This document shows positions 1 through 50,654 of a DNA stretch of 50,654 nucleotides, piece after piece. A program made the translations under genes and the position numbers. Where the stretch lies: positions 1-50,654 of the forward strand of contig JAFVPB010000017.1 in assembly GCA_017505525.1 (NCBI GenBank), in the 5' to 3' direction. Within the stretch, counting starts at the first letter, position 1; each line of letters opens with the position of its first letter. This DNA comes from Clostridia bacterium. GTDB taxonomy: Bacteria; Bacillota; Clostridia; UMGS1883. The notes beneath the pieces are model-generated. The model ran no database searches. It had not been told where the DNA came from and saw nothing but the letters and a program-made list of their open reading frames with translations.

Positions 1-60
1 ACTGTGTTTTCAGGGACTTTCTTAACTTTTAATTTTTTTGATAAAAATTATATTGTTAAC

Positions 61-90
61 GGTTCGTCGAGGACGCCGAACCCTACAAAT
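61..90. repeat. Dispersed hairpin repeat, family A copy 1
   Basis: Stem GGTTCG / CGAACC (61-66 and 77-82) around the loop TCGAGGACGC, followed by CTACAAAT. The same loop and the same CTACAAAT tail occur at 8742-8771 with a different but still paired stem (GGACAG / CTGTCC). The remainder of 1-140 is AT-rich and I see no gene in it. Confidence 0.65.
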
Positions 91-140
91 TTATAAAATT
101 ATAATTTTGTTTGTGGTTGACCGACTTTTTCGACGGTCTG

Positions 141-165
141 AACTCTCTGCCACAAGCAGAGAGTT
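141..165. terminator. Stem-loop at the end of the dnaK operon
   Basis: Perfect 10-bp stem AACTCTCTGC / GCAGAGAGTT with a 5-nt loop. The stop codon of the minus-strand DUF1015 gene (164-166) lies at its edge. The T-rich tail (ATTTTATTTTC) is on the plus side; the minus-strand side is not U-rich. It could therefore terminate a plus-strand transcript entering from the left, or simply cap the 3' end of the minus operon. Confidence 0.5.
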
Positions 166-1357
166 ATTTTATTTTCTTTGCTTCCATATAAAAACGTTTT
201 TCATTTGCCTCTCCCATAGAGAAAGTTTTTCTTGGGAGCGCTCCGTCTTTAATTACAGTTTCAAACAAGCTGCTTTTTTCTGGAGTGGGAAGCAAAAATC
301 CAATTGCACCTTTTTCCATCGAAAGATTACAAACAACGTCTTCCCCGTGGATATAGTCCACTTCGTAACCTTTTTTATCAAGATAGTTCTGCAGAGTTCC
401 CACCTCAAGAGGACTTGTAGTGTTGTTTATGTATAAATCGGTTTTATTTCCATTGTTTACAAGAACAATGTGCTGCGTTCCCTCTTCTTTTGCCCCTAAA
501 TCTTTTTTAAATTCTTCAATAAACTCATCTTCATCAACACCGAAAACTATTCTGTGAATAGGCTCGAATTCAAGCACCTCATCATGAATATTCTCAATCT
601 CAACAAGGCAGAAACGCGCAGGATGATTTTCCTGTTCTTTTGCGGAAAGATTTTTCTTTATATTTTCCCAGCAGGTTTTTGCAGTTGCAAGCGAATGATT
701 TCCGTCGCCCACGGCAAAAACAAGACCGTCGGGAGCATTCTTTCTGAAAGCATCAATGCTTTCTAAAAAGCTATCTGCGTTTTCACCATCTACAAGCCAT
801 CCTGCAAGCTGACCGCCGTTTTCCATAAGGGTAAAATCGTAAAGCTTTTCTCCCTTTTTCACGTTTTCAATAAGAGCGCATTCTTTATCATCTGCAAGAA
901 GCATAACGTGAGGAAGCTCCAGTGAAGCATTCTCTCTTATTTTAACACGCGGAGGAATTCTCTCTAAAACAGTTCCCTCGGTTGCACGGATAGCACTTTT
1001 GCTGCCCTTTGTAAAATCGTATTCTTCAAGGTCTATACTGCAAACTATGCCCTTTCTCACACGATTATTTGAAAGTGTTCTTTCAACATAGATAAAACAA
1101 TCCTTATACTCTTTAAAAAGACCGCTCTTTGTGTATTCTTCCATTGTTTGATTAATTTTTTCTATACGCGCATCTCCCTCGCTCAAAAACGCCTCAGGAT
1201 AAACAAGATTAAGGGTACTTGGTGAGTCCTTTGTAAATTGTGTTACTCTTTCCCAATAATCCCTCTGCGATGTATATTGGTCGCATGCTACAACGCTCCA
1301 TTTTGTTAAATCGCAATTCTGAGGAAGCAACACATCTGCTTTCTTTACTATCGACAT
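164..1357 (-). CDS. DUF1015 family protein
   Basis: A 397-aa protein with the DUF1015 pattern: an N-terminal WSVVACDQYTSQ segment near residue 20 and the family's GDGNHSLATAK motif near residue 218. No signal peptide or membrane segment is visible, so it should be cytosolic. The family is common in Clostridia and is related to ParB-fold serine kinases of the SbnI/SerK type, so an ATP- or ADP-dependent small-molecule kinase role is possible but not shown here. The start overlaps the stop of the upstream phosphopantetheinyl transferase gene (TAATG), so the two are translationally coupled. It is the last gene of the heat-shock operon. Confidence 0.85.
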   Translation of the reverse strand: MSIVKKADVLLPQNCDLTKWSVVACDQYTSQRDYWERVTQFTKDSPSTLNLVYPEAFLSEGDARIEKINQTMEEYTKSGLFKEYKDCFIYVERTLSNNRVRKGIVCSIDLEEYDFTKGSKSAIRATEGTVLERIPPRVKIRENASLELPHVMLLADDKECALIENVKKGEKLYDFTLMENGGQLAGWLVDGENADSFLESIDAFRKNAPDGLVFAVGDGNHSLATAKTCWENIKKNLSAKEQENHPARFCLVEIENIHDEVLEFEPIHRIVFGVDEDEFIEEFKKDLGAKEEGTQHIVLVNNGNKTDLYINNTTSPLEVGTLQNYLDKKGYEVDYIHGEDVVCNLSMEKGAIGFLLPTPEKSSLFETVIKDGALPRKTFSMGEANEKRFYMEAKKIK

Positions 1358-1812
1358 TAAATCATCTCCGTTTCTATATTTTCAGTGTTCTCTGCGCAAA
1401 CAGATACAATATAATCTTCTATCATAAAAGTATGCGTGTTAATTTCTGCTTCATCCAATGAGCTAAAAAGCTTTTTTCCATAGAATTTTATTTTACTTTC
1501 GTGCTTCGTCCAAAGCTCTAAAAATTCTTTATCGCTAAGTTCATTTTCTATTTTCAAAAATTTCTTTGAGATTATCCCGCGTTTTTCCACGCACCTCATT
1601 TTCTCTGCATCAATACCAATTTCAAAATCAGACACAGCACAAATTATAAAATTCTCCGTGTGTGAAAGCGAAAAAAACACGTTTTCATCAGTGTATGGTT
1701 TTCCATTTTGCGTTCTTTTTATTTCTATATCAGTATAGCCTGCTTTATTGAGCGCCTTTTTTATAAAGGCACCGCTTTCTTCTATATTATGTGAATAAAA
1801 AACTTTAATCAT
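1357..1812 (-). CDS. 4'-phosphopantetheinyl transferase superfamily protein
   Basis: A 151-aa protein with the Sfp/AcpS signature motifs: NGKPY near residue 38, FFSLSHTENFI near 47, GIDAEKMR near 67, and WTKHESKIKFYGKKL near 101 (the family W-[ST]-x-K-E-A-x-x-K motif, with His-Glu-Ser here). These bind CoA and Mg2+ and transfer phosphopantetheine to a carrier-protein serine. At 151 aa it is much shorter than Sfp (about 220 aa) and nearer an AcpS-like length, though its motifs are Sfp-like. It overlaps rsmE by ATGA and DUF1015 by TAATG, so it is expressed with the chaperone operon. The target carrier protein is not in the window. Confidence 0.8.
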   Translation of the reverse strand: MIKVFYSHNIEESGAFIKKALNKAGYTDIEIKRTQNGKPYTDENVFFSLSHTENFIICAVSDFEIGIDAEKMRCVEKRGIISKKFLKIENELSDKEFLELWTKHESKIKFYGKKLFSSLDEAEINTHTFMIEDYIVSVCAENTENIETEMI

Positions 1813-2537
1813 CGCATTTCATCCATTTCATAAAGAACTGCCGTACTTACACAAAGCCCAGCCGTTTCTGTGCGCAATATTCGTTTCCCAAGCGTTACCG
1901 ATTGAATACCAAGGCTTTTGGCGTATTCAACCTCACTCTTTTCAAAACCGCCCTCAGGCCCTATCATAATGGCAATAGTTTCGGCTTTTTTTCCTCTCAG
2001 TGCCTCTTTAAGCGAAACCTCTGTTTCCTCTTCATATGGAATTAAAGCAATATCAGCATTTTTGGCTTCCTCTGCCGCTTTTTTAAAAGTCATCACGCTT
2101 TTAACCTCGGGAATTATTCCGCGTTTACTTTGCTTTGCCGCCTCGGCAGCAATTTTCCTCAGCCTTTCAATTTTCGCCTCTTTATCAATTTTTGCTACTG
2201 CACGCACCGTATCCACAGGCACAATAGCGCAAACTCCTACCTCTGTTGCCTTTTGAACTATTGTTTCAAGCTTTGGATTTTTAGGCACTCCCTGATAAAT
2301 TGTAATCTTCACCTTCGGCTCGGTTTCAGCATCTCTTGACGAAAGAATATCTGCCGTAACACTTGTTTCAGTAAATGAAGATAAAACGGCATCGTAAAAA
2401 TGCCCCTCTCCGTCGCAAAGCACAACACTGTCGCCCTTTTTCATTCTTAAAACCTTTGATATATGCTTTGCTTCGTCTCCCGTAATGGTGGCTGTAGTTT
2501 CCTTTATAGCATCTTTATTTATATAAAAGTTTGCCAT
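1809..2537 (-). CDS. rsmE: 16S rRNA (uracil1498-N3)-methyltransferase RsmE
   Basis: A 242-aa SPOUT-class methyltransferase. The N-terminal PUA-like part carries HISKVLRMKKGD near residue 25. The C-terminal trefoil-knot SAM site shows IGPEGGFEKSEVEYA near 192 and LGKRILRTETAGL near 216, both diagnostic for RsmE. It methylates U1498 of 16S rRNA. The start follows a clear GGAGGA site. It is placed directly downstream of prmA, the usual Clostridial order hrcA-grpE-dnaK-dnaJ-prmA-rsmE. Confidence 0.95.
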   Translation of the reverse strand: MANFYINKDAIKETTATITGDEAKHISKVLRMKKGDSVVLCDGEGHFYDAVLSSFTETSVTADILSSRDAETEPKVKITIYQGVPKNPKLETIVQKATEVGVCAIVPVDTVRAVAKIDKEAKIERLRKIAAEAAKQSKRGIIPEVKSVMTFKKAAEEAKNADIALIPYEEETEVSLKEALRGKKAETIAIMIGPEGGFEKSEVEYAKSLGIQSVTLGKRILRTETAGLCVSTAVLYEMDEMR

Positions 2538-2551
2538 AGCGTCCTCCGAAT

Positions 2552-3520
2552 TTATTTTGATACAATGCAGTACCAGTCGTTCTCTTTTTTGATTTCAAGA
2601 ATTTCAAAGCCGTTTTCAATAATTGCCTTTTTAACCTCTTCAAAGCGATGTTCAATAATTCCGCTTGCGATAAATATTCCGCCCTCTTTTAAATATCTTT
2701 TCACATCTTTAGAAAGCGGAATAATAACATCTGCAACAATATTTGCCACAACTATTTCATACGGACCTTGCTTTTCCACGCGGTCCTTATAAGCATCATT
2801 CGTAATGATATTACCAATTTCAACGGTATATGTATCTTTTCCTATGCCGTTTAAGGAAGCATTTGAGTAAGCAATCTTTTCGCAATTAGGATCGATATCT
2901 ATTGCATAGGCGCTCTTTGCTCCAAGCATAAGTGCTATAATCGATAAAATTCCGCTGCCGCAGCCAAGGTCAAGCACTTTATCTTCTTTTTTCACAATTT
3001 TGTCGAGTGTTTCAACGCACAGCCTTGTAGTTTCGTGCTGACCGCTGCCGAAAGTCATTCCGGGGTCGATATTAAAAACAATTTTATTCTCTGCATCGGG
3101 AATTGTTTCCCATTCAGGCTTTATAACAAGCCTGTCGCCAACATAGATGGGTTTAAAAAACTGCTTCCAATTATTTTCCCAATCTTCCTCGCGCATTGTA
3201 TCAATCTCTGTTCTCAGGCGTCCATAAATATTTTTGCTATCAGTGTTTTTAAGTGATGAAAGGTATTTTTCAACCATGGAAAGCATAGCTCTTCCCTCTT
3301 CATCATCGCTTAAATAAATTTTCACTCTGGTTTCTCCCGACATTTTCTCGCGAAGCTCTTCATCAACATAGTCCCAATATTGCCTGTTGTTTTCGAGGAA
3401 ATCTTCAAATTCGTTTTTATCTTCCACCTCAACTCCGCCAACGCCGAGCTCACAAAGTCCGTCAGAGAGGGATTCTATCCCCTCTGACATTGTATATATA
3501 CTCACACAAAGCCACTGCAT
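2552..3520 (-). CDS. prmA: Ribosomal protein L11 methyltransferase PrmA
   Basis: A 322-aa Rossmann-fold SAM methyltransferase. It starts with the typical MQWLCVSIYT segment, has a GMTFGSGQHETTRLC region near 155, the SAM motif VLDLGCGSGILSI near 183, and VVANIVADVI near 258 in the place of the usual NILADPL. PrmA trimethylates ribosomal protein L11. The start follows a GGGG/AAGG-rich site 12 bp after the dnaJ stop, so it is read in the same operon. Confidence 0.95.
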   Translation of the reverse strand: MQWLCVSIYTMSEGIESLSDGLCELGVGGVEVEDKNEFEDFLENNRQYWDYVDEELREKMSGETRVKIYLSDDEEGRAMLSMVEKYLSSLKNTDSKNIYGRLRTEIDTMREEDWENNWKQFFKPIYVGDRLVIKPEWETIPDAENKIVFNIDPGMTFGSGQHETTRLCVETLDKIVKKEDKVLDLGCGSGILSIIALMLGAKSAYAIDIDPNCEKIAYSNASLNGIGKDTYTVEIGNIITNDAYKDRVEKQGPYEIVVANIVADVIIPLSKDVKRYLKEGGIFIASGIIEHRFEEVKKAIIENGFEILEIKKENDWYCIVSK

Positions 3521-3531
3521 AGCCTTACCCC

Positions 3532-4671
3532 TTATTTAAAATAATCTTTGATTTTATCTGTAAATTTCTTTCGCTGATTGTAGTTTTTATCGTTACTTTC
3601 CCTTGCAAATTCTTCAAGAATTTCTTTTTGTTTGCCATTTAAGTTCTTAGGTATTTCAACAATTACCCTCACATACTGGTCGCCTCTTGCACCACCGCGG
3701 ATACTTGGAATACCCTTACCCTTCAAGCGGAACTTAGTTCCGTGCTGAGTACCTTCGGGGAAGCGCTGAGTAACCTTTCCGTCAATTGTTGGAATTTCGA
3801 TTTCACAGCCGAGTGCTGCCTGAACAAACGTTATCGGCACATCAACATATACGTTGTTACCCTCACGTTCAAACACTTCACTTTTCTTTATATATATGGT
3901 AATAAGTAAATCTCCGCTTGGGCCACCGCGAAGTCCTGCTTCACCTTTTCCTCTTACAGAAACTGTCTGTCCATGGTCGATACCTGCGGGAATATTAACT
4001 TCTATTGTGCTGCTTTTACGCACCTGCCCGTTTCCGTTACATTTCGGGCAAGGGTCGGTAATTTTTGTTCCCTTGCCGCCGCAGGCGTTACAAGGACTTT
4101 GTGATGCAAACTGACCAAAAGGCGTGTTTTGCACACTTCTAACCTGACCTGTTCCGTTACAAACTCCGCAAGTTACGGGACTTGTGCCTTTTTTTGCTCC
4201 ACTTCCCGAGCATTCTTCACAATTTTCCATTCTTGTTAATTTTATATTCTTTTTGCAACCAAAAGCCGCCTCTTCAAAGGTAAGCTCGAGTGCCTGCTGA
4301 ATATCTCTGCCTCTCACAGGGCCGTTTCTTCTTGAACGTCCCCCGAATCCGCCGCCGAAGAAGCTTCCGAAAATATCGCCCAGATCGCCCATATCAAACC
4401 CATCGAATCCGCCACCGTAGCCACCGCCAAAGCCACTATTCGAGTCTACTCCCGCATGGCCGAACTGGTCGTAACGGCTGCGCTTATCAGAATCACTTAA
4501 AACCTCGTACGCTTCTGCCGCTTCCTTGAATTTATCTGCCGCTTCAGCATTATCCTTGTTTAAATCGGGATGATATTGTTTAGCAAGCTTTCTGTATGCT
4601 TTTTTTATCTCGTCGTCTGTGGCGCCTTTATTAACGCCCAGCACCTCATAGTAATCTCTTTTATCTGCCAT
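3532..4671 (-). CDS. dnaJ: Chaperone DnaJ (Hsp40)
   Basis: Full-length DnaJ in standard order: J domain at residues 1-70 with the HPD motif (QYHPDLN), a Gly/Phe-rich linker, four zinc-binding CxxCxGxG repeats ([32 protein letters not shown]) and the C-terminal substrate-binding domain. I start it at 4671 ([10 protein letters not shown]) rather than 4686, because GAGGTG sits 8 nt upstream and the J domain normally starts there. It delivers clients to DnaK. It is separated from dnaK by a 313-bp gap, unusually large for this operon, which carries a hairpin and a mobile-element-like insertion. Confidence 0.97.
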
Positions 4672-4698
4672 AAAATCACACCTCATAAATGCACGTTA

Positions 4699-4724
4699 AG
4701 GAGATGCTTAAATAAGCATCTCCT
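4699..4724 (-). promoter_or_regulatory. Hairpin just upstream of dnaJ
   Basis: Perfect 11-bp stem AGGAGATGCTT / AAGCATCTCCT with a 4-nt loop, about 28 nt before the dnaJ start on the minus strand. There is no U-tract after it. It may mark an RNA processing or stability point in the dnaK-dnaJ mRNA. Confidence 0.45.
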
Positions 4725-4731
4725 CTTTCAA

Positions 4732-4980
4732 GGGAATAGGAGAAAATGTTCAGAACGGACAAACTGAGCCAACAAAGCCCTATAGGCTTTGTTGGGTTAC
4801 CCGAAGGCGTACGATGGTACGTCGAGAGGCGAAGTTTGTTTGTAGCAAAAAGGCTTATTTGAAAGGAAAAATCGAATTATATGAGATTTTTCAACTTATA
4901 CCATAAAAACTCATTTCTTGCACATATCTTATCCATTATATTCTTTGCCTTTTTGCGTTCTGGGCATTTTAAACATTCCC
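4732..4980. mobile_element. MITE-like structured element between dnaK and dnaJ
   Basis: Imperfect terminal inverted repeats bound this non-coding stretch: AAAATGTTCAGAACG at 4743-4757 and CGTTCTGGGCATTTT at 4956-4970 (13 of 15 paired). They extend outward to GGGAAT (4732) and ATTCCC (4980). Inside are a perfect 11-bp hairpin (CCAACAAAGCC, 4769-4795), a 7-bp hairpin around GCGTAC/GTACGT (4808-4825), and an 8-bp hairpin GAAAAATC / GATTTTTC (4866-4892). No ORF of significance is present. A compact sequence with near-identical ends lies at 22044-22080. Type and mobility are inferred; I see no clear target duplication. Confidence 0.45.
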
Positions 4981-4984
4981 TATA

Positions 4985-6811
<1,827 letters not shown>

Positions 6812-6851
6812 TTACCTCCAAATATATTAAAAAATTTATAAACCTATAGGG

Positions 6852-6877
6852 ATTATTAAGGGGGCCCCCTTAATAAT
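6852..6877. promoter_or_regulatory. Perfect 26-bp palindrome upstream of dnaK
   Basis: Two perfect 13-nt halves, ATTATTAAGGGGG and CCCCCTTAATAAT, with no spacer. In RNA it would form a very stable stem with a small loop, about 47 nt before the dnaK start. It has no U-run of the classical terminator type on the minus strand. Confidence 0.55.
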
Positions 6878-6884
6878 AAATTTC

Positions 6885-6917
6885 GTTAAAAACAGGGGCG
6901 TTCACCTCGTTTTTAAC
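6885..6917 (-). promoter_or_regulatory. Second hairpin in the grpE-dnaK gap
   Basis: Stem GTTAAAAAC / GTTTTTAAC (6885-6893 and 6909-6917) with a GC-containing interior. On the minus strand it lies between grpE and the 26-bp palindrome. The 142-bp gap therefore holds two consecutive strong structures. A processing or partial-termination role is inferred. Confidence 0.45.
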
Positions 6918-6947
6918 TCCTTTGCGAAAGGCTGACATTGTCATCCG

Positions 6948-7478
6948 TTAGTTGGCTACCTTAACCATGCTGTGGCGTACTATACGGTCGCCTATTTTAT
7001 AGCCCTTTTGAAGCTCTTCCGCTATAATATTTTCGCCAAGATTTTCATCTTCAACATGCATTACTGCATTATGATAAATCGGGTCGAATTCTTCTCCCAC
7101 AGCTTTTATTTCTTCTACTCCGAGCGAAGATAAAACATCATCCATCTGCTTTTTAAGCATTACCACTCCATTGTAGAAAGAATCCTTGTTTTCAGCTGAA
7201 TTAAGAGCACGTTCAAAATTATCCATCACATCAAGAAATTTTGAAACAACTGTTGCTTTTGCTTCGGGATAGATGCTTTCTTTTTCCTTTATTGTACGTT
7301 TGCGATAGTTATCGTATTCAGCAAGCGTACGCATATATTTTTCGTTTAAATCGTCGCACTTTTTGGTAAGTTCGGCAATTTTTTCATTTTCTTCTGTTTC
7401 AACTTCCTGTGTTTCTTCCTGTGTTTCCACAGTGTTTTCGGTTTCTTTTATTTCTTCATCGTTTTTTTTCTTTGTCAT
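6948..7478 (-). CDS. grpE: Nucleotide exchange factor GrpE
   Basis: A 176-aa GrpE. A long acidic, Glu/Thr-rich and coiled-coil N-terminus is followed by the family core: YDNYRKRTIKEKE near residue 100, FERALN near 130, and a C-terminal beta-domain ending GYKIGDRIVRHSMVKVAN. It releases ADP from DnaK. I prefer the ATG at 7478 over the GTG at 7487 because AAAGG lies 7 nt before the ATG and overlaps the GTG spacing. It begins 14 bp after the hrcA stop. Confidence 0.95.
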   Translation of the reverse strand: MTKKKNDEEIKETENTVETQEETQEVETEENEKIAELTKKCDDLNEKYMRTLAEYDNYRKRTIKEKESIYPEAKATVVSKFLDVMDNFERALNSAENKDSFYNGVVMLKKQMDDVLSSLGVEEIKAVGEEFDPIYHNAVMHVEDENLGENIIAEELQKGYKIGDRIVRHSMVKVAN

Positions 7479-7491
7479 TTCTCTCACCCTT

Positions 7492-8538
7492 TCAATCTTC
7501 TCCGTAAAGCATTTTGCCGAGGATTTCTCCTAATCTCTGATTTATGACTTCAAGGGAAGAAACAACCCTTGCATAGTTCATTCTCTTCGGACCTATAATT
7601 CCAATTTTTCCGTGAAGCTTTCCTCCAACGGAATAGTTTGCAATTACAAGGCTTGTATCGTTCATTTCCTCAACGCCGTTTTCACTTCCGATTTTGATGC
7701 TTATATGCTCATTTTCATCAATTTCGTTTGTGCCAAGCATTTTTGTTATATTTTCGTGGCTGTCGATAAATGATAAAAACTTTCTTGCTCGGTCGATATT
7801 TTCAAACTCCGGATTATTCAATATGTTTGATGCACCGCCGATATACACGCGGTTTTGTGAATCCTCAAGACAATCGAGCACAAATTCCACAACTGATTTT
7901 AAAAGAGCACCATACTGCGCCATTGCCTCGTATATCAGCATAAGACGTGATGCAGTAAGGTCATCTGCACAAAGTCCTGTAAGCTGACCTGAAAGGAAAT
8001 CTGAAATTGTATCGATAATTTCGTAATCGATTTCCTCTGCCACACCCATTCTTTTATTTCTTACAACTCCCTCTTCCGTTACAACGACGATTAAAACAAT
8101 TCCGCGTTCAATCAGCATCATTTTTAAATTGCGAAGCCTTGATTTCTGGCAAGAGGGCATTTCAACAATTGCGGGATAATTTGTTACCTTTGAAATCGTA
8201 TCGGATATTTCTGAAATTACGCTTTCAAGGCGCATAAACTTTCTATCCATACTGTGCTGAAGATTTGCAATCTCCTCCATAGTGAAGCTATATCGCTGCA
8301 TAAGGGAATCAACATAAAATCTGTAACCCATTTCCGATGGAATTCTGCCTGCCGAGGTATGCGGTTTATCAAGATAACCCATTTCCTCAAGGTCTGCCAT
8401 TTCGTTACGTATTGTTGCCGCACTAAGACCAAGATCGTGATTTTTGGCAATATTGCGCGAGCCTACGGGCTCTGCCGTTTGAATATAGTCTTCTATAATA
8501 GCCTGAAGAATCAATCTTTTTCTTTCCGAAAGCTCCAT
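7492..8538 (-). CDS. hrcA: Heat-inducible transcription repressor HrcA
   Basis: HrcA of 348 aa: N-terminal winged helix (LSERKRLILQAIIEDYI, then SAATIRNEMADLEEMGYL near residue 42), the conserved HTSAGRIPSEMGYRFYVD segment near 65, and a GAF-like C-terminal domain. It represses the operon by binding CIRCE and depends on GroEL for activity in known systems. The start is set at 8538 because AAGGCGGTGAG precedes it; the alternative upstream codon at 8568 would lie inside CIRCE. As first gene of the operon it is autoregulated. Confidence 0.97.
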   Translation of the reverse strand: MELSERKRLILQAIIEDYIQTAEPVGSRNIAKNHDLGLSAATIRNEMADLEEMGYLDKPHTSAGRIPSEMGYRFYVDSLMQRYSFTMEEIANLQHSMDRKFMRLESVISEISDTISKVTNYPAIVEMPSCQKSRLRNLKMMLIERGIVLIVVVTEEGVVRNKRMGVAEEIDYEIIDTISDFLSGQLTGLCADDLTASRLMLIYEAMAQYGALLKSVVEFVLDCLEDSQNRVYIGGASNILNNPEFENIDRARKFLSFIDSHENITKMLGTNEIDENEHISIKIGSENGVEEMNDTSLVIANYSVGGKLHGKIGIIGPKRMNYARVVSSLEVINQRLGEILGKMLYGED

Positions 8539-8561
8539 AAACTCACCGCCTTTTATTATTG

Positions 8562-8588
8562 TTAGCACTCACTTTCGCTGAGTGCTAA
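8562..8588. promoter_or_regulatory. CIRCE operator
   Basis: Perfect match to the CIRCE consensus: TTAGCACTC (8562-8570), 9-nt spacer, GAGTGCTAA (8580-8588). It covers the predicted transcription start of the hrcA promoter, so bound HrcA would block initiation. Confidence 0.98.
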
Positions 8589-8592
8589 CAAT

Positions 8593-8621
8593 AATTTACC
8601 ACTCCTCATATCATTTGTCAA
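8593..8621 (-). promoter_or_regulatory. Sigma-A promoter of the hrcA operon
   Basis: On the minus strand, -35 TTGACA (8616-8621), 17-bp spacer, -10 TAAATT (8593-8598). The start point would fall near 8586, inside CIRCE. Confidence 0.85.
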
Positions 8622-8707
8622 GTACTAATTGTATATTTTCCCAACTTTTTTAAATTATAGTCAGATAAAAAGCGGATTTGGCTCTTTACTCGCATCAAGA
8701 AAATCGT

Positions 8708-8771
8708 AGGGAATGGGCTCTCCCCTTCCGTTTAAAAGGGCGGACAGTCGAGGACGCCTGTCCCTACAAAT
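8708..8771. repeat. Dispersed hairpin repeats, family B and family A copies
   Basis: The left part (TAGGGAATGGGCTC then TCCCCTTCCG) is a family B hairpin like those at 28818-28957. The right part, GGACAG / CTGTCC around TCGAGGACGC followed by CTACAAAT (8742-8771), is family A as at 61-90. The gap 8622-8887 has no gene; besides these it holds the copA terminator. Confidence 0.6.
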
Positions 8772-8822
8772 AACACGCTATAATCATAGGGTGCCTTTTA
8801 TCATTATTTGCCCATACAACTA

Positions 8823-8860
8823 ATTAATCCCCGAACACACTTTGGTATTCGGGGATTAAT
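8823..8860 (-). terminator. Probable terminator of the zip-copA operon
   Basis: Perfect 13-bp stem ATTAATCCCCGAA / TTCGGGGATTAAT with a 12-nt loop, 28 bp after the copA stop. The minus-strand tail (TAGTTGTAT) is only moderately U-rich. Confidence 0.6.
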
Positions 8861-8887
8861 CTTATTCATATAGACATGAATAATTTT

Positions 8888-9097
8888 TTAATTTATTTCG
8901 ATAACTTTATATCCTTGTTCTTCTATTATAGTTTTCAAATAACCGTTATCTATATCCTTTTCCGCTGTAATTTTTGCAACACCCTCTTCGTGGCTTACAT
9001 AAACTGAATCAGCACCCTGAACTCCTTCCAAAAGAGTTTTAACCCTTGCCTCACAGTGAGGGCACATCATTCCTTCAATTTTAATAATTTTCTCCAT
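8888..9097 (-). CDS. Possible separate CopZ-like copper chaperone made by internal initiation in copA
   Basis: The last 69 codons of copA encode an exact stand-alone HMA fold: MEKIIKIEGMMCPHCEAR at the start and a GYKVIEIN-type final strand. An in-frame ATG at 9097 is preceded on the minus strand by AAGGAG (9107-9112) with 9 nt between, a credible ribosome binding site in an otherwise Lys/Glu-coding linker. A run of seven A residues ends in this ATG. A free metallochaperone from within copA would recall the CopA(Z) product of E. coli, although that arises by frameshifting at the 5' end. Internal start is inferred only. Confidence 0.4.
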   Translation of the reverse strand: MEKIIKIEGMMCPHCEARVKTLLEGVQGADSVYVSHEEGVAKITAEKDIDNGYLKTIIEEQGYKVIEIN

Positions 9098-11323
9098 TTT
9101 TTTATTCTCCTTTTCTTCATTTAATTTAACAAGGTTTAATCTAAGTGCATTCGATACCACCAGAAAGCTCGATATACTCATACTGAGAGCGCCAAACATT
9201 GGTGAAAGAGTAATTCCCAACGGAATAAATACTCCTGCCGCCAAAGGAATACCGATAATGTTGTAGCCAAATGCCCAGAATAAATTCTCGTGAATATTTT
9301 TAATAACTTTGCGGCTTAGTTTAATTGCCGAAACCACATCTGTAATTGTGCTTTTCATAACAACAACGTCTGCGCTGTCGGCTGCAATATCTGTGCCTTT
9401 TCCTATCGCTATCCCCACATCTGCCGATGTAAGTGCAGGGGCATCGTTTATACCATCACCCACCATAATCACTTTTCCGTTTTCTTTAAGCTTTGTGATT
9501 ATCTTTTCCTTTTCGTCAGGTTTAACGCCCGAATAAAACTCGTCTATTCCGGCTAAATCTGCTATTGCCCTTGCCGTTTTTTCGTTATCGCCCGTAATCA
9601 TACAAACGCGGATTTTCATTTCCTTAAGCTTTTCTATAGCTTCCTTGCTATCTTCCTTTATCGTATCGGCAACTGCTATCACGCCAAGGAACTTATTATT
9701 TTCGCAAAAATACAAAGGGGTTTTTCCAGTTTCGGAAAGAGCAACACATTGTGCTTTTATATTAACATCAAGCTCTGCATTCTGCTCAATAAATTCAAAA
9801 TTCCCGCCCAAAACAGTTTTATTATCAATCAGGGCACTAAGTCCGCTTCCTGAAATAATTTTAAAGCTTTCGGCATTTTTTATTAAAATTCCATTTTCGT
9901 TGGCATAGTTAACTATAGCCTTGCCAAGCGGATGTTCACTGTTTTTCTCAAGTGATGCGGCAATTTCTGTAAGATATTTCTTTTCTATGCCATCGGCAGG
10001 AATTATATCTGTTACTTTTGGTTTTCCGCTTGTGATTGTGCCCGTTTTATCAAGGCAGACAAAGCTTGCTTTTCCCGCCATTTCAAGCGAGGTTGCAGTT
10101 TTAAAAAGCAATCCGTTTTTAGCTCCAACGCCGCTTCCCACCATAATCGCAACGGGAGTTGCAAGACCAAGCGCACAAGGACAGCTTATTACCAAAACGG
10201 AAATTGCTCTTGCAAGCGAAAATCCAAAATCCTTTGAAATAAGCATCCATATAATTAATGTAACAACAGAAACACCAATAACAAATGGCACAAAAACACC
10301 CGAAACCTTATCCGCTATTTTTGCAATCGGTGCTTTAGTAGCTGTGGCATCATTCACAATTTTTATAATCTGTGCAAAGGTGGTATCTTCCCCCACCCTT
10401 GTTGCTTTGCACTTTAAATATCCCGAAAGATTTATAGTTGCGGCAGAAACAGTTTTTCCCTCTGTTTTATCCACGGGTATGCTTTCACCCGTTAGTGCCG
10501 ATTCATCAAGCGTGCTCTCGCCATCAATTACCACACCGTCAACGGGCACGCTTTCGCCCGGGCGGAGAATGAAAATATCGCCTTTCAAAACATCTTCCGC
10601 CCTTATTGAAACTTCTTTTCCATCCCTGATAACTGTTGCTTTTTTAGGTGTTAATTCCATAAGGCCTTTTAAAGCGCTTGTAGTTTTTCCTTTTGCTCTT
10701 TCTTCAAGCATTTTCCCTAGTGTAATTAATGTTAGCACCATAGCAGCAGATTCAAAATAGAGCCCATGAAGATGATGGTTTCCGTTAATCAGCATATCAA
10801 AAAGAAGAAAAACGCTATATAAAAATGCTGAAATTGAGCCTAGTGAAACAAGTGTATCCATATTTGGCGAGCGGTTTATAATCCCCTTGTATCCATTTAT
10901 AAAGAACTTTTGATTTGCTACCATAATAAGTGCCGAAAGAATCAACTCTATAAGAGCAATGGCCTCATCACTTTCAGCAAGTGCCTTTGGAAGAGGGAAA
11001 TTAAGCATTGTGTATCCCATTGAAATATACATAAGAAAAACAAGCACTATCGCTGAAAAAACAAGTCTTTTAAAGGAAGACTCTTTTTTCTCTGAGTTTT
11101 CTTTCTTGCTTTCCTTTTTCTTTTCGCCTGCTGGCATGGCACCATATCCCGCTTTTTCAACTGCTTCTATTATAATTTCATCGGAAATATTTCCCTCAAC
11201 CATCATTGTATTTGTAAGAAGGTTAACGCTGCAGCTTTCTATTCCTTCAATGCCCGACACCGCTTTTTCCACGCGAGCAGAGCAGGCAGCGCAGCTCATT
11301 CCCGTAATTTCATATTTTTTCAT
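8888..11323 (-). CDS. copA: Copper-translocating P-type ATPase CopA with a second HMA domain at the C-terminus
   Basis: An 811-aa P1B-ATPase. The N-terminal HMA metal-binding domain has GMSCAAC (Cys11, Cys14). Membrane helices flank the actuator motif TGES near residue 280 and the ion-channel motif SCPCALGLATP near 380. The phosphorylation loop is DKTGT, and TGDN plus GDGINDAP complete the ATP-binding domain. It should export Cu(I). Unusually, residues 743-811 form a second HMA domain (GMMCPHC) after the last helices, like a fused CopZ chaperone. It starts 5 bp after the ZIP gene, with a weak GGGG site in the ZIP 3' end. No copper-sensing regulator is nearby. Confidence 0.95.
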   Translation of the reverse strand: MKKYEITGMSCAACSARVEKAVSGIEGIESCSVNLLTNTMMVEGNISDEIIIEAVEKAGYGAMPAGEKKKESKKENSEKKESSFKRLVFSAIVLVFLMYISMGYTMLNFPLPKALAESDEAIALIELILSALIMVANQKFFINGYKGIINRSPNMDTLVSLGSISAFLYSVFLLFDMLINGNHHLHGLYFESAAMVLTLITLGKMLEERAKGKTTSALKGLMELTPKKATVIRDGKEVSIRAEDVLKGDIFILRPGESVPVDGVVIDGESTLDESALTGESIPVDKTEGKTVSAATINLSGYLKCKATRVGEDTTFAQIIKIVNDATATKAPIAKIADKVSGVFVPFVIGVSVVTLIIWMLISKDFGFSLARAISVLVISCPCALGLATPVAIMVGSGVGAKNGLLFKTATSLEMAGKASFVCLDKTGTITSGKPKVTDIIPADGIEKKYLTEIAASLEKNSEHPLGKAIVNYANENGILIKNAESFKIISGSGLSALIDNKTVLGGNFEFIEQNAELDVNIKAQCVALSETGKTPLYFCENNKFLGVIAVADTIKEDSKEAIEKLKEMKIRVCMITGDNEKTARAIADLAGIDEFYSGVKPDEKEKIITKLKENGKVIMVGDGINDAPALTSADVGIAIGKGTDIAADSADVVVMKSTITDVVSAIKLSRKVIKNIHENLFWAFGYNIIGIPLAAGVFIPLGITLSPMFGALSMSISSFLVVSNALRLNLVKLNEEKENKKMEKIIKIEGMMCPHCEARVKTLLEGVQGADSVYVSHEEGVAKITAEKDIDNGYLKTIIEEQGYKVIEIN

Positions 11324-11328
11324 AATGA

Positions 11329-12087
11329 TTACCCCAAATAAAAATCTACTATAAGCATAAGTAAAAATCCGAATAAAAGAGAATATGTTGAGCCTCTTTC
11401 GTTTCCGTGCGCGTGTGTTTCGGGAATCATTTCATCACTTACAATGTAAAGCATTGTACCGCCTGCAAATGCAAGAGCAAACGGAAGAATTCCCTGCGAA
11501 AATCCAACTGCAAAAGAGCCTATAAATGTGCCTATTACTTCAACAACACCTGTGAGCATTGCAATTAAAAGAGTGCGGCTTTTGCTTATCCCTGAAGCAA
11601 GCATCGGCGAAATAATTACCATTCCCTCGGGAATATTCTGTAGCGCAATACCTAAGGAAATTGTAAGTGCCTGGCTTACATTTCCGCTTCCAAGACCTAC
11701 ACCTGCAGCAATACCTTCGGGAAAATTGTGAATTGCAATTGCAAGCACAAAAAGCATTATTTTATTTATTCTTTGCGATGCTTCCGAATGCGCTTCAATT
11801 TCCGCCCCCGCAAGTTTGTGAAGATGAGGCACAATTTTATCGATTATATTAAGCATCAATGCGCCGCAAATCACACCAACCACAGTTACCAGGGGCGCAA
11901 AAGTTCCGCCACTTTCTATAGACGGAAGCACCAGACCTATAACAGCTGCCGCAAGCATCACACCTGCAGCAAAGCTAAGTACATAATCGCTGAACTTGTG
12001 CGATATTTTTTTAAACATAAACCCTATAAGTGCACCAACTATTGTTGCACCGCCAACGCCAAGAGCCGTTAATAATGTAAGATTCAT
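11329..12087 (-). CDS. ZIP family divalent metal transporter
   Basis: A 252-aa integral membrane protein with the ZIP architecture: about eight hydrophobic segments and a His-containing loop (PHLHKLAG, EIEAHSEASQ) between helices 3 and 4. The family signature HNFPEGIAAGVGLGSG lies near residue 121, and the second metal-site helix (NIPEGMVIISP) near 152. It probably moves Zn2+ or similar divalent ions across the cell membrane. The start has a GAGGTGA site 4 bp after the RNA methyltransferase gene, and copA follows 5 bp later, so metal uptake and copper export share one transcript. Confidence 0.9.
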   Translation of the reverse strand: MNLTLLTALGVGGATIVGALIGFMFKKISHKFSDYVLSFAAGVMLAAAVIGLVLPSIESGGTFAPLVTVVGVICGALMLNIIDKIVPHLHKLAGAEIEAHSEASQRINKIMLFVLAIAIHNFPEGIAAGVGLGSGNVSQALTISLGIALQNIPEGMVIISPMLASGISKSRTLLIAMLTGVVEVIGTFIGSFAVGFSQGILPFALAFAGGTMLYIVSDEMIPETHAHGNERGSTYSLLFGFLLMLIVDFYLG

Positions 12088-12091
12088 AATA

Positions 12092-13363
12092 TCACCTCAA
12101 ATATTTCGGGTAATGGTTTTTTAAAACACCGTCGCTGTATTTATACCATCCCACACTGTATTTATCTTTATAGAGCACAGCCCCATAGCCTTTTTCAGCC
12201 TCGCACCTGATTGATTCTCCCTTGCGGTAAGAGTCGATTTCTTCATCTGTAAGAGAAAACGTTCTTTTAAACTCTTCTTTTTTAAGTGCCAAACAAAGAT
12301 GATGCGAAGGAATAAACCTTCCCTTTCTTATTTCACCCAGCAAAAGACCAGCCCTTGTGCACTTGATTTTGTCAAGCGTTCCCATTTCCTTGGGGACAAG
12401 ATACAAAAAATCGCCAAATGCAACAAAGTTTCCCGAAAGCTGCGCATTAAGGTTTTCTTTTTCAAAGTCCTTGTATATTTTCACTATATCTTCTTTTGCA
12501 GTTTTAATTGGTTTTCTCTCTTTTCTTTCGCCTGTTCCCTCTTTTTTAAACTTCGCTGCAAAATGCCCCTCTCCTCGCACCTTGTGCGGAAGAAGCTTGT
12601 GCATTTCACAAAGTTTAAGTGTAGTCTCACTGTCAACCTTTTCGCAAAGATTTTCATTCTCCTCTCTTGAAAAAGTGCAAGTTGAGTATATAAGCTCTCC
12701 ACCTTTTTTCAGCATTTTTTCTGCCGATTTTATTATGGAAAGCTGCCTTTGAGCACACGACACAGTGTGTTCAATGCTCCACTCACGCACGGCATCGGGG
12801 TCTTTTCTAAACATACCCTCGCCGCTGCATGGTGCGTCAACAATTATTTTATCGAAAAATTCAGGGAAATGTTCTTCCATCGCCTCGGGGCTCATATTAG
12901 TAACAACTGCGTTTCTCACACCGAAGCGTTCTATATTTTCAGAAAGAATTTTTGCTCTTGAAGTTACAATTTCATTGGAAACAAGAAGCCCTGTCCCATT
13001 TAATTTTGCAGCAAGCTGTGTGCTTTTTCCGCCTGGTGCGGCACATAAATCAAGCACTACTTCCCCCTCTTTAATATCAGCAAGCTCTGCCGTAAGCATA
13101 GCCGATGGCTCCTGTGAATAAAATAGTCCCGCAAGGCTTGAGGGATGATTTCCCATTTTGCCCTTATAATAAAAAGCTTCACCACACCACGGCACACCAT
13201 CTTCACAAAAATCAACCGCGTTTTTAAACTCTTCGGGAGGAATTTTAAGTGTGTTAACCCTTAAAGCTATCTCGGGTTCCTTATTATAGCACTCTATAAA
13301 TTCGCTATATTCATCATTAAGTTCTTCTTTCATTCTTTGTATAAACTTTTCAGGAAGATTCAT
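12092..13363 (-). CDS. RsmF/NOP2-type RNA (cytosine-C5)-methyltransferase
   Basis: A 423-aa m5C methyltransferase. It has SAM motif I LDLCAAPGGKSTQLAAKL near residue 105, the first catalytic cysteine in VDAPCSGEGMF near 177, and the second in YSTCTFSREENE near 227. A C-terminal PUA-like/RNA-binding region (about 300-423) ends near the stop. This layout fits RsmF/YebU-like enzymes acting on 16S rRNA or tRNA. AGGAGGAAAGG precedes the start. It opens a tight run with the ZIP and copA genes downstream. Confidence 0.9.
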   Translation of the reverse strand: MNLPEKFIQRMKEELNDEYSEFIECYNKEPEIALRVNTLKIPPEEFKNAVDFCEDGVPWCGEAFYYKGKMGNHPSSLAGLFYSQEPSAMLTAELADIKEGEVVLDLCAAPGGKSTQLAAKLNGTGLLVSNEIVTSRAKILSENIERFGVRNAVVTNMSPEAMEEHFPEFFDKIIVDAPCSGEGMFRKDPDAVREWSIEHTVSCAQRQLSIIKSAEKMLKKGGELIYSTCTFSREENENLCEKVDSETTLKLCEMHKLLPHKVRGEGHFAAKFKKEGTGERKERKPIKTAKEDIVKIYKDFEKENLNAQLSGNFVAFGDFLYLVPKEMGTLDKIKCTRAGLLLGEIRKGRFIPSHHLCLALKKEEFKRTFSLTDEEIDSYRKGESIRCEAEKGYGAVLYKDKYSVGWYKYSDGVLKNHYPKYLR

Positions 13364-13388
13364 AAGCTTTTCCTTTCCTCCTACGTTT

Positions 13389-13742
13389 TCATTCTCTGTA
13401 GTCGCTTGCTAAAACAATTCCCGTTTTCTTATCCACATAGAAAGTTATAGGGCCAAGAAGCCCATCCTGTGTGGTTTTGTAGGTATATTTAATCAATGTT
13501 TTTCCCGCAAGCTTTGTGTTTTCATTGAATAAATAAACAGATGGTTCTTTTTCTAAAATAAGCTCTTCAATTTTTGGATTATCAATATCAACTATAGTTT
13601 CTTTCTGTTGTTCGCTCAATAAGTTTATAGCCTCTTCAATCTTAACAGTAATTCCCGTTTCTGTTGCTTTATTGATATAAAATGCAAAAAACAAAAATAT
13701 AATTATAACTGCAATAATTGAAACAGTTATTTTTATTTTCAT
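13389..13742 (-). CDS. Small membrane-anchored protein with a PepSY-like C-terminal part
   Basis: A 117-aa protein I do not recognise with confidence. Residues 4-23 are a single hydrophobic helix, likely an uncleaved anchor. The rest is predicted outside, and its end FYVDKKTGIVLASDYRE resembles the last strand and turn of PepSY-type domains. The start has AAGGGAAG just after the PHP gene stop, and the RNA methyltransferase follows at 26 bp, so it is co-transcribed with both. No function is claimed. Confidence 0.7.
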   Translation of the reverse strand: MKIKITVSIIAVIIIFLFFAFYINKATETGITVKIEEAINLLSEQQKETIVDIDNPKIEELILEKEPSVYLFNENTKLAGKTLIKYTYKTTQDGLLGPITFYVDKKTGIVLASDYRE

Positions 13743-13755
13743 AACTATTCTTCCC

Positions 13756-14436
13756 TTACAACTTAATCACATAATCGGAAATGCACATATCGTAAGCTCT
13801 CTTTTTCAGTGTGTTTGCCACGTCGAAAGAATCTTTTAACGGCTTTTTAGTAAGAATTCCGCATAAGCATTCCTGCCCGTAGTGATGAAAGTCGCTTCCG
13901 CAAATCGCAATCATATTATTTTCACTCGCAAATTTTGCCGCTAAACCTATGCGTGAATTATGGTTGGGATGCAGATTAAAAACCTCTATGCCATCCAAGC
14001 TTTCAGGCTTAACAAAAGCAATATTATCACGCATCGGATGTGCCTGAATTATTATGTTTCTATCGTTTTTATATTCACTGTAAAACCTATCAATCCCATA
14101 TGAAAGCATACTGTAAATATCTTTCAGATCATCAGGATTAATTCCATAAACAAGATAGTCGTTAATATTTTCATCAAACCTTACTTCAGCGCCTAAGATT
14201 ACGTTTAAACCAATTTCAGTTCCTTTTTCCAGGCATTTATAGTAGTCATTCAAATATATGTCAATCTTTTCCTTTACAGATTCTCCCCTGAGATACGATG
14301 TAAAGTGATTTGTTACAACCACGCTTTCGTAGCCGTTTTCTTTATATAATTTAACTAATTCAGCGGGCGGTATATCACTGCAACCGCTTGCGGGGCTTGT
14401 GTGGGCGTGGAGTTCTGTTTTGTAGTATTTCCTCAT
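13756..14436 (-). CDS. PHP-domain metal-dependent phosphoesterase
   Basis: A 226-aa stand-alone PHP domain with all metal-site motifs: ELHAHTSPASGCSD (residues 8-21), VVTNHF near 39, GAEVRFDE near 81, QAHPMRD near 130, IEVFNLH near 150 and CGSDFHHYGQ near 179. Such proteins hydrolyse phosphoesters (histidinol phosphate, nucleotides or oligonucleotides), so the substrate cannot be read from sequence. It has a weak ribosome binding site (GGGATG) and is the first gene of the operon that ends with copA. Confidence 0.85.
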   Translation of the reverse strand: MRKYYKTELHAHTSPASGCSDIPPAELVKLYKENGYESVVVTNHFTSYLRGESVKEKIDIYLNDYYKCLEKGTEIGLNVILGAEVRFDENINDYLVYGINPDDLKDIYSMLSYGIDRFYSEYKNDRNIIIQAHPMRDNIAFVKPESLDGIEVFNLHPNHNSRIGLAAKFASENNMIAICGSDFHHYGQECLCGILTKKPLKDSFDVANTLKKRAYDMCISDYVIKL

Positions 14437-14732
14437 TTTTGATCATCCCAATCTTATTTGATAGAACCTTCAATTTTCTTGCTTTTATTTCAACAGGTTA
14501 TTAAAAGCTGCTTTTGTCTGGTTTCTAATTCGTTATGATTTAACATATATACACAATAAACCTTAAACAATAGGTCGCCTTCAATAAAATTCTTCAATTC
14601 AATAATGCTATATTTCTTCAGGCGAAAATTGTTTTTTTGCATTTCATTTTACATAAAATATTTCTTTAAAGGTTTATTTTAAACTACTTTATTTTATCAT
14701 ACACCTTTTTTATTTACAATACTTTTTATTAT
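14437..14732. other. AT-rich gap without a gene
   Basis: About 300 bp between the PHP gene and the terminator of the nag operon. It presumably holds the promoter of the PHP-to-copA operon. A weak candidate on the minus strand is TTGTTT, 17 bp, TATGTT, but several AT-rich alternatives exist. No repeat, RNA gene or ORF is convincing. Confidence 0.5.
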
Positions 14733-14766
14733 AAAAGGGAGTGCAAAGTGATATGCACTCCCTTTT
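14733..14766 (-). terminator. Terminator of the nagA-ROK operon
   Basis: Perfect 13-bp stem AAAAGGGAGTGCA / TGCACTCCCTTTT with an 8-nt loop, 10 bp after the ROK gene stop. On the minus strand the stem ends in CCCTTTTAT. Confidence 0.8.
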
Positions 14767-14776
14767 CGTTCAGAAT

Positions 14777-16150
14777 TTATTTTATTTTAGGCAAACTTGC
14801 AGCCGCTACTGACTGACCTACTCTTCTTGCCTTTTCATCGGGAATGTGAAGCTTAACCTTGGCATAAAGCTCGGGGAATTCAGTTTTCAACACCTCATTT
14901 GCCTTGTCAAGAAGGATTGTTCCACCGTTTCCGCTTGTAACTCTTCCCATAATAAGAACATGCTTAATATCGTAAAACATTGAGTAATATGCGATTGCAT
15001 ATCCAAAATACACGCCGATAGTTTCGTATATATCTGCTGCACGGCTGTCGTTCTGTGCCATAAGGTTCTGCACAACCTTAAGCTTTTCAGCAGGAGAAAG
15101 CGATTCCTGAAGCTTTATGCCCGCACGGGGAGCAAGCTTTATAACGGCATCCTGTGAGAAATACTTAACGCCGCAACCGTAATCTCCGCTCCATTCATCA
15201 ACCATTGCACCCTTATTAAAGTCTACTGGGACGAATGCAAGTTCGTTAAGCCAGCCTGTGATGTTTCCGTCTTTATCAACGTATCCCGCAGCTTCGCTTG
15301 TACCCATAGCAACGCCCATTACGTTGTTATCCTCAAGGCTCATCGCTCCTGCAAGAGCAGTAACATCGCCATCGTTTGCAACCTCGATGGGCACATCACC
15401 AATCTCTTTTGCAACGTCGATATACATATTCTTAACGTGCTTTTCAAAATCCTCATCTGAAACTTTAATGAAAAGCGAAGCAACCATTATCTTATTATCG
15501 ATATACACGCCTGCAGATGAAACACCTATTGCATCAACTCTTGGCATATGTGATGCCGCTGTTTTCATAGCATTTAAAATTCCCTCGTAATGATACATTG
15601 GGTCGCTTTCTGTTTTGGGGAACCACACAACTTCTTCCGAATATACTGTTTCTCCGTCTACTACCGCGGATACCTTACGGTCGCTTCCGCCTGCATCAAA
15701 ACCGATGCGGCAACCATCCAGATGTCTTCCAACGGGGGAAGAAACATCGTTTTCCTCGGGTGCATCTTCTATATTTTCAACATAGATAACCTCAAAAGGC
15801 TTTTCGTAAACTCGCGCCATAAAGTTAAAATCAAATTCACGCGCACCACCGATTCTGTAGTCATCTGCTATGCGCTCGTAAATATACTTCGAGCCTGCAA
15901 TATAAACCTTATATCCGCCCTTTGCCCAAAGAAGCGTTTTTATAATTCTTTCGATTATTTCGTAGTTTTCTTCATCGTGGCCTGTATTTTCCTTATATAC
16001 ATCCATTTTATAAACTGCCATAAGGCTGTTGTTTCTTTCAACACAAATCACAATCTTCTGTGATTCTGCCTTTGCTACTGCCGCCTTAAAATCGTTTATA
16101 ACTTTAACGAGGGGCATAAATTCAGGTTCAAGTTTTGCTATCATATTCAT
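14777..16150 (-). CDS. ROK-family protein with a 145-residue N-terminal extension (candidate amino-sugar kinase)
   Basis: A 457-aa protein. From about residue 146 it shows the sugar-kinase ASKHA fold: phosphate-1 loop RIGFDAGGSDRKVSAVV, VDAIGVSSAGV near 206, and ANDGDVTALAGA near 260, whose ND aspartate matches the ROK catalytic base. GVAMGTSEAAGYVD near 280 is the sugar/ATP site. The ROK zinc motif CxCGxxGC is absent. The first 145 residues are an alpha/beta extension I cannot assign. It overlaps nagA by ATGA, so an N-acetylglucosamine or related amino-sugar kinase feeding NagA is the best guess. GH-type glucokinase activity is the alternative. Confidence 0.75.
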   Translation of the reverse strand: MNMIAKLEPEFMPLVKVINDFKAAVAKAESQKIVICVERNNSLMAVYKMDVYKENTGHDEENYEIIERIIKTLLWAKGGYKVYIAGSKYIYERIADDYRIGGAREFDFNFMARVYEKPFEVIYVENIEDAPEENDVSSPVGRHLDGCRIGFDAGGSDRKVSAVVDGETVYSEEVVWFPKTESDPMYHYEGILNAMKTAASHMPRVDAIGVSSAGVYIDNKIMVASLFIKVSDEDFEKHVKNMYIDVAKEIGDVPIEVANDGDVTALAGAMSLEDNNVMGVAMGTSEAAGYVDKDGNITGWLNELAFVPVDFNKGAMVDEWSGDYGCGVKYFSQDAVIKLAPRAGIKLQESLSPAEKLKVVQNLMAQNDSRAADIYETIGVYFGYAIAYYSMFYDIKHVLIMGRVTSGNGGTILLDKANEVLKTEFPELYAKVKLHIPDEKARRVGQSVAAASLPKIK

Positions 16151-17289
16151 TCTCCTTTATATCTTATTTCTCCGCCGAGAATTGTTGTATATACATTAAA
16201 TTTATCATCAGTTATTATAATATCAGCGCGCTTACCCTTTTCTATAGAGCCGATTTCACTATCCTCTCCCAAAGCCTTTGCAGGATTTAAAGAAGCACAG
16301 TTTACTGCTTCGAAAATCTCAAGCTCAGAATTTGAATAGAGATTATAAACCGCTTCATTAAGTTTAAGTACACTGCCCGCAATTGTGCCGTCGGGCATAA
16401 GGCACTTAATGCCCTCTTTATGTACTGGCTGACCGCCTAAAGTGTAGTCGCCATCTTCCATACCGCCTGCTCGGATACAGTCTGTTATAAGGCAAAGCTT
16501 ATCTCCTTTGATTTTTGCAACAAGATTAAACAATCCTTTATTCACGTGGAATGTATCGCAAATAAGCTCTGTGTATACACCGCTTGAAAGAGCCGCACCA
16601 ACAACTCCGGGGTTACGGTGGTTAAGCGCCGTCATAGCATTGAAAAGATGGGTTGTATTTTTAACGCCCTTATCAATTCCCGCCATTGCCTCTTCAAAGG
16701 TTGCATCTGTGTGCCCCATTGATACAAGCACATCTGTTTTTTTCGTAACCTTTTCTATGCATTCAGCCGCACCATCAACCTCGGGCGCCACAGTAAAAAG
16801 CTTGACAATATCGCTGTTTTCAATTATAAAATCCGCGTCGGGCTTTAAGATATGCTCCTCTGCCTGCGCGCCTTTTTTTGCAGCATTTATAAAAGGTCCC
16901 TCACTGTTTACGCCAAGAATTCTTGAGCCGTAGTATTCATCACTGTTTTTAACCTCACGCACACAATCAAAAGCCTTTTCAATTTCTGCCTTTGAAACCG
17001 TCATTGTAGTGGGACACCACGCCGTAACACCATTTTCAATAATTCCTTTAGCCATTTTTATAATACCATCAGTGCTACCGTCCGATGCGTCTTCTCCAAG
17101 ATAACCATGACAATGCATATCAACAAGACCGGGCGCAACATATTTTCCCTGTGCATCAATTACTTCGTAATCGTTTATATTAATATCCTTAAGCTCTGCA
17201 ATTTCGTAAATTTTATCGTCAAAAATCACAGCAAGGTTTTCCGCTACTCTGTCTTTTAATATAACTTTGCCGTTTATAATACATTTCAT
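16147..17289 (-). CDS. nagA: N-acetylglucosamine-6-phosphate deacetylase NagA
   Basis: A 380-aa amidohydrolase with the NagA motif set: GLVDMHCHGYLGEDASDG near residue 54, NSEGPFINAAKKGAQ (metal Glu) near 128, MGHTDAT near 191, TTHLFNAMTALNHRNPG near 212, and ITDCIRAGGMEDGDY with the catalytic Asp near 268. It converts GlcNAc-6-P to glucosamine-6-P and acetate in the cytosol. It has an AGGAGG ribosome binding site, its own promoter at 17320-17348, and is coupled to the ROK gene. No nagB is in the window. Confidence 0.95.
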   Translation of the reverse strand: MKCIINGKVILKDRVAENLAVIFDDKIYEIAELKDININDYEVIDAQGKYVAPGLVDMHCHGYLGEDASDGSTDGIIKMAKGIIENGVTAWCPTTMTVSKAEIEKAFDCVREVKNSDEYYGSRILGVNSEGPFINAAKKGAQAEEHILKPDADFIIENSDIVKLFTVAPEVDGAAECIEKVTKKTDVLVSMGHTDATFEEAMAGIDKGVKNTTHLFNAMTALNHRNPGVVGAALSSGVYTELICDTFHVNKGLFNLVAKIKGDKLCLITDCIRAGGMEDGDYTLGGQPVHKEGIKCLMPDGTIAGSVLKLNEAVYNLYSNSELEIFEAVNCASLNPAKALGEDSEIGSIEKGKRADIIITDDKFNVYTTILGGEIRYKGE

Positions 17290-17319
17290 ATACTTAACCT
17301 CCTATCTTTAATCAAACTC

Positions 17320-17348
17320 ATTTTACCACAAAAAATTCTCTATTGCAA
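17320..17348 (-). promoter_or_regulatory. nagA promoter
   Basis: Minus strand: -35 TTGCAA (17343-17348), 17-bp spacer, -10 TAAAAT (17320-17325). The leader to nagA is about 25 nt. Confidence 0.7.
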
Positions 17349-17349
17349 T

Positions 17350-17367
17350 GTTTAATATCCATTAAAC
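17350..17367. promoter_or_regulatory. Inverted repeat touching the nagA -35
   Basis: GTTTAAT (17350-17356) and ATTAAAC (17361-17367) around a 4-nt centre, ending 2 bp from the nagA -35. The position fits an operator; no matching repressor gene is seen beside it. Confidence 0.5.
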
Positions 17368-17378
17368 GCCAACTTTTA

Positions 17379-17420
17379 TTTACATTTTTCAAAGATTTAT
17401 TTACATTTTTCAAAGATTTA
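17379..17420. promoter_or_regulatory. Exact tandem 21-bp direct repeat, candidate AraC-type operator
   Basis: The 21-bp unit (TTTACATTTTTC followed by AAAGATTTA) occurs twice without spacer at 17379-17399 and 17400-17420, with no mismatch. A period of 21 bp puts both copies on one face of the helix, the geometry AraC-family dimers use. It lies about 30 bp upstream of the nagA -35, a typical activator position. Confidence 0.6.
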
Positions 17421-17468
17421 CTCTATTCTTTCGTTTTCTCCCCCCTATATTACAAACCATCGTTCCCG

Positions 17469-17501
17469 ATACACTTTTATTCTCAGCGAAATATAGTGTA
17501 T
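17469..17501. promoter_or_regulatory. Inverted repeat upstream of the AraC-type gene promoter
   Basis: ATACACT (17469-17475) and AGTGTAT (17495-17501), 19 nt apart, ending 3 bp before the -35 of the following promoter. Possible autoregulatory site. Confidence 0.35.
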
Positions 17502-17504
17502 ATA

Positions 17505-17533
17505 TTGACAAATCAGTATATCTTCTATATAAT
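17505..17533 (+). promoter_or_regulatory. Consensus sigma-A promoter of the AraC-type regulator gene
   Basis: Perfect -35 TTGACA (17505-17510), 17-bp spacer, perfect -10 TATAAT (17528-17533). The start ATG at 17551 has GAGGTG in front, so the leader is very short. Confidence 0.9.
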
Positions 17534-17550
17534 TTTTGTGAGGTGTTTTT

Positions 17551-18453
17551 ATGATATATGAAAACAAAAACAAAAGCACATTTCTTAACAAAGCGATGAA
17601 AACAACAATCAACGTGTCTAAAATAGTGCAATTCCTCTTTAAAAAATACACATCAGGGGAAATTGATGCTTATGGTGCTCATAGCTTCTGGGAAATGGTT
17701 TATCTTGAATCGGGCGAAGCCACTGTTTCGTTTGATAATTCTCAAATCCATCTTTTCCCCGGGGATGCCATTTTTTTAAAGCCCGGGCAAAATCATTCCA
17801 TAGTTTCACAAAACAATTCAGGCGGAACGCTCTTTTTCATACTTTTTAAATCTGACAGCGAGGCTATGCGTCTTTTTGAAGATTATAAAATTTCGCTCGA
17901 TAAAGAACAAAAAGCTCTTATCTATAAGCTTTATGATGAAGCAAAAAACATTTTTTCATTTGACGCAAAGTATAAATCATCAGAAACTTTTTCATCGGTT
18001 GGTCTTTTAAATCAGGTGCCTCTTGGCGCCCAACAGCTTTTCAAAATTTACCTTGAAGAGCTGTTAATTTCAATAGGAAGAATAATAGAAAAAAATTCTT
18101 ATATTATCACCTACACCTCAAAGGAAGAGCTCGAAACACTTGTTTTTCAAAAAGCAGTTGAAAAAATTTCGCAATCAATCTACACTGATTTTTCCTTTGA
18201 TACGCTTATAGAAAGTCTTGGGTACGGAAGAACTTATATTTCAACTGTTTTTAAAAAGCATTCGGGAATGTCTGTAATAGAATACTACACTTTATTAAAA
18301 ATCAAGGAAGCTAAAAAGCTTTTAAAAGAAAAAAATCTTTCTGTTTCTGCTATAGCAGAAAAACTGAACTTCACAAACCAATACTACTTTTCAAGGGTAT
18401 TTAAGAAAGTAGAAGGAAAATCTCCCACCGAATACAAAAAAGGGGATGTTTAA
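17551..18453 (+). CDS. AraC-family transcriptional regulator next to nagA
   Basis: A 300-aa protein with an N-terminal cupin sensor domain (FWEMVYLESGEATVSFDN near 48, LFPGDAIFLKPGQNHSI near 70). The C-terminal pair of helix-turn-helix motifs spans about 200-298: FSFDTLIESLGYGRTYISTVFKK, then LSVSAIAEKLNFTNQYYFSRVFKK and SPTEYKK. Divergent placement from nagA and the tandem 21-bp repeats between them suggest it controls the amino-sugar operon in response to a sugar. Its gene ends inside a strong terminator stem. Confidence 0.9.
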   Translation: MIYENKNKSTFLNKAMKTTINVSKIVQFLFKKYTSGEIDAYGAHSFWEMVYLESGEATVSFDNSQIHLFPGDAIFLKPGQNHSIVSQNNSGGTLFFILFKSDSEAMRLFEDYKISLDKEQKALIYKLYDEAKNIFSFDAKYKSSETFSSVGLLNQVPLGAQQLFKIYLEELLISIGRIIEKNSYIITYTSKEELETLVFQKAVEKISQSIYTDFSFDTLIESLGYGRTYISTVFKKHSGMSVIEYYTLLKIKEAKKLLKEKNLSVSAIAEKLNFTNQYYFSRVFKKVEGKSPTEYKKGDV

Positions 18454-18484
18454 AAACTTTTCGTTTTTAAACATCCCCTTTTTT
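18436..18484 (+). terminator. Terminator overlapping the end of the AraC-type gene
   Basis: A perfect 22-bp inverted repeat (arms 18436-18457 and 18463-18484, core GGGGATG / CATCCCC) with a 5-nt loop and a terminal T6. The last codons and the stop (18451-18453) lie inside the left arm. Confidence 0.9.
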
Positions 18485-18545
18485 GGAATTTCTTTTCGTA
18501 TTTTAGAAATAATAACAACCAGATAATATTTTTGGGAGGATTCTT

Positions 18546-19217
18546 ATGGGAGTTTCTTTTATACGCACAATTATTCTTTATCTGTGCGTTGTAATTGCTC
18601 TTCGCATCATGGGAAAGCGTCAGCTTGGTGAACTTCAGCCCTCGGAACTGGTTGTAGCAATAATGATTTCCGATCTTGCTTCGGTACCTCTTCAATCAAA
18701 AAGCATTCCTCTTCTTGATGGAGTTGTTCCTATTTTTACGCTTGTACTGTTAGAGCTTATTTTTTCAATTATGGTATTAAAAAGCGAACGGCTCCGCACA
18801 TTCATAACAGGAAAGCCCGTTAAAATAATAAAAGACGGATATTTTATATTAAATTCGCTTTCATCTCTCAGGCTTTCCATCGACGATGTTTTAGAACAGC
18901 TTCGCCTGGCAGGTTTTTCCGGACTTGAAGAAATCGATAGTGCCATTATAGAAACAAATGGTCAGATATCGGTTGTCCCAAAAGAAAAAAACAGGCCGCT
19001 TGTTTGTTCTGATATGAATATCAACACAAAGCAGACTTATATCCCCTACACACTTATTTCCGACGGCAAGCTTCGCAACAATAATTTAAAGGATAGAGGG
19101 TTAAGTGAAAAATGGCTTCATAACAAGCTTAAAGAGCACAACGTAACCGACATAAAAGATGTAGTCTATATGAGCGTCGACCACAACAACAAAATTTTTC
19201 TGCAAATCAAGGAGTAA
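18546..19217 (+). CDS. DUF421 (YetF-like) membrane protein
   Basis: A 223-aa protein with three N-terminal hydrophobic segments (about residues 4-20, 35-55 and 58-78) and the DUF421 hallmark RIMGKRQLGELQPSELVVAIMISDLASVPL near residue 19. A cytosolic C-terminal domain of about 140 residues follows (GKPVKIIKDGYF, LRLAGFSGLEEIDSAIIETNG, VVPKEK). The family occurs in Bacilli and Clostridia, often linked to sporulation, but its activity is unknown. GGGAGGA precedes the ATG. It is followed 3 bp later by a DUF4363 gene, a recurring pair in Clostridia. Confidence 0.9.
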   Translation: MGVSFIRTIILYLCVVIALRIMGKRQLGELQPSELVVAIMISDLASVPLQSKSIPLLDGVVPIFTLVLLELIFSIMVLKSERLRTFITGKPVKIIKDGYFILNSLSSLRLSIDDVLEQLRLAGFSGLEEIDSAIIETNGQISVVPKEKNRPLVCSDMNINTKQTYIPYTLISDGKLRNNNLKDRGLSEKWLHNKLKEHNVTDIKDVVYMSVDHNNKIFLQIKE

Positions 19218-19220
19218 CCG

Positions 19221-19604
19221 ATGAAACGAAGTATAATTACAATATTCTTTATTCTTGTTTGTGTATGCTTGGGATGGTTTTTTCAAAACAGAATGCTTTC
19301 TAAGCTTTTTACCCAAGCAGATTCTTCTTTAAGCAAAATTGTAAATTTGATTGAAAAACAAGAGTATTCCTCAGCCCATAAAGAATTCAACATATATAAT
19401 AAACGTTGGGAAAAGAAAGAAAATATACTATGCGCACTTGTTTCTCACGAAGATATTGATTTTATCACCCGATGCAATGGTCAGCTGAGAGCATATATTA
19501 AAACTCCCGGTGAAGAAGAGGCCTATGCTGTAATAAGTGAGCTTTACGAAAGCTACCGCGAGCTTAGAGACAAATTCAAAGTTAATATTAAAACCATACT
19601 TTAA
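19221..19604 (+). CDS. DUF4363 family protein
   Basis: A 127-aa protein with an N-terminal hydrophobic anchor (residues 4-20), then an alpha-helical extracytoplasmic part with the KRWEKKENIL element near residue 58 seen in DUF4363 proteins. It is translationally close to the DUF421 gene (AAGGAG site in its 3' end). The function of the family is unknown; its constant partnership with DUF421 suggests a shared membrane complex. Confidence 0.8.
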   Translation: MKRSIITIFFILVCVCLGWFFQNRMLSKLFTQADSSLSKIVNLIEKQEYSSAHKEFNIYNKRWEKKENILCALVSHEDIDFITRCNGQLRAYIKTPGEEEAYAVISELYESYRELRDKFKVNIKTIL

Positions 19605-19616
19605 GGAGTGTTATTA

Positions 19617-21977
19617 TTGAAAGCTATTATTTTTCCTCAAGGTGAAGGCACCCGATTGCGCCCCCTTACCTGCAACAAACCCAAACTTCTTCTTCCCATT
19701 GTAGGAAGAAGCATTCTCGAGCATATCATACGGCTTTTCCGCAGACACAATATTCTTGATATTTCAATTTGCAAAGGGTATCTTTCCTCAAAAGTTGAAA
19801 AATATATCGAAAACAATATTGCACCTGATTTGAAGATAGATTTTATCGATGCATCTTATATAAAAAATTTTTTAGAAAATGATGATTGTCTTCTTTTAAC
19901 AGATGATGTTATAACCGATATTGATATTACAAGGCTTATCGATTATCACAAAAGTAAAAATGCCGACATAACACTTGTTACACGATCCCAATATACAGTA
20001 AGTGAATATGGCTATGTAAGCACAGATGAAATATGCCGTGTTACTGATTTTAATCTTTACGCAGATATAGAACGCTCTGTAACACACAACTACTTTATGG
20101 GAATTATGCTTTTATCAAAAGGCACACTTAAAGACAGCGAAAAAAATATTAAAAGCATAGTTTCGCACCTTCTTCGTGAAAACAAAAATATGTATTCTTA
20201 TTCCAGCGAAGAATATATATATCATATAACCGACAGCGAAAGCTATTTTCACTGCACCCGCGATTTTCTCGACAAAAAAGTAAATCTTCCTTTTCCATGC
20301 GATGAAAAGGAATCGGGCATATGGATAAGTCCCGATGCAAAAGTTCTTCAGGGTGCAGTGATTTCTCCTCCCGTTTATATAGGCGCGGGAAGCACCATAA
20401 ACCGCGGAGCAAGAATCGAAGGCTACTCGGTAGTTGGAGAAAACACCAGAATTGAGAGCTTTGCCAGTATAAAAAGAAGTATTATAATGGATAACTCTAT
20501 TGTGGGTGAAGGAGCAGCTCTTCGGGGCACCATACTTTCCAGAAACAGTGAGATAGGTGTTGAAAGCGCCACTTACGAAGGCAGTATTATAGGCGAAGAA
20601 TGCAAAATAGGAAAGCACTGTATAATACGGCCGTCTGTAAAAATCTGGCCTAATAAAGCAATAGAAAACGAATCCTGTGTATCTTCTAATATTGTATGGG
20701 AAAACGATCCCCACAAATCAATTTTCTGCGATGGAGGCTTCCTTGGAAGAATAAACTGCGAAATCACACCTGAATTCGCATCGCTTTTTGGCTCTGCAGT
20801 ATCTAAGGTTTTAGGGGACAAAATTGCTGTTTCCTATGATAGTGGCGGATATAGTTCAATGGTTAAGCATGCAATAAGTGCAGGCATTCAATCGTTTGGT
20901 GCCCAGCTTTACGACCTGGGAGAACAACCCCTTCCCATCACAAGAAGCGCGGTAAGATTTTATAATCTTGATGGCGGGATCAGCATAAGCACCTACTGTC
21001 TTCAGGGAGAAATTTACGCTTCCTTGGATATAATAAATTCAACAGGTGCAAGTCTTGAGGATGACAAACTCAAATTTCTTTCATCTTTGATTTCAAGCGG
21101 AGAGGTATACAGAACAAATGCAAAAAACATAAAGGAAGCGGAATATTTATTTGAGTATAAGCTTTATTACCTGAAAAATCTTATAAACTCCACATCAAAA
21201 AAACCACTTTCACTAAATATTCTTATATCTTGTCCATCACACTGGGCGGCAGAACTTTTAAAGGGTGCTGCAACAGATCTTGGGAGTCGCTTCACATTTA
21301 TCAACACCGAAAACGAAAATGATATTTACTCTCAAATGGATTGGGGAAGCTTTGATTTCGGCGTAATTATTGATTACAAATGCGAAACTCTCACTCTTAT
21401 AAGCAAAGATAAAAAGCCGCTAAGTGAATATGACTATCACGCACTTGTTTCTCTTATTATTATGAAAAGCTTTAAAAACGCAACAATCTACACCCCTGTT
21501 TCTTCCCCTGAAAGCATAGATATTCTTGCAAGAAAATACAACGCAACAATAAAGCGCACACCACTAAGTCCTCCTTCTATTATGAACGAGCTTACAAAGC
21601 ATCAGGAAATGCTGTATCTTAAGCAGTTTATCTATCGCTTTGATGCAGTGGGAGCTTTAATAATGCTTATGGACTATATTGGCAGCAACAACTTAACGCT
21701 TGAAGGCCTTTTGAATGAAATCCCTATTTCCTATATGCATAAAAGCACTGTAAGTTGCCCCGTTTCAAGGCAGGGAGAGGTTCTTGAAAAAATAAAAAAC
21801 GAATACAATATTCCCGACAAAGAGCTTCAGGGTGGAATAAAAATTCCGTTTGAAAACGGTTGGGTAATTATTGTGCCTTCAAAATCACAATCGGAAATCA
21901 ACGTTATCAGCCATGGTTCAACCGAAGAATATGCACGTGAACTTTGCGATATATGTACCGACGACATATCAAAATAA
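19617..21977 (+). CDS. Nucleotidyltransferase / hexapeptide / degenerate phosphohexomutase fusion
   Basis: A protein of 786 aa from a TTG start at 19617, chosen because AAGGAG (19603-19608) lies 8 nt upstream. Residues 1-220 are a sugar-phosphate nucleotidyltransferase (GEGTRLRPLTCNKPKLLLPI, TDDVITDID). Residues 235-365 are left-handed beta-helix hexapeptide repeats. Residues 375-786 match the phosphomannomutase/phosphoglucomutase fold. In the last part the phospho-serine loop (normally TASHNP) reads ISISTYCLQG, and the DxDGDR metal loop is not recognisable (VIIDYKCETL), so mutase activity looks lost. GDP-mannose or other NDP-sugar synthesis is possible; a regulatory role is the alternative. 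It ends the operon with DUF421 and DUF4363. Confidence 0.8.
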   Translation: MKAIIFPQGEGTRLRPLTCNKPKLLLPIVGRSILEHIIRLFRRHNILDISICKGYLSSKVEKYIENNIAPDLKIDFIDASYIKNFLENDDCLLLTDDVITDIDITRLIDYHKSKNADITLVTRSQYTVSEYGYVSTDEICRVTDFNLYADIERSVTHNYFMGIMLLSKGTLKDSEKNIKSIVSHLLRENKNMYSYSSEEYIYHITDSESYFHCTRDFLDKKVNLPFPCDEKESGIWISPDAKVLQGAVISPPVYIGAGSTINRGARIEGYSVVGENTRIESFASIKRSIIMDNSIVGEGAALRGTILSRNSEIGVESATYEGSIIGEECKIGKHCIIRPSVKIWPNKAIENESCVSSNIVWENDPHKSIFCDGGFLGRINCEITPEFASLFGSAVSKVLGDKIAVSYDSGGYSSMVKHAISAGIQSFGAQLYDLGEQPLPITRSAVRFYNLDGGISISTYCLQGEIYASLDIINSTGASLEDDKLKFLSSLISSGEVYRTNAKNIKEAEYLFEYKLYYLKNLINSTSKKPLSLNILISCPSHWAAELLKGAATDLGSRFTFINTENENDIYSQMDWGSFDFGVIIDYKCETLTLISKDKKPLSEYDYHALVSLIIMKSFKNATIYTPVSSPESIDILARKYNATIKRTPLSPPSIMNELTKHQEMLYLKQFIYRFDAVGALIMLMDYIGSNNLTLEGLLNEIPISYMHKSTVSCPVSRQGEVLEKIKNEYNIPDKELQGGIKIPFENGWVIIVPSKSQSEINVISHGSTEEYARELCDICTDDISK

Positions 21978-21978
21978 G

Positions 21979-22037
21979 TTTCATAAGAAACAGGCGATTA
22001 AAAGCATAAAGTTTTTAATCGCCTGTTTCTTATGAAA
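21979..22037. terminator. 25-bp hairpin between convergent genes
   Basis: Perfect 25-bp arms at 21979-22003 and 22013-22037 (core AGGCGATTAAAA / TTTTAATCGCCT) with a 9-nt loop. It starts right after the stop of the plus gene. The inner stem followed by TGTTTCTTATG would terminate plus-strand transcription; it may serve ytxC on the minus strand as well. Confidence 0.75.
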
Positions 22038-22043
22038 GCGGAA

Positions 22044-22080
22044 AAAATGTTCAGAAGCTTTTTTATGTTTCTGGCATTTT
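22044..22080. repeat. Short inverted-repeat element related to the dnaK-dnaJ insertion
   Basis: AAAATGTTCAGAA (22044-22056) and TTTCTGGCATTTT (22068-22080), an imperfect inverted repeat. The ends match those of the 4743-4970 element. On the minus strand it is followed by a T6 run and may act as the ytxC terminator. Confidence 0.45.
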
Positions 22081-22092
22081 AACCCTCCCAGT

Positions 22093-22782
22093 TTACTTTG
22101 TATAAACCACATTCTCAAAAATTTTACTTATTGTTTCATATATTTTTTCTTTCTCGCTACTATCGTGAATAACAATCTTTTCAGGAGCTATACTTATCAG
22201 CTCACTCAAAATAATATCCTCATCGGTAAGAGGCTCTTCACTTTTTACAAGGTCATCAAAATACAAATCTGTTATATCTTTTCTTCTTCTGTTTAAAATT
22301 CTCATCCTCGAATTTTTCTTCACTATATTAACAAGCTCTTCTTTGGGGCTCTGCACAGAAACGAAAAATTTAAGCATATCAATAAATTCATCATATTCCC
22401 TTAAGGAAGAAAGCTCTTCAGCTGCACTAAGACACAACTCTCTAAGCTCATCCTTATAATCTTTAAGTCTGAAATTAACAAAGCCCTCAATCACCATATG
22501 ATCGTTTTCCAGAAAATACTTTTTAACCTCTTGCTCAATCAGTGCCAAACGCCTGTTAAAATGTATTTTTGAAATAATATCATCTGAGCTTTCCGTCGCT
22601 TTTTTAACGGCCATGGAGTATATTTCCTTTTTATCTTCGATTGGAATAAGCGGAAAATCTTTTTCTAAAATTTTATATATAATAGAATTTTCAAAACGCT
22701 TTATTATCTCTGTGCTTACTTCCTTTGAAAAACTGTTTATGTTTATATTCTCGGGAAGAACTACCTCTGCACTAAAATTCAA
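22093..22782 (-). CDS. ytxC: YtxC-like sporulation protein
   Basis: A 229-aa protein with the YtxC family hallmark, EGFVNFRLKDYKDELREL near residue 99, in a helical protein without signal peptide or membrane span. YtxC is found in endospore formers; its biochemical role is unknown. The start is TTG at 22782 with GAGGTGG just upstream; no ATG is better placed. It is the last gene of a three-gene minus operon, which points to a spore former. Confidence 0.8.
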   Translation of the reverse strand: MNFSAEVVLPENININSFSKEVSTEIIKRFENSIIYKILEKDFPLIPIEDKKEIYSMAVKKATESSDDIISKIHFNRRLALIEQEVKKYFLENDHMVIEGFVNFRLKDYKDELRELCLSAAEELSSLREYDEFIDMLKFFVSVQSPKEELVNIVKKNSRMRILNRRRKDITDLYFDDLVKSEEPLTDEDIILSELISIAPEKIVIHDSSEKEKIYETISKIFENVVYTK

Positions 22783-22803
22783 ATTACCACCTCTTATATA
22801 ATT

Positions 22804-23523
22804 CTATGTAGTCATCAGAGGTATAATCGAGCCGATATCAACTATCGCGCCACTATTTAAAGATATAATACCAAAGCCCCTTTCAGTCAGGAATTTTTCT
22901 ATACTTTTATAATCCTTCAGTGTTTTTGCATTTCCGTTTACAAGAAGATTTTCACCATCAAACCCACAACATCCCCCAAAAAATCCGTTTTCAAAACCTT
23001 CAAGTTTTATATCATCGTTAGAAACTAAAAGAGCATCTATCCCCTTTTTTTCACACGCCCTGAAAATTCCTGTATCACTCGTTATAAGAGAGTTTTCATC
23101 AATTGCGCACATCGAACATTTAGCGTAGCCCTGTTTCACGGGGATAAATTCGTATCCGTTTTCGCAAAGACAGTTATGCAGTTCTCTGTCTATCACTTTC
23201 TCGTTTGCAAAGAACCATTTTCCCGCCACACCAACATTATATGCACAATCATGTGGGTAGTTACCTTTTAGTTTTGATTTTCCTTTAATTATATCTATCC
23301 CATATTCTCTTAAAGCACTCTTATAGTATTCCAAAGTTTCTTCGGGACATACTGCCTTTTTTTCGGAAATGATACATATTCCAAGGTCAGCATGATGCTT
23401 CATTGATTTTGGCATGCAGCTTATAGCTGCACTCCTTATTGTAATTGAACCATCAATCGGAACATCACTTATAAAAAGCTTTGCTTTTCTTTTAGGTAAA
23501 TATGGCTTTTTTATATAATTCAT
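22804..23523 (-). CDS. DUF6873-like GME-fold protein
   Basis: About 239 aa. Conserved blocks include HHADLGICII, YPHDCAYNVGVAGKWF, VKQGYAKCSMCAIDENSLITSDTGI and GFFGGCCGF. The repeated beta-beta-alpha layout with buried Asp/His/Cys residues fits the guanidino-modifying-enzyme (amidinotransferase/deiminase) fold of the DUF6873 group, common in Clostridia. The substrate is unknown. I start it at 23523, directly after the upstream stop (23525) with GGTG before it. The longer frame starting at 23583 would overlap the upstream gene by 59 bp. Confidence 0.7.
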   Translation of the reverse strand: MNYIKKPYLPKRKAKLFISDVPIDGSITIRSAAISCMPKSMKHHADLGICIISEKKAVCPEETLEYYKSALREYGIDIIKGKSKLKGNYPHDCAYNVGVAGKWFFANEKVIDRELHNCLCENGYEFIPVKQGYAKCSMCAIDENSLITSDTGIFRACEKKGIDALLVSNDDIKLEGFENGFFGGCCGFDGENLLVNGNAKTLKDYKSIEKFLTERGFGIISLNSGAIVDIGSIIPLMTT

Positions 23524-23524
23524 A

Positions 23525-24214
23525 TTATTCACCAAAAGTGAGTATTTCATTTGCAAGCTTAACTGCCGCTTTATATCCTTCAAGTTGTTTTTTCTGGTCT
23601 TTACGCGGATAGTAGCGCATTACAAGATATTTATCAGTTGAATCTATTCCGTTCTTTTTCAAAAACTGGTTGCCTTCAAGCGAAATTGCTATATCTTCTC
23701 CCTCAACACTGTAACGGCTGAATTTATAATCTTTCTCGAGCCAATTTTTAAGGGGAGCGAAAGGACAATGGTCCATTTTTTCCGTTGCATAGAATTCAAG
23801 ATGCGACTTATCTAAAATATAAATATATATTTCGTCTCCTGCCAAAGAAAGCTGCATTTTTGTGTGCATAGCTCTTGTGTATTCTTCGTCCATCATAACA
23901 TCACCGGACTTATCCTCAATTGAAAAACTCATCTGATAAAAATCGCAAAGTGATTCTCCGTTTTCATTAACATCAGGCGTGATTTTGCTCGCTTCTTTTC
24001 TTATATTCTCTTCTGTTTGCTCATCAAAAATGCTCGCGCCTGCGTAGCAAATAGTTAAATCATACTTAGGCTCGTTAACTTTACTGTATATGGTTGAAGC
24101 CACAGCAACAATAATAACAAGCACTACAATTGTGTGAATCTTATAATACTCCCAGAAATAATTCCACCACTTTTTAGTAAATTTAGGAGGTATTGTTCCG
24201 TATTTTTCAGCCAT
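23525..24214 (-). CDS. Single-pass membrane protein of unknown function
   Basis: A 229-aa protein not recognised. A cytosolic start (PPKFTKKWWNYFWEYYK) leads into one helix (about 28-46, IHTIVVLVIIVAVASTIYS), and the remaining 180 residues are extracytoplasmic and mixed alpha/beta. The ribosome binding site AAAGGAAG is good. It heads an operon with the DUF6873-like gene and ytxC, behind a promoter and terminator-like leader (24262-24389) that could control it. Confidence 0.75.
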   Translation of the reverse strand: MAEKYGTIPPKFTKKWWNYFWEYYKIHTIVVLVIIVAVASTIYSKVNEPKYDLTICYAGASIFDEQTEENIRKEASKITPDVNENGESLCDFYQMSFSIEDKSGDVMMDEEYTRAMHTKMQLSLAGDEIYIYILDKSHLEFYATEKMDHCPFAPLKNWLEKDYKFSRYSVEGEDIAISLEGNQFLKKNGIDSTDKYLVMRYYPRKDQKKQLEGYKAAVKLANEILTFGE

Positions 24215-24261
24215 TATTTTCTTCCTTTCACGTTATAAAATCTTTTTGTCAAGCTTATATA

Positions 24262-24295
24262 AAAAGACCCCAAGATTATAATCTCAAGGTCTTAA
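24262..24295 (-). terminator. Intrinsic terminator after the alpha-galactosidase gene, or leader attenuator
   Basis: On the minus strand: AAGACC, then a near-palindromic interior (AGATTATAATCT), then GGTCTT running into TTTTATATA. The stem arms are 24288-24293 and 24264-24269. Confidence 0.8.
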
Positions 24296-24344
24296 TTTTA
24301 TTAAAAAACATTTAGTTTTGCTATTTTAGAATTGAATTTATAGT

Positions 24345-24389
24345 AGACCTTACTGTAGCCATAATATCATATAACAACAATCAGGTCAA
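24345..24389 (-). promoter_or_regulatory. Promoter and anti-terminator-like leader upstream of the membrane protein gene
   Basis: Minus strand: -35 TTGACC (24384-24389), 17 bp, -10 TATTAT (24361-24366). The RNA would begin near 24354 and almost immediately contain AAGGTCT (24345-24351), complementary to the 5' arm AGACCTT of the terminator about 55 nt later. The transcript would be about 95 nt if terminated. It could be a short RNA or an attenuated leader. The gap 24296-24421 has no ORF. Confidence 0.45.
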
Positions 24390-24421
24390 GCATCTTAACA
24401 ATCCGTTCATATTAAAAAATG

Positions 24422-26434
24422 CTATATTTCATATATGTCAATAATTCTCGCTGAGTATCTCTTTGGACAGTCGACCATTATTCCAAAAGCATTGATTTCA
24501 CTACCTGTCATGATTTTCTCATTCTCATTAAACACAACATTGTATTTTTTCAAATCAGAAATATTCTTTGGATAAACAAAATACTGTTCTGTATCGTCGA
24601 CAAGTCTGAAAGCAAAAATTCTGCTGCGCTTCATTTCTTCATTTTCATACTGCATTACTGCCCAACCTGTGATATCATCGAGGGGCTTTGGTTCTGTAAG
24701 AAGATGGCATATAGTCTTTCTTAAAAACTCTCTGTCGGATGAAAAATCCTCCACTGTTTTCTTAACAAGCTCTTTATTTTTTCCTGTAAGTGAACCGATA
24801 TTACCCGTAAATCCCAATTCTCCCATACACCCTACAGCCAAGCCGAATTCAGGCGAGTAATCCACCACGCGTTCCCACCAAGGATCTCCGCAAGAAAACA
24901 CCTTTCTCTTGCCTTCACGCTCGTGGTCATCGTAAGACGAACACGGAAAGCTAACCTCCTGCATAACGTACCATGCTGCCGAAAATGCAGGTAAATTTCT
25001 TAGTGCATACCCCTGGCGAACGCGCAACGTTTCAAGAGGGTCTACAGTATCGGTAATAAAGAATCCATCATAATACTTTAATGAATTTATAATATCCGAG
25101 CGTCTTCCTCCGCCTGAATTGCCCTCAATCCAGCATTCGGGATTTCTTCTTTTTATTTCCTCATAGAGCTTAGGTTCGTTAAGCATATAGTAATAGAAAT
25201 TTGTTCCCGTTAAATCGCGCCCCATATTCGTATTAAAATCGAGCATAATCCACTTTAATTTATACTCTTTTACCATTCTTGTAACTTCACTTGCAAGATA
25301 ATCAATAACCTCGTCCTTTGAATAGTCGAAAATTATTGCATCCGATTTTAAGAACCAATTCCTGTGTTCTTCAAACACAGGCGTTCCCTCGCAAGCTCTT
25401 TCAGGTTCAATCCACAAGCCTGCATCAAGGCCTAAAGAGCGCACATAGTCAAAGAAAGCCCCCATACGTCCGCAAAACGCACGTTCGGTACATTCTGTCC
25501 AGTTACCTGTTTGGTTTGTCCAATCTGTCCCTTCTCCGTTCCATCCTGCATCTACAACAAATGTACTGCAACCCGTTTCCTTTGCCGCCCTTGCCTGTTC
25601 ACGAAGCTCATCTTCATTAAGCACATCAAAATCATAAAACCATGTATTATAGGCAGGTACCTGAAGCGGCTTATCCGGAAACTTCTTTAAAAGGTATCTT
25701 TGAATAGGCTCACCTGCATCCCTTATATCACCCGAGAAGCTATACATTAAAATCTCGGGCATAGTAAGTTCTGCTCCCGGAGCAACGGGAAGCCTTAATG
25801 ATTCATTTGAAAGGCCTGCTTCTACAATCGTAAAACTTGTTCTGTGGCCTGCAGCATGCTTTGCTTTAATCACCCAATCTCCAATAGGAAGAAGATGCAT
25901 TGCAAAAGCCTCGTCAGTTCCGGGTCTTCTGAAGCATATAAAAGGTGTAGCATTTTCCGCTGAACATCCCTGAATATTTGTAAGCACAATATTTCCTGCG
26001 TGAAGCTTTTGCCATAATCCCTGATTTTCTGCGCACCACGCCGCATATTGAGTATACACTTCAAATCCAGCTCCCTGAAGAGCTATTCTTGGAAGACATG
26101 CATACACAATATGTTCTTTTGTATCAAGATTACGCATAGTTGTCTTCCAGCTGAACACATTTGATTCACAGTCTGCCTCAATCGTCATTTTTATTTCAAT
26201 ACTTCCTCCGCGTTGAACGAGGGTTATTTTATTATCAGAAACATCTGCCGATATCATTTCGAATTTTTCTGCCTCAAATCTTCCCTCATCTGTTTCTAAA
26301 AAGAACATTCCTCTGCACTCAAACAGTTCTGTATTTTCAGCTCCTGCAATACCAAAGAAATTCTTCCAGCTCAGATATTTTCCATCTGCTACACTAACTC
26401 CGCGCCCCTTTGCCTTGCACATATAAATTGCCAT
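24422..26434 (-). CDS. GH36 alpha-galactosidase
   Basis: About 670 aa from the ATG at 26434, which has GAGGAGG upstream (the 26476 codon has none). An N-terminal beta-sandwich spans about 1-250 and a TIM barrel follows. Motifs: VVDAGWN near 293, LWIEPERA near 340, the nucleophile Asp in KWIMLDFN (about 399), the acid/base Asp in NSGGGRRSD (about 447), and ITDTVDPLE near 461. No signal peptide, so it acts on imported alpha-galactosides such as melibiose or raffinose-family sugars. The catalytic flanks differ somewhat from the classical KWD and CASGGGR wording, so a related alpha-glycoside is possible. An AraC-type regulator is divergent. Confidence 0.88.
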   Translation of the reverse strand: MAIYMCKAKGRGVSVADGKYLSWKNFFGIAGAENTELFECRGMFFLETDEGRFEAEKFEMISADVSDNKITLVQRGGSIEIKMTIEADCESNVFSWKTTMRNLDTKEHIVYACLPRIALQGAGFEVYTQYAAWCAENQGLWQKLHAGNIVLTNIQGCSAENATPFICFRRPGTDEAFAMHLLPIGDWVIKAKHAAGHRTSFTIVEAGLSNESLRLPVAPGAELTMPEILMYSFSGDIRDAGEPIQRYLLKKFPDKPLQVPAYNTWFYDFDVLNEDELREQARAAKETGCSTFVVDAGWNGEGTDWTNQTGNWTECTERAFCGRMGAFFDYVRSLGLDAGLWIEPERACEGTPVFEEHRNWFLKSDAIIFDYSKDEVIDYLASEVTRMVKEYKLKWIMLDFNTNMGRDLTGTNFYYYMLNEPKLYEEIKRRNPECWIEGNSGGGRRSDIINSLKYYDGFFITDTVDPLETLRVRQGYALRNLPAFSAAWYVMQEVSFPCSSYDDHEREGKRKVFSCGDPWWERVVDYSPEFGLAVGCMGELGFTGNIGSLTGKNKELVKKTVEDFSSDREFLRKTICHLLTEPKPLDDITGWAVMQYENEEMKRSRIFAFRLVDDTEQYFVYPKNISDLKKYNVVFNENEKIMTGSEINAFGIMVDCPKRYSARIIDIYEI

Positions 26435-26457
26435 ATATTTTCCTCCTCTTTTCAAGC

Positions 26458-26478
26458 ATATGTTACTTTTATACATAT
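26458..26478. promoter_or_regulatory. Inverted repeat upstream of the alpha-galactosidase
   Basis: ATATGT (26458-26463) and ACATAT (26473-26478) flank a 9-nt centre within the divergent intergenic region; possible regulator site. The promoter of the alpha-galactosidase itself is not obvious, which would suit an activator. Confidence 0.35.
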
Positions 26479-26505
26479 ACTAGCACAATTTATCGTATTA
26501 TTCCA

Positions 26506-26534
26506 TTGATTTTTCTCTCATAATATGTCATAAT
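26506..26534 (+). promoter_or_regulatory. Promoter of the second AraC-type gene
   Basis: -35 TTGATT (26506-26511), 17-bp spacer, -10 CATAAT (26529-26534); the leader to the ATG at 26573 is about 33 nt, with AGAGGG as ribosome binding site. Confidence 0.6.
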
Positions 26535-26572
26535 GTATCCTATAAATTATATTTTATAAAAGAGGGATTTAT

Positions 26573-27316
26573 ATGAGAATATATCTTGAAAACAAAGATT
26601 TCACAGATTTATCTCCGCTTGAATTCGGCGTTGAACAAAAAGCAAGCGGCAAATCTGAGTCTGCAAGGCTGTGCGACTATCATACAATTCATTATATAAT
26701 ATCAGGAAGCGGTGTTTTTAAAAAGAATAATAAAACATATAAATTATCAAAGGGGCAGTGTTTTCTTCTCCGCCCGGGCGAAATCTACACCGATACTGCA
26801 GATACCAAAACGCCGTGGAAATATTTGTGGATTGGATTTTCAGGAAAGCTTTCAGATAGTTTCTCAAAGCTTGATGATGTGTTCACGCCAAATGCTTCTC
26901 TTTTTTCGGAATTCAATCTTGCCTTCAGTCTTGACTATGGCGTTGAGGAATTTCTTGTGAGTATGCTATTTAAGCTTTATTGCGAGCTTTTGTGTTCAAA
27001 CCGTCCTGCGGATTCCGTAAAAAAAATTATAAGCTATATAAATGTTAACTATATGAAAGATATCTCAATCTCACAAATTGCATCAGAGTTTAACACAAGC
27101 AGAACATACCTTTCACGCATTTTTAAAGAGCGCCTCGGAATCAGTATAAAGCAATATATTATTGAAAAGAGGCTGTATGCATCGAAAGGCCTTTTGAAAG
27201 AGGGATATTCCGTATATCAAACAAGTAAGCTCGTTGGCTACAGCGATCAGTTTATTTTTTCAAAAGCATTTAAAAAACACTTCGGTTATGCCCCAAGCAA
27301 ATTAAAAAAAAGTTAA
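26573..27316 (+). CDS. AraC-family regulator next to the alpha-galactosidase
   Basis: A 247-aa protein with a cupin sensor (HTIHYIISGSGVFKKNNK near residue 38, GQCFLLRPGEIYTD near 67). Two helix-turn-helix motifs lie in residues 150-245: DISISQIASEFNTSRTYLSRIFKE, and YSVYQTSKLVGYSDQFIFSKAFKK followed by APSKLKK. It resembles MsmR/RafR-type activators of raffinose and alpha-galactoside genes, in keeping with the divergent GH36 gene. No linked transporter is in the window. Confidence 0.88.
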   Translation: MRIYLENKDFTDLSPLEFGVEQKASGKSESARLCDYHTIHYIISGSGVFKKNNKTYKLSKGQCFLLRPGEIYTDTADTKTPWKYLWIGFSGKLSDSFSKLDDVFTPNASLFSEFNLAFSLDYGVEEFLVSMLFKLYCELLCSNRPADSVKKIISYINVNYMKDISISQIASEFNTSRTYLSRIFKERLGISIKQYIIEKRLYASKGLLKEGYSVYQTSKLVGYSDQFIFSKAFKKHFGYAPSKLKKS

Positions 27317-27329
27317 ATATATTAATATA

Positions 27330-27357
27330 AATGGGAGGGCACATATGCCCTCCCATT
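27330..27357. terminator. Bidirectional terminator
   Basis: Perfect 12-bp stem AATGGGAGGGCA / TGCCCTCCCATT with a 4-nt loop between convergent genes. Confidence 0.8.
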
Positions 27358-27391
27358 CAATATGTTACTATGCAAATTAAAACATCACATT

Positions 27392-28735
27392 TTATTTTAG
27401 TCTTTCAAGAAGCGCCTTTGCTTCCTTTATTATGTATTCACCCACACCTGCTTTAAAATTGGAGCTTCGCGCCTCGTATCCACCCTCGTCGTAAGAATCC
27501 TGCATTGGGAAATATCCCTCTTTACCGTTTGAATTGCACGATGGGATTATCATATCAAAGCCCTCTGTGGCTTTAATCTGTTTTCCTATTTCAGAAAATG
27601 GCTCTCCCGGAATTCCCATAAATGCAACGGGGCCGATTTTCATTGCCGAAAGCATCATATCAAAAGCATCGGGAGCATTTTCAAGCCTTACCATTCTTGC
27701 TGCCTCTGCCACCACTGTGGTAAGCATCATTCCCTCGTATGGAAGCTCGCTATCCTTTCCGGCATTATGCAAATCGTTTATTCTGTGTGCCTCGGGAAGC
27801 TCTTCCTTAGTTGGTTTATTAGAGGGAACATTTATTGTTTTCTGCTTCGAGATAACGCTATCCACTTCAACATATTTTACCTTATCATATGCCTGCAAAA
27901 CACCGCCTGTAACAACGCGAGCTATATATTCTGCATGGGAATATCCTCTTGCAACACCGTCGAAATCGATAAACATTCCGTTCATATCTCCGTCTTTCGG
28001 ATGCACGTTAACGTGGTTTACATCACCCTGAGCGCCATTAAAGAACACGCACTTTGTGTTATCAAGAATTTTTTCCACGTTTTTTCTTAAAAGGCCTGGC
28101 CAGTCGGCACTAACCTTAGTTCCGCCCACAACATCAGGATGATTTGCAAAATTAACGAAAACGATTGAATCGGCATTTTCACGGTCGAAACGAATTACAT
28201 TAACGCTATCGTCAATAATTCCCACAGGACGTAAAATGTCGGGATTGTTAACACCGGGGTTAGTTTTAATAGAACCGTCTTTCATAACATAGCGGCGGAT
28301 AAAAGCCACGTTTGGGGCGGTTCCCTTTCCATATCCCATTTTTGCTTCCTTAAGGTCGTCTAAAGCAAATTTAGCAGCATCAGCGATTCTTGTGCCGAGG
28401 AACTCTGTGTATTTTTTTACAAGCTCATTCTTCGAATTAATTACTGCTTCAGGCGCCTGATGTGTGTGCGTTGCCGAAATAATAATATTCTCTGTGGGAA
28501 TATTTGTAGCGGCACTTGCTAAATCACGATAATATTTTGAAAGGTCCTTTTCAATACCGCAGTTGTCAACGCTTATAAGAAGAACTTTTACGTTATTATG
28601 TTCAAGTGCAATCGCATTTGCTTCGATATCGTCAAGCACTCCATCTGCAAAACGCTCTATAAAATATCCACGCAGGGGCGTTCCCATTTGTGGATTAATA
28701 TTCACTCTTGCAAAACCCGCTTTTAACAGATTCAT
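27392..28735 (-). CDS. Neutral/alkaline ceramidase-fold protein lacking the catalytic Ser
   Basis: A 447-aa protein matching the N-terminal domain of neutral/alkaline ceramidases: GFARVNINPQMGTPLRGY (7-24), metal-site SATHTHQAPEA near 87, NFANHPDVVGG near 196, and NGAQGDVNHVN near 234. In true ceramidases the last motif is N-x-GDVSPN with a nucleophilic Ser; here it is Asn (GDVNHV). There is no signal peptide and no C-terminal domain. It may be a metal-dependent hydrolase of another amide or glycan-linked substrate. It is a single-gene unit with its own strong promoter and AGGAGGT site. Confidence 0.75.
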   Translation of the reverse strand: MNLLKAGFARVNINPQMGTPLRGYFIERFADGVLDDIEANAIALEHNNVKVLLISVDNCGIEKDLSKYYRDLASAATNIPTENIIISATHTHQAPEAVINSKNELVKKYTEFLGTRIADAAKFALDDLKEAKMGYGKGTAPNVAFIRRYVMKDGSIKTNPGVNNPDILRPVGIIDDSVNVIRFDRENADSIVFVNFANHPDVVGGTKVSADWPGLLRKNVEKILDNTKCVFFNGAQGDVNHVNVHPKDGDMNGMFIDFDGVARGYSHAEYIARVVTGGVLQAYDKVKYVEVDSVISKQKTINVPSNKPTKEELPEAHRINDLHNAGKDSELPYEGMMLTTVVAEAARMVRLENAPDAFDMMLSAMKIGPVAFMGIPGEPFSEIGKQIKATEGFDMIIPSCNSNGKEGYFPMQDSYDEGGYEARSSNFKAGVGEYIIKEAKALLERLK

Positions 28736-28766
28736 ATAAATAACCTCCTGTATGTTTGCTTATTGT

Positions 28767-28795
28767 ATTATACCATTTCAACTATGATTTTTCAA
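28767..28795 (-). promoter_or_regulatory. Promoter of the ceramidase-fold gene
   Basis: Minus strand: -35 TTGAAA (28790-28795), 17-bp spacer, -10 TATAAT (28767-28772). Confidence 0.85.
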
Positions 28796-28817
28796 GAGAA
28801 AAAATAATCTTTTGTAG

Positions 28818-28957
28818 GGAATGGATTTATCCGTTCCGAAATAAATTCCTCCTTGTCTAAAGGCTTCTCCTTGAGGAGAGGCTCCGTCGAAGACGGTGGT
28901 GAGGTGTTGCAGGGAGCGGATTTATCCGTTCCGCAACGGAATGCATAAATGCATTCC
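28818..28957. repeat. Family B hairpin repeats, three copies
   Basis: Copies at 28818-28837 (GGAATGGAT / ATCCGTTCC), 28913-28932 (GGAGCGGAT / ATCCGTTCC) and 28938-28957 (GGAATGCAT / ATGCATTCC). Each is a 9-bp stem with a 2-nt centre and G-T or fully compensated pairs. The outer ends read TAGGGA or, in the third, inverted copy, TCCCTA. Confidence 0.65.
28859..28906 (-). repeat. Family C repeat, inverted copy
   Basis: On the minus strand: CACCTCACCA, hairpin CCGTC-ttc-GACGG, then a second hairpin CTCTCC-tcaa-GGAGA and GCCTTT. It faces another copy at 28967-29016. Confidence 0.65.
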
Positions 28958-28966
28958 CTACGGTTC

Positions 28967-29016
28967 CACCTCATCCGTCAGTTTTCGCTGACACCTTCCC
29001 CTCAAGGGGAAGGCTT
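28967..29016 (+). repeat. Family C repeat
   Basis: CACCTCATCC, hairpin GTCAG-ttttcg-CTGAC, then CACCTTCCCCTC and AAGGGGAAGGCTT, the second hairpin. The gap 28796-29038 holds only repeats; no gene. Confidence 0.7.
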
Positions 29017-29038
29017 AAATAATCGCTTGATAAAAAAA

Positions 29039-29065
29039 CGGCGCAAGGCAGTTTGCCTTGTGCCG
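29039..29065 (-). terminator. Terminator of the 818-aa exported protein gene
   Basis: Minus strand: CGGCACAAGGCA, 3-nt loop, TGCCTTGCGCCG (one G-T pair), followed by T7. A classical strong intrinsic terminator. Confidence 0.92.
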
Positions 29066-29088
29066 ATTTTGTTATACTGATATAATAA

Positions 29089-31545
29089 TCAGTTAGCGGG
29101 CATAACGGGGATAATACCGTCTGCTAAAAGGAATGATTTTACCTCTTCGCCATTTGTCCATGCAACGCTTGTAAGAGTTGCATTGTAAAGCTCGCCGCTT
29201 CCGATTGTAACTGCTTCGTTAGAAATAACGCTCTTTAATTTCTTTGCACCGTTAACGTTTTCGTAAACTGCTGTGTAAGCACGAACTGTTTTGCTTGCTT
29301 CTGCTTTATTAAACCAGTTTACTGTTGGAGTTACAGTGCCTTCGCCATAAGCATATGTGAATTCACAAGGTGCATTTACTGCTGCAAGAATTTCAATACG
29401 CTTACCAATAACGGTCTGTGCTGCCTGCTGGTCTGCAGGACCCCAGTTTGGAGTTGCTGTTGCTTCAACAACAATCTTGCCGAATGCTGCATCTGCAGGA
29501 ACTGTTACTAAACCAGCAGCGCTAACTGTTACACCTGCAGGTGCTTCAACAAGCCTATATGAAACAGTTGGCTGAGTAAGAATACCTTCTGTTGTACCAA
29601 ACTGGTTAACAACCAATGCATTTAACGCTGTCTCGCCTGCATTTGCAATGATTTCAGGAGCATTTATTTGAATATCTCCTGCTACCAGAACGCCTGCATA
29701 GAGGTCATCTACAAAGGCAGAGCTTGTAGCATCGGAGGTAACACGTGCGGTTAAGTTGGTAAGTGTTTCGCTTGGAGTTACGAAATTCTTCATTTCCCAA
29801 GCCTGTATTACATGAACATATGTCTGACCAAAATCCTGAGCTTTAACATAATTCTGTCCATCAACTACTGTCATTCGGTTACCACCCATATAGAAAGTTG
29901 GTATCTCATCACCGGTTTTACCATACTCACCTCTTGCCCAACCTGCTGTGAGAACGTACCACATTGCAGGAGCCTCAACATTCTGGCTATAAAACATATT
30001 AGCTTCTCCTAAGAACAAAGCATGTGTTGGGCTATGTGATCCAGTATCACGGACATATTGTTTACTGGAGTTAGCCAGCATCCATCCATCATGTCTACCT
30101 ATCTCAAAGTCAGGGTTTGTGAGCAGATTATCACCAATAACATTATAGTTTATGGTATATACTCTGTCTAAACAATCGTCTTGTTTAGCAGTAATCGTAA
30201 CTGTACCTGTTTTTGTTTCTGCATTATAAACAGGTGTGCCAACAACACATGTACCACCATCTGCAGAAGTTGCAGTTACTGAGGGAATGTATCTTTCTTC
30301 TGCATCAACCCAGTCACGGTAAGGAAGCGTGAGTGTGTATGTAGTCTCTGTTGGTTCAAAACCGGGAACAGAATATCCATCGAAAACAATTTCTGAAAGA
30401 CCTGCTCTAGGCATATTAGACTCATAATCAACGGCCATAGTAACACGGCTACCAATTATTGTCTGTGCTGCCTGCTGCTCTGCTGGGCCCCAGTTCGGAG
30501 TTGCTATTGCTTCAACAACAATGTTACCTACTGTGTCAAGAGAAGGATCGAATGACACTTTACCGGTTGAATCAATTGTTACGCCTGCAGGAGCTTCAAC
30601 AAGCCTATATGAAACAGTTGGCTGAGTAAGAATACCTTCTGTTGTGCCAAACTGGTTAACAACCTGTGCACTTAACTGAATGTCATTTGCAGCTGTGATT
30701 GTATCTGCCGGAACACCATTTATCTGAATATCACCTGCTACCAGAACGCCTGCATAGAGGTCATCTACAAAAAATGGAATTGCATCTATTGTATCGGGTA
30801 AAACACGTACAGTTAAGTTGGTAAGTGTTTCGCTGGGAGTTACGAAATTCTTCATTTCCCAAGCTTGTATTACATGAACATATGTCGAGTCAACATCCTG
30901 AGCTTTAACATAATTCTGTCCATCAACTACTGTCATTCGATTACCGCCCATATAGAAAGATGGAATTTCATCACCTGTTTTACCAGAGTTACCTCTTGCC
31001 CAACCTGCTGTAAGAACGTACCACATTGCAGGAGCCTCAACATTTTGAGCATAGTATAAACTACTGTCTCCTAAGAACAAGGCATGTGTTGGGCTGTGTG
31101 TTCCTGTTTCACGCACATATTGTTTACTGGAGTTAGCCAGCATCCATCCATCAGGTCTACCTATCTCAAAGTCAGGGTTTATAAGCAGGTTAGCACCAAC
31201 AACTGTGTAGTTAATGGTATAAACCTTAGATTCTGCACCTTCTTTGCTTACAGTAACTGTAACTGCGCTTTCAGTTGTTGCCACCTCGTATGTGCAGCCC
31301 TCTGCTGCCGTTGCTGTTACCACAGGGGTTTCTCCGCTTCTGCCCGCAAATGCATCGGGATCACGATACGGAAGTGTTGCTGTGTAGCTTGTTACATCCT
31401 TACTAAAGCCCTGCACAGTATATCCGTCGAACACAAGGTCGGTAAGATATACTTCGTCAGCAGCTGAAACTGTTGGAACCAGCACAACGCTGAAAATCAG
31501 GCTTACAGTAAGAATAACTGAAAGAATTTTGCTGATTTTTCTCAT
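29089..31545 (-). CDS. Exported protein with a tandem module duplication (cadherin-like, CBM-like, Ig-like)
   Basis: 818 aa. Signal peptide 1-28. Two near-identical blocks follow (about 30-375 and 380-705). Each has a cadherin-like beta-sandwich (LTDLVFDGYTVQGF or LSEIVFDGYSVPGF), a jelly-roll carbohydrate-binding-like part (NPDFEIG, SPTHALFLG, EAPAMWYVLTAGWARG, VDDLYAGVLVAGDIQI) and an Ig-like part (VVNQFGTTEGIL, SYRLVEAPAGV). A C-terminal domain (about 715-818) ends VKSFLLADGIIPVMPAN, a form seen at the ends of Clostridial glycan-active proteins. No enzyme domain and no SLH anchor are visible. Binding of polysaccharide outside the cell is inferred. It has its own regulon-type promoter. Confidence 0.8.
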   Translation of the reverse strand: MRKISKILSVILTVSLIFSVVLVPTVSAADEVYLTDLVFDGYTVQGFSKDVTSYTATLPYRDPDAFAGRSGETPVVTATAAEGCTYEVATTESAVTVTVSKEGAESKVYTINYTVVGANLLINPDFEIGRPDGWMLANSSKQYVRETGTHSPTHALFLGDSSLYYAQNVEAPAMWYVLTAGWARGNSGKTGDEIPSFYMGGNRMTVVDGQNYVKAQDVDSTYVHVIQAWEMKNFVTPSETLTNLTVRVLPDTIDAIPFFVDDLYAGVLVAGDIQINGVPADTITAANDIQLSAQVVNQFGTTEGILTQPTVSYRLVEAPAGVTIDSTGKVSFDPSLDTVGNIVVEAIATPNWGPAEQQAAQTIIGSRVTMAVDYESNMPRAGLSEIVFDGYSVPGFEPTETTYTLTLPYRDWVDAEERYIPSVTATSADGGTCVVGTPVYNAETKTGTVTITAKQDDCLDRVYTINYNVIGDNLLTNPDFEIGRHDGWMLANSSKQYVRDTGSHSPTHALFLGEANMFYSQNVEAPAMWYVLTAGWARGEYGKTGDEIPTFYMGGNRMTVVDGQNYVKAQDFGQTYVHVIQAWEMKNFVTPSETLTNLTARVTSDATSSAFVDDLYAGVLVAGDIQINAPEIIANAGETALNALVVNQFGTTEGILTQPTVSYRLVEAPAGVTVSAAGLVTVPADAAFGKIVVEATATPNWGPADQQAAQTVIGKRIEILAAVNAPCEFTYAYGEGTVTPTVNWFNKAEASKTVRAYTAVYENVNGAKKLKSVISNEAVTIGSGELYNATLTSVAWTNGEEVKSFLLADGIIPVMPAN

Positions 31546-31644
31546 TTTTTTACTCTCCTTTTTTAATATTTATATTTTTAAATTTATTAACCAAGGATAT
31601 GGGCATTGCTTCAGCAATCGTTATATTTCAATTGCTATCAATCC

Positions 31645-31697
31645 CACCTCATCCGAGTTGCTACGCAACCCACCTTCCCCTCGATGGGAAGGCTTTT
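31645..31697 (+). repeat. Family C repeat inside a 5' leader
   Basis: CACCTCATCC, hairpin GTTGC-tac-GCAAC, then CACCTTCCCCTC and GATGGGAAGGCTTTT. It lies between the predicted transcription start (about 31719) and the ATG (31545) of the 818-aa protein, so it would be part of that mRNA's leader. Confidence 0.65.
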
Positions 31698-31725
31698 ATG
31701 CGTATACATTTATCCTATTATATTA

Positions 31726-31789
31726 ATTATACAATTTTAAAAACTAAAATTATAGGTCAATATTTTGTTAAAGGACCAAAATTTTGCTG
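31726..31789 (-). promoter_or_regulatory. Regulon promoter of the 818-aa protein gene: 35-bp box plus TATAAT
   Basis: Box at 31755-31789; read on the minus strand, half-sites CAAAATTTTGG and CAAAATATTGA are 19 bp apart. A 23-bp gap leads to TATAAT at 31726-31731. 30 of 35 box positions match the solute-binding-protein box. No -35 hexamer is recognisable. A second TATAAT abuts the box (31749-31754), but only the distal one keeps the spacing shared by all three promoters. Confidence 0.75.
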
Positions 31790-31797
31790 CTATTTCA

Positions 31798-33213
31798 CTA
31801 TTCAACTGCCACTGCATTTTTAACGGTTCTGAGTATAACTTTATAATCAACAGGATTAAGACCTGCACAAGTATTGCTTATTACTCCTAATTCGTAAAGG
31901 GGCTCGTATGCAGATTTTATTCCTAAAATTTCGCCTGCCTCAGTTATCGGCATAAACAGTGAATTAAACTTATTAATTAACTCTTCTGCTTTATAAATCT
32001 TTTTGATTTCGCCGTCTTTTAAGATTGTTGCAGTTTTTGTTGCATTATCCCATGTAACGGTGCAGCCTGTTTTTTCAGCTGTGAAGCGAAGAGGGATATA
32101 AAGCTCGCCCGAGTGTTCAAACGGAGTAAACTTTTCGTTTTCGGGGTCAATCTCTACCTTTTCCCCATACACAGAAGCATACGGCGAGTTAGCTGCAAAA
32201 TAGATTCCGCCTGCAAGAATATTATCCATATGATTTACATAAATCACGTTACTCAGCGACTCTTCTCCCAAGGCGCCCGTTTCCTTAGTTCTTGGCTGAA
32301 CTCCGAAAAGAAGATAATAGCTGCTGTCATCTTCTGTTACTGTGTAGGTTTTTTCGTTGGCACCCTTAATTTCTTCAAGATACTCTTCTTTAAAGTTTTC
32401 AGGATACGGCTTGTTTCGTCCGTAACCAAAAGCATCAATCGGTGCAAGCGTTCTGTACCAATGATAAATGCTTTCGCCTTCTGTGCCACCATCTAAATCG
32501 TTGAAAATATACGAAGCAGTGAGAGTCTTACCTGTTATTCCCTTGCCATCAATTTTCGTTGACACCACAGAGGGAACATCGTTCTGCGCATTTCTTGTTG
32601 AGGGTAAAATTGTAATCGTGCTTGGGTTAAAGAAGCCAACGTGGCCCGCATCTCTTATCTGTGCCTCGTTATCGTCGATCACATTGATAAGCGTTTTTCC
32701 GTTAACCTTAAATATAAGCTGCACACCCTGTTCAATATTAATTGCCGCAAACTGAATGTTTACGCGCTCGCCTGCCTTAAATGGGTTTGGAACAACGGCA
32801 AGATAGCCCGATTTATAATTAAAGCGCTGCAGTTCAATCTGATGCTCTGTTATAACAACCAGGTAGTTTTTGTTTTCCTGCCAAAGCCACGGAAGCGCCG
32901 TTGGGCTTGATGAACGAAGCATAATTCCCTGCCACACTTCTGCACCAACAACGTTAAATATTGCATCGAACTCAATTGCTTCATTCAGATATTTTTCCTT
33001 TGTGTAGCCAAACACAGAGTTTACACCCTCGGGTGCAGTGTGTGTTAAAGCAGAATCCTTAAACACAACCTCCTCTTTGGGGGCATTCCAGTTTGTTTCA
33101 TCCTTTAAAGCCGCGTCGAGCTTCACGCTGCCTTCAGCTGCGCAGACAAACTGCGCAGCTGAAAGAGCAAGCACTATAGTTAGAATTAATGTTACTATGC
33201 GTCTTTTCAACAT
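31798..33213 (-). CDS. Exported protein with LamG-like, Ig-like and copper-amine-oxidase-N-like domains
   Basis: 471 aa from ATG 33213, preferred over 33219 because AAGGAG is 6 nt upstream (0 nt for the other). Signal peptide about 1-25. Residues 30-195 look like a concanavalin/LamG-type sandwich (QGIMLRSSSP, YLVVITEHQIELQRF). Then comes an Ig-like module (ITGKTLTASYIFNDLDGG, HWYR, TYTVTEDDSSYYLLF) shared with the 1314-aa neighbour. The C-terminal copper amine oxidase N-terminal-type domain (LYIPLRFTAEKTGCTVTWDNATKTATI near 370) is a cell-surface module, not an oxidase. It is the last gene of the five-gene surface operon. Confidence 0.8.
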   Translation of the reverse strand: MLKRRIVTLILTIVLALSAAQFVCAAEGSVKLDAALKDETNWNAPKEEVVFKDSALTHTAPEGVNSVFGYTKEKYLNEAIEFDAIFNVVGAEVWQGIMLRSSSPTALPWLWQENKNYLVVITEHQIELQRFNYKSGYLAVVPNPFKAGERVNIQFAAINIEQGVQLIFKVNGKTLINVIDDNEAQIRDAGHVGFFNPSTITILPSTRNAQNDVPSVVSTKIDGKGITGKTLTASYIFNDLDGGTEGESIYHWYRTLAPIDAFGYGRNKPYPENFKEEYLEEIKGANEKTYTVTEDDSSYYLLFGVQPRTKETGALGEESLSNVIYVNHMDNILAGGIYFAANSPYASVYGEKVEIDPENEKFTPFEHSGELYIPLRFTAEKTGCTVTWDNATKTATILKDGEIKKIYKAEELINKFNSLFMPITEAGEILGIKSAYEPLYELGVISNTCAGLNPVDYKVILRTVKNAVAVE

Positions 33214-33223
33214 ACTCATCTCC

Positions 33224-35872
33224 TTATCTGAATATGAAGATACCGTTTTTCCTGTAAAGTCCGCGGATGAACACTCTGTCGCCAGGTCTTATATCGGCTG
33301 CAGTGATAGGATAAACCTCGCCTGTTTTGGAATCAAACAAGCATCCGCCCTGTTCTTCAACGGCATATTCGTTTGTCTTATCAAAACGTTCTTCGCCAAC
33401 ACGCAGTTTAACCTGACGGCCCTTAACATCAACTGCAAGCACTGTTCCGAGCGCTTCGTTGTAGTCCTCAAGAGTTACTCTGTCGTTCGCGGGATTCATA
33501 GCTTTTTCTGCAGTTATAAACTGACCGATGCTATATGCGTATCCGTCTGCATCTGTCATATACGAAATAACATCACCAGGTTTAAGGTCGCTATGTGTAT
33601 CTTTGTATTCCGATGTGGTATAGATTTCCACCAGGTTAGCACCCGTTGTTTTATTCGAGCTGTAACCCACAATCTTATAAACCTCGTTATCGTTTTCGTC
33701 TTTTGCTACCCAAACTTCTGAAATCATTATATTAAGTGATGATTCATAGCTTGAAGATGAGCTTTCAGGTGCAGTGTAGATAATAAGATCTCCCCTGAAG
33801 AACTCGTCTGCATTATAAATAACAAAGTTTACCAATGCCTCTGCCGGAATCTGACTGCGGCGGTAACGAATATACTGATCCTCACGCTCAAGGTCGTTCG
33901 GCAGCTTGAATATTACCGCATTTTCAGCAATAGAATAAGTGGTTCCTTTAAGGTTTGTACCCTTTGTCCAGTCGGTTTTAGCCATCTGATTTACAGCGGG
34001 CCAAACGTGCGATTGTACAATTGCATCTTCATCACTTTTTTCTGCTCTTTCTTCAATTACCGTATCAATAAAGATAATCTCACCATCTTCATTTTGCTTA
34101 TAACGAATAGGTTTAAAACAGATACTGTCTTTTTCCGCAAGCAGAATATCATTTGCTTCCTGTGCAGTAAGATTTGTTTTTCCGTCAACAGTTAATTCTT
34201 TTGCAAATTCAAGAACTTCCCAGAATCCTGATTCAGCATACACCTTCATCTGGTATTGCGGATTAAGCTTTGTTCCAACGCCGCCAAACTGCTTTAATAT
34301 AGCGTATTTAGACACATCGCTTGTTGCCACAATATCTGCCACTGTATTAAGTGCACTGATTTTTACGCTGACATTCAAGCCTGTCTCAAGCTCTATATCA
34401 TTCTCTCCACATCTTATAAGTTCCAGGCAAGACTCTGAAACAACGTATTCCTTATTATCAATTCTCAGGATATTTTCTTCTACAATATCGTCAATGGTGC
34501 TTGTGAGAGATTTGCTTGATGCGCCGACATAGATGTAGCTGTTATCGGCACTCTTTAATATACTTACAGTATCACCCGAAGCAATTTCAGATGGCAAAGC
34601 ACTTTTTCCATCCTTTGTAATCACAACTGTCTTCTTTTCGTCTTCATCCTCGTCAAGATCAATATAGTTCTTTCCGTCAAAGATTGAATTATACTTAAAA
34701 TACAACCTTACAGAAGGCGTCTTTGATATGTAGTCAACAATATATGTTTCATACACATTGATAATAGCTACATCATATTTGCCGTTTCTTTCTGATGAAG
34801 CAAAGGTGATGGTTCCTTCTTTTTCAAGAAGATCGTTATCAATTGAATAGCTAATTACCGCTTCTCCGTTATAAACGTAGGTTTTAATTGCAGTTGGTGT
34901 AACCTTTTTATCTGTGTCTTTGCTACGATAGCAAATCTTTCCACCAACAAATTCCAATTCTCCAAGCGGTGCTGTGAAAGAGGTATCGCTTTCATCAACA
35001 CCGACAAACGCTACTTTTTTCGATGTTTCGTTTTCAAGCAATGCATAAACACGCTTTCCTAAAAAAGCTGATGTATCTTCCGCATTTGTGATAAATCTAT
35101 GGCCGTCAATAGCAATTTCATCTTTTTCAAGATAAGCATTGGAATAAATATCTATTCCGCCTGCTGCACTGCACAAGCCACTGATTTCTGTGAGCCCGAA
35201 AATCATATCAAGAAGGTTTTTCCCATCGGTAGGCTTATATTCAGTTCTTGCACCCGCACTATATACTTCCATTAAATCAATGCTGAGTGCATTATAAACA
35301 AGCTGAGAAAGTTCTCCGCGGGTAATATATTTAGCTGCGCGGTAATCAATCTTATTCAATAAATTCAAACGATAAGCCATATTAAGGATTGCAGTGTCGT
35401 TATCAAACGATAATGTATAGCCTAAAATATCCATCAGCTCTTTAACTGCCATAAGATGAGTTACATTTTCATCTTTGGAAGTATCTACACCATAATTTTC
35501 ACTTTCAACACCACTGCCGTAACGAAGTTTTGTCATTATTGTCATATATTCTTCATAGCTGACAATGCCTTCTTCGTTGTAAAGACCTTCGCTGTCAAAC
35601 GAAAGCAATCCAAGTGCCGCCATTATATTGTCGGCTTTTGCATATTTTAATGTTTCAGTTACTTTTTCTTCCTGTGGACTGTCTGTACCAGCATCGTCCA
35701 CTCTTGTCATGTATGGAATATCATATTTCCACACATCATCCATATAATCAAGGTTTTCGCGGATGGTTTTTTCTAAAAACTCCATATTATGAGCAGAAGC
35801 TATCGAACCAAATGGCACAATAAGTGCAAGAAGAATCGTAAGTACTCGATAAAGTGTATTATGTTTTCTCAT
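33224..35872 (-). CDS. Large exported protein with degenerate SLH-like N-terminal region
   Basis: 882 aa. Signal peptide about 1-27 (ILLALIVPFGSIASA). Residues 60-210 contain SLH-like repeats (NIMAALGLLSFDSEGLYNEE, GIVSYEEYMTIMTKL, AAKYITRGELSQLVYNAL) with only one clear TRGE motif. The remaining 670 residues are beta-rich, with repeated small strands and an end (GTVLAVDVKGRQVKLRVGEE, RPGDRVFIRG) resembling OB/SH3-like barrels. I do not recognise a catalytic domain. Its start is coupled to the 1314-aa gene (AAGGGGG in that gene's last codons). A structural surface-layer partner is the likely role. Confidence 0.7.
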   Translation of the reverse strand: MRKHNTLYRVLTILLALIVPFGSIASAHNMEFLEKTIRENLDYMDDVWKYDIPYMTRVDDAGTDSPQEEKVTETLKYAKADNIMAALGLLSFDSEGLYNEEGIVSYEEYMTIMTKLRYGSGVESENYGVDTSKDENVTHLMAVKELMDILGYTLSFDNDTAILNMAYRLNLLNKIDYRAAKYITRGELSQLVYNALSIDLMEVYSAGARTEYKPTDGKNLLDMIFGLTEISGLCSAAGGIDIYSNAYLEKDEIAIDGHRFITNAEDTSAFLGKRVYALLENETSKKVAFVGVDESDTSFTAPLGELEFVGGKICYRSKDTDKKVTPTAIKTYVYNGEAVISYSIDNDLLEKEGTITFASSERNGKYDVAIINVYETYIVDYISKTPSVRLYFKYNSIFDGKNYIDLDEDEDEKKTVVITKDGKSALPSEIASGDTVSILKSADNSYIYVGASSKSLTSTIDDIVEENILRIDNKEYVVSESCLELIRCGENDIELETGLNVSVKISALNTVADIVATSDVSKYAILKQFGGVGTKLNPQYQMKVYAESGFWEVLEFAKELTVDGKTNLTAQEANDILLAEKDSICFKPIRYKQNEDGEIIFIDTVIEERAEKSDEDAIVQSHVWPAVNQMAKTDWTKGTNLKGTTYSIAENAVIFKLPNDLEREDQYIRYRRSQIPAEALVNFVIYNADEFFRGDLIIYTAPESSSSSYESSLNIMISEVWVAKDENDNEVYKIVGYSSNKTTGANLVEIYTTSEYKDTHSDLKPGDVISYMTDADGYAYSIGQFITAEKAMNPANDRVTLEDYNEALGTVLAVDVKGRQVKLRVGEERFDKTNEYAVEEQGGCLFDSKTGEVYPITAADIRPGDRVFIRGLYRKNGIFIFR

Positions 35873-35874
35873 AC

Positions 35875-38800
35875 TTATTTATCCCCCTTTTCCGTTTCTG
35901 CAAAATTATGAAGTCGCATTACCATTGTAGCTGTCTGCGCTCTTGTAACATCACCAAGAGGAGCAAATTCTGTTGCGCTCATACCATTGAGAAGTTTAAT
36001 TCCCACTGCCTGCTGAACGTATCCGTATGCCCAGGATTGAATCTGATTGCTATCGGCAAATGCTAAATCCGCCGACTGAATCTGAGCTTCGGGATAAGCG
36101 GCTTTAACTGCGGCAATAAGAATTTTACAAATTTCTGCTCTTGAAACATTTCTGTTTGGATAGAAATTAGTATCTCGGCTGATAATTCCCTTATCAACTG
36201 CCGTCTGTAAATACTTGGCTACAGCATCTGCATCTGAAATATCTCCGAATATTTCTGTGTATTCGCTTTCTCCAAGTCCCAGAGTTTTCATCACGCAGAT
36301 TAAAAATTCTGCTCTGGTGATTTTCTCTTGTGGCATAAATTCGTTTTCTGAAACATTTTCCATTATGCCGTTGCTAAGCACAAACTGTATTCCATCGCGC
36401 ATCCACTCGGAATATTTTTCAAGATTATCTTTTCCTGCCTCAGGTTTAGTATCAATGTCGGGCACTACTATCGGTGTTGGAGATACTACTACGCGAGAAG
36501 GTGCTCCACCTCCGCCAGCTCCGCCTGCACCGCCACCGGAAGATTTTTTATATGTAGCACTTACTGTTTCACCCTCAAATGGCTTTAATGTAGCAACGGG
36601 TGTAACCTTAAGTGTTATTTCAGAGTTTCCGTAGGTTGAAGCATCAAGTGTAGTGCCTGTGCCAACACGTTTTCCTTTAACATACCATTCATAAATTGAT
36701 TCTCCCTGTGAAATATTGCAGGGGTGTGTATACTTGAAGCTTGCGCCAAGCAAATCTCCTGAAAGCTTCTTTATAGAAACTTTTGTTGCAACAGGCTTAG
36801 CCGCTGCATAAACAAGTGAAGATTCATGCTCTGTGCCATCTGTATAAGGTTCTTCATCAGATGCAGGAGCTACATACACGCGAATCTTTTTATCAACATC
36901 GTCTTCTGTTACCTTATATGTTTTCTCTGTTCCAATCGGAGTTTCTGTTTCTCCGTCCATACGAACCCAACGGTAAGTTGTATTTCCTTCGCCATCGCCG
37001 TTATCGTCAAAGAATGTGTAAGATGCAGTTAAAACTTCATCTACTGCAAATGTTCCTTTAATAGTAACATCTTTCGCTACAGGCGCTTTGGGATATACAA
37101 CGTAAGGACTTGAAACCGTTTTACCTACCTTGCCTTTTTCGGTTTTAGGTGTAACCTTTGCAATAATATGTTTATCCTCATATCCGCTTGCAATCGTATA
37201 GTATTTTCCTGTTGCCAGAGGCTCAATCGGTTTGTAGTCAGTAGCATCTACATTTTTATAGAACCACTGAATTTCAGTTCCTTCTTCAAGTTCTCCGTCA
37301 ACCTGAGCATAGTCGTACTTACATTCAAGTGTGCTTCCGAGTTCCACTCTTCCATCAATTCTTACGTTTTCTGCACGTGGATCAACGCTGTTATTTGGAA
37401 GAAGTGTAATTTCAACTGTTTTTGTTCTGCCTGCTAAAAGAACTTCGTCTTCCTGAGCATCTGCACCCATAAATGTGGGATTACATGTTGCAAGCACCTT
37501 TACTTTTGTATCGCTTGATGCCATATCAGTAACAATGAGCTTGTCGCCTTCGATATAAACGCCCTGCTTTTCTGCTTTAAGGCTCCATGTAATTGGCGCT
37601 TCGCCGTTTGTGAAGCCATCAAGCGTACCAAGCTGGTTGTATGCCGTTCCGATAAGTTCAACTTCTACGCTTCCTTTTGTAGGAATTGTTACTTCAGTTT
37701 CAGTTTTTGAGCAATCAATATCAGCTACCATAAGTTCACCAACATAGAAATCGTCCACATAATATGTGTTGCCCGCTGTCCAGCATGTAACCGTACTGAT
37801 AATTGATATATCTGTTGTGTTTTCATTTTTAACCATTCTTGTGAGGCGTCTCCACTCGGGAGTTGCACCCGATGCAAGTGCAGGATACTGTGTTTCATCT
37901 GTATCAACACTGGTACCGCCCGATGTATACATAATTAATCCTGCTGTGTTTCCTGCTGTGGGAATAGCCATAGCAGATATAAGATAAATTTTTTGTGGTT
38001 TTCCTGTGATAGACTGAAAATACAACTTCTGAATGTCTGTTCTTTCCTTAGGTGCTACAAAAGCAGAATAATCGCCTCTGTATGCAAATGAGGTTGTTGC
38101 TATAAGACCTGCCCATGTGCTTGTTGATTGTATCGTCCATGAACTTGGCGTATTTGATGCGTTAAAGTCTTCAAAGCTTGAATTCTTTATAAGGTTACTT
38201 CCATCTCTGCGAGCCTGGAGGATTTCTGCCATTGGAACTTTATGTTCTTCACTTACCCAGATGCTTTCAGATGGATACTCAGTATCATCATTAGGCTCTT
38301 CCTTGGAAACAGGGATTACCTTAACAAAAACATAATGGTCTGCTTCATCTTCTGTAAGCGTATATGTTTCCCCTGTGCCGATTTCAACCTCTTCCTCACG
38401 GTCGAGTCGGTACCATGTGATAACGGTACCGCCCTCTTTGGATACACCAAAGTCATTTCCGTCGATATATGTATATTTTGCTGTAAGGGTATCGCCAATA
38501 GCAAAATCATTTTCAAATGTGCCAATAATTTTAACGTCTTTCACAATTGGCGCCATGGGTTCCATTAATGCACCGCTTGTAAATGTTTCACCCGGCACAC
38601 CGCTTTGTGTTTTAGGTGTAATCTTAACTATAAAAGCACAACCCTCAGGGTAATCTTCGGGAATATCAAATTCCTTTTCATTAGCACCTTCAATCGGTGA
38701 ATAATCTGCCTCCTCGGGAGTTTTGCAGTACCACTGATATTCGGGTGTTCCCTCAGTTTTACCTTCTACCTGAGCATAAGTGTAATCACAACTGATTGTA

Positions 38801-39819
38801 GTTCCGGGAGTTGGCTCACCATCAAGAATAATATCCAGGGCTCTTGGAAGAGTGTAGTCGTTAGGTGTAAGAGTAATTTCGATTACTTCTTCTCTTCCTT
38901 TTAAATATAAATTCTTAAGGTCAGCATCTTCTTCTTCAAGCTGATAATCAAGTATTGAGGGATTGCAACTTGCAACTACCTTTACTGTAGTATCGCTTGA
39001 TGCTTTACTATCAATAATAAGATTATTTCCTTCAATTCTTACGCCCTGCTTTTCTTCTGCAAGGCTCCATACAACAGGAGCGACGTCGCCCTCCAGGCCT
39101 TCATTATCACCTGCCTGGTTATATGCTGTGCCGCTTAAAGCAATTTTAACTTCAGCTTCATTATCTTTCGGTATCACCGCACTTCTTACAATAGCCGAGC
39201 AATCAATTCCCGCTACCATAAGTTCGCTGAAATATATATCGTCAAGATAATATTCTGCACCATCTGAATAACAGAGAGCTATAGGTGCAGCCTTTTCACT
39301 GTCATTAAGTGCCTGAACAACCATATGGCCGTTTTTCCATTTTGGCTCTCCCTGTGCCGGTGGTGATACATGCTCATTATTTCTTGCATCTCCATAACCA
39401 GGGTCAATATCATCAAGCCCAGCTCCTGGATATAGAACAATATTATTGGTATTGCCCTCACCCCATGCCATCATCGTAGAAAGAAGATAATATCTTCCTT
39501 CTTTAATTGAAATAGTAGGATTTGGAGTAAAGAGTTGCCAGCTGCTTGTTAATTTTGACACTACCTTGGCAGCGCTTCCTCCGTTATACACAACATCTGT
39601 AGTATAAGATAAAACCCCTCCGTCGTTCCAGCCTGTAAGCACGCCGTCTGTAAGCTCAAAACCGGGGTTAGAATAAAAGTTTGTTTCCGCACGAAGTTCT
39701 TTCAAAAACTCAGACTCATAGTTATAATAAGTCTTCGGTGCTGCACAAACCACGCTTGGCACAAGTGCCAGATTAAAAAGCATTACTATAGAAAGTAATA
39801 AGCCTATCCATTTGCGCAT
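35875..39819 (-). CDS. Giant SLH-anchored modular surface protein
   Basis: 1314 aa. Signal peptide about 1-27. Two large repeats (about 45-560 and 560-1010) each hold a jelly-roll carbohydrate-binding-like part (NPGFELTDGVLTGW or NSSFEDFNASNTPSSW, ending LDDIYFSELMVAGI or VDDFYVGELMVADI), an Ig-like part (AYNQ-x-G, WSL-x-x-EKQGV) and further Ig-like modules (TYTLTEDE, TYKVTEDD). A Gly-rich linker near 1095 leads to three SLH motifs at 1136-1306 (ITRAEF, VSRAEI, VTRAQT), which anchor to pyruvylated cell-wall polymer. It likely displays glycan-binding modules on the cell. GGAGAAG precedes the start. Confidence 0.85.
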   Translation of the reverse strand: MRKWIGLLLSIVMLFNLALVPSVVCAAPKTYYNYESEFLKELRAETNFYSNPGFELTDGVLTGWNDGGVLSYTTDVVYNGGSAAKVVSKLTSSWQLFTPNPTISIKEGRYYLLSTMMAWGEGNTNNIVLYPGAGLDDIDPGYGDARNNEHVSPPAQGEPKWKNGHMVVQALNDSEKAAPIALCYSDGAEYYLDDIYFSELMVAGIDCSAIVRSAVIPKDNEAEVKIALSGTAYNQAGDNEGLEGDVAPVVWSLAEEKQGVRIEGNNLIIDSKASSDTTVKVVASCNPSILDYQLEEEDADLKNLYLKGREEVIEITLTPNDYTLPRALDIILDGEPTPGTTISCDYTYAQVEGKTEGTPEYQWYCKTPEEADYSPIEGANEKEFDIPEDYPEGCAFIVKITPKTQSGVPGETFTSGALMEPMAPIVKDVKIIGTFENDFAIGDTLTAKYTYIDGNDFGVSKEGGTVITWYRLDREEEVEIGTGETYTLTEDEADHYVFVKVIPVSKEEPNDDTEYPSESIWVSEEHKVPMAEILQARRDGSNLIKNSSFEDFNASNTPSSWTIQSTSTWAGLIATTSFAYRGDYSAFVAPKERTDIQKLYFQSITGKPQKIYLISAMAIPTAGNTAGLIMYTSGGTSVDTDETQYPALASGATPEWRRLTRMVKNENTTDISIISTVTCWTAGNTYYVDDFYVGELMVADIDCSKTETEVTIPTKGSVEVELIGTAYNQLGTLDGFTNGEAPITWSLKAEKQGVYIEGDKLIVTDMASSDTKVKVLATCNPTFMGADAQEDEVLLAGRTKTVEITLLPNNSVDPRAENVRIDGRVELGSTLECKYDYAQVDGELEEGTEIQWFYKNVDATDYKPIEPLATGKYYTIASGYEDKHIIAKVTPKTEKGKVGKTVSSPYVVYPKAPVAKDVTIKGTFAVDEVLTASYTFFDDNGDGEGNTTYRWVRMDGETETPIGTEKTYKVTEDDVDKKIRVYVAPASDEEPYTDGTEHESSLVYAAAKPVATKVSIKKLSGDLLGASFKYTHPCNISQGESIYEWYVKGKRVGTGTTLDASTYGNSEITLKVTPVATLKPFEGETVSATYKKSSGGGAGGAGGGGAPSRVVVSPTPIVVPDIDTKPEAGKDNLEKYSEWMRDGIQFVLSNGIMENVSENEFMPQEKITRAEFLICVMKTLGLGESEYTEIFGDISDADAVAKYLQTAVDKGIISRDTNFYPNRNVSRAEICKILIAAVKAAYPEAQIQSADLAFADSNQIQSWAYGYVQQAVGIKLLNGMSATEFAPLGDVTRAQTATMVMRLHNFAETEKGDK

Positions 39820-39862
39820 TTTTTCACTTCTCCTTTCAGTTTATCTAACGAGAAGATCTCTG

Positions 39863-39896
39863 TTTCCGTTGGCAACATTTTTGTTGCCAACGGAAA
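39863..39896 (-). promoter_or_regulatory. 15-bp hairpin between the beta-helix and SLH protein genes
   Basis: Perfect stem TTTCCGTTGGCAACA / TGTTGCCAACGGAAA with a 4-nt loop, 43 nt before the start of the SLH protein gene, inside the operon. No U-tract follows on the minus strand, so it probably protects or processes the mRNA rather than ending it. Confidence 0.55.
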
Positions 39897-39909
39897 TTTC
39901 AGTTTGATC

Positions 39910-42522
39910 TTAATAAATGTTTAGGTAGTTATAGAGATAATTGATGATTTCTTTATCGTTTTCAGGATTGAATAAATCTTCTGCATCACTGATTGCAATT
40001 AAACCACAGTTATCCCAGAATACGTGCTTGTCAAACAGATTAGAGATTTCTCTGAGAGGAACAAGCGTTCTTCCCTCTGAAACAACAGGTGCACTTTCAA
40101 GTGTAATTGCTTCACCGTTCTTTGAAGCAGCAGTCTGTCCAACTGTCATTTCAAGAGTTGCTTCAGCGCCTTTTATTTTAATTCCCTTTGTTGCTGCATC
40201 GTATGTTACCTCTGCACCAAGAGCTTCTGCTATAAAGCGGATCGGAACAAAAGTTTTATCTCCGATAAGCTTGGGAACAACCTTTATGTTTTCAGGATCT
40301 ATCTGCGTGTCTGCGTGCTTACTGCGTGCAAGCGGGCTGTTAAGGCAAAGCACAACTGCATCCTTTACTCTGTAGAGTGCGCGGTTATCATATCTTCCCA
40401 TACGAGAGAACGGAAGAGATATGAATTCGGGATTGGTTTTGAATATAACCGAATCCTCTTTTAAGAGGTAATTACGGTTTTTCATATCATAGAAACCGGG
40501 GTCCTTACTAAGCTTGATATTTCCTTTCTCCTCGAGAAGTGTTGCATGAGAAGTCTGGCCGAATTTATTATCCTGCGTATTGATATACACATTGTTAATC
40601 GATTTGTTGTTAACGGGAATCGAAATAACACTTTTATCAAGCGAAGGAATCATTTCGGGATAACGCTCGGTAAAGAGTGGTTTCTTCCACTGCTCTTCGG
40701 CTGGGTCTTTCCAATGAGGACTATTGAATACCGTACCTGCATATCTTGCATACGCCTTATCATAGTCGTGCACAAAGTCGGAATTGTAATTCAGGAAAAC
40801 GCCGCATTCCGAATTAATAACAATATTGTTATAGAAGGTGTTATCGTGGCCGCCATTTATCATAAATGCTTCGTTCTGCACGTTTTCAATTATGTTACCC
40901 ATAGCGGTAACACCGCACTGGCTACCATCGAGGTAGATAGCTCTCGAACCTGCTCCACCCTCGCTTGATGAATAAAGGTCGTGAATGTAGTTATAGCGAA
41001 GCTGCTGACCTCTCACCAAAAATGTCTGTCCTGTGTAGAGTGCACCCATATCGTCCGACTCTTTTAATACATCGTAAACTTCGTTATATTCAATAATGCT
41101 GTCAAATCCGCCGATCATAATGCCAGCGTGAGGTCCGTCGTGCACTTCATTATACGAAGCTCTGTTTTCAACACCGTTTGTCTCAATTCCACCGCGATAG
41201 GTTTTAGAAAGACGCGAATATCTGTTAAAATGACAGTTTTCAACATAACTGTAACCCGGTGTTAAATCGTTGATTATTCCCGAGAATACTCTAACGCCGC
41301 CGTCAACATCGTGAATATAGCAGTTTATAACTCCGCAATACTGGGTATTCGGCTGGAGTTCAATTGCATAGTCGGCTGTATATTTGATTTCAGCATCCAT
41401 AAAACGGATATGATGGCCTGATTCAACAATAACTGCACCGGCTCTCATAGTAGAAATATTAATTCCTTTAAAATCAATATACGAAGCACCCTTAACGGTA
41501 ATAGCATCTGCCTCAAGAAGTGAAAGAGTTACTTCTGATTTTGCACCAAAACTTTTTGGAGGATACATATAGAGCATAGCAGTATCATTATCGAGATAAT
41601 ACTCGCCGGGAGTATCAATTTCTTCAAGCAAGTTATACACATAGAAGCTCTGCCCCTCTATAACACCGTAAACACTACCCTGATGTCCCTCAAGGCTGTT
41701 TGCCACTGTATCGATGTTTGATATAAACACCGACTGGTCAGCCCAATCGTAACGCCAGTAACCATGTAAGATAGCATTTTTTGCATTCACCCATTTATCA
41801 ATACGCTTGTCGCCTGGTGTGATTATAAAGGGTTCAACATATTCTTCCTTGTCTTTTAAGTCGCCCGGATAACCCTGCCTTATAACTCTCTGTATTTTCA
41901 TACTGTCGCTATTGGGGTATCTTGCAACAGTTAAAAGCGTATCATCTACTACCAGTTCCGGTGGAAGATATGCTGGACGATTTGGCTTAACAGGTGTTCT
42001 GTAGCTATATGCACCGCGAAGGTAATAAGCACCAAACTCACTGAAGCCAAGCTCTTTAAGGTTAATCTGTAAAACCTTATCGCGAGCTGCCTCTTCAACA
42101 ATTCTTGATTTAATTGCCTCATCAGCAATCGGCACAAACTTATCAGCAGGAAGTGCCGCACCGCCAACTAAGGTTGCCTTTTCCCCGGGATAGTTACGAT
42201 ATACAATTGGTGCTTTTTCCGTTCCTGAATCTTCTGCAGTAAATGTAAGCCCTTCTTTAAGCTGATAATTTCCTCCGCGAAGATATACAACAAACCCCTC
42301 TGCAGGTGAAACGCCTGCAGCTTTTAATGCTCTGATTTTATCTCTTGCTGCATTTATGGTAGCAAACGGATTTTCCTCTGTACCATCGCCATTGTCGCTT
42401 CCTGTGGGAGATACATAAATATATTCCTTACCACTGTCCATCATGGCAAATGTCGTCATTTGCGGCATGCAAACAAGGAAAGTAGCTATAGCAACGATAA
42501 GTGCTCCTATTTTCTTAAACAT
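39910..42522 (-). CDS. Exported right-handed beta-helix protein with copper-amine-oxidase-N-like domain
   Basis: 870 aa. Signal peptide about 1-26. YVSPTGSDNGDGTEENPFATINAARDKI (about 35-62), GGNYQLKEGLTFTAEDSGTEKAPIVYRNYPGEKATLVGG and a long beta-helix (residues 330-600 with Asn/Gly-rich turns, e.g. NEVHDGPHAGIMIGGFDSIIEYNEV) match the pectate-lyase-like family that includes GH141 glycosidases; I cannot fix catalytic residues. Residues 735-845 are a copper amine oxidase N-type domain (FVPIRFIAEALGAEVTYDAA, RTLVPLREI) as in the 471-aa protein. It probably cuts a plant or host polysaccharide at the cell surface. Second gene of the surface operon. Confidence 0.8.
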   Translation of the reverse strand: MFKKIGALIVAIATFLVCMPQMTTFAMMDSGKEYIYVSPTGSDNGDGTEENPFATINAARDKIRALKAAGVSPAEGFVVYLRGGNYQLKEGLTFTAEDSGTEKAPIVYRNYPGEKATLVGGAALPADKFVPIADEAIKSRIVEEAARDKVLQINLKELGFSEFGAYYLRGAYSYRTPVKPNRPAYLPPELVVDDTLLTVARYPNSDSMKIQRVIRQGYPGDLKDKEEYVEPFIITPGDKRIDKWVNAKNAILHGYWRYDWADQSVFISNIDTVANSLEGHQGSVYGVIEGQSFYVYNLLEEIDTPGEYYLDNDTAMLYMYPPKSFGAKSEVTLSLLEADAITVKGASYIDFKGINISTMRAGAVIVESGHHIRFMDAEIKYTADYAIELQPNTQYCGVINCYIHDVDGGVRVFSGIINDLTPGYSYVENCHFNRYSRLSKTYRGGIETNGVENRASYNEVHDGPHAGIMIGGFDSIIEYNEVYDVLKESDDMGALYTGQTFLVRGQQLRYNYIHDLYSSSEGGAGSRAIYLDGSQCGVTAMGNIIENVQNEAFMINGGHDNTFYNNIVINSECGVFLNYNSDFVHDYDKAYARYAGTVFNSPHWKDPAEEQWKKPLFTERYPEMIPSLDKSVISIPVNNKSINNVYINTQDNKFGQTSHATLLEEKGNIKLSKDPGFYDMKNRNYLLKEDSVIFKTNPEFISLPFSRMGRYDNRALYRVKDAVVLCLNSPLARSKHADTQIDPENIKVVPKLIGDKTFVPIRFIAEALGAEVTYDAATKGIKIKGAEATLEMTVGQTAASKNGEAITLESAPVVSEGRTLVPLREISNLFDKHVFWDNCGLIAISDAEDLFNPENDKEIINYLYNYLNIY

Positions 42523-42547
42523 ATTATCTTCCTTTCTGTCTGTAGCC

Positions 42548-44098
42548 TTATTTTTTGGTCTTTATCCATTCATCAAGCTGCCTTTGTGCTTCTTTTACAA
42601 TCTTTTCACATCCGGCTGTTTTAAATTTCTTGTTTCTCTCTTCTATGAATTTCTTATAATCTTTGGTTGTGCCCCAGATTAAATACTCATACTCTTTTTC
42701 TATAGCACTGTACTGAGCAATTTCAAGGCTTACAGGCTTAGAATCGAAGCTGAATCCGATAAGAAGTGAAGGTTTAGCCTTGCCGTTTACTTCATTCTTT
42801 ATAAATTCGTCCCAGCCTTCGGTATCATACTGAGTCTGATATGCGTTAAAGGTGTTACCAAGCGCCCAGTCGTCATAACCGTAATTATTGTCTGAGCTTG
42901 TGCCGGGAGCACTACTCTCAAGCCACTCAATTTTATTATCATCAATCTTCTTATAGTGCTTGCCTTCAATACCGTATACAAGCATATTATAGAGCTTCTT
43001 GCCCTTTTCCGTATTTAAGAGTTCAATAAACTTTATTGCCTCTACAGGATGCTCTGCTGTTGAAGAAATAGCAAGGTTTGTTGTGGGAATTCCTGCACTT
43101 ACATAAAGCTGCTTTTCAAACGGGAATGCAAGAATCGGGAAACCGTGCTTACTGGTCAGACGTTCACCCTCTCCCTCGAAGCATGAGCCTTTCCAGAGAA
43201 CATAGCCGTTTTCTTGATTTTCATCTGCAGTACGGTCTGTAATAGACATAATATCTTTTCTGATATAACCTTTCTTGAACCAGTCTGCTGCCATATCATA
43301 GTATTCCGAGTTGTCGTAATCAAAGTTTATATCGTATACCTTATATGTATCTTCCCTCATATCTATCATTGCATTTGCAGCAATTGTGCCTGTGTGGCTA
43401 CGCACTCTGCCTATCATACGTGAAGCCGCAATAAGGAATGATGGAGCAACACCTTTGCGAAGCTCGCCTGCCTGTTTAAGCTTTTCAAGATATTCTTCAA
43501 AAGGTTTAAAGTCTTCTCTTGTTAAGAAGCCTTCTTTTTCTATCATATTTTTTGAGATTGCTTCCCAATCAAGGTCATACTTATCAGCAAGCTCCTTTTG
43601 TGTCATAAATCCGCCGGGAAGGTTTGTCATCATCTGATAGCAAGGTACGAAATAGGTTTTACCGTTATATTTTCCAAGGTTAAACACCCATTCGGGAAGT
43701 TCCTTTGTAAGGTCTGTAGTATGGTCTTTTATAAGATCATCAAGAGCCATTAAAGAACCCTTTTTAACTTCTTCCTGTAATGGAGCACAAGTAAAGCCCA
43801 TCCACACAACATCTACTGCTTCGCGTGATGCTGATATCAGCTTCCATTTTTCAGCGAATTCAGAATATGCAATACACTCGAATTCAACCGTTGTATTAGG
43901 CATATAATTCTTTAATTCTTTGTTGAATTCTTCCCAAACCATTTCAGAATCTTTCATCTCGCCTACTCCGCCAAATAAGAACTTAAGTTCTACCGGGCCA
44001 TCGGAGCTGCTTGTGGTTTTACCGCTGCAGCCTGCAAAAAGCGATGCTGCAAGGCAAATGGCTAACGCCAGCGCTAGTACTTTTCTGATTTTTTTCAT
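42548..44098 (-). CDS. Extracellular solute-binding lipoprotein of a carbohydrate ABC transporter
   Basis: 516 aa. Signal and lipobox LFAGCSG (Cys23), then the family 1 sugar-binding fold: ELKFLFGG near 38, VDVVWMGFTCAPLQEEVKKGSLMALDDLI near 92, VGIPTTNLAISSTAEHPVEAIKFIELLNTEKG-type C-terminal region near 330. It should bind an oligosaccharide at the membrane. No permease or ATPase gene is adjacent: the operon continues with exported surface proteins instead. AGGAGG precedes the start. It is divergent from the YesN/YesM pair and shares its box-type promoter, so the regulator very probably controls it. Confidence 0.88.
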   Translation of the reverse strand: MKKIRKVLALALAICLAASLFAGCSGKTTSSSDGPVELKFLFGGVGEMKDSEMVWEEFNKELKNYMPNTTVEFECIAYSEFAEKWKLISASREAVDVVWMGFTCAPLQEEVKKGSLMALDDLIKDHTTDLTKELPEWVFNLGKYNGKTYFVPCYQMMTNLPGGFMTQKELADKYDLDWEAISKNMIEKEGFLTREDFKPFEEYLEKLKQAGELRKGVAPSFLIAASRMIGRVRSHTGTIAANAMIDMREDTYKVYDINFDYDNSEYYDMAADWFKKGYIRKDIMSITDRTADENQENGYVLWKGSCFEGEGERLTSKHGFPILAFPFEKQLYVSAGIPTTNLAISSTAEHPVEAIKFIELLNTEKGKKLYNMLVYGIEGKHYKKIDDNKIEWLESSAPGTSSDNNYGYDDWALGNTFNAYQTQYDTEGWDEFIKNEVNGKAKPSLLIGFSFDSKPVSLEIAQYSAIEKEYEYLIWGTTKDYKKFIEERNKKFKTAGCEKIVKEAQRQLDEWIKTKK

Positions 44099-44118
44099 TG
44101 TTTTTTCCTCCTAGTTTT

Positions 44119-44140
44119 GGAAGCATTAAAAGCTGCTTCC
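44119..44140 (-). promoter_or_regulatory. Leader hairpin before the solute-binding protein gene
   Basis: GGAAGCA / TGCTTCC (44119-44125 and 44134-44140), just upstream of the ribosome binding site in a leader of about 94 nt. Confidence 0.4.
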
Positions 44141-44198
44141 ATAATTTTATTAAAATTTTAATTTAATACCACGCAAGTGGAGAGTATTCCACGCTTAA

Positions 44199-44262
44199 AT
44201 TATATCAACTTTTTCCACTCACAAAAAGGTTAAAATTTTGGTAAATGACCAATATTTTGCTG
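44199..44262 (-). promoter_or_regulatory. Regulon promoter of the surface operon: 35-bp box plus TATAAT
   Basis: Box at 44228-44262; minus-strand half-sites CAAAATATTGG and CAAAATTTTAA are 19 bp apart. Then a 23-bp gap and TATAAT at 44199-44204. The -35 position reads TTTTTG, far from consensus, so an activator touching this spot is expected. Confidence 0.8.
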
Positions 44263-44354
44263 TAACTACTTTTTACTCAACAGATATTTTTCTTTTTGAA
44301 TTTCCAGTGCAAATACCTGTCTTTCTGTGTGTTAAACACATTTTTTTACAAAAA

Positions 44355-44418
44355 GACCAAATTTTTGGTCATTTTGCAAAAATTAATCCTTTATTTTCCA
44401 TCAAAAATTAGATATAAT
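44355..44418 (+). promoter_or_regulatory. Regulon promoter of the response regulator operon: 35-bp box plus TATAAT
   Basis: Box at 44355-44389 with half-sites CAAATTTTTGG and CAAAAATTAAT 19 bp apart; 26 of 35 positions match the solute-binding-protein box. Again a 23-bp gap, then TATAAT at 44413-44418, with no -35. This implies autoactivation. The stretch 44263-44354 shows no gene. Confidence 0.75.
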
Positions 44419-44457
44419 TTAAATGGAAGATTGTATTCCGTTAAGGAGGCTGGGAAG

Positions 44458-45981
44458 ATGATAAACATTATTATTGTTGATGATGAGGAATTGAGTCTTA
44501 ATGCCATGGCTCGTTTTATAACTCATATCAGAAAAGATACAAATATATCAGGACTTTTCAAGAATGTGCATGATGCTATCGAATTCCTGAAAGATAATCC
44601 TGTGGATATTGTTATCAGCGACATCAGAATGCCTACTGCAAGCGGTATAGATCTGGCAAAATATATAAGAGAAAATTTTCCTTCTATCCGCGTTGTTTTT
44701 GCCTCGGCTTATTCTGACTTTGAATATGCTCAGCAAGCAATATCTTTGGGAGTTGTGCAATATCTTGTTAAACCCGTTGATGTTAATGAGCTTTCTTCGA
44801 TGCTTGAAAAGCTGATAACCGATATAAACAAAGAACGCGAAGGTCTTCTTAAGAAGCAAAAAGAGGAAGATAACTACAATAATCTTTTGCTTTGGGCAAA
44901 AACAGATATGTATGTCGACCTTTTAGCAGGACTTCTTTCAGACGACACAGAAATTTCAAAACGTGCTATGCATATTGGCCTTTCACAAGAGGCACAAAAG
45001 ACCTGCCATGCAGTAGTAATGGTAAGGTGCAAAGAAATGCTTCCTCCCGACTACAGTAAGGACGAATATTATCAGATGGTTTCTGATTTGTTCCGCGATT
45101 TTAAAGGAATCGACGATTTTATTGTTCTTTCAAAAAAGGAAAGCGACGTTACACTTGTTTTACGTTTTTCGCCTCATTTTGTTCTGGAAACTGCTAAGCT
45201 GCATTTAAAAAATGAATGCAGCAGAGTTCTCGGTGCAAGCAGTGGGAACTCTGCTTTAGAATTAGTTACTGAAACAGCATTTTTCTGCAGTTCACTTGTT
45301 GAACTTACGGGATATAAAGATGCAGTAAATAATTCTCTTTTGCTTCAGATGAAATTCCGCGACCTTGCCTCCTCCATATTTGCAGGAGAGCACACCAAAG
45401 TTAAAGATATATTCAACAGTATCCTTTGCTACGCCTACACGCTTAACCTTGAGCAATCGAAAAAGCTTATGCTCGAGTTGTTTACAAATCTCCAAAAGAA
45501 CTTTGAACTTTCAGATATGAATACCGAAATACTTTTTAATGAACAGTCAATTATGCACTGTAACGACATTAAAAAACTTTCTGAAACGGTTGAGCAGGTT
45601 TTAGAAAAAATCATCAGTTTCAGAAAGCTTTCTTCCGTAGGTCTTGAAGCTCTGACCATTGAGAAAGCAAAAGATTATATTAAGTCGCACTATATGTACG
45701 ACCTGACGCTTGAAGAAATAGCAGGACAGGTAAATTTAAGCAGTTTTTACTTCAGTAAGTTTTTCAAATCCGAAACGGGAGAAACACTTACTGAATACAT
45801 TACGTCAGTACGCATTAGCAAAGCCATTCAGATGTTTAAAGAAAGAAAATATAAACTGTATGAAATAAGTGAAAAGTGCGGATACAAAAGCCGCAAATAC
45901 TTCTCACATTCCTTCAAACAATTTACCGGCTACACTCCAAGTGAATATCAAAGGATTATAAATATAAACACGGAGGAATAA
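44458..45981 (+). CDS. YesN-type response regulator with AraC DNA-binding domain
   Basis: 507 aa. Receiver domain 1-120 with acidic pair Asp8/Asp9 (IIIVDDEE), phospho-acceptor Asp55 (VISDIRMP), Ser83 and Lys105 (YLVKPVD). A helical linker is followed by two helix-turn-helix motifs at about 405-500 (LTLEEIAGQVNLSSFYFSKFFKSETG and YKLYEISEKCGYKSRKYFSHSFKQFTGYTPSEYQ). I start it at 44458, 8 nt after AAGGAGG. The longer frame from 44296 would begin upstream of the promoter. It is coupled to the kinase gene 2 nt downstream. It is the likely binder of the 35-bp boxes. Confidence 0.95.
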   Translation: MINIIIVDDEELSLNAMARFITHIRKDTNISGLFKNVHDAIEFLKDNPVDIVISDIRMPTASGIDLAKYIRENFPSIRVVFASAYSDFEYAQQAISLGVVQYLVKPVDVNELSSMLEKLITDINKEREGLLKKQKEEDNYNNLLLWAKTDMYVDLLAGLLSDDTEISKRAMHIGLSQEAQKTCHAVVMVRCKEMLPPDYSKDEYYQMVSDLFRDFKGIDDFIVLSKKESDVTLVLRFSPHFVLETAKLHLKNECSRVLGASSGNSALELVTETAFFCSSLVELTGYKDAVNNSLLLQMKFRDLASSIFAGEHTKVKDIFNSILCYAYTLNLEQSKKLMLELFTNLQKNFELSDMNTEILFNEQSIMHCNDIKKLSETVEQVLEKIISFRKLSSVGLEALTIEKAKDYIKSHYMYDLTLEEIAGQVNLSSFYFSKFFKSETGETLTEYITSVRISKAIQMFKERKYKLYEISEKCGYKSRKYFSHSFKQFTGYTPSEYQRIININTEE

Positions 45982-45983
45982 AT

Positions 45984-47759
45984 ATGCTCCACCTGAAAAA
46001 AAGTCTTTCGTATATACGCACATATAAATTCAGCAGCCTTTTTGTAAGAAATACAATTATAACTTTCTGCGCTATTATTGTGCCCGTTTTTCTTCTTTAC
46101 AGTGTTACCTACACACTCAGCCGAAATAATACAACTGAATATATAAGCTCTATAAATCAGGAATTGTGTAACACAATAAAAAACATAACCGACACATCAG
46201 TAGATGAAATGACAAAGCTTGCTGCCACAACATCTTTTACCGAGGATGTAACGTCTTTGATGCTCTTTCCGTCCAGTGACAGCGAACGTGATAATCGTTT
46301 AAGAAACTATCTTAAAAACTTTCTTTTTGTTTACGATTATCTGGATTCAGCATACATCTTTTGCGAAGACAGTGAAAAAATTATCTGTAGCGACCTCCGG
46401 GTAACTAATCTTTCCAAGCTTGAAGATCTGGAATGGTATGAAACGTATGAAAATATTACAAGCACAAAAAGCTCTGTTAAATTCCGAAAATACAAAAATC
46501 ACTACCCATATTTGTTGACCATTGTTCAGCCTATATATACCACGCCTTCGCGCCGTGCAGGTGCCATTGTCTTCAATATTGATGTAAAAAAACTTTTTCA
46601 TTCTTTTAAAACAAAAGAATTTTCCCACATAAAACATTTAATGATTATAAATAGCGACGGACAAATTATATACAGTAACGACAACAATAAAATTTCAACA
46701 TTTGCTCAAGAGGATGAAAGTCTTCAGGAAATTGCCTCGATTGAAAATCGCAGCACAGTAACAATTGAATCAAACGGAGAAAATCTGGTTGCAACGCATT
46801 TAAGCTCACGTACATACGACTGGGGTTATTACTGTTCAATTCCGGCAAGCCACTATGAATCACAGCTTTTAGAACTCTTCCGCACCATTTTCACCATGCT
46901 TTTCTTATCACTTATTTTAAGTATGATAATCAGTATATACATCTCAAAAAAGGTATTTCAGCCAATTGAAAATATTATGGATACGCTCGACTCCCCTGCC
47001 CCCTGGCAGCTTTCCGAGAACAACAAGAAAAAGCCAACCGAAGCCGACTATATTCTGCAAAAAATATTCAATGCAAAGCAGGCAAATCAGCTTTTGTTAG
47101 AGGAACAGGAAAAGCGAGTGGAAATGCTTAAGCATGCACAGACGTTGATGCTTCAATTGCAGATAAATCCACATTTCCTTGGCAACACATTGAACGCAAT
47201 AAACTGGATGGCTGTTGAACTAACGATGAGCAGCAACGATGTTTCAAAAGCCATTTCAATGCTCTCTAATATGCACAAATCAATCAGCGATACCACTAAT
47301 TATATGACGACTCTTGAAAGCGAAATAGAATATACCCAGCAGTATATTGAACTTATGAAGCTGCGCTATCCCAATGCCTTTGAAGTTGTGTGGGATTTTG
47401 ATGATTCGCTAAAAAATGCCAAGCTTCCGCGAGTGCTTTTGCAACCACTTGTTGAAAATGCTATTTACTACGGCATTGTGCCAAGCCAGAAAAGGGGTAC
47501 AATTACTGTTAAAATCAGCAGTGAAAAAGGTGTTATCTCTGTAGTTATATTAGATAACGGCGTTGGTATGAACGAAGAAAAAATGAATCAGATGAACAAA
47601 GAATTTTTAGATGAATACGTTTGTTTCAATGGAAGCATCGGACTCAAAAACGTTAATCAGCGTCTTCGTTTAATATACGGAGAAACATACGGTGTAGAAT
47701 TGAAGCAGTCTGAAAGCGGAGGTGTTGAGGTACATCTTCACTTCCCATATATTACTTGA
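45984..47759 (+). CDS. YesM-type sensor histidine kinase
   Basis: 591 aa. Membrane helices at about 22-42 and 300-320 enclose a 255-residue extracytoplasmic sensor of Cache type. A HAMP-like stretch follows (VFQPIENIMDTL), then the His_kinase motif QLQINPHFLGNTLNAINWM with phospho-His397; the usual Tyr after HFL is Gly. The HATPase domain has QPLVENAIYYGI, VVILDNGVGM and GSIGLKNVNQRL. The ribosome binding site is in the end of the regulator gene. It presumably senses a glycan fragment or the loaded solute-binding protein. Confidence 0.95.
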   Translation: MLHLKKSLSYIRTYKFSSLFVRNTIITFCAIIVPVFLLYSVTYTLSRNNTTEYISSINQELCNTIKNITDTSVDEMTKLAATTSFTEDVTSLMLFPSSDSERDNRLRNYLKNFLFVYDYLDSAYIFCEDSEKIICSDLRVTNLSKLEDLEWYETYENITSTKSSVKFRKYKNHYPYLLTIVQPIYTTPSRRAGAIVFNIDVKKLFHSFKTKEFSHIKHLMIINSDGQIIYSNDNNKISTFAQEDESLQEIASIENRSTVTIESNGENLVATHLSSRTYDWGYYCSIPASHYESQLLELFRTIFTMLFLSLILSMIISIYISKKVFQPIENIMDTLDSPAPWQLSENNKKKPTEADYILQKIFNAKQANQLLLEEQEKRVEMLKHAQTLMLQLQINPHFLGNTLNAINWMAVELTMSSNDVSKAISMLSNMHKSISDTTNYMTTLESEIEYTQQYIELMKLRYPNAFEVVWDFDDSLKNAKLPRVLLQPLVENAIYYGIVPSQKRGTITVKISSEKGVISVVILDNGVGMNEEKMNQMNKEFLDEYVCFNGSIGLKNVNQRLRLIYGETYGVELKQSESGGVEVHLHFPYIT

Positions 47760-47774
47760 TAAAGGAGAAATTTT

Positions 47775-50516
47775 ATGAAAAGGCTTATAAAAAAAGATCC
47801 ATTTTTTGAGAATCAGCCTCCCCTTGCCTTTGTGGATGAACTGAAAAAACCGCTGCATTCTGAAAAGCCCGCAGGATATGGAGAACGTGAAATCGAAAAA
47901 AACGAAATAGATGCCCGCGGTCTTTATTTAGCAGAATTGTTTTGCGACGACCCTGATGGACTTTTAGAAACAATTTACAACGATTTTAATAAATTCATTA
48001 AAATCTACGAAATCGGTGGCAATCGCTTCCCTATATTTCTGAAGAAAGAGGAAACCGATTGCTTTGAGGCATATAAAATAAATATTTCAGATGATAATAT
48101 TACTATCAGCGCGAATGATACAGAAGGCATAAGACGCGGACTTATCTATCTTGAAGATGAATTAAGACGACGAGAAAATGCGTTTTTACTTCCCGGAGAA
48201 ACATACAGAAAGCCTAAAATTCATACAAGAATTACAAGATGCTTTTTTAGTCCGATTAACCGTCCGCCAAAAAACGGCGACGAGCTTTCAGATAATATAG
48301 ACTATTATCCCGATGAATACCTCAATCGCATTATGCACGACGGAGCAAACGGTGTGTGGATATACACTCATTTTTCCGATCTGATACCTTCATCCATTAT
48401 TAAAGAATATGGCAACGGTTACGAGGCAAGAATTGCCAAATTAAACCGTGTTATTGATAAGTGTGCAAAGTATGGAATAGGTGTTTACCTGTTTGCAATC
48501 GAGCCCTTCTCTCTTTCCCCTGAAGAGCTTGAAAAATATCCATTCCTTGCAGGTGATATTTTCGAGTTTAACTGCGGTGGCGGAAAAAAGGCACGCGGTG
48601 CAACCGTCTGCCCCAATTCGGAAGAAGTCAAAAAGTTCTGCTATGAACTCGGCTACAAGCTTCTTGAACTCGCTCCCAAGCTTACAGGTTTCTTAGATAT
48701 AACCGCAGGAGAAAGATACAGCCACTGCGCAAACGGTCCTTCAAAGCACCCTGTAATTCATCCAATTGTGCGCCCTTGCCCAAGATGTTCACAGGAAAAA
48801 AAGGGGCACGTTCTTTCTTCTGCAGTAGAAGCAATTTGCTCAGGTTTCAGAGCTAAAAACCCTGATTTCAAGGTTATAAGCTGGACATACGGGCATGCGA
48901 GTTGGGACATTAACGATGTTGTCGATTATGTAAAAACTGCACCCGCTGATGCAATGCTTATGCAGAATTTCGAAGATGGCGGCTATGGCGAGCAGCTCGG
49001 TAAGCTCCGCAGATGTATAGACTACTGGCTTTCTTATATAGGTCCATCCGAAATGTTTGAAACTACCGCCAAACAAGCACTTGAATCAAACAAGCATATG
49101 TTTGCAAAAATGCAGGTGTGTTGCTCACATGAAATTGCAAGTGTTCCGTATGTTCCTGTGCCTGGAATTCTGTTCAAAAAATATTCCAGAGCTTGTGCTT
49201 TAAATGTTGAAGGTATAGTTCAGTGCTGGTATTTCGGCAACTATCCCTCACTTATGAGCAAGGCTGCAGGCGAATTGGCTTTTATGAATGGTGGCGACAA
49301 CGAGTATGATTTCTTAAAATCACTTGCAGGCATTTACTGGGGCAACAGCAAAGCAGAAAGTGTTGCCAGGGCATGGAAAGAATTTGAAAGCGCATACACG
49401 CACTACCCTATGACCATTATGTTCAGCTACTACGGTCCAATGCACGACAGCGTTGTGTGGAAGCTTGCTCTTAAGCCTAAAAACTTCTCTCTTCCAAGAA
49501 CATGGCAAACAGCCGACCCATCTGATGGCGACAGAATCGGCGAATGTATTTTAAACAGCCACAGTTTAGAAGAAATTCTTACCCTTACGGAAGAAATGTA
49601 CAAGCGTTGGGAAATTGGCACAAAATTCCTTGAAACTATTGATTCAAACGGCATCGAATCTAAAGAGCAAAAATCTGTAGCCAGCGCAATAAACCTTCTT
49701 TTCAAATCTGGTCATAACGTTATCGCCTTTTATAAATTACGTGAAGATTTAGGCCTACAGAAAGGCGACGCCAGGAAAATTCTTGAAGATATGAAAAGAA
49801 TTGTTGAAGAAGAAATTGAAAACAGCCGCCAGATGATAACCTTATGGAACAACGATATACGCCTTGGCTATCATTCCGAAGGTGAGGGTTATAAATTCTT
49901 CCCCGAAAAGCTTGAAGACAGAATTGAGCAGCTTAGCAATTTGCTTGCTACAGAATTTGTGGAAGTTGCTACGCGCATTGAAAACGGTCTCTCTCCCCTT
50001 GAGTATTACGATGGTATAGAAGATAATGAAGATTTAAAGCGCTATTCCCTTTTAAATACCAACATTGAAAATGCCACTTGGGAAGTCATAAACACTGTCA
50101 TAGGAAGTAAATTCCGTATGGCATATGATGATAGCAACCTCTATATAGAATTGCAAAGCAACGAAAAAGAAAATTTTGTTCTTACCCCTGAATTCCGTCT
50201 TTTGTGGCCGGATGCCGAAATATTCATTAATCCCAATGGCACCCCGGAGCTTACATCTGATGGTCTGCATTTTTTTGGTTTATTTGATGAGAAGATTGCA
50301 AAAGAACTTGGAAAATACCAAATTACCGTCCTTACAAACAAGGGCACACACTTGCTTGTAACTATCAGGCGCAGCGATGTTGGTCTTGAAACCATCCGCC
50401 CCTTCAAAATGAAGATAACTGCAGGAGAAACGTTGTGGTGCCGGGAAGAAAAACCTGTTTACTTCCTCGGCAAAAGCAAAATAAGCCCAGGAGATTTTGG
50501 TTGGATATTACCATAG
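47775..50516 (+). CDS. Intracellular glycosidase-like protein (GH20-type N-domain, barrel, CBM9-like end)
   Basis: 913 aa with no signal peptide. Residues 60-145 resemble the alpha/beta domain preceding GH20 barrels (NITISANDTEGIRRGLIYLEDEL). Residues 150-480 look like a TIM barrel: NGVWIYTHF, YGIGVYLFAIEPFSLS, LTGFLDITAGERYSHC (Glu313, a candidate acid), FKVISWTYGH and GIVQCWYFG. A helical region and a C-terminal CBM9/DOMON-like sandwich (about 765-913, ending SPGDFGWI) follow. A CPRC pair lies near 338. I cannot place it in a named family. It is third in the operon with the two-component genes, so it probably cuts the fragment imported by this system. GGAGAA precedes the start. Confidence 0.7.
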   Translation: MKRLIKKDPFFENQPPLAFVDELKKPLHSEKPAGYGEREIEKNEIDARGLYLAELFCDDPDGLLETIYNDFNKFIKIYEIGGNRFPIFLKKEETDCFEAYKINISDDNITISANDTEGIRRGLIYLEDELRRRENAFLLPGETYRKPKIHTRITRCFFSPINRPPKNGDELSDNIDYYPDEYLNRIMHDGANGVWIYTHFSDLIPSSIIKEYGNGYEARIAKLNRVIDKCAKYGIGVYLFAIEPFSLSPEELEKYPFLAGDIFEFNCGGGKKARGATVCPNSEEVKKFCYELGYKLLELAPKLTGFLDITAGERYSHCANGPSKHPVIHPIVRPCPRCSQEKKGHVLSSAVEAICSGFRAKNPDFKVISWTYGHASWDINDVVDYVKTAPADAMLMQNFEDGGYGEQLGKLRRCIDYWLSYIGPSEMFETTAKQALESNKHMFAKMQVCCSHEIASVPYVPVPGILFKKYSRACALNVEGIVQCWYFGNYPSLMSKAAGELAFMNGGDNEYDFLKSLAGIYWGNSKAESVARAWKEFESAYTHYPMTIMFSYYGPMHDSVVWKLALKPKNFSLPRTWQTADPSDGDRIGECILNSHSLEEILTLTEEMYKRWEIGTKFLETIDSNGIESKEQKSVASAINLLFKSGHNVIAFYKLREDLGLQKGDARKILEDMKRIVEEEIENSRQMITLWNNDIRLGYHSEGEGYKFFPEKLEDRIEQLSNLLATEFVEVATRIENGLSPLEYYDGIEDNEDLKRYSLLNTNIENATWEVINTVIGSKFRMAYDDSNLYIELQSNEKENFVLTPEFRLLWPDAEIFINPNGTPELTSDGLHFFGLFDEKIAKELGKYQITVLTNKGTHLLVTIRRSDVGLETIRPFKMKITAGETLWCREEKPVYFLGKSKISPGDFGWILP

Positions 50517-50584
50517 GGTGACAGAAGTTATCTGAACCTCGATTTTCAAAGGTTAATTTTTGCTTCTGCCACGTTAAAATACTC

Positions 50585-50613
50585 GGTAATCCGTCAGGAT
50601 TACCTGCGTTTTT
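50585..50613 (+). terminator. Possible terminator after the glycosidase-like gene
   Basis: Stem GGTAATCC / GGATTACC with a 4-nt loop, then TGCG and T5 at 50609-50613. The short gap between stem and T-run weakens it. The rest of 50517-50654 has no visible gene. Confidence 0.5.
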
Positions 50614-50654
50614 GCCTTGCACAACCATAAAATTCCCTCATTGAAAATTCTTCG

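What the first reader, a model, noticed from the sequence alone, without database searches (positions are those of the whole stretch)
31726..44418. Three promoters share a 35-bp two-half-site box placed exactly 23 bp before TATAAT
Seen: boxes at 44228-44262 (minus), 31755-31789 (minus) and 44355-44389 (plus). Half-sites of the form CAAAWTWTTGG sit 19 bp apart in each. In all three the gap to a perfect TATAAT is exactly 23 bp and no -35 hexamer is recognisable. The solute-binding-protein and 818-aa boxes agree at 30 of 35 positions; the response regulator box agrees with the former at 26 of 35. Known: AraC-type activators bind paired half-sites next to weak -35 regions. Inference: the YesN-type regulator at 44458 activates its own operon, the surface operon and the distant 818-aa gene, a local regulon of about 20 kb.
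Basis: partly seen in the sequence, partly recalled or inferred. Interest (0 to 1): 0.86.

Follow-up and report, generated by a model that had tools for sequence, protein, structure and literature searches.

The report
Private operator of a sugar-sensing regulator
Three gene groups around a two-component (sensor plus regulator) system carry the same 35-bp regulator-type site exactly 23 bp before the promoter's TATAAT, and a decaying twin of the system elsewhere in the genome keeps the same sites, so this looks like a real, small, dedicated regulon of a known general kind.

Summary
They are the three best pairs among 94 TATAAT-linked segments in the window; 300 shuffles gave no pair above 24. 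Conservation is confined to the box (SBP vs 818: box 30/35, upstream 11/35, spacer 6/23). In the 2.4-Mb genome the box recurs only on contig C60, a decayed twin cluster: remnants of the regulator gene and of the 818-aa gene each sit behind a box with a 23-bp gap, and a divergent box has a 24-bp gap. Half-sites are direct repeats 19 bp apart, abutting a poor -35. Most likely they are operators of the adjacent YesN-type response regulator (REC + AraC-type HTH), activating its own operon, the SBP/surface operon and the 818-aa gene. Binding and activation are inferred. Tandem AraC-type two-component sites are a known kind; this is a new, lineage-private member.

The parts
44355..44389 (+). Box of the response-regulator promoter: half-site 1 44358-44370 (palindrome GACCAAATTTTTGGTC at 44355-44370), half-site 2 44377-44389
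   Evidence: the 16-bp palindrome occurs only here and in C60 in the genome
44413..44418 (+). -10 TATAAT of the RR promoter, 23 bp after the box
44336..44370 (-). Fourth, reverse-facing box-like site sharing half-site 1 of the RR box; no good -10 at 23 bp; its C60 counterpart has TATAAT
44228..44262 (-). Box of the SBP/surface-operon promoter: half-site 1 44247-44259, half-site 2 44228-44240
44199..44204 (-). -10 TATAAT of the SBP promoter
31755..31789 (-). Box of the 818-aa gene promoter: half-site 1 31774-31786, half-site 2 31755-31767
31726..31731 (-). -10 TATAAT of the 818-aa gene promoter
44458..45981 (+). YesN-type response regulator, 507 aa: receiver domain plus AraC-type HTH; proposed activator
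   Evidence: Pfam PF00072 E 2.5e-25, PF00165 1.7e-20, PF12833 1.4e-18
45984..47759 (+). YesM-type sensor histidine kinase (His_kinase + HATPase_c; dCache_1 below the curated cut-off)
47775..50516 (+). 913-aa protein without an N-terminal signal, distantly GH20-like; third gene of the RR operon, remnants in C60
   Evidence: profile vs PDB 9fyn GH20 E 0.0027
42548..44098 (-). Extracellular solute-binding protein (SBP_bac_1 + DUF3502), first gene of the surface operon
   Evidence: PDB 5swa E 1e-20
31798..42522 (-). Rest of the surface operon: 870-aa beta-helix/Cu_amine_oxidN1 protein, 1314-aa AIR9/SLH protein, 882-aa protein, 473-aa Cu_amine_oxidN1 protein
29089..31545 (-). 818-aa protein with an N-terminal signal-like stretch and two homologous halves; third target
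   Evidence: C60 homologue behind a box

Best explanation
The 35-bp box is the operator of the adjacent two-component system. A membrane histidine kinase (45984-47759) would phosphorylate the YesN-type response regulator (44458-45981). Its AraC-type HTH domains would bind two direct-repeat half-sites (consensus CAAAAWWTTGRYC, 19 bp apart) whose downstream end abuts the -35 position, recruiting RNA polymerase to promoters with a perfect or near-perfect -10 but almost no -35 (class II-type activation). Targets are its own operon (RR-HK-GH20-like protein), the divergent SBP/surface-protein operon and the 818-aa gene. The same regulator could still recognise the three boxes of the decayed twin on contig C60. 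Shown: sequence, positions, spacing, genome-wide exclusivity, conservation in the twin. Inferred: binding, phosphorylation, activation, ligand.
For: Exact boxes and spacing; significance. Genome-wide pattern search finds only the window boxes, the C60 boxes and one weak AT-rich hit, with 0 control hits; 0 hits in the other 27 genomes of the order at <=2 mismatches. With the -10 included, only these plus the reverse site and one 3-mismatch hit on C19. C60 carries a regulator remnant (82% over 48 aa), pieces of the 913-aa gene (65-70%) and an 818 homologue (42%), with boxes before the regulator (gap 23, TATACT), before the 818 homologue (gap 23, TACACT) and a divergent one (gap 24, TATAAT). Cross-validated matrix. 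Conservation confined to the box. Direct repeat of 19 bp, p=0.003 against column permutation. Regulator domains. In Caldicellulosiruptor, AraC-type regulators including three of five two-component ones have tandem-repeat sites upstream of promoter elements and are inferred activators (PMC8579813). Clostridium cellulolyticum XydR, an AraC-type response regulator, binds upstream of its targets (PMC3572039).
Against: No binding or expression data. No orthologous regulator was found in GTDB species genomes or the held relatives, so there is no independent cross-species footprint; the twin is one duplication. The box also has partial inverted symmetry (p=0.048) and its first half-site is a 16-bp palindrome in the RR promoters, so another kind of dimer cannot be excluded. 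XydR did not bind upstream of its own two-component genes (PMC3572039), so autoregulation is not a rule of the family.
Confidence: 0.82

Rival explanations
1. The box is the site of another transcription factor, such as one of the cupin-AraC regulators (window 26573-27316, 17551-18453; C60 849-1661) or a dimeric repressor of the palindrome GACCAAAWWTTTGGTC; the response regulator is only one of its targets.
For: The first half-site is palindromic in the RR promoters; the box has some inverted symmetry (p 0.048); AraC-type genes lie in the same window and on C60.
Against: The palindrome is imperfect in the SBP and 818 boxes, while the second half-site and the position relative to -10 are kept. 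The AraC-type proteins of window and C60 are only about 22% identical, whereas the response regulator is the one regulator present (as a remnant in C60) at both box-bearing loci. A site abutting a missing -35 fits activation better than repression.
Confidence: 0.12
2. The boxes are similar only because promoter DNA was copied between the three genes, or because AT-rich promoter DNA resembles itself; no regulator is involved.
For: The genome is AT-rich (window GC 0.39) and the boxes lie in AT-rich intergenic DNA.
Against: Flanks and spacer are unrelated (SBP vs 818: upstream 11/35, spacer 6/23, downstream 8/35, box 30/35). Shuffles do not reach it. The twin keeps the box while spacer and downstream DNA diverge (RR: box 32/35, spacer 13/23, downstream 8/35).
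Confidence: 0.03
3. The boxes have an RNA or termination role (hairpin GACCAAAAATTTGGTC followed by T at 44370-44355 on the minus strand).
For: The scan lists it as terminator-like.
Against: Terminator-like sites in the region are not in excess (16 vs 12.7, sd 3.8). The full hairpin is absent from the SBP and 818 boxes, and all boxes lie upstream of a -10, so they would not be transcribed from their own promoters.
Confidence: 0.02

Closest known systems
AraC-type two-component regulators of Caldicellulosiruptor (AviRS, MosSQ, AxeRS, GxgRS; PMC8579813)
   Same: Local sensor/regulator pair with an AraC-type DNA-binding domain; tandem-repeat sites upstream of promoter elements; inferred activation of neighbouring sugar-uptake and degradation genes.
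   Different: That study searched repeats with 21- or 32-bp periodicity; here it is 19 bp. Here the targets are a solute-binding protein and surface proteins without permeases in the cluster, and a remote secreted protein.
XydS/XydR of Clostridium cellulolyticum (PMC3572039)
   Same: REC + AraC-type response regulator of similar size (532 vs 507 aa) controlling a nearby multigene cluster and a remote gene; common repeats upstream of and on the predicted -35.
   Different: XydR targets have a clear predicted -35 consensus; XydR did not bind upstream of xydS or xydR, while here the regulator promoter carries the box.
YesN and RR07 of Streptococcus pneumoniae (PMC11034029)
   Same: YesN-type regulators of two-component systems; RR07 linked to host glycan use.
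   Different: No clear repeat motif was found for YesN there; the RR07 candidate motif CTWWWWWWAG is unrelated.
AraC araI1-I2 class II activation (Escherichia coli; from general knowledge)
   Same: Two direct-repeat half-sites, the downstream one at the -35 of a promoter with a poor -35.
   Different: 21-bp spacing and a sugar-binding instead of a receiver domain.

Membership tests
YesMN-type two-component system | Response regulator with N-terminal receiver and C-terminal AraC-type HTH | tested here: met
   PF00072, PF00165, PF12833 above curated cut-offs
YesMN-type two-component system | Adjacent sensor kinase with His_kinase (PF06580) and HATPase domains | tested here: met
AraC/XylS-family activator regulon (class II-type sites) | Paired direct-repeat half-sites upstream of target promoters | tested here: met
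   19-bp direct repeat across six boxes, column-permutation p 0.0028
AraC/XylS-family activator regulon (class II-type sites) | Half-site adjacent to or overlapping a poor -35 | tested here: met
   23-bp gap = 6 + 17; hexamers match TTGACA at 2-3 of 6
AraC/XylS-family activator regulon (class II-type sites) | Repeat period near two helical turns (21 bp in the Caldicellulosiruptor searches) | tested here: inconclusive
   Period is 19 bp; shift 21 scores 0.41 against 0.59 for 19
AraC/XylS-family activator regulon (class II-type sites) | Direct binding by the regulator and activation | not testable with these tools
   needs gel shift, footprint or deletion mutant
Local regulon of the adjacent regulator | Sites confined to genes linked to the regulator or its paralogue, not at random intragenic places | tested here: met
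Local regulon of the adjacent regulator | Conservation of site and regulator together in other species | tested here: inconclusive
   No orthologue in the genomes searched; only the intragenomic twin C60

The most novel reading that the evidence does not exclude
The palindromic first half-site in the regulator promoter (window 44355-44370; C60 5294-5309) is a shared element of a bidirectional activator site: three half-sites in the order half2'-half1-half2 serve two divergent promoters, and the orphaned boxes of the decayed twin are still driven by the surviving regulator. In the window the surface operon has its own separate box.
Probability: 0.3. Interest if true: 0.45.

Novelty: new member of a known kind. 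Interest (0 to 1): 0.34.

Why it matters
It gives a concrete predicted operator, half-site consensus and promoter geometry for a YesN-type response regulator, a large class for which few operators are described and whose motif was not found in a recent pneumococcal survey. It links a sensor to a surface operon and a remote secreted protein, and the decayed twin offers a natural test of which bases of the operator are kept. It does not change general ideas about such regulators.

Tried and rejected
The same architecture in the paralogous clusters of this genome (C9, C14, C44, C56, C23, C25, C21, C62) and in two relatives (G004, G019): apart from repeated coding sequence in C25, C62 and G004, no promoter pair at a 23-bp gap comparable to the box; the C14 SBP promoter is an ordinary TTGACC-18-TATAAT. 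A 19-bp direct repeat TTTTCCCAWTA beside the 40%-identical C9 regulator looked promising but is not significant (30 of 500 shuffles for period 19, 145 of 500 for periods 17-23). Within the window's intergenic region alone the repeat period is not significant either; its support comes from all six boxes together. Cross-species footprinting by RR orthologues in GTDB genomes gave only partial matches to the receiver domain or the HTH. The C55:2764 and C19:18330 hits at 3 mismatches have no good -10 at the right place and were set aside. Profile searches give the 913-aa protein no named family, only a weak GH20 match. No structure prediction was run: the finding concerns promoter DNA, and a single-sequence model of the 913-aa protein would probably be poor.

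Full report
What was checked. The three boxes were re-read from the sequence. They lie at the stated coordinates and strands, agree at 30 (SBP/818), 26 (SBP/RR) and 24 (818/RR) of 35 positions, and each is followed after exactly 23 bp by TATAAT. The window has 94 TATAAT on both strands; comparing the 35-mers at that offset over all pairs puts the three box pairs at ranks 1 to 3, the next at 23. In 300 dinucleotide-preserving shuffles of the window the best pair never exceeded 24. With a 17-bp spacer the -35 hexamers would be TTTTTG, TATAAT and TTTATT, so the box abuts the -35 position of promoters that almost lack a -35.

Box versus flanks. Between the SBP and 818 promoters, identity is 11/35 upstream, 30/35 in the box, 6/23 in the spacer and 8/35 downstream of the -10. 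The box is therefore conserved on its own and is not a copied promoter fragment.

Genome-wide. The window is contig C36 of a 2.4-Mb, 71-contig genome. A degenerate pattern with up to 3 mismatches finds the three window boxes, three sites on contig C60 and one weak hit on C55; the reversed control pattern finds none. At up to 2 mismatches no other genome of the order (27 others) has a hit. The core palindrome GACCAAAWWTTTGGTC, with up to 1 mismatch, occurs at only two places in the genome: the RR promoter of the window and its C60 counterpart.

The twin. Contig C60 (L023) carries a decayed copy of the system: the first 48 residues of the regulator (82%), pieces of the 913-aa gene (65-70%), and the start of an 818-type gene (42%; 64% over the signal-peptide region). 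The remnant order fits internal deletions that removed most of the regulator, the kinase and the SBP gene. The boxes remain: before the regulator remnant, box 5275-5309(-), gap 23, TATACT; facing the other way, box 5294-5328(+), gap 24, TATAAT; before the 818 homologue, box 6527-6561(+), gap 23, TACACT. The pairing of box with regulator gene and with 818-type gene is thus repeated. The RR boxes agree at 32/35 while the spacer agrees at 13/23 and the downstream DNA at 8/35.

Cross-validation. A weight matrix trained only on the three C60 boxes ranks, in the whole window and on both strands, 44355(+) 34.7, 44336(-) 33.2, 31755(-) 28.3 and 44228(-) 25.5 bits; the next site scores 12.1. A matrix trained only on the window boxes ranks the C60 boxes first among all other sites in 236 kb of this genome. 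It shares the palindromic half-site with the RR box and faces the other way, like the divergent C60 box; a good -10 is missing in the window, where the SBP operon instead has its own box about 73 bp further left (44228-44262).

Half-site architecture. Across six boxes the self-match is highest for a direct repeat of 19 bp (0.594; other shifts from 14 to 23 at most about 0.41), p = 0.003 against permuted columns; the best inverted symmetry is weaker (0.529, p = 0.048). The half-site consensus is CAAAAWWTTGRYC. Columns invariant in all six boxes are C4 A5 A6 A7, T9, T11 T12 G13 G14 T15 C16, T18, T20, A24-A27 and C35.

Who binds. The operon behind the RR box encodes a response regulator with receiver and AraC-type HTH, a His_kinase/HATPase sensor kinase with a possible Cache sensor, and a 913-aa protein that is distantly GH20-like. 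The divergent operon encodes an SBP (SBP_bac_1/DUF3502) and large surface proteins (beta-helix, SLH/AIR9, Cu_amine_oxidN1 domains). The response regulator is the one regulator represented at both box-bearing loci. Paralogous SBP/surface clusters with other regulators in the same genome lack the box. Activation by the regulator is the best reading; no binding data exist.

Comparison with the literature. In Caldicellulosiruptor, AraC-type regulators including three of five two-component ones have tandem-repeat sites upstream of promoter elements and are inferred activators; repeats were sought there at 21 or 32 bp (PMC8579813). XydR of Clostridium cellulolyticum controls a cluster and a remote gene, with shared repeats upstream of and on the predicted -35, but did not bind its own two-component promoters (PMC3572039). 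A pneumococcal survey found no clear repeat motif for YesN (PMC11034029). The present system is a member of this known kind, with a 19-bp period, a probable autoregulatory site and a shared palindromic half-site as particulars.

Limits. No orthologue of the regulator was found in other species, so conservation rests on one intragenomic twin. Operon extents are inferred from spacing and strand.

Noticed in passing
window 31590-31705: The leader of the 818-aa gene contains an interspersed repeat: a 116-bp query has 11 matches in the genome including itself (most 53-70 bp at 80-94%), another at window 28966-29016; it is absent from the C60 leader.
   Followed up: partly
L023 (contig C60) 4469-7241: Decayed twin of the window system with boxes intact and genes broken; a transposase-like ORF (by eye) lies at L023 272-784.
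   Followed up: yes
window 39910-42522 and G000 C9, C14, C21, C25, C44, C62: The 870-aa beta-helix/Cu_amine_oxidN1 protein has 10 further full or large partial paralogues in this genome (33-46% identity), often beside 1314-, 882- or 473-type surface proteins and SBPs: an expanded surface system, without permeases in the window cluster.
   Followed up: partly
window 47775-50516; C25:1578-3686, C21, C23, C13: A protein family with no Pfam or NCBIfam match (six members aligned, 22-23% to the window protein), with a weak profile match to a GH20 lacto-N-biosidase structure (E 0.0027); possibly a new cytoplasmic glycosidase family.
   Followed up: partly
window 29089-31545: The 818-aa secreted protein consists of two very similar tandem halves of about 350 aa.
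   Followed up: no
window 39862-39897: A 16-pair stem-loop (GTTTCCGTTGGCAACA...) lies between the 870-aa and 1314-aa genes of the surface operon and could stabilise or attenuate the transcript.
   Followed up: no
window 44329-44339: A small near-palindrome GTGTTAAACAC lies at the left end of the reverse box, in the stretch that corresponds to the divergent promoter of C60.
   Followed up: no
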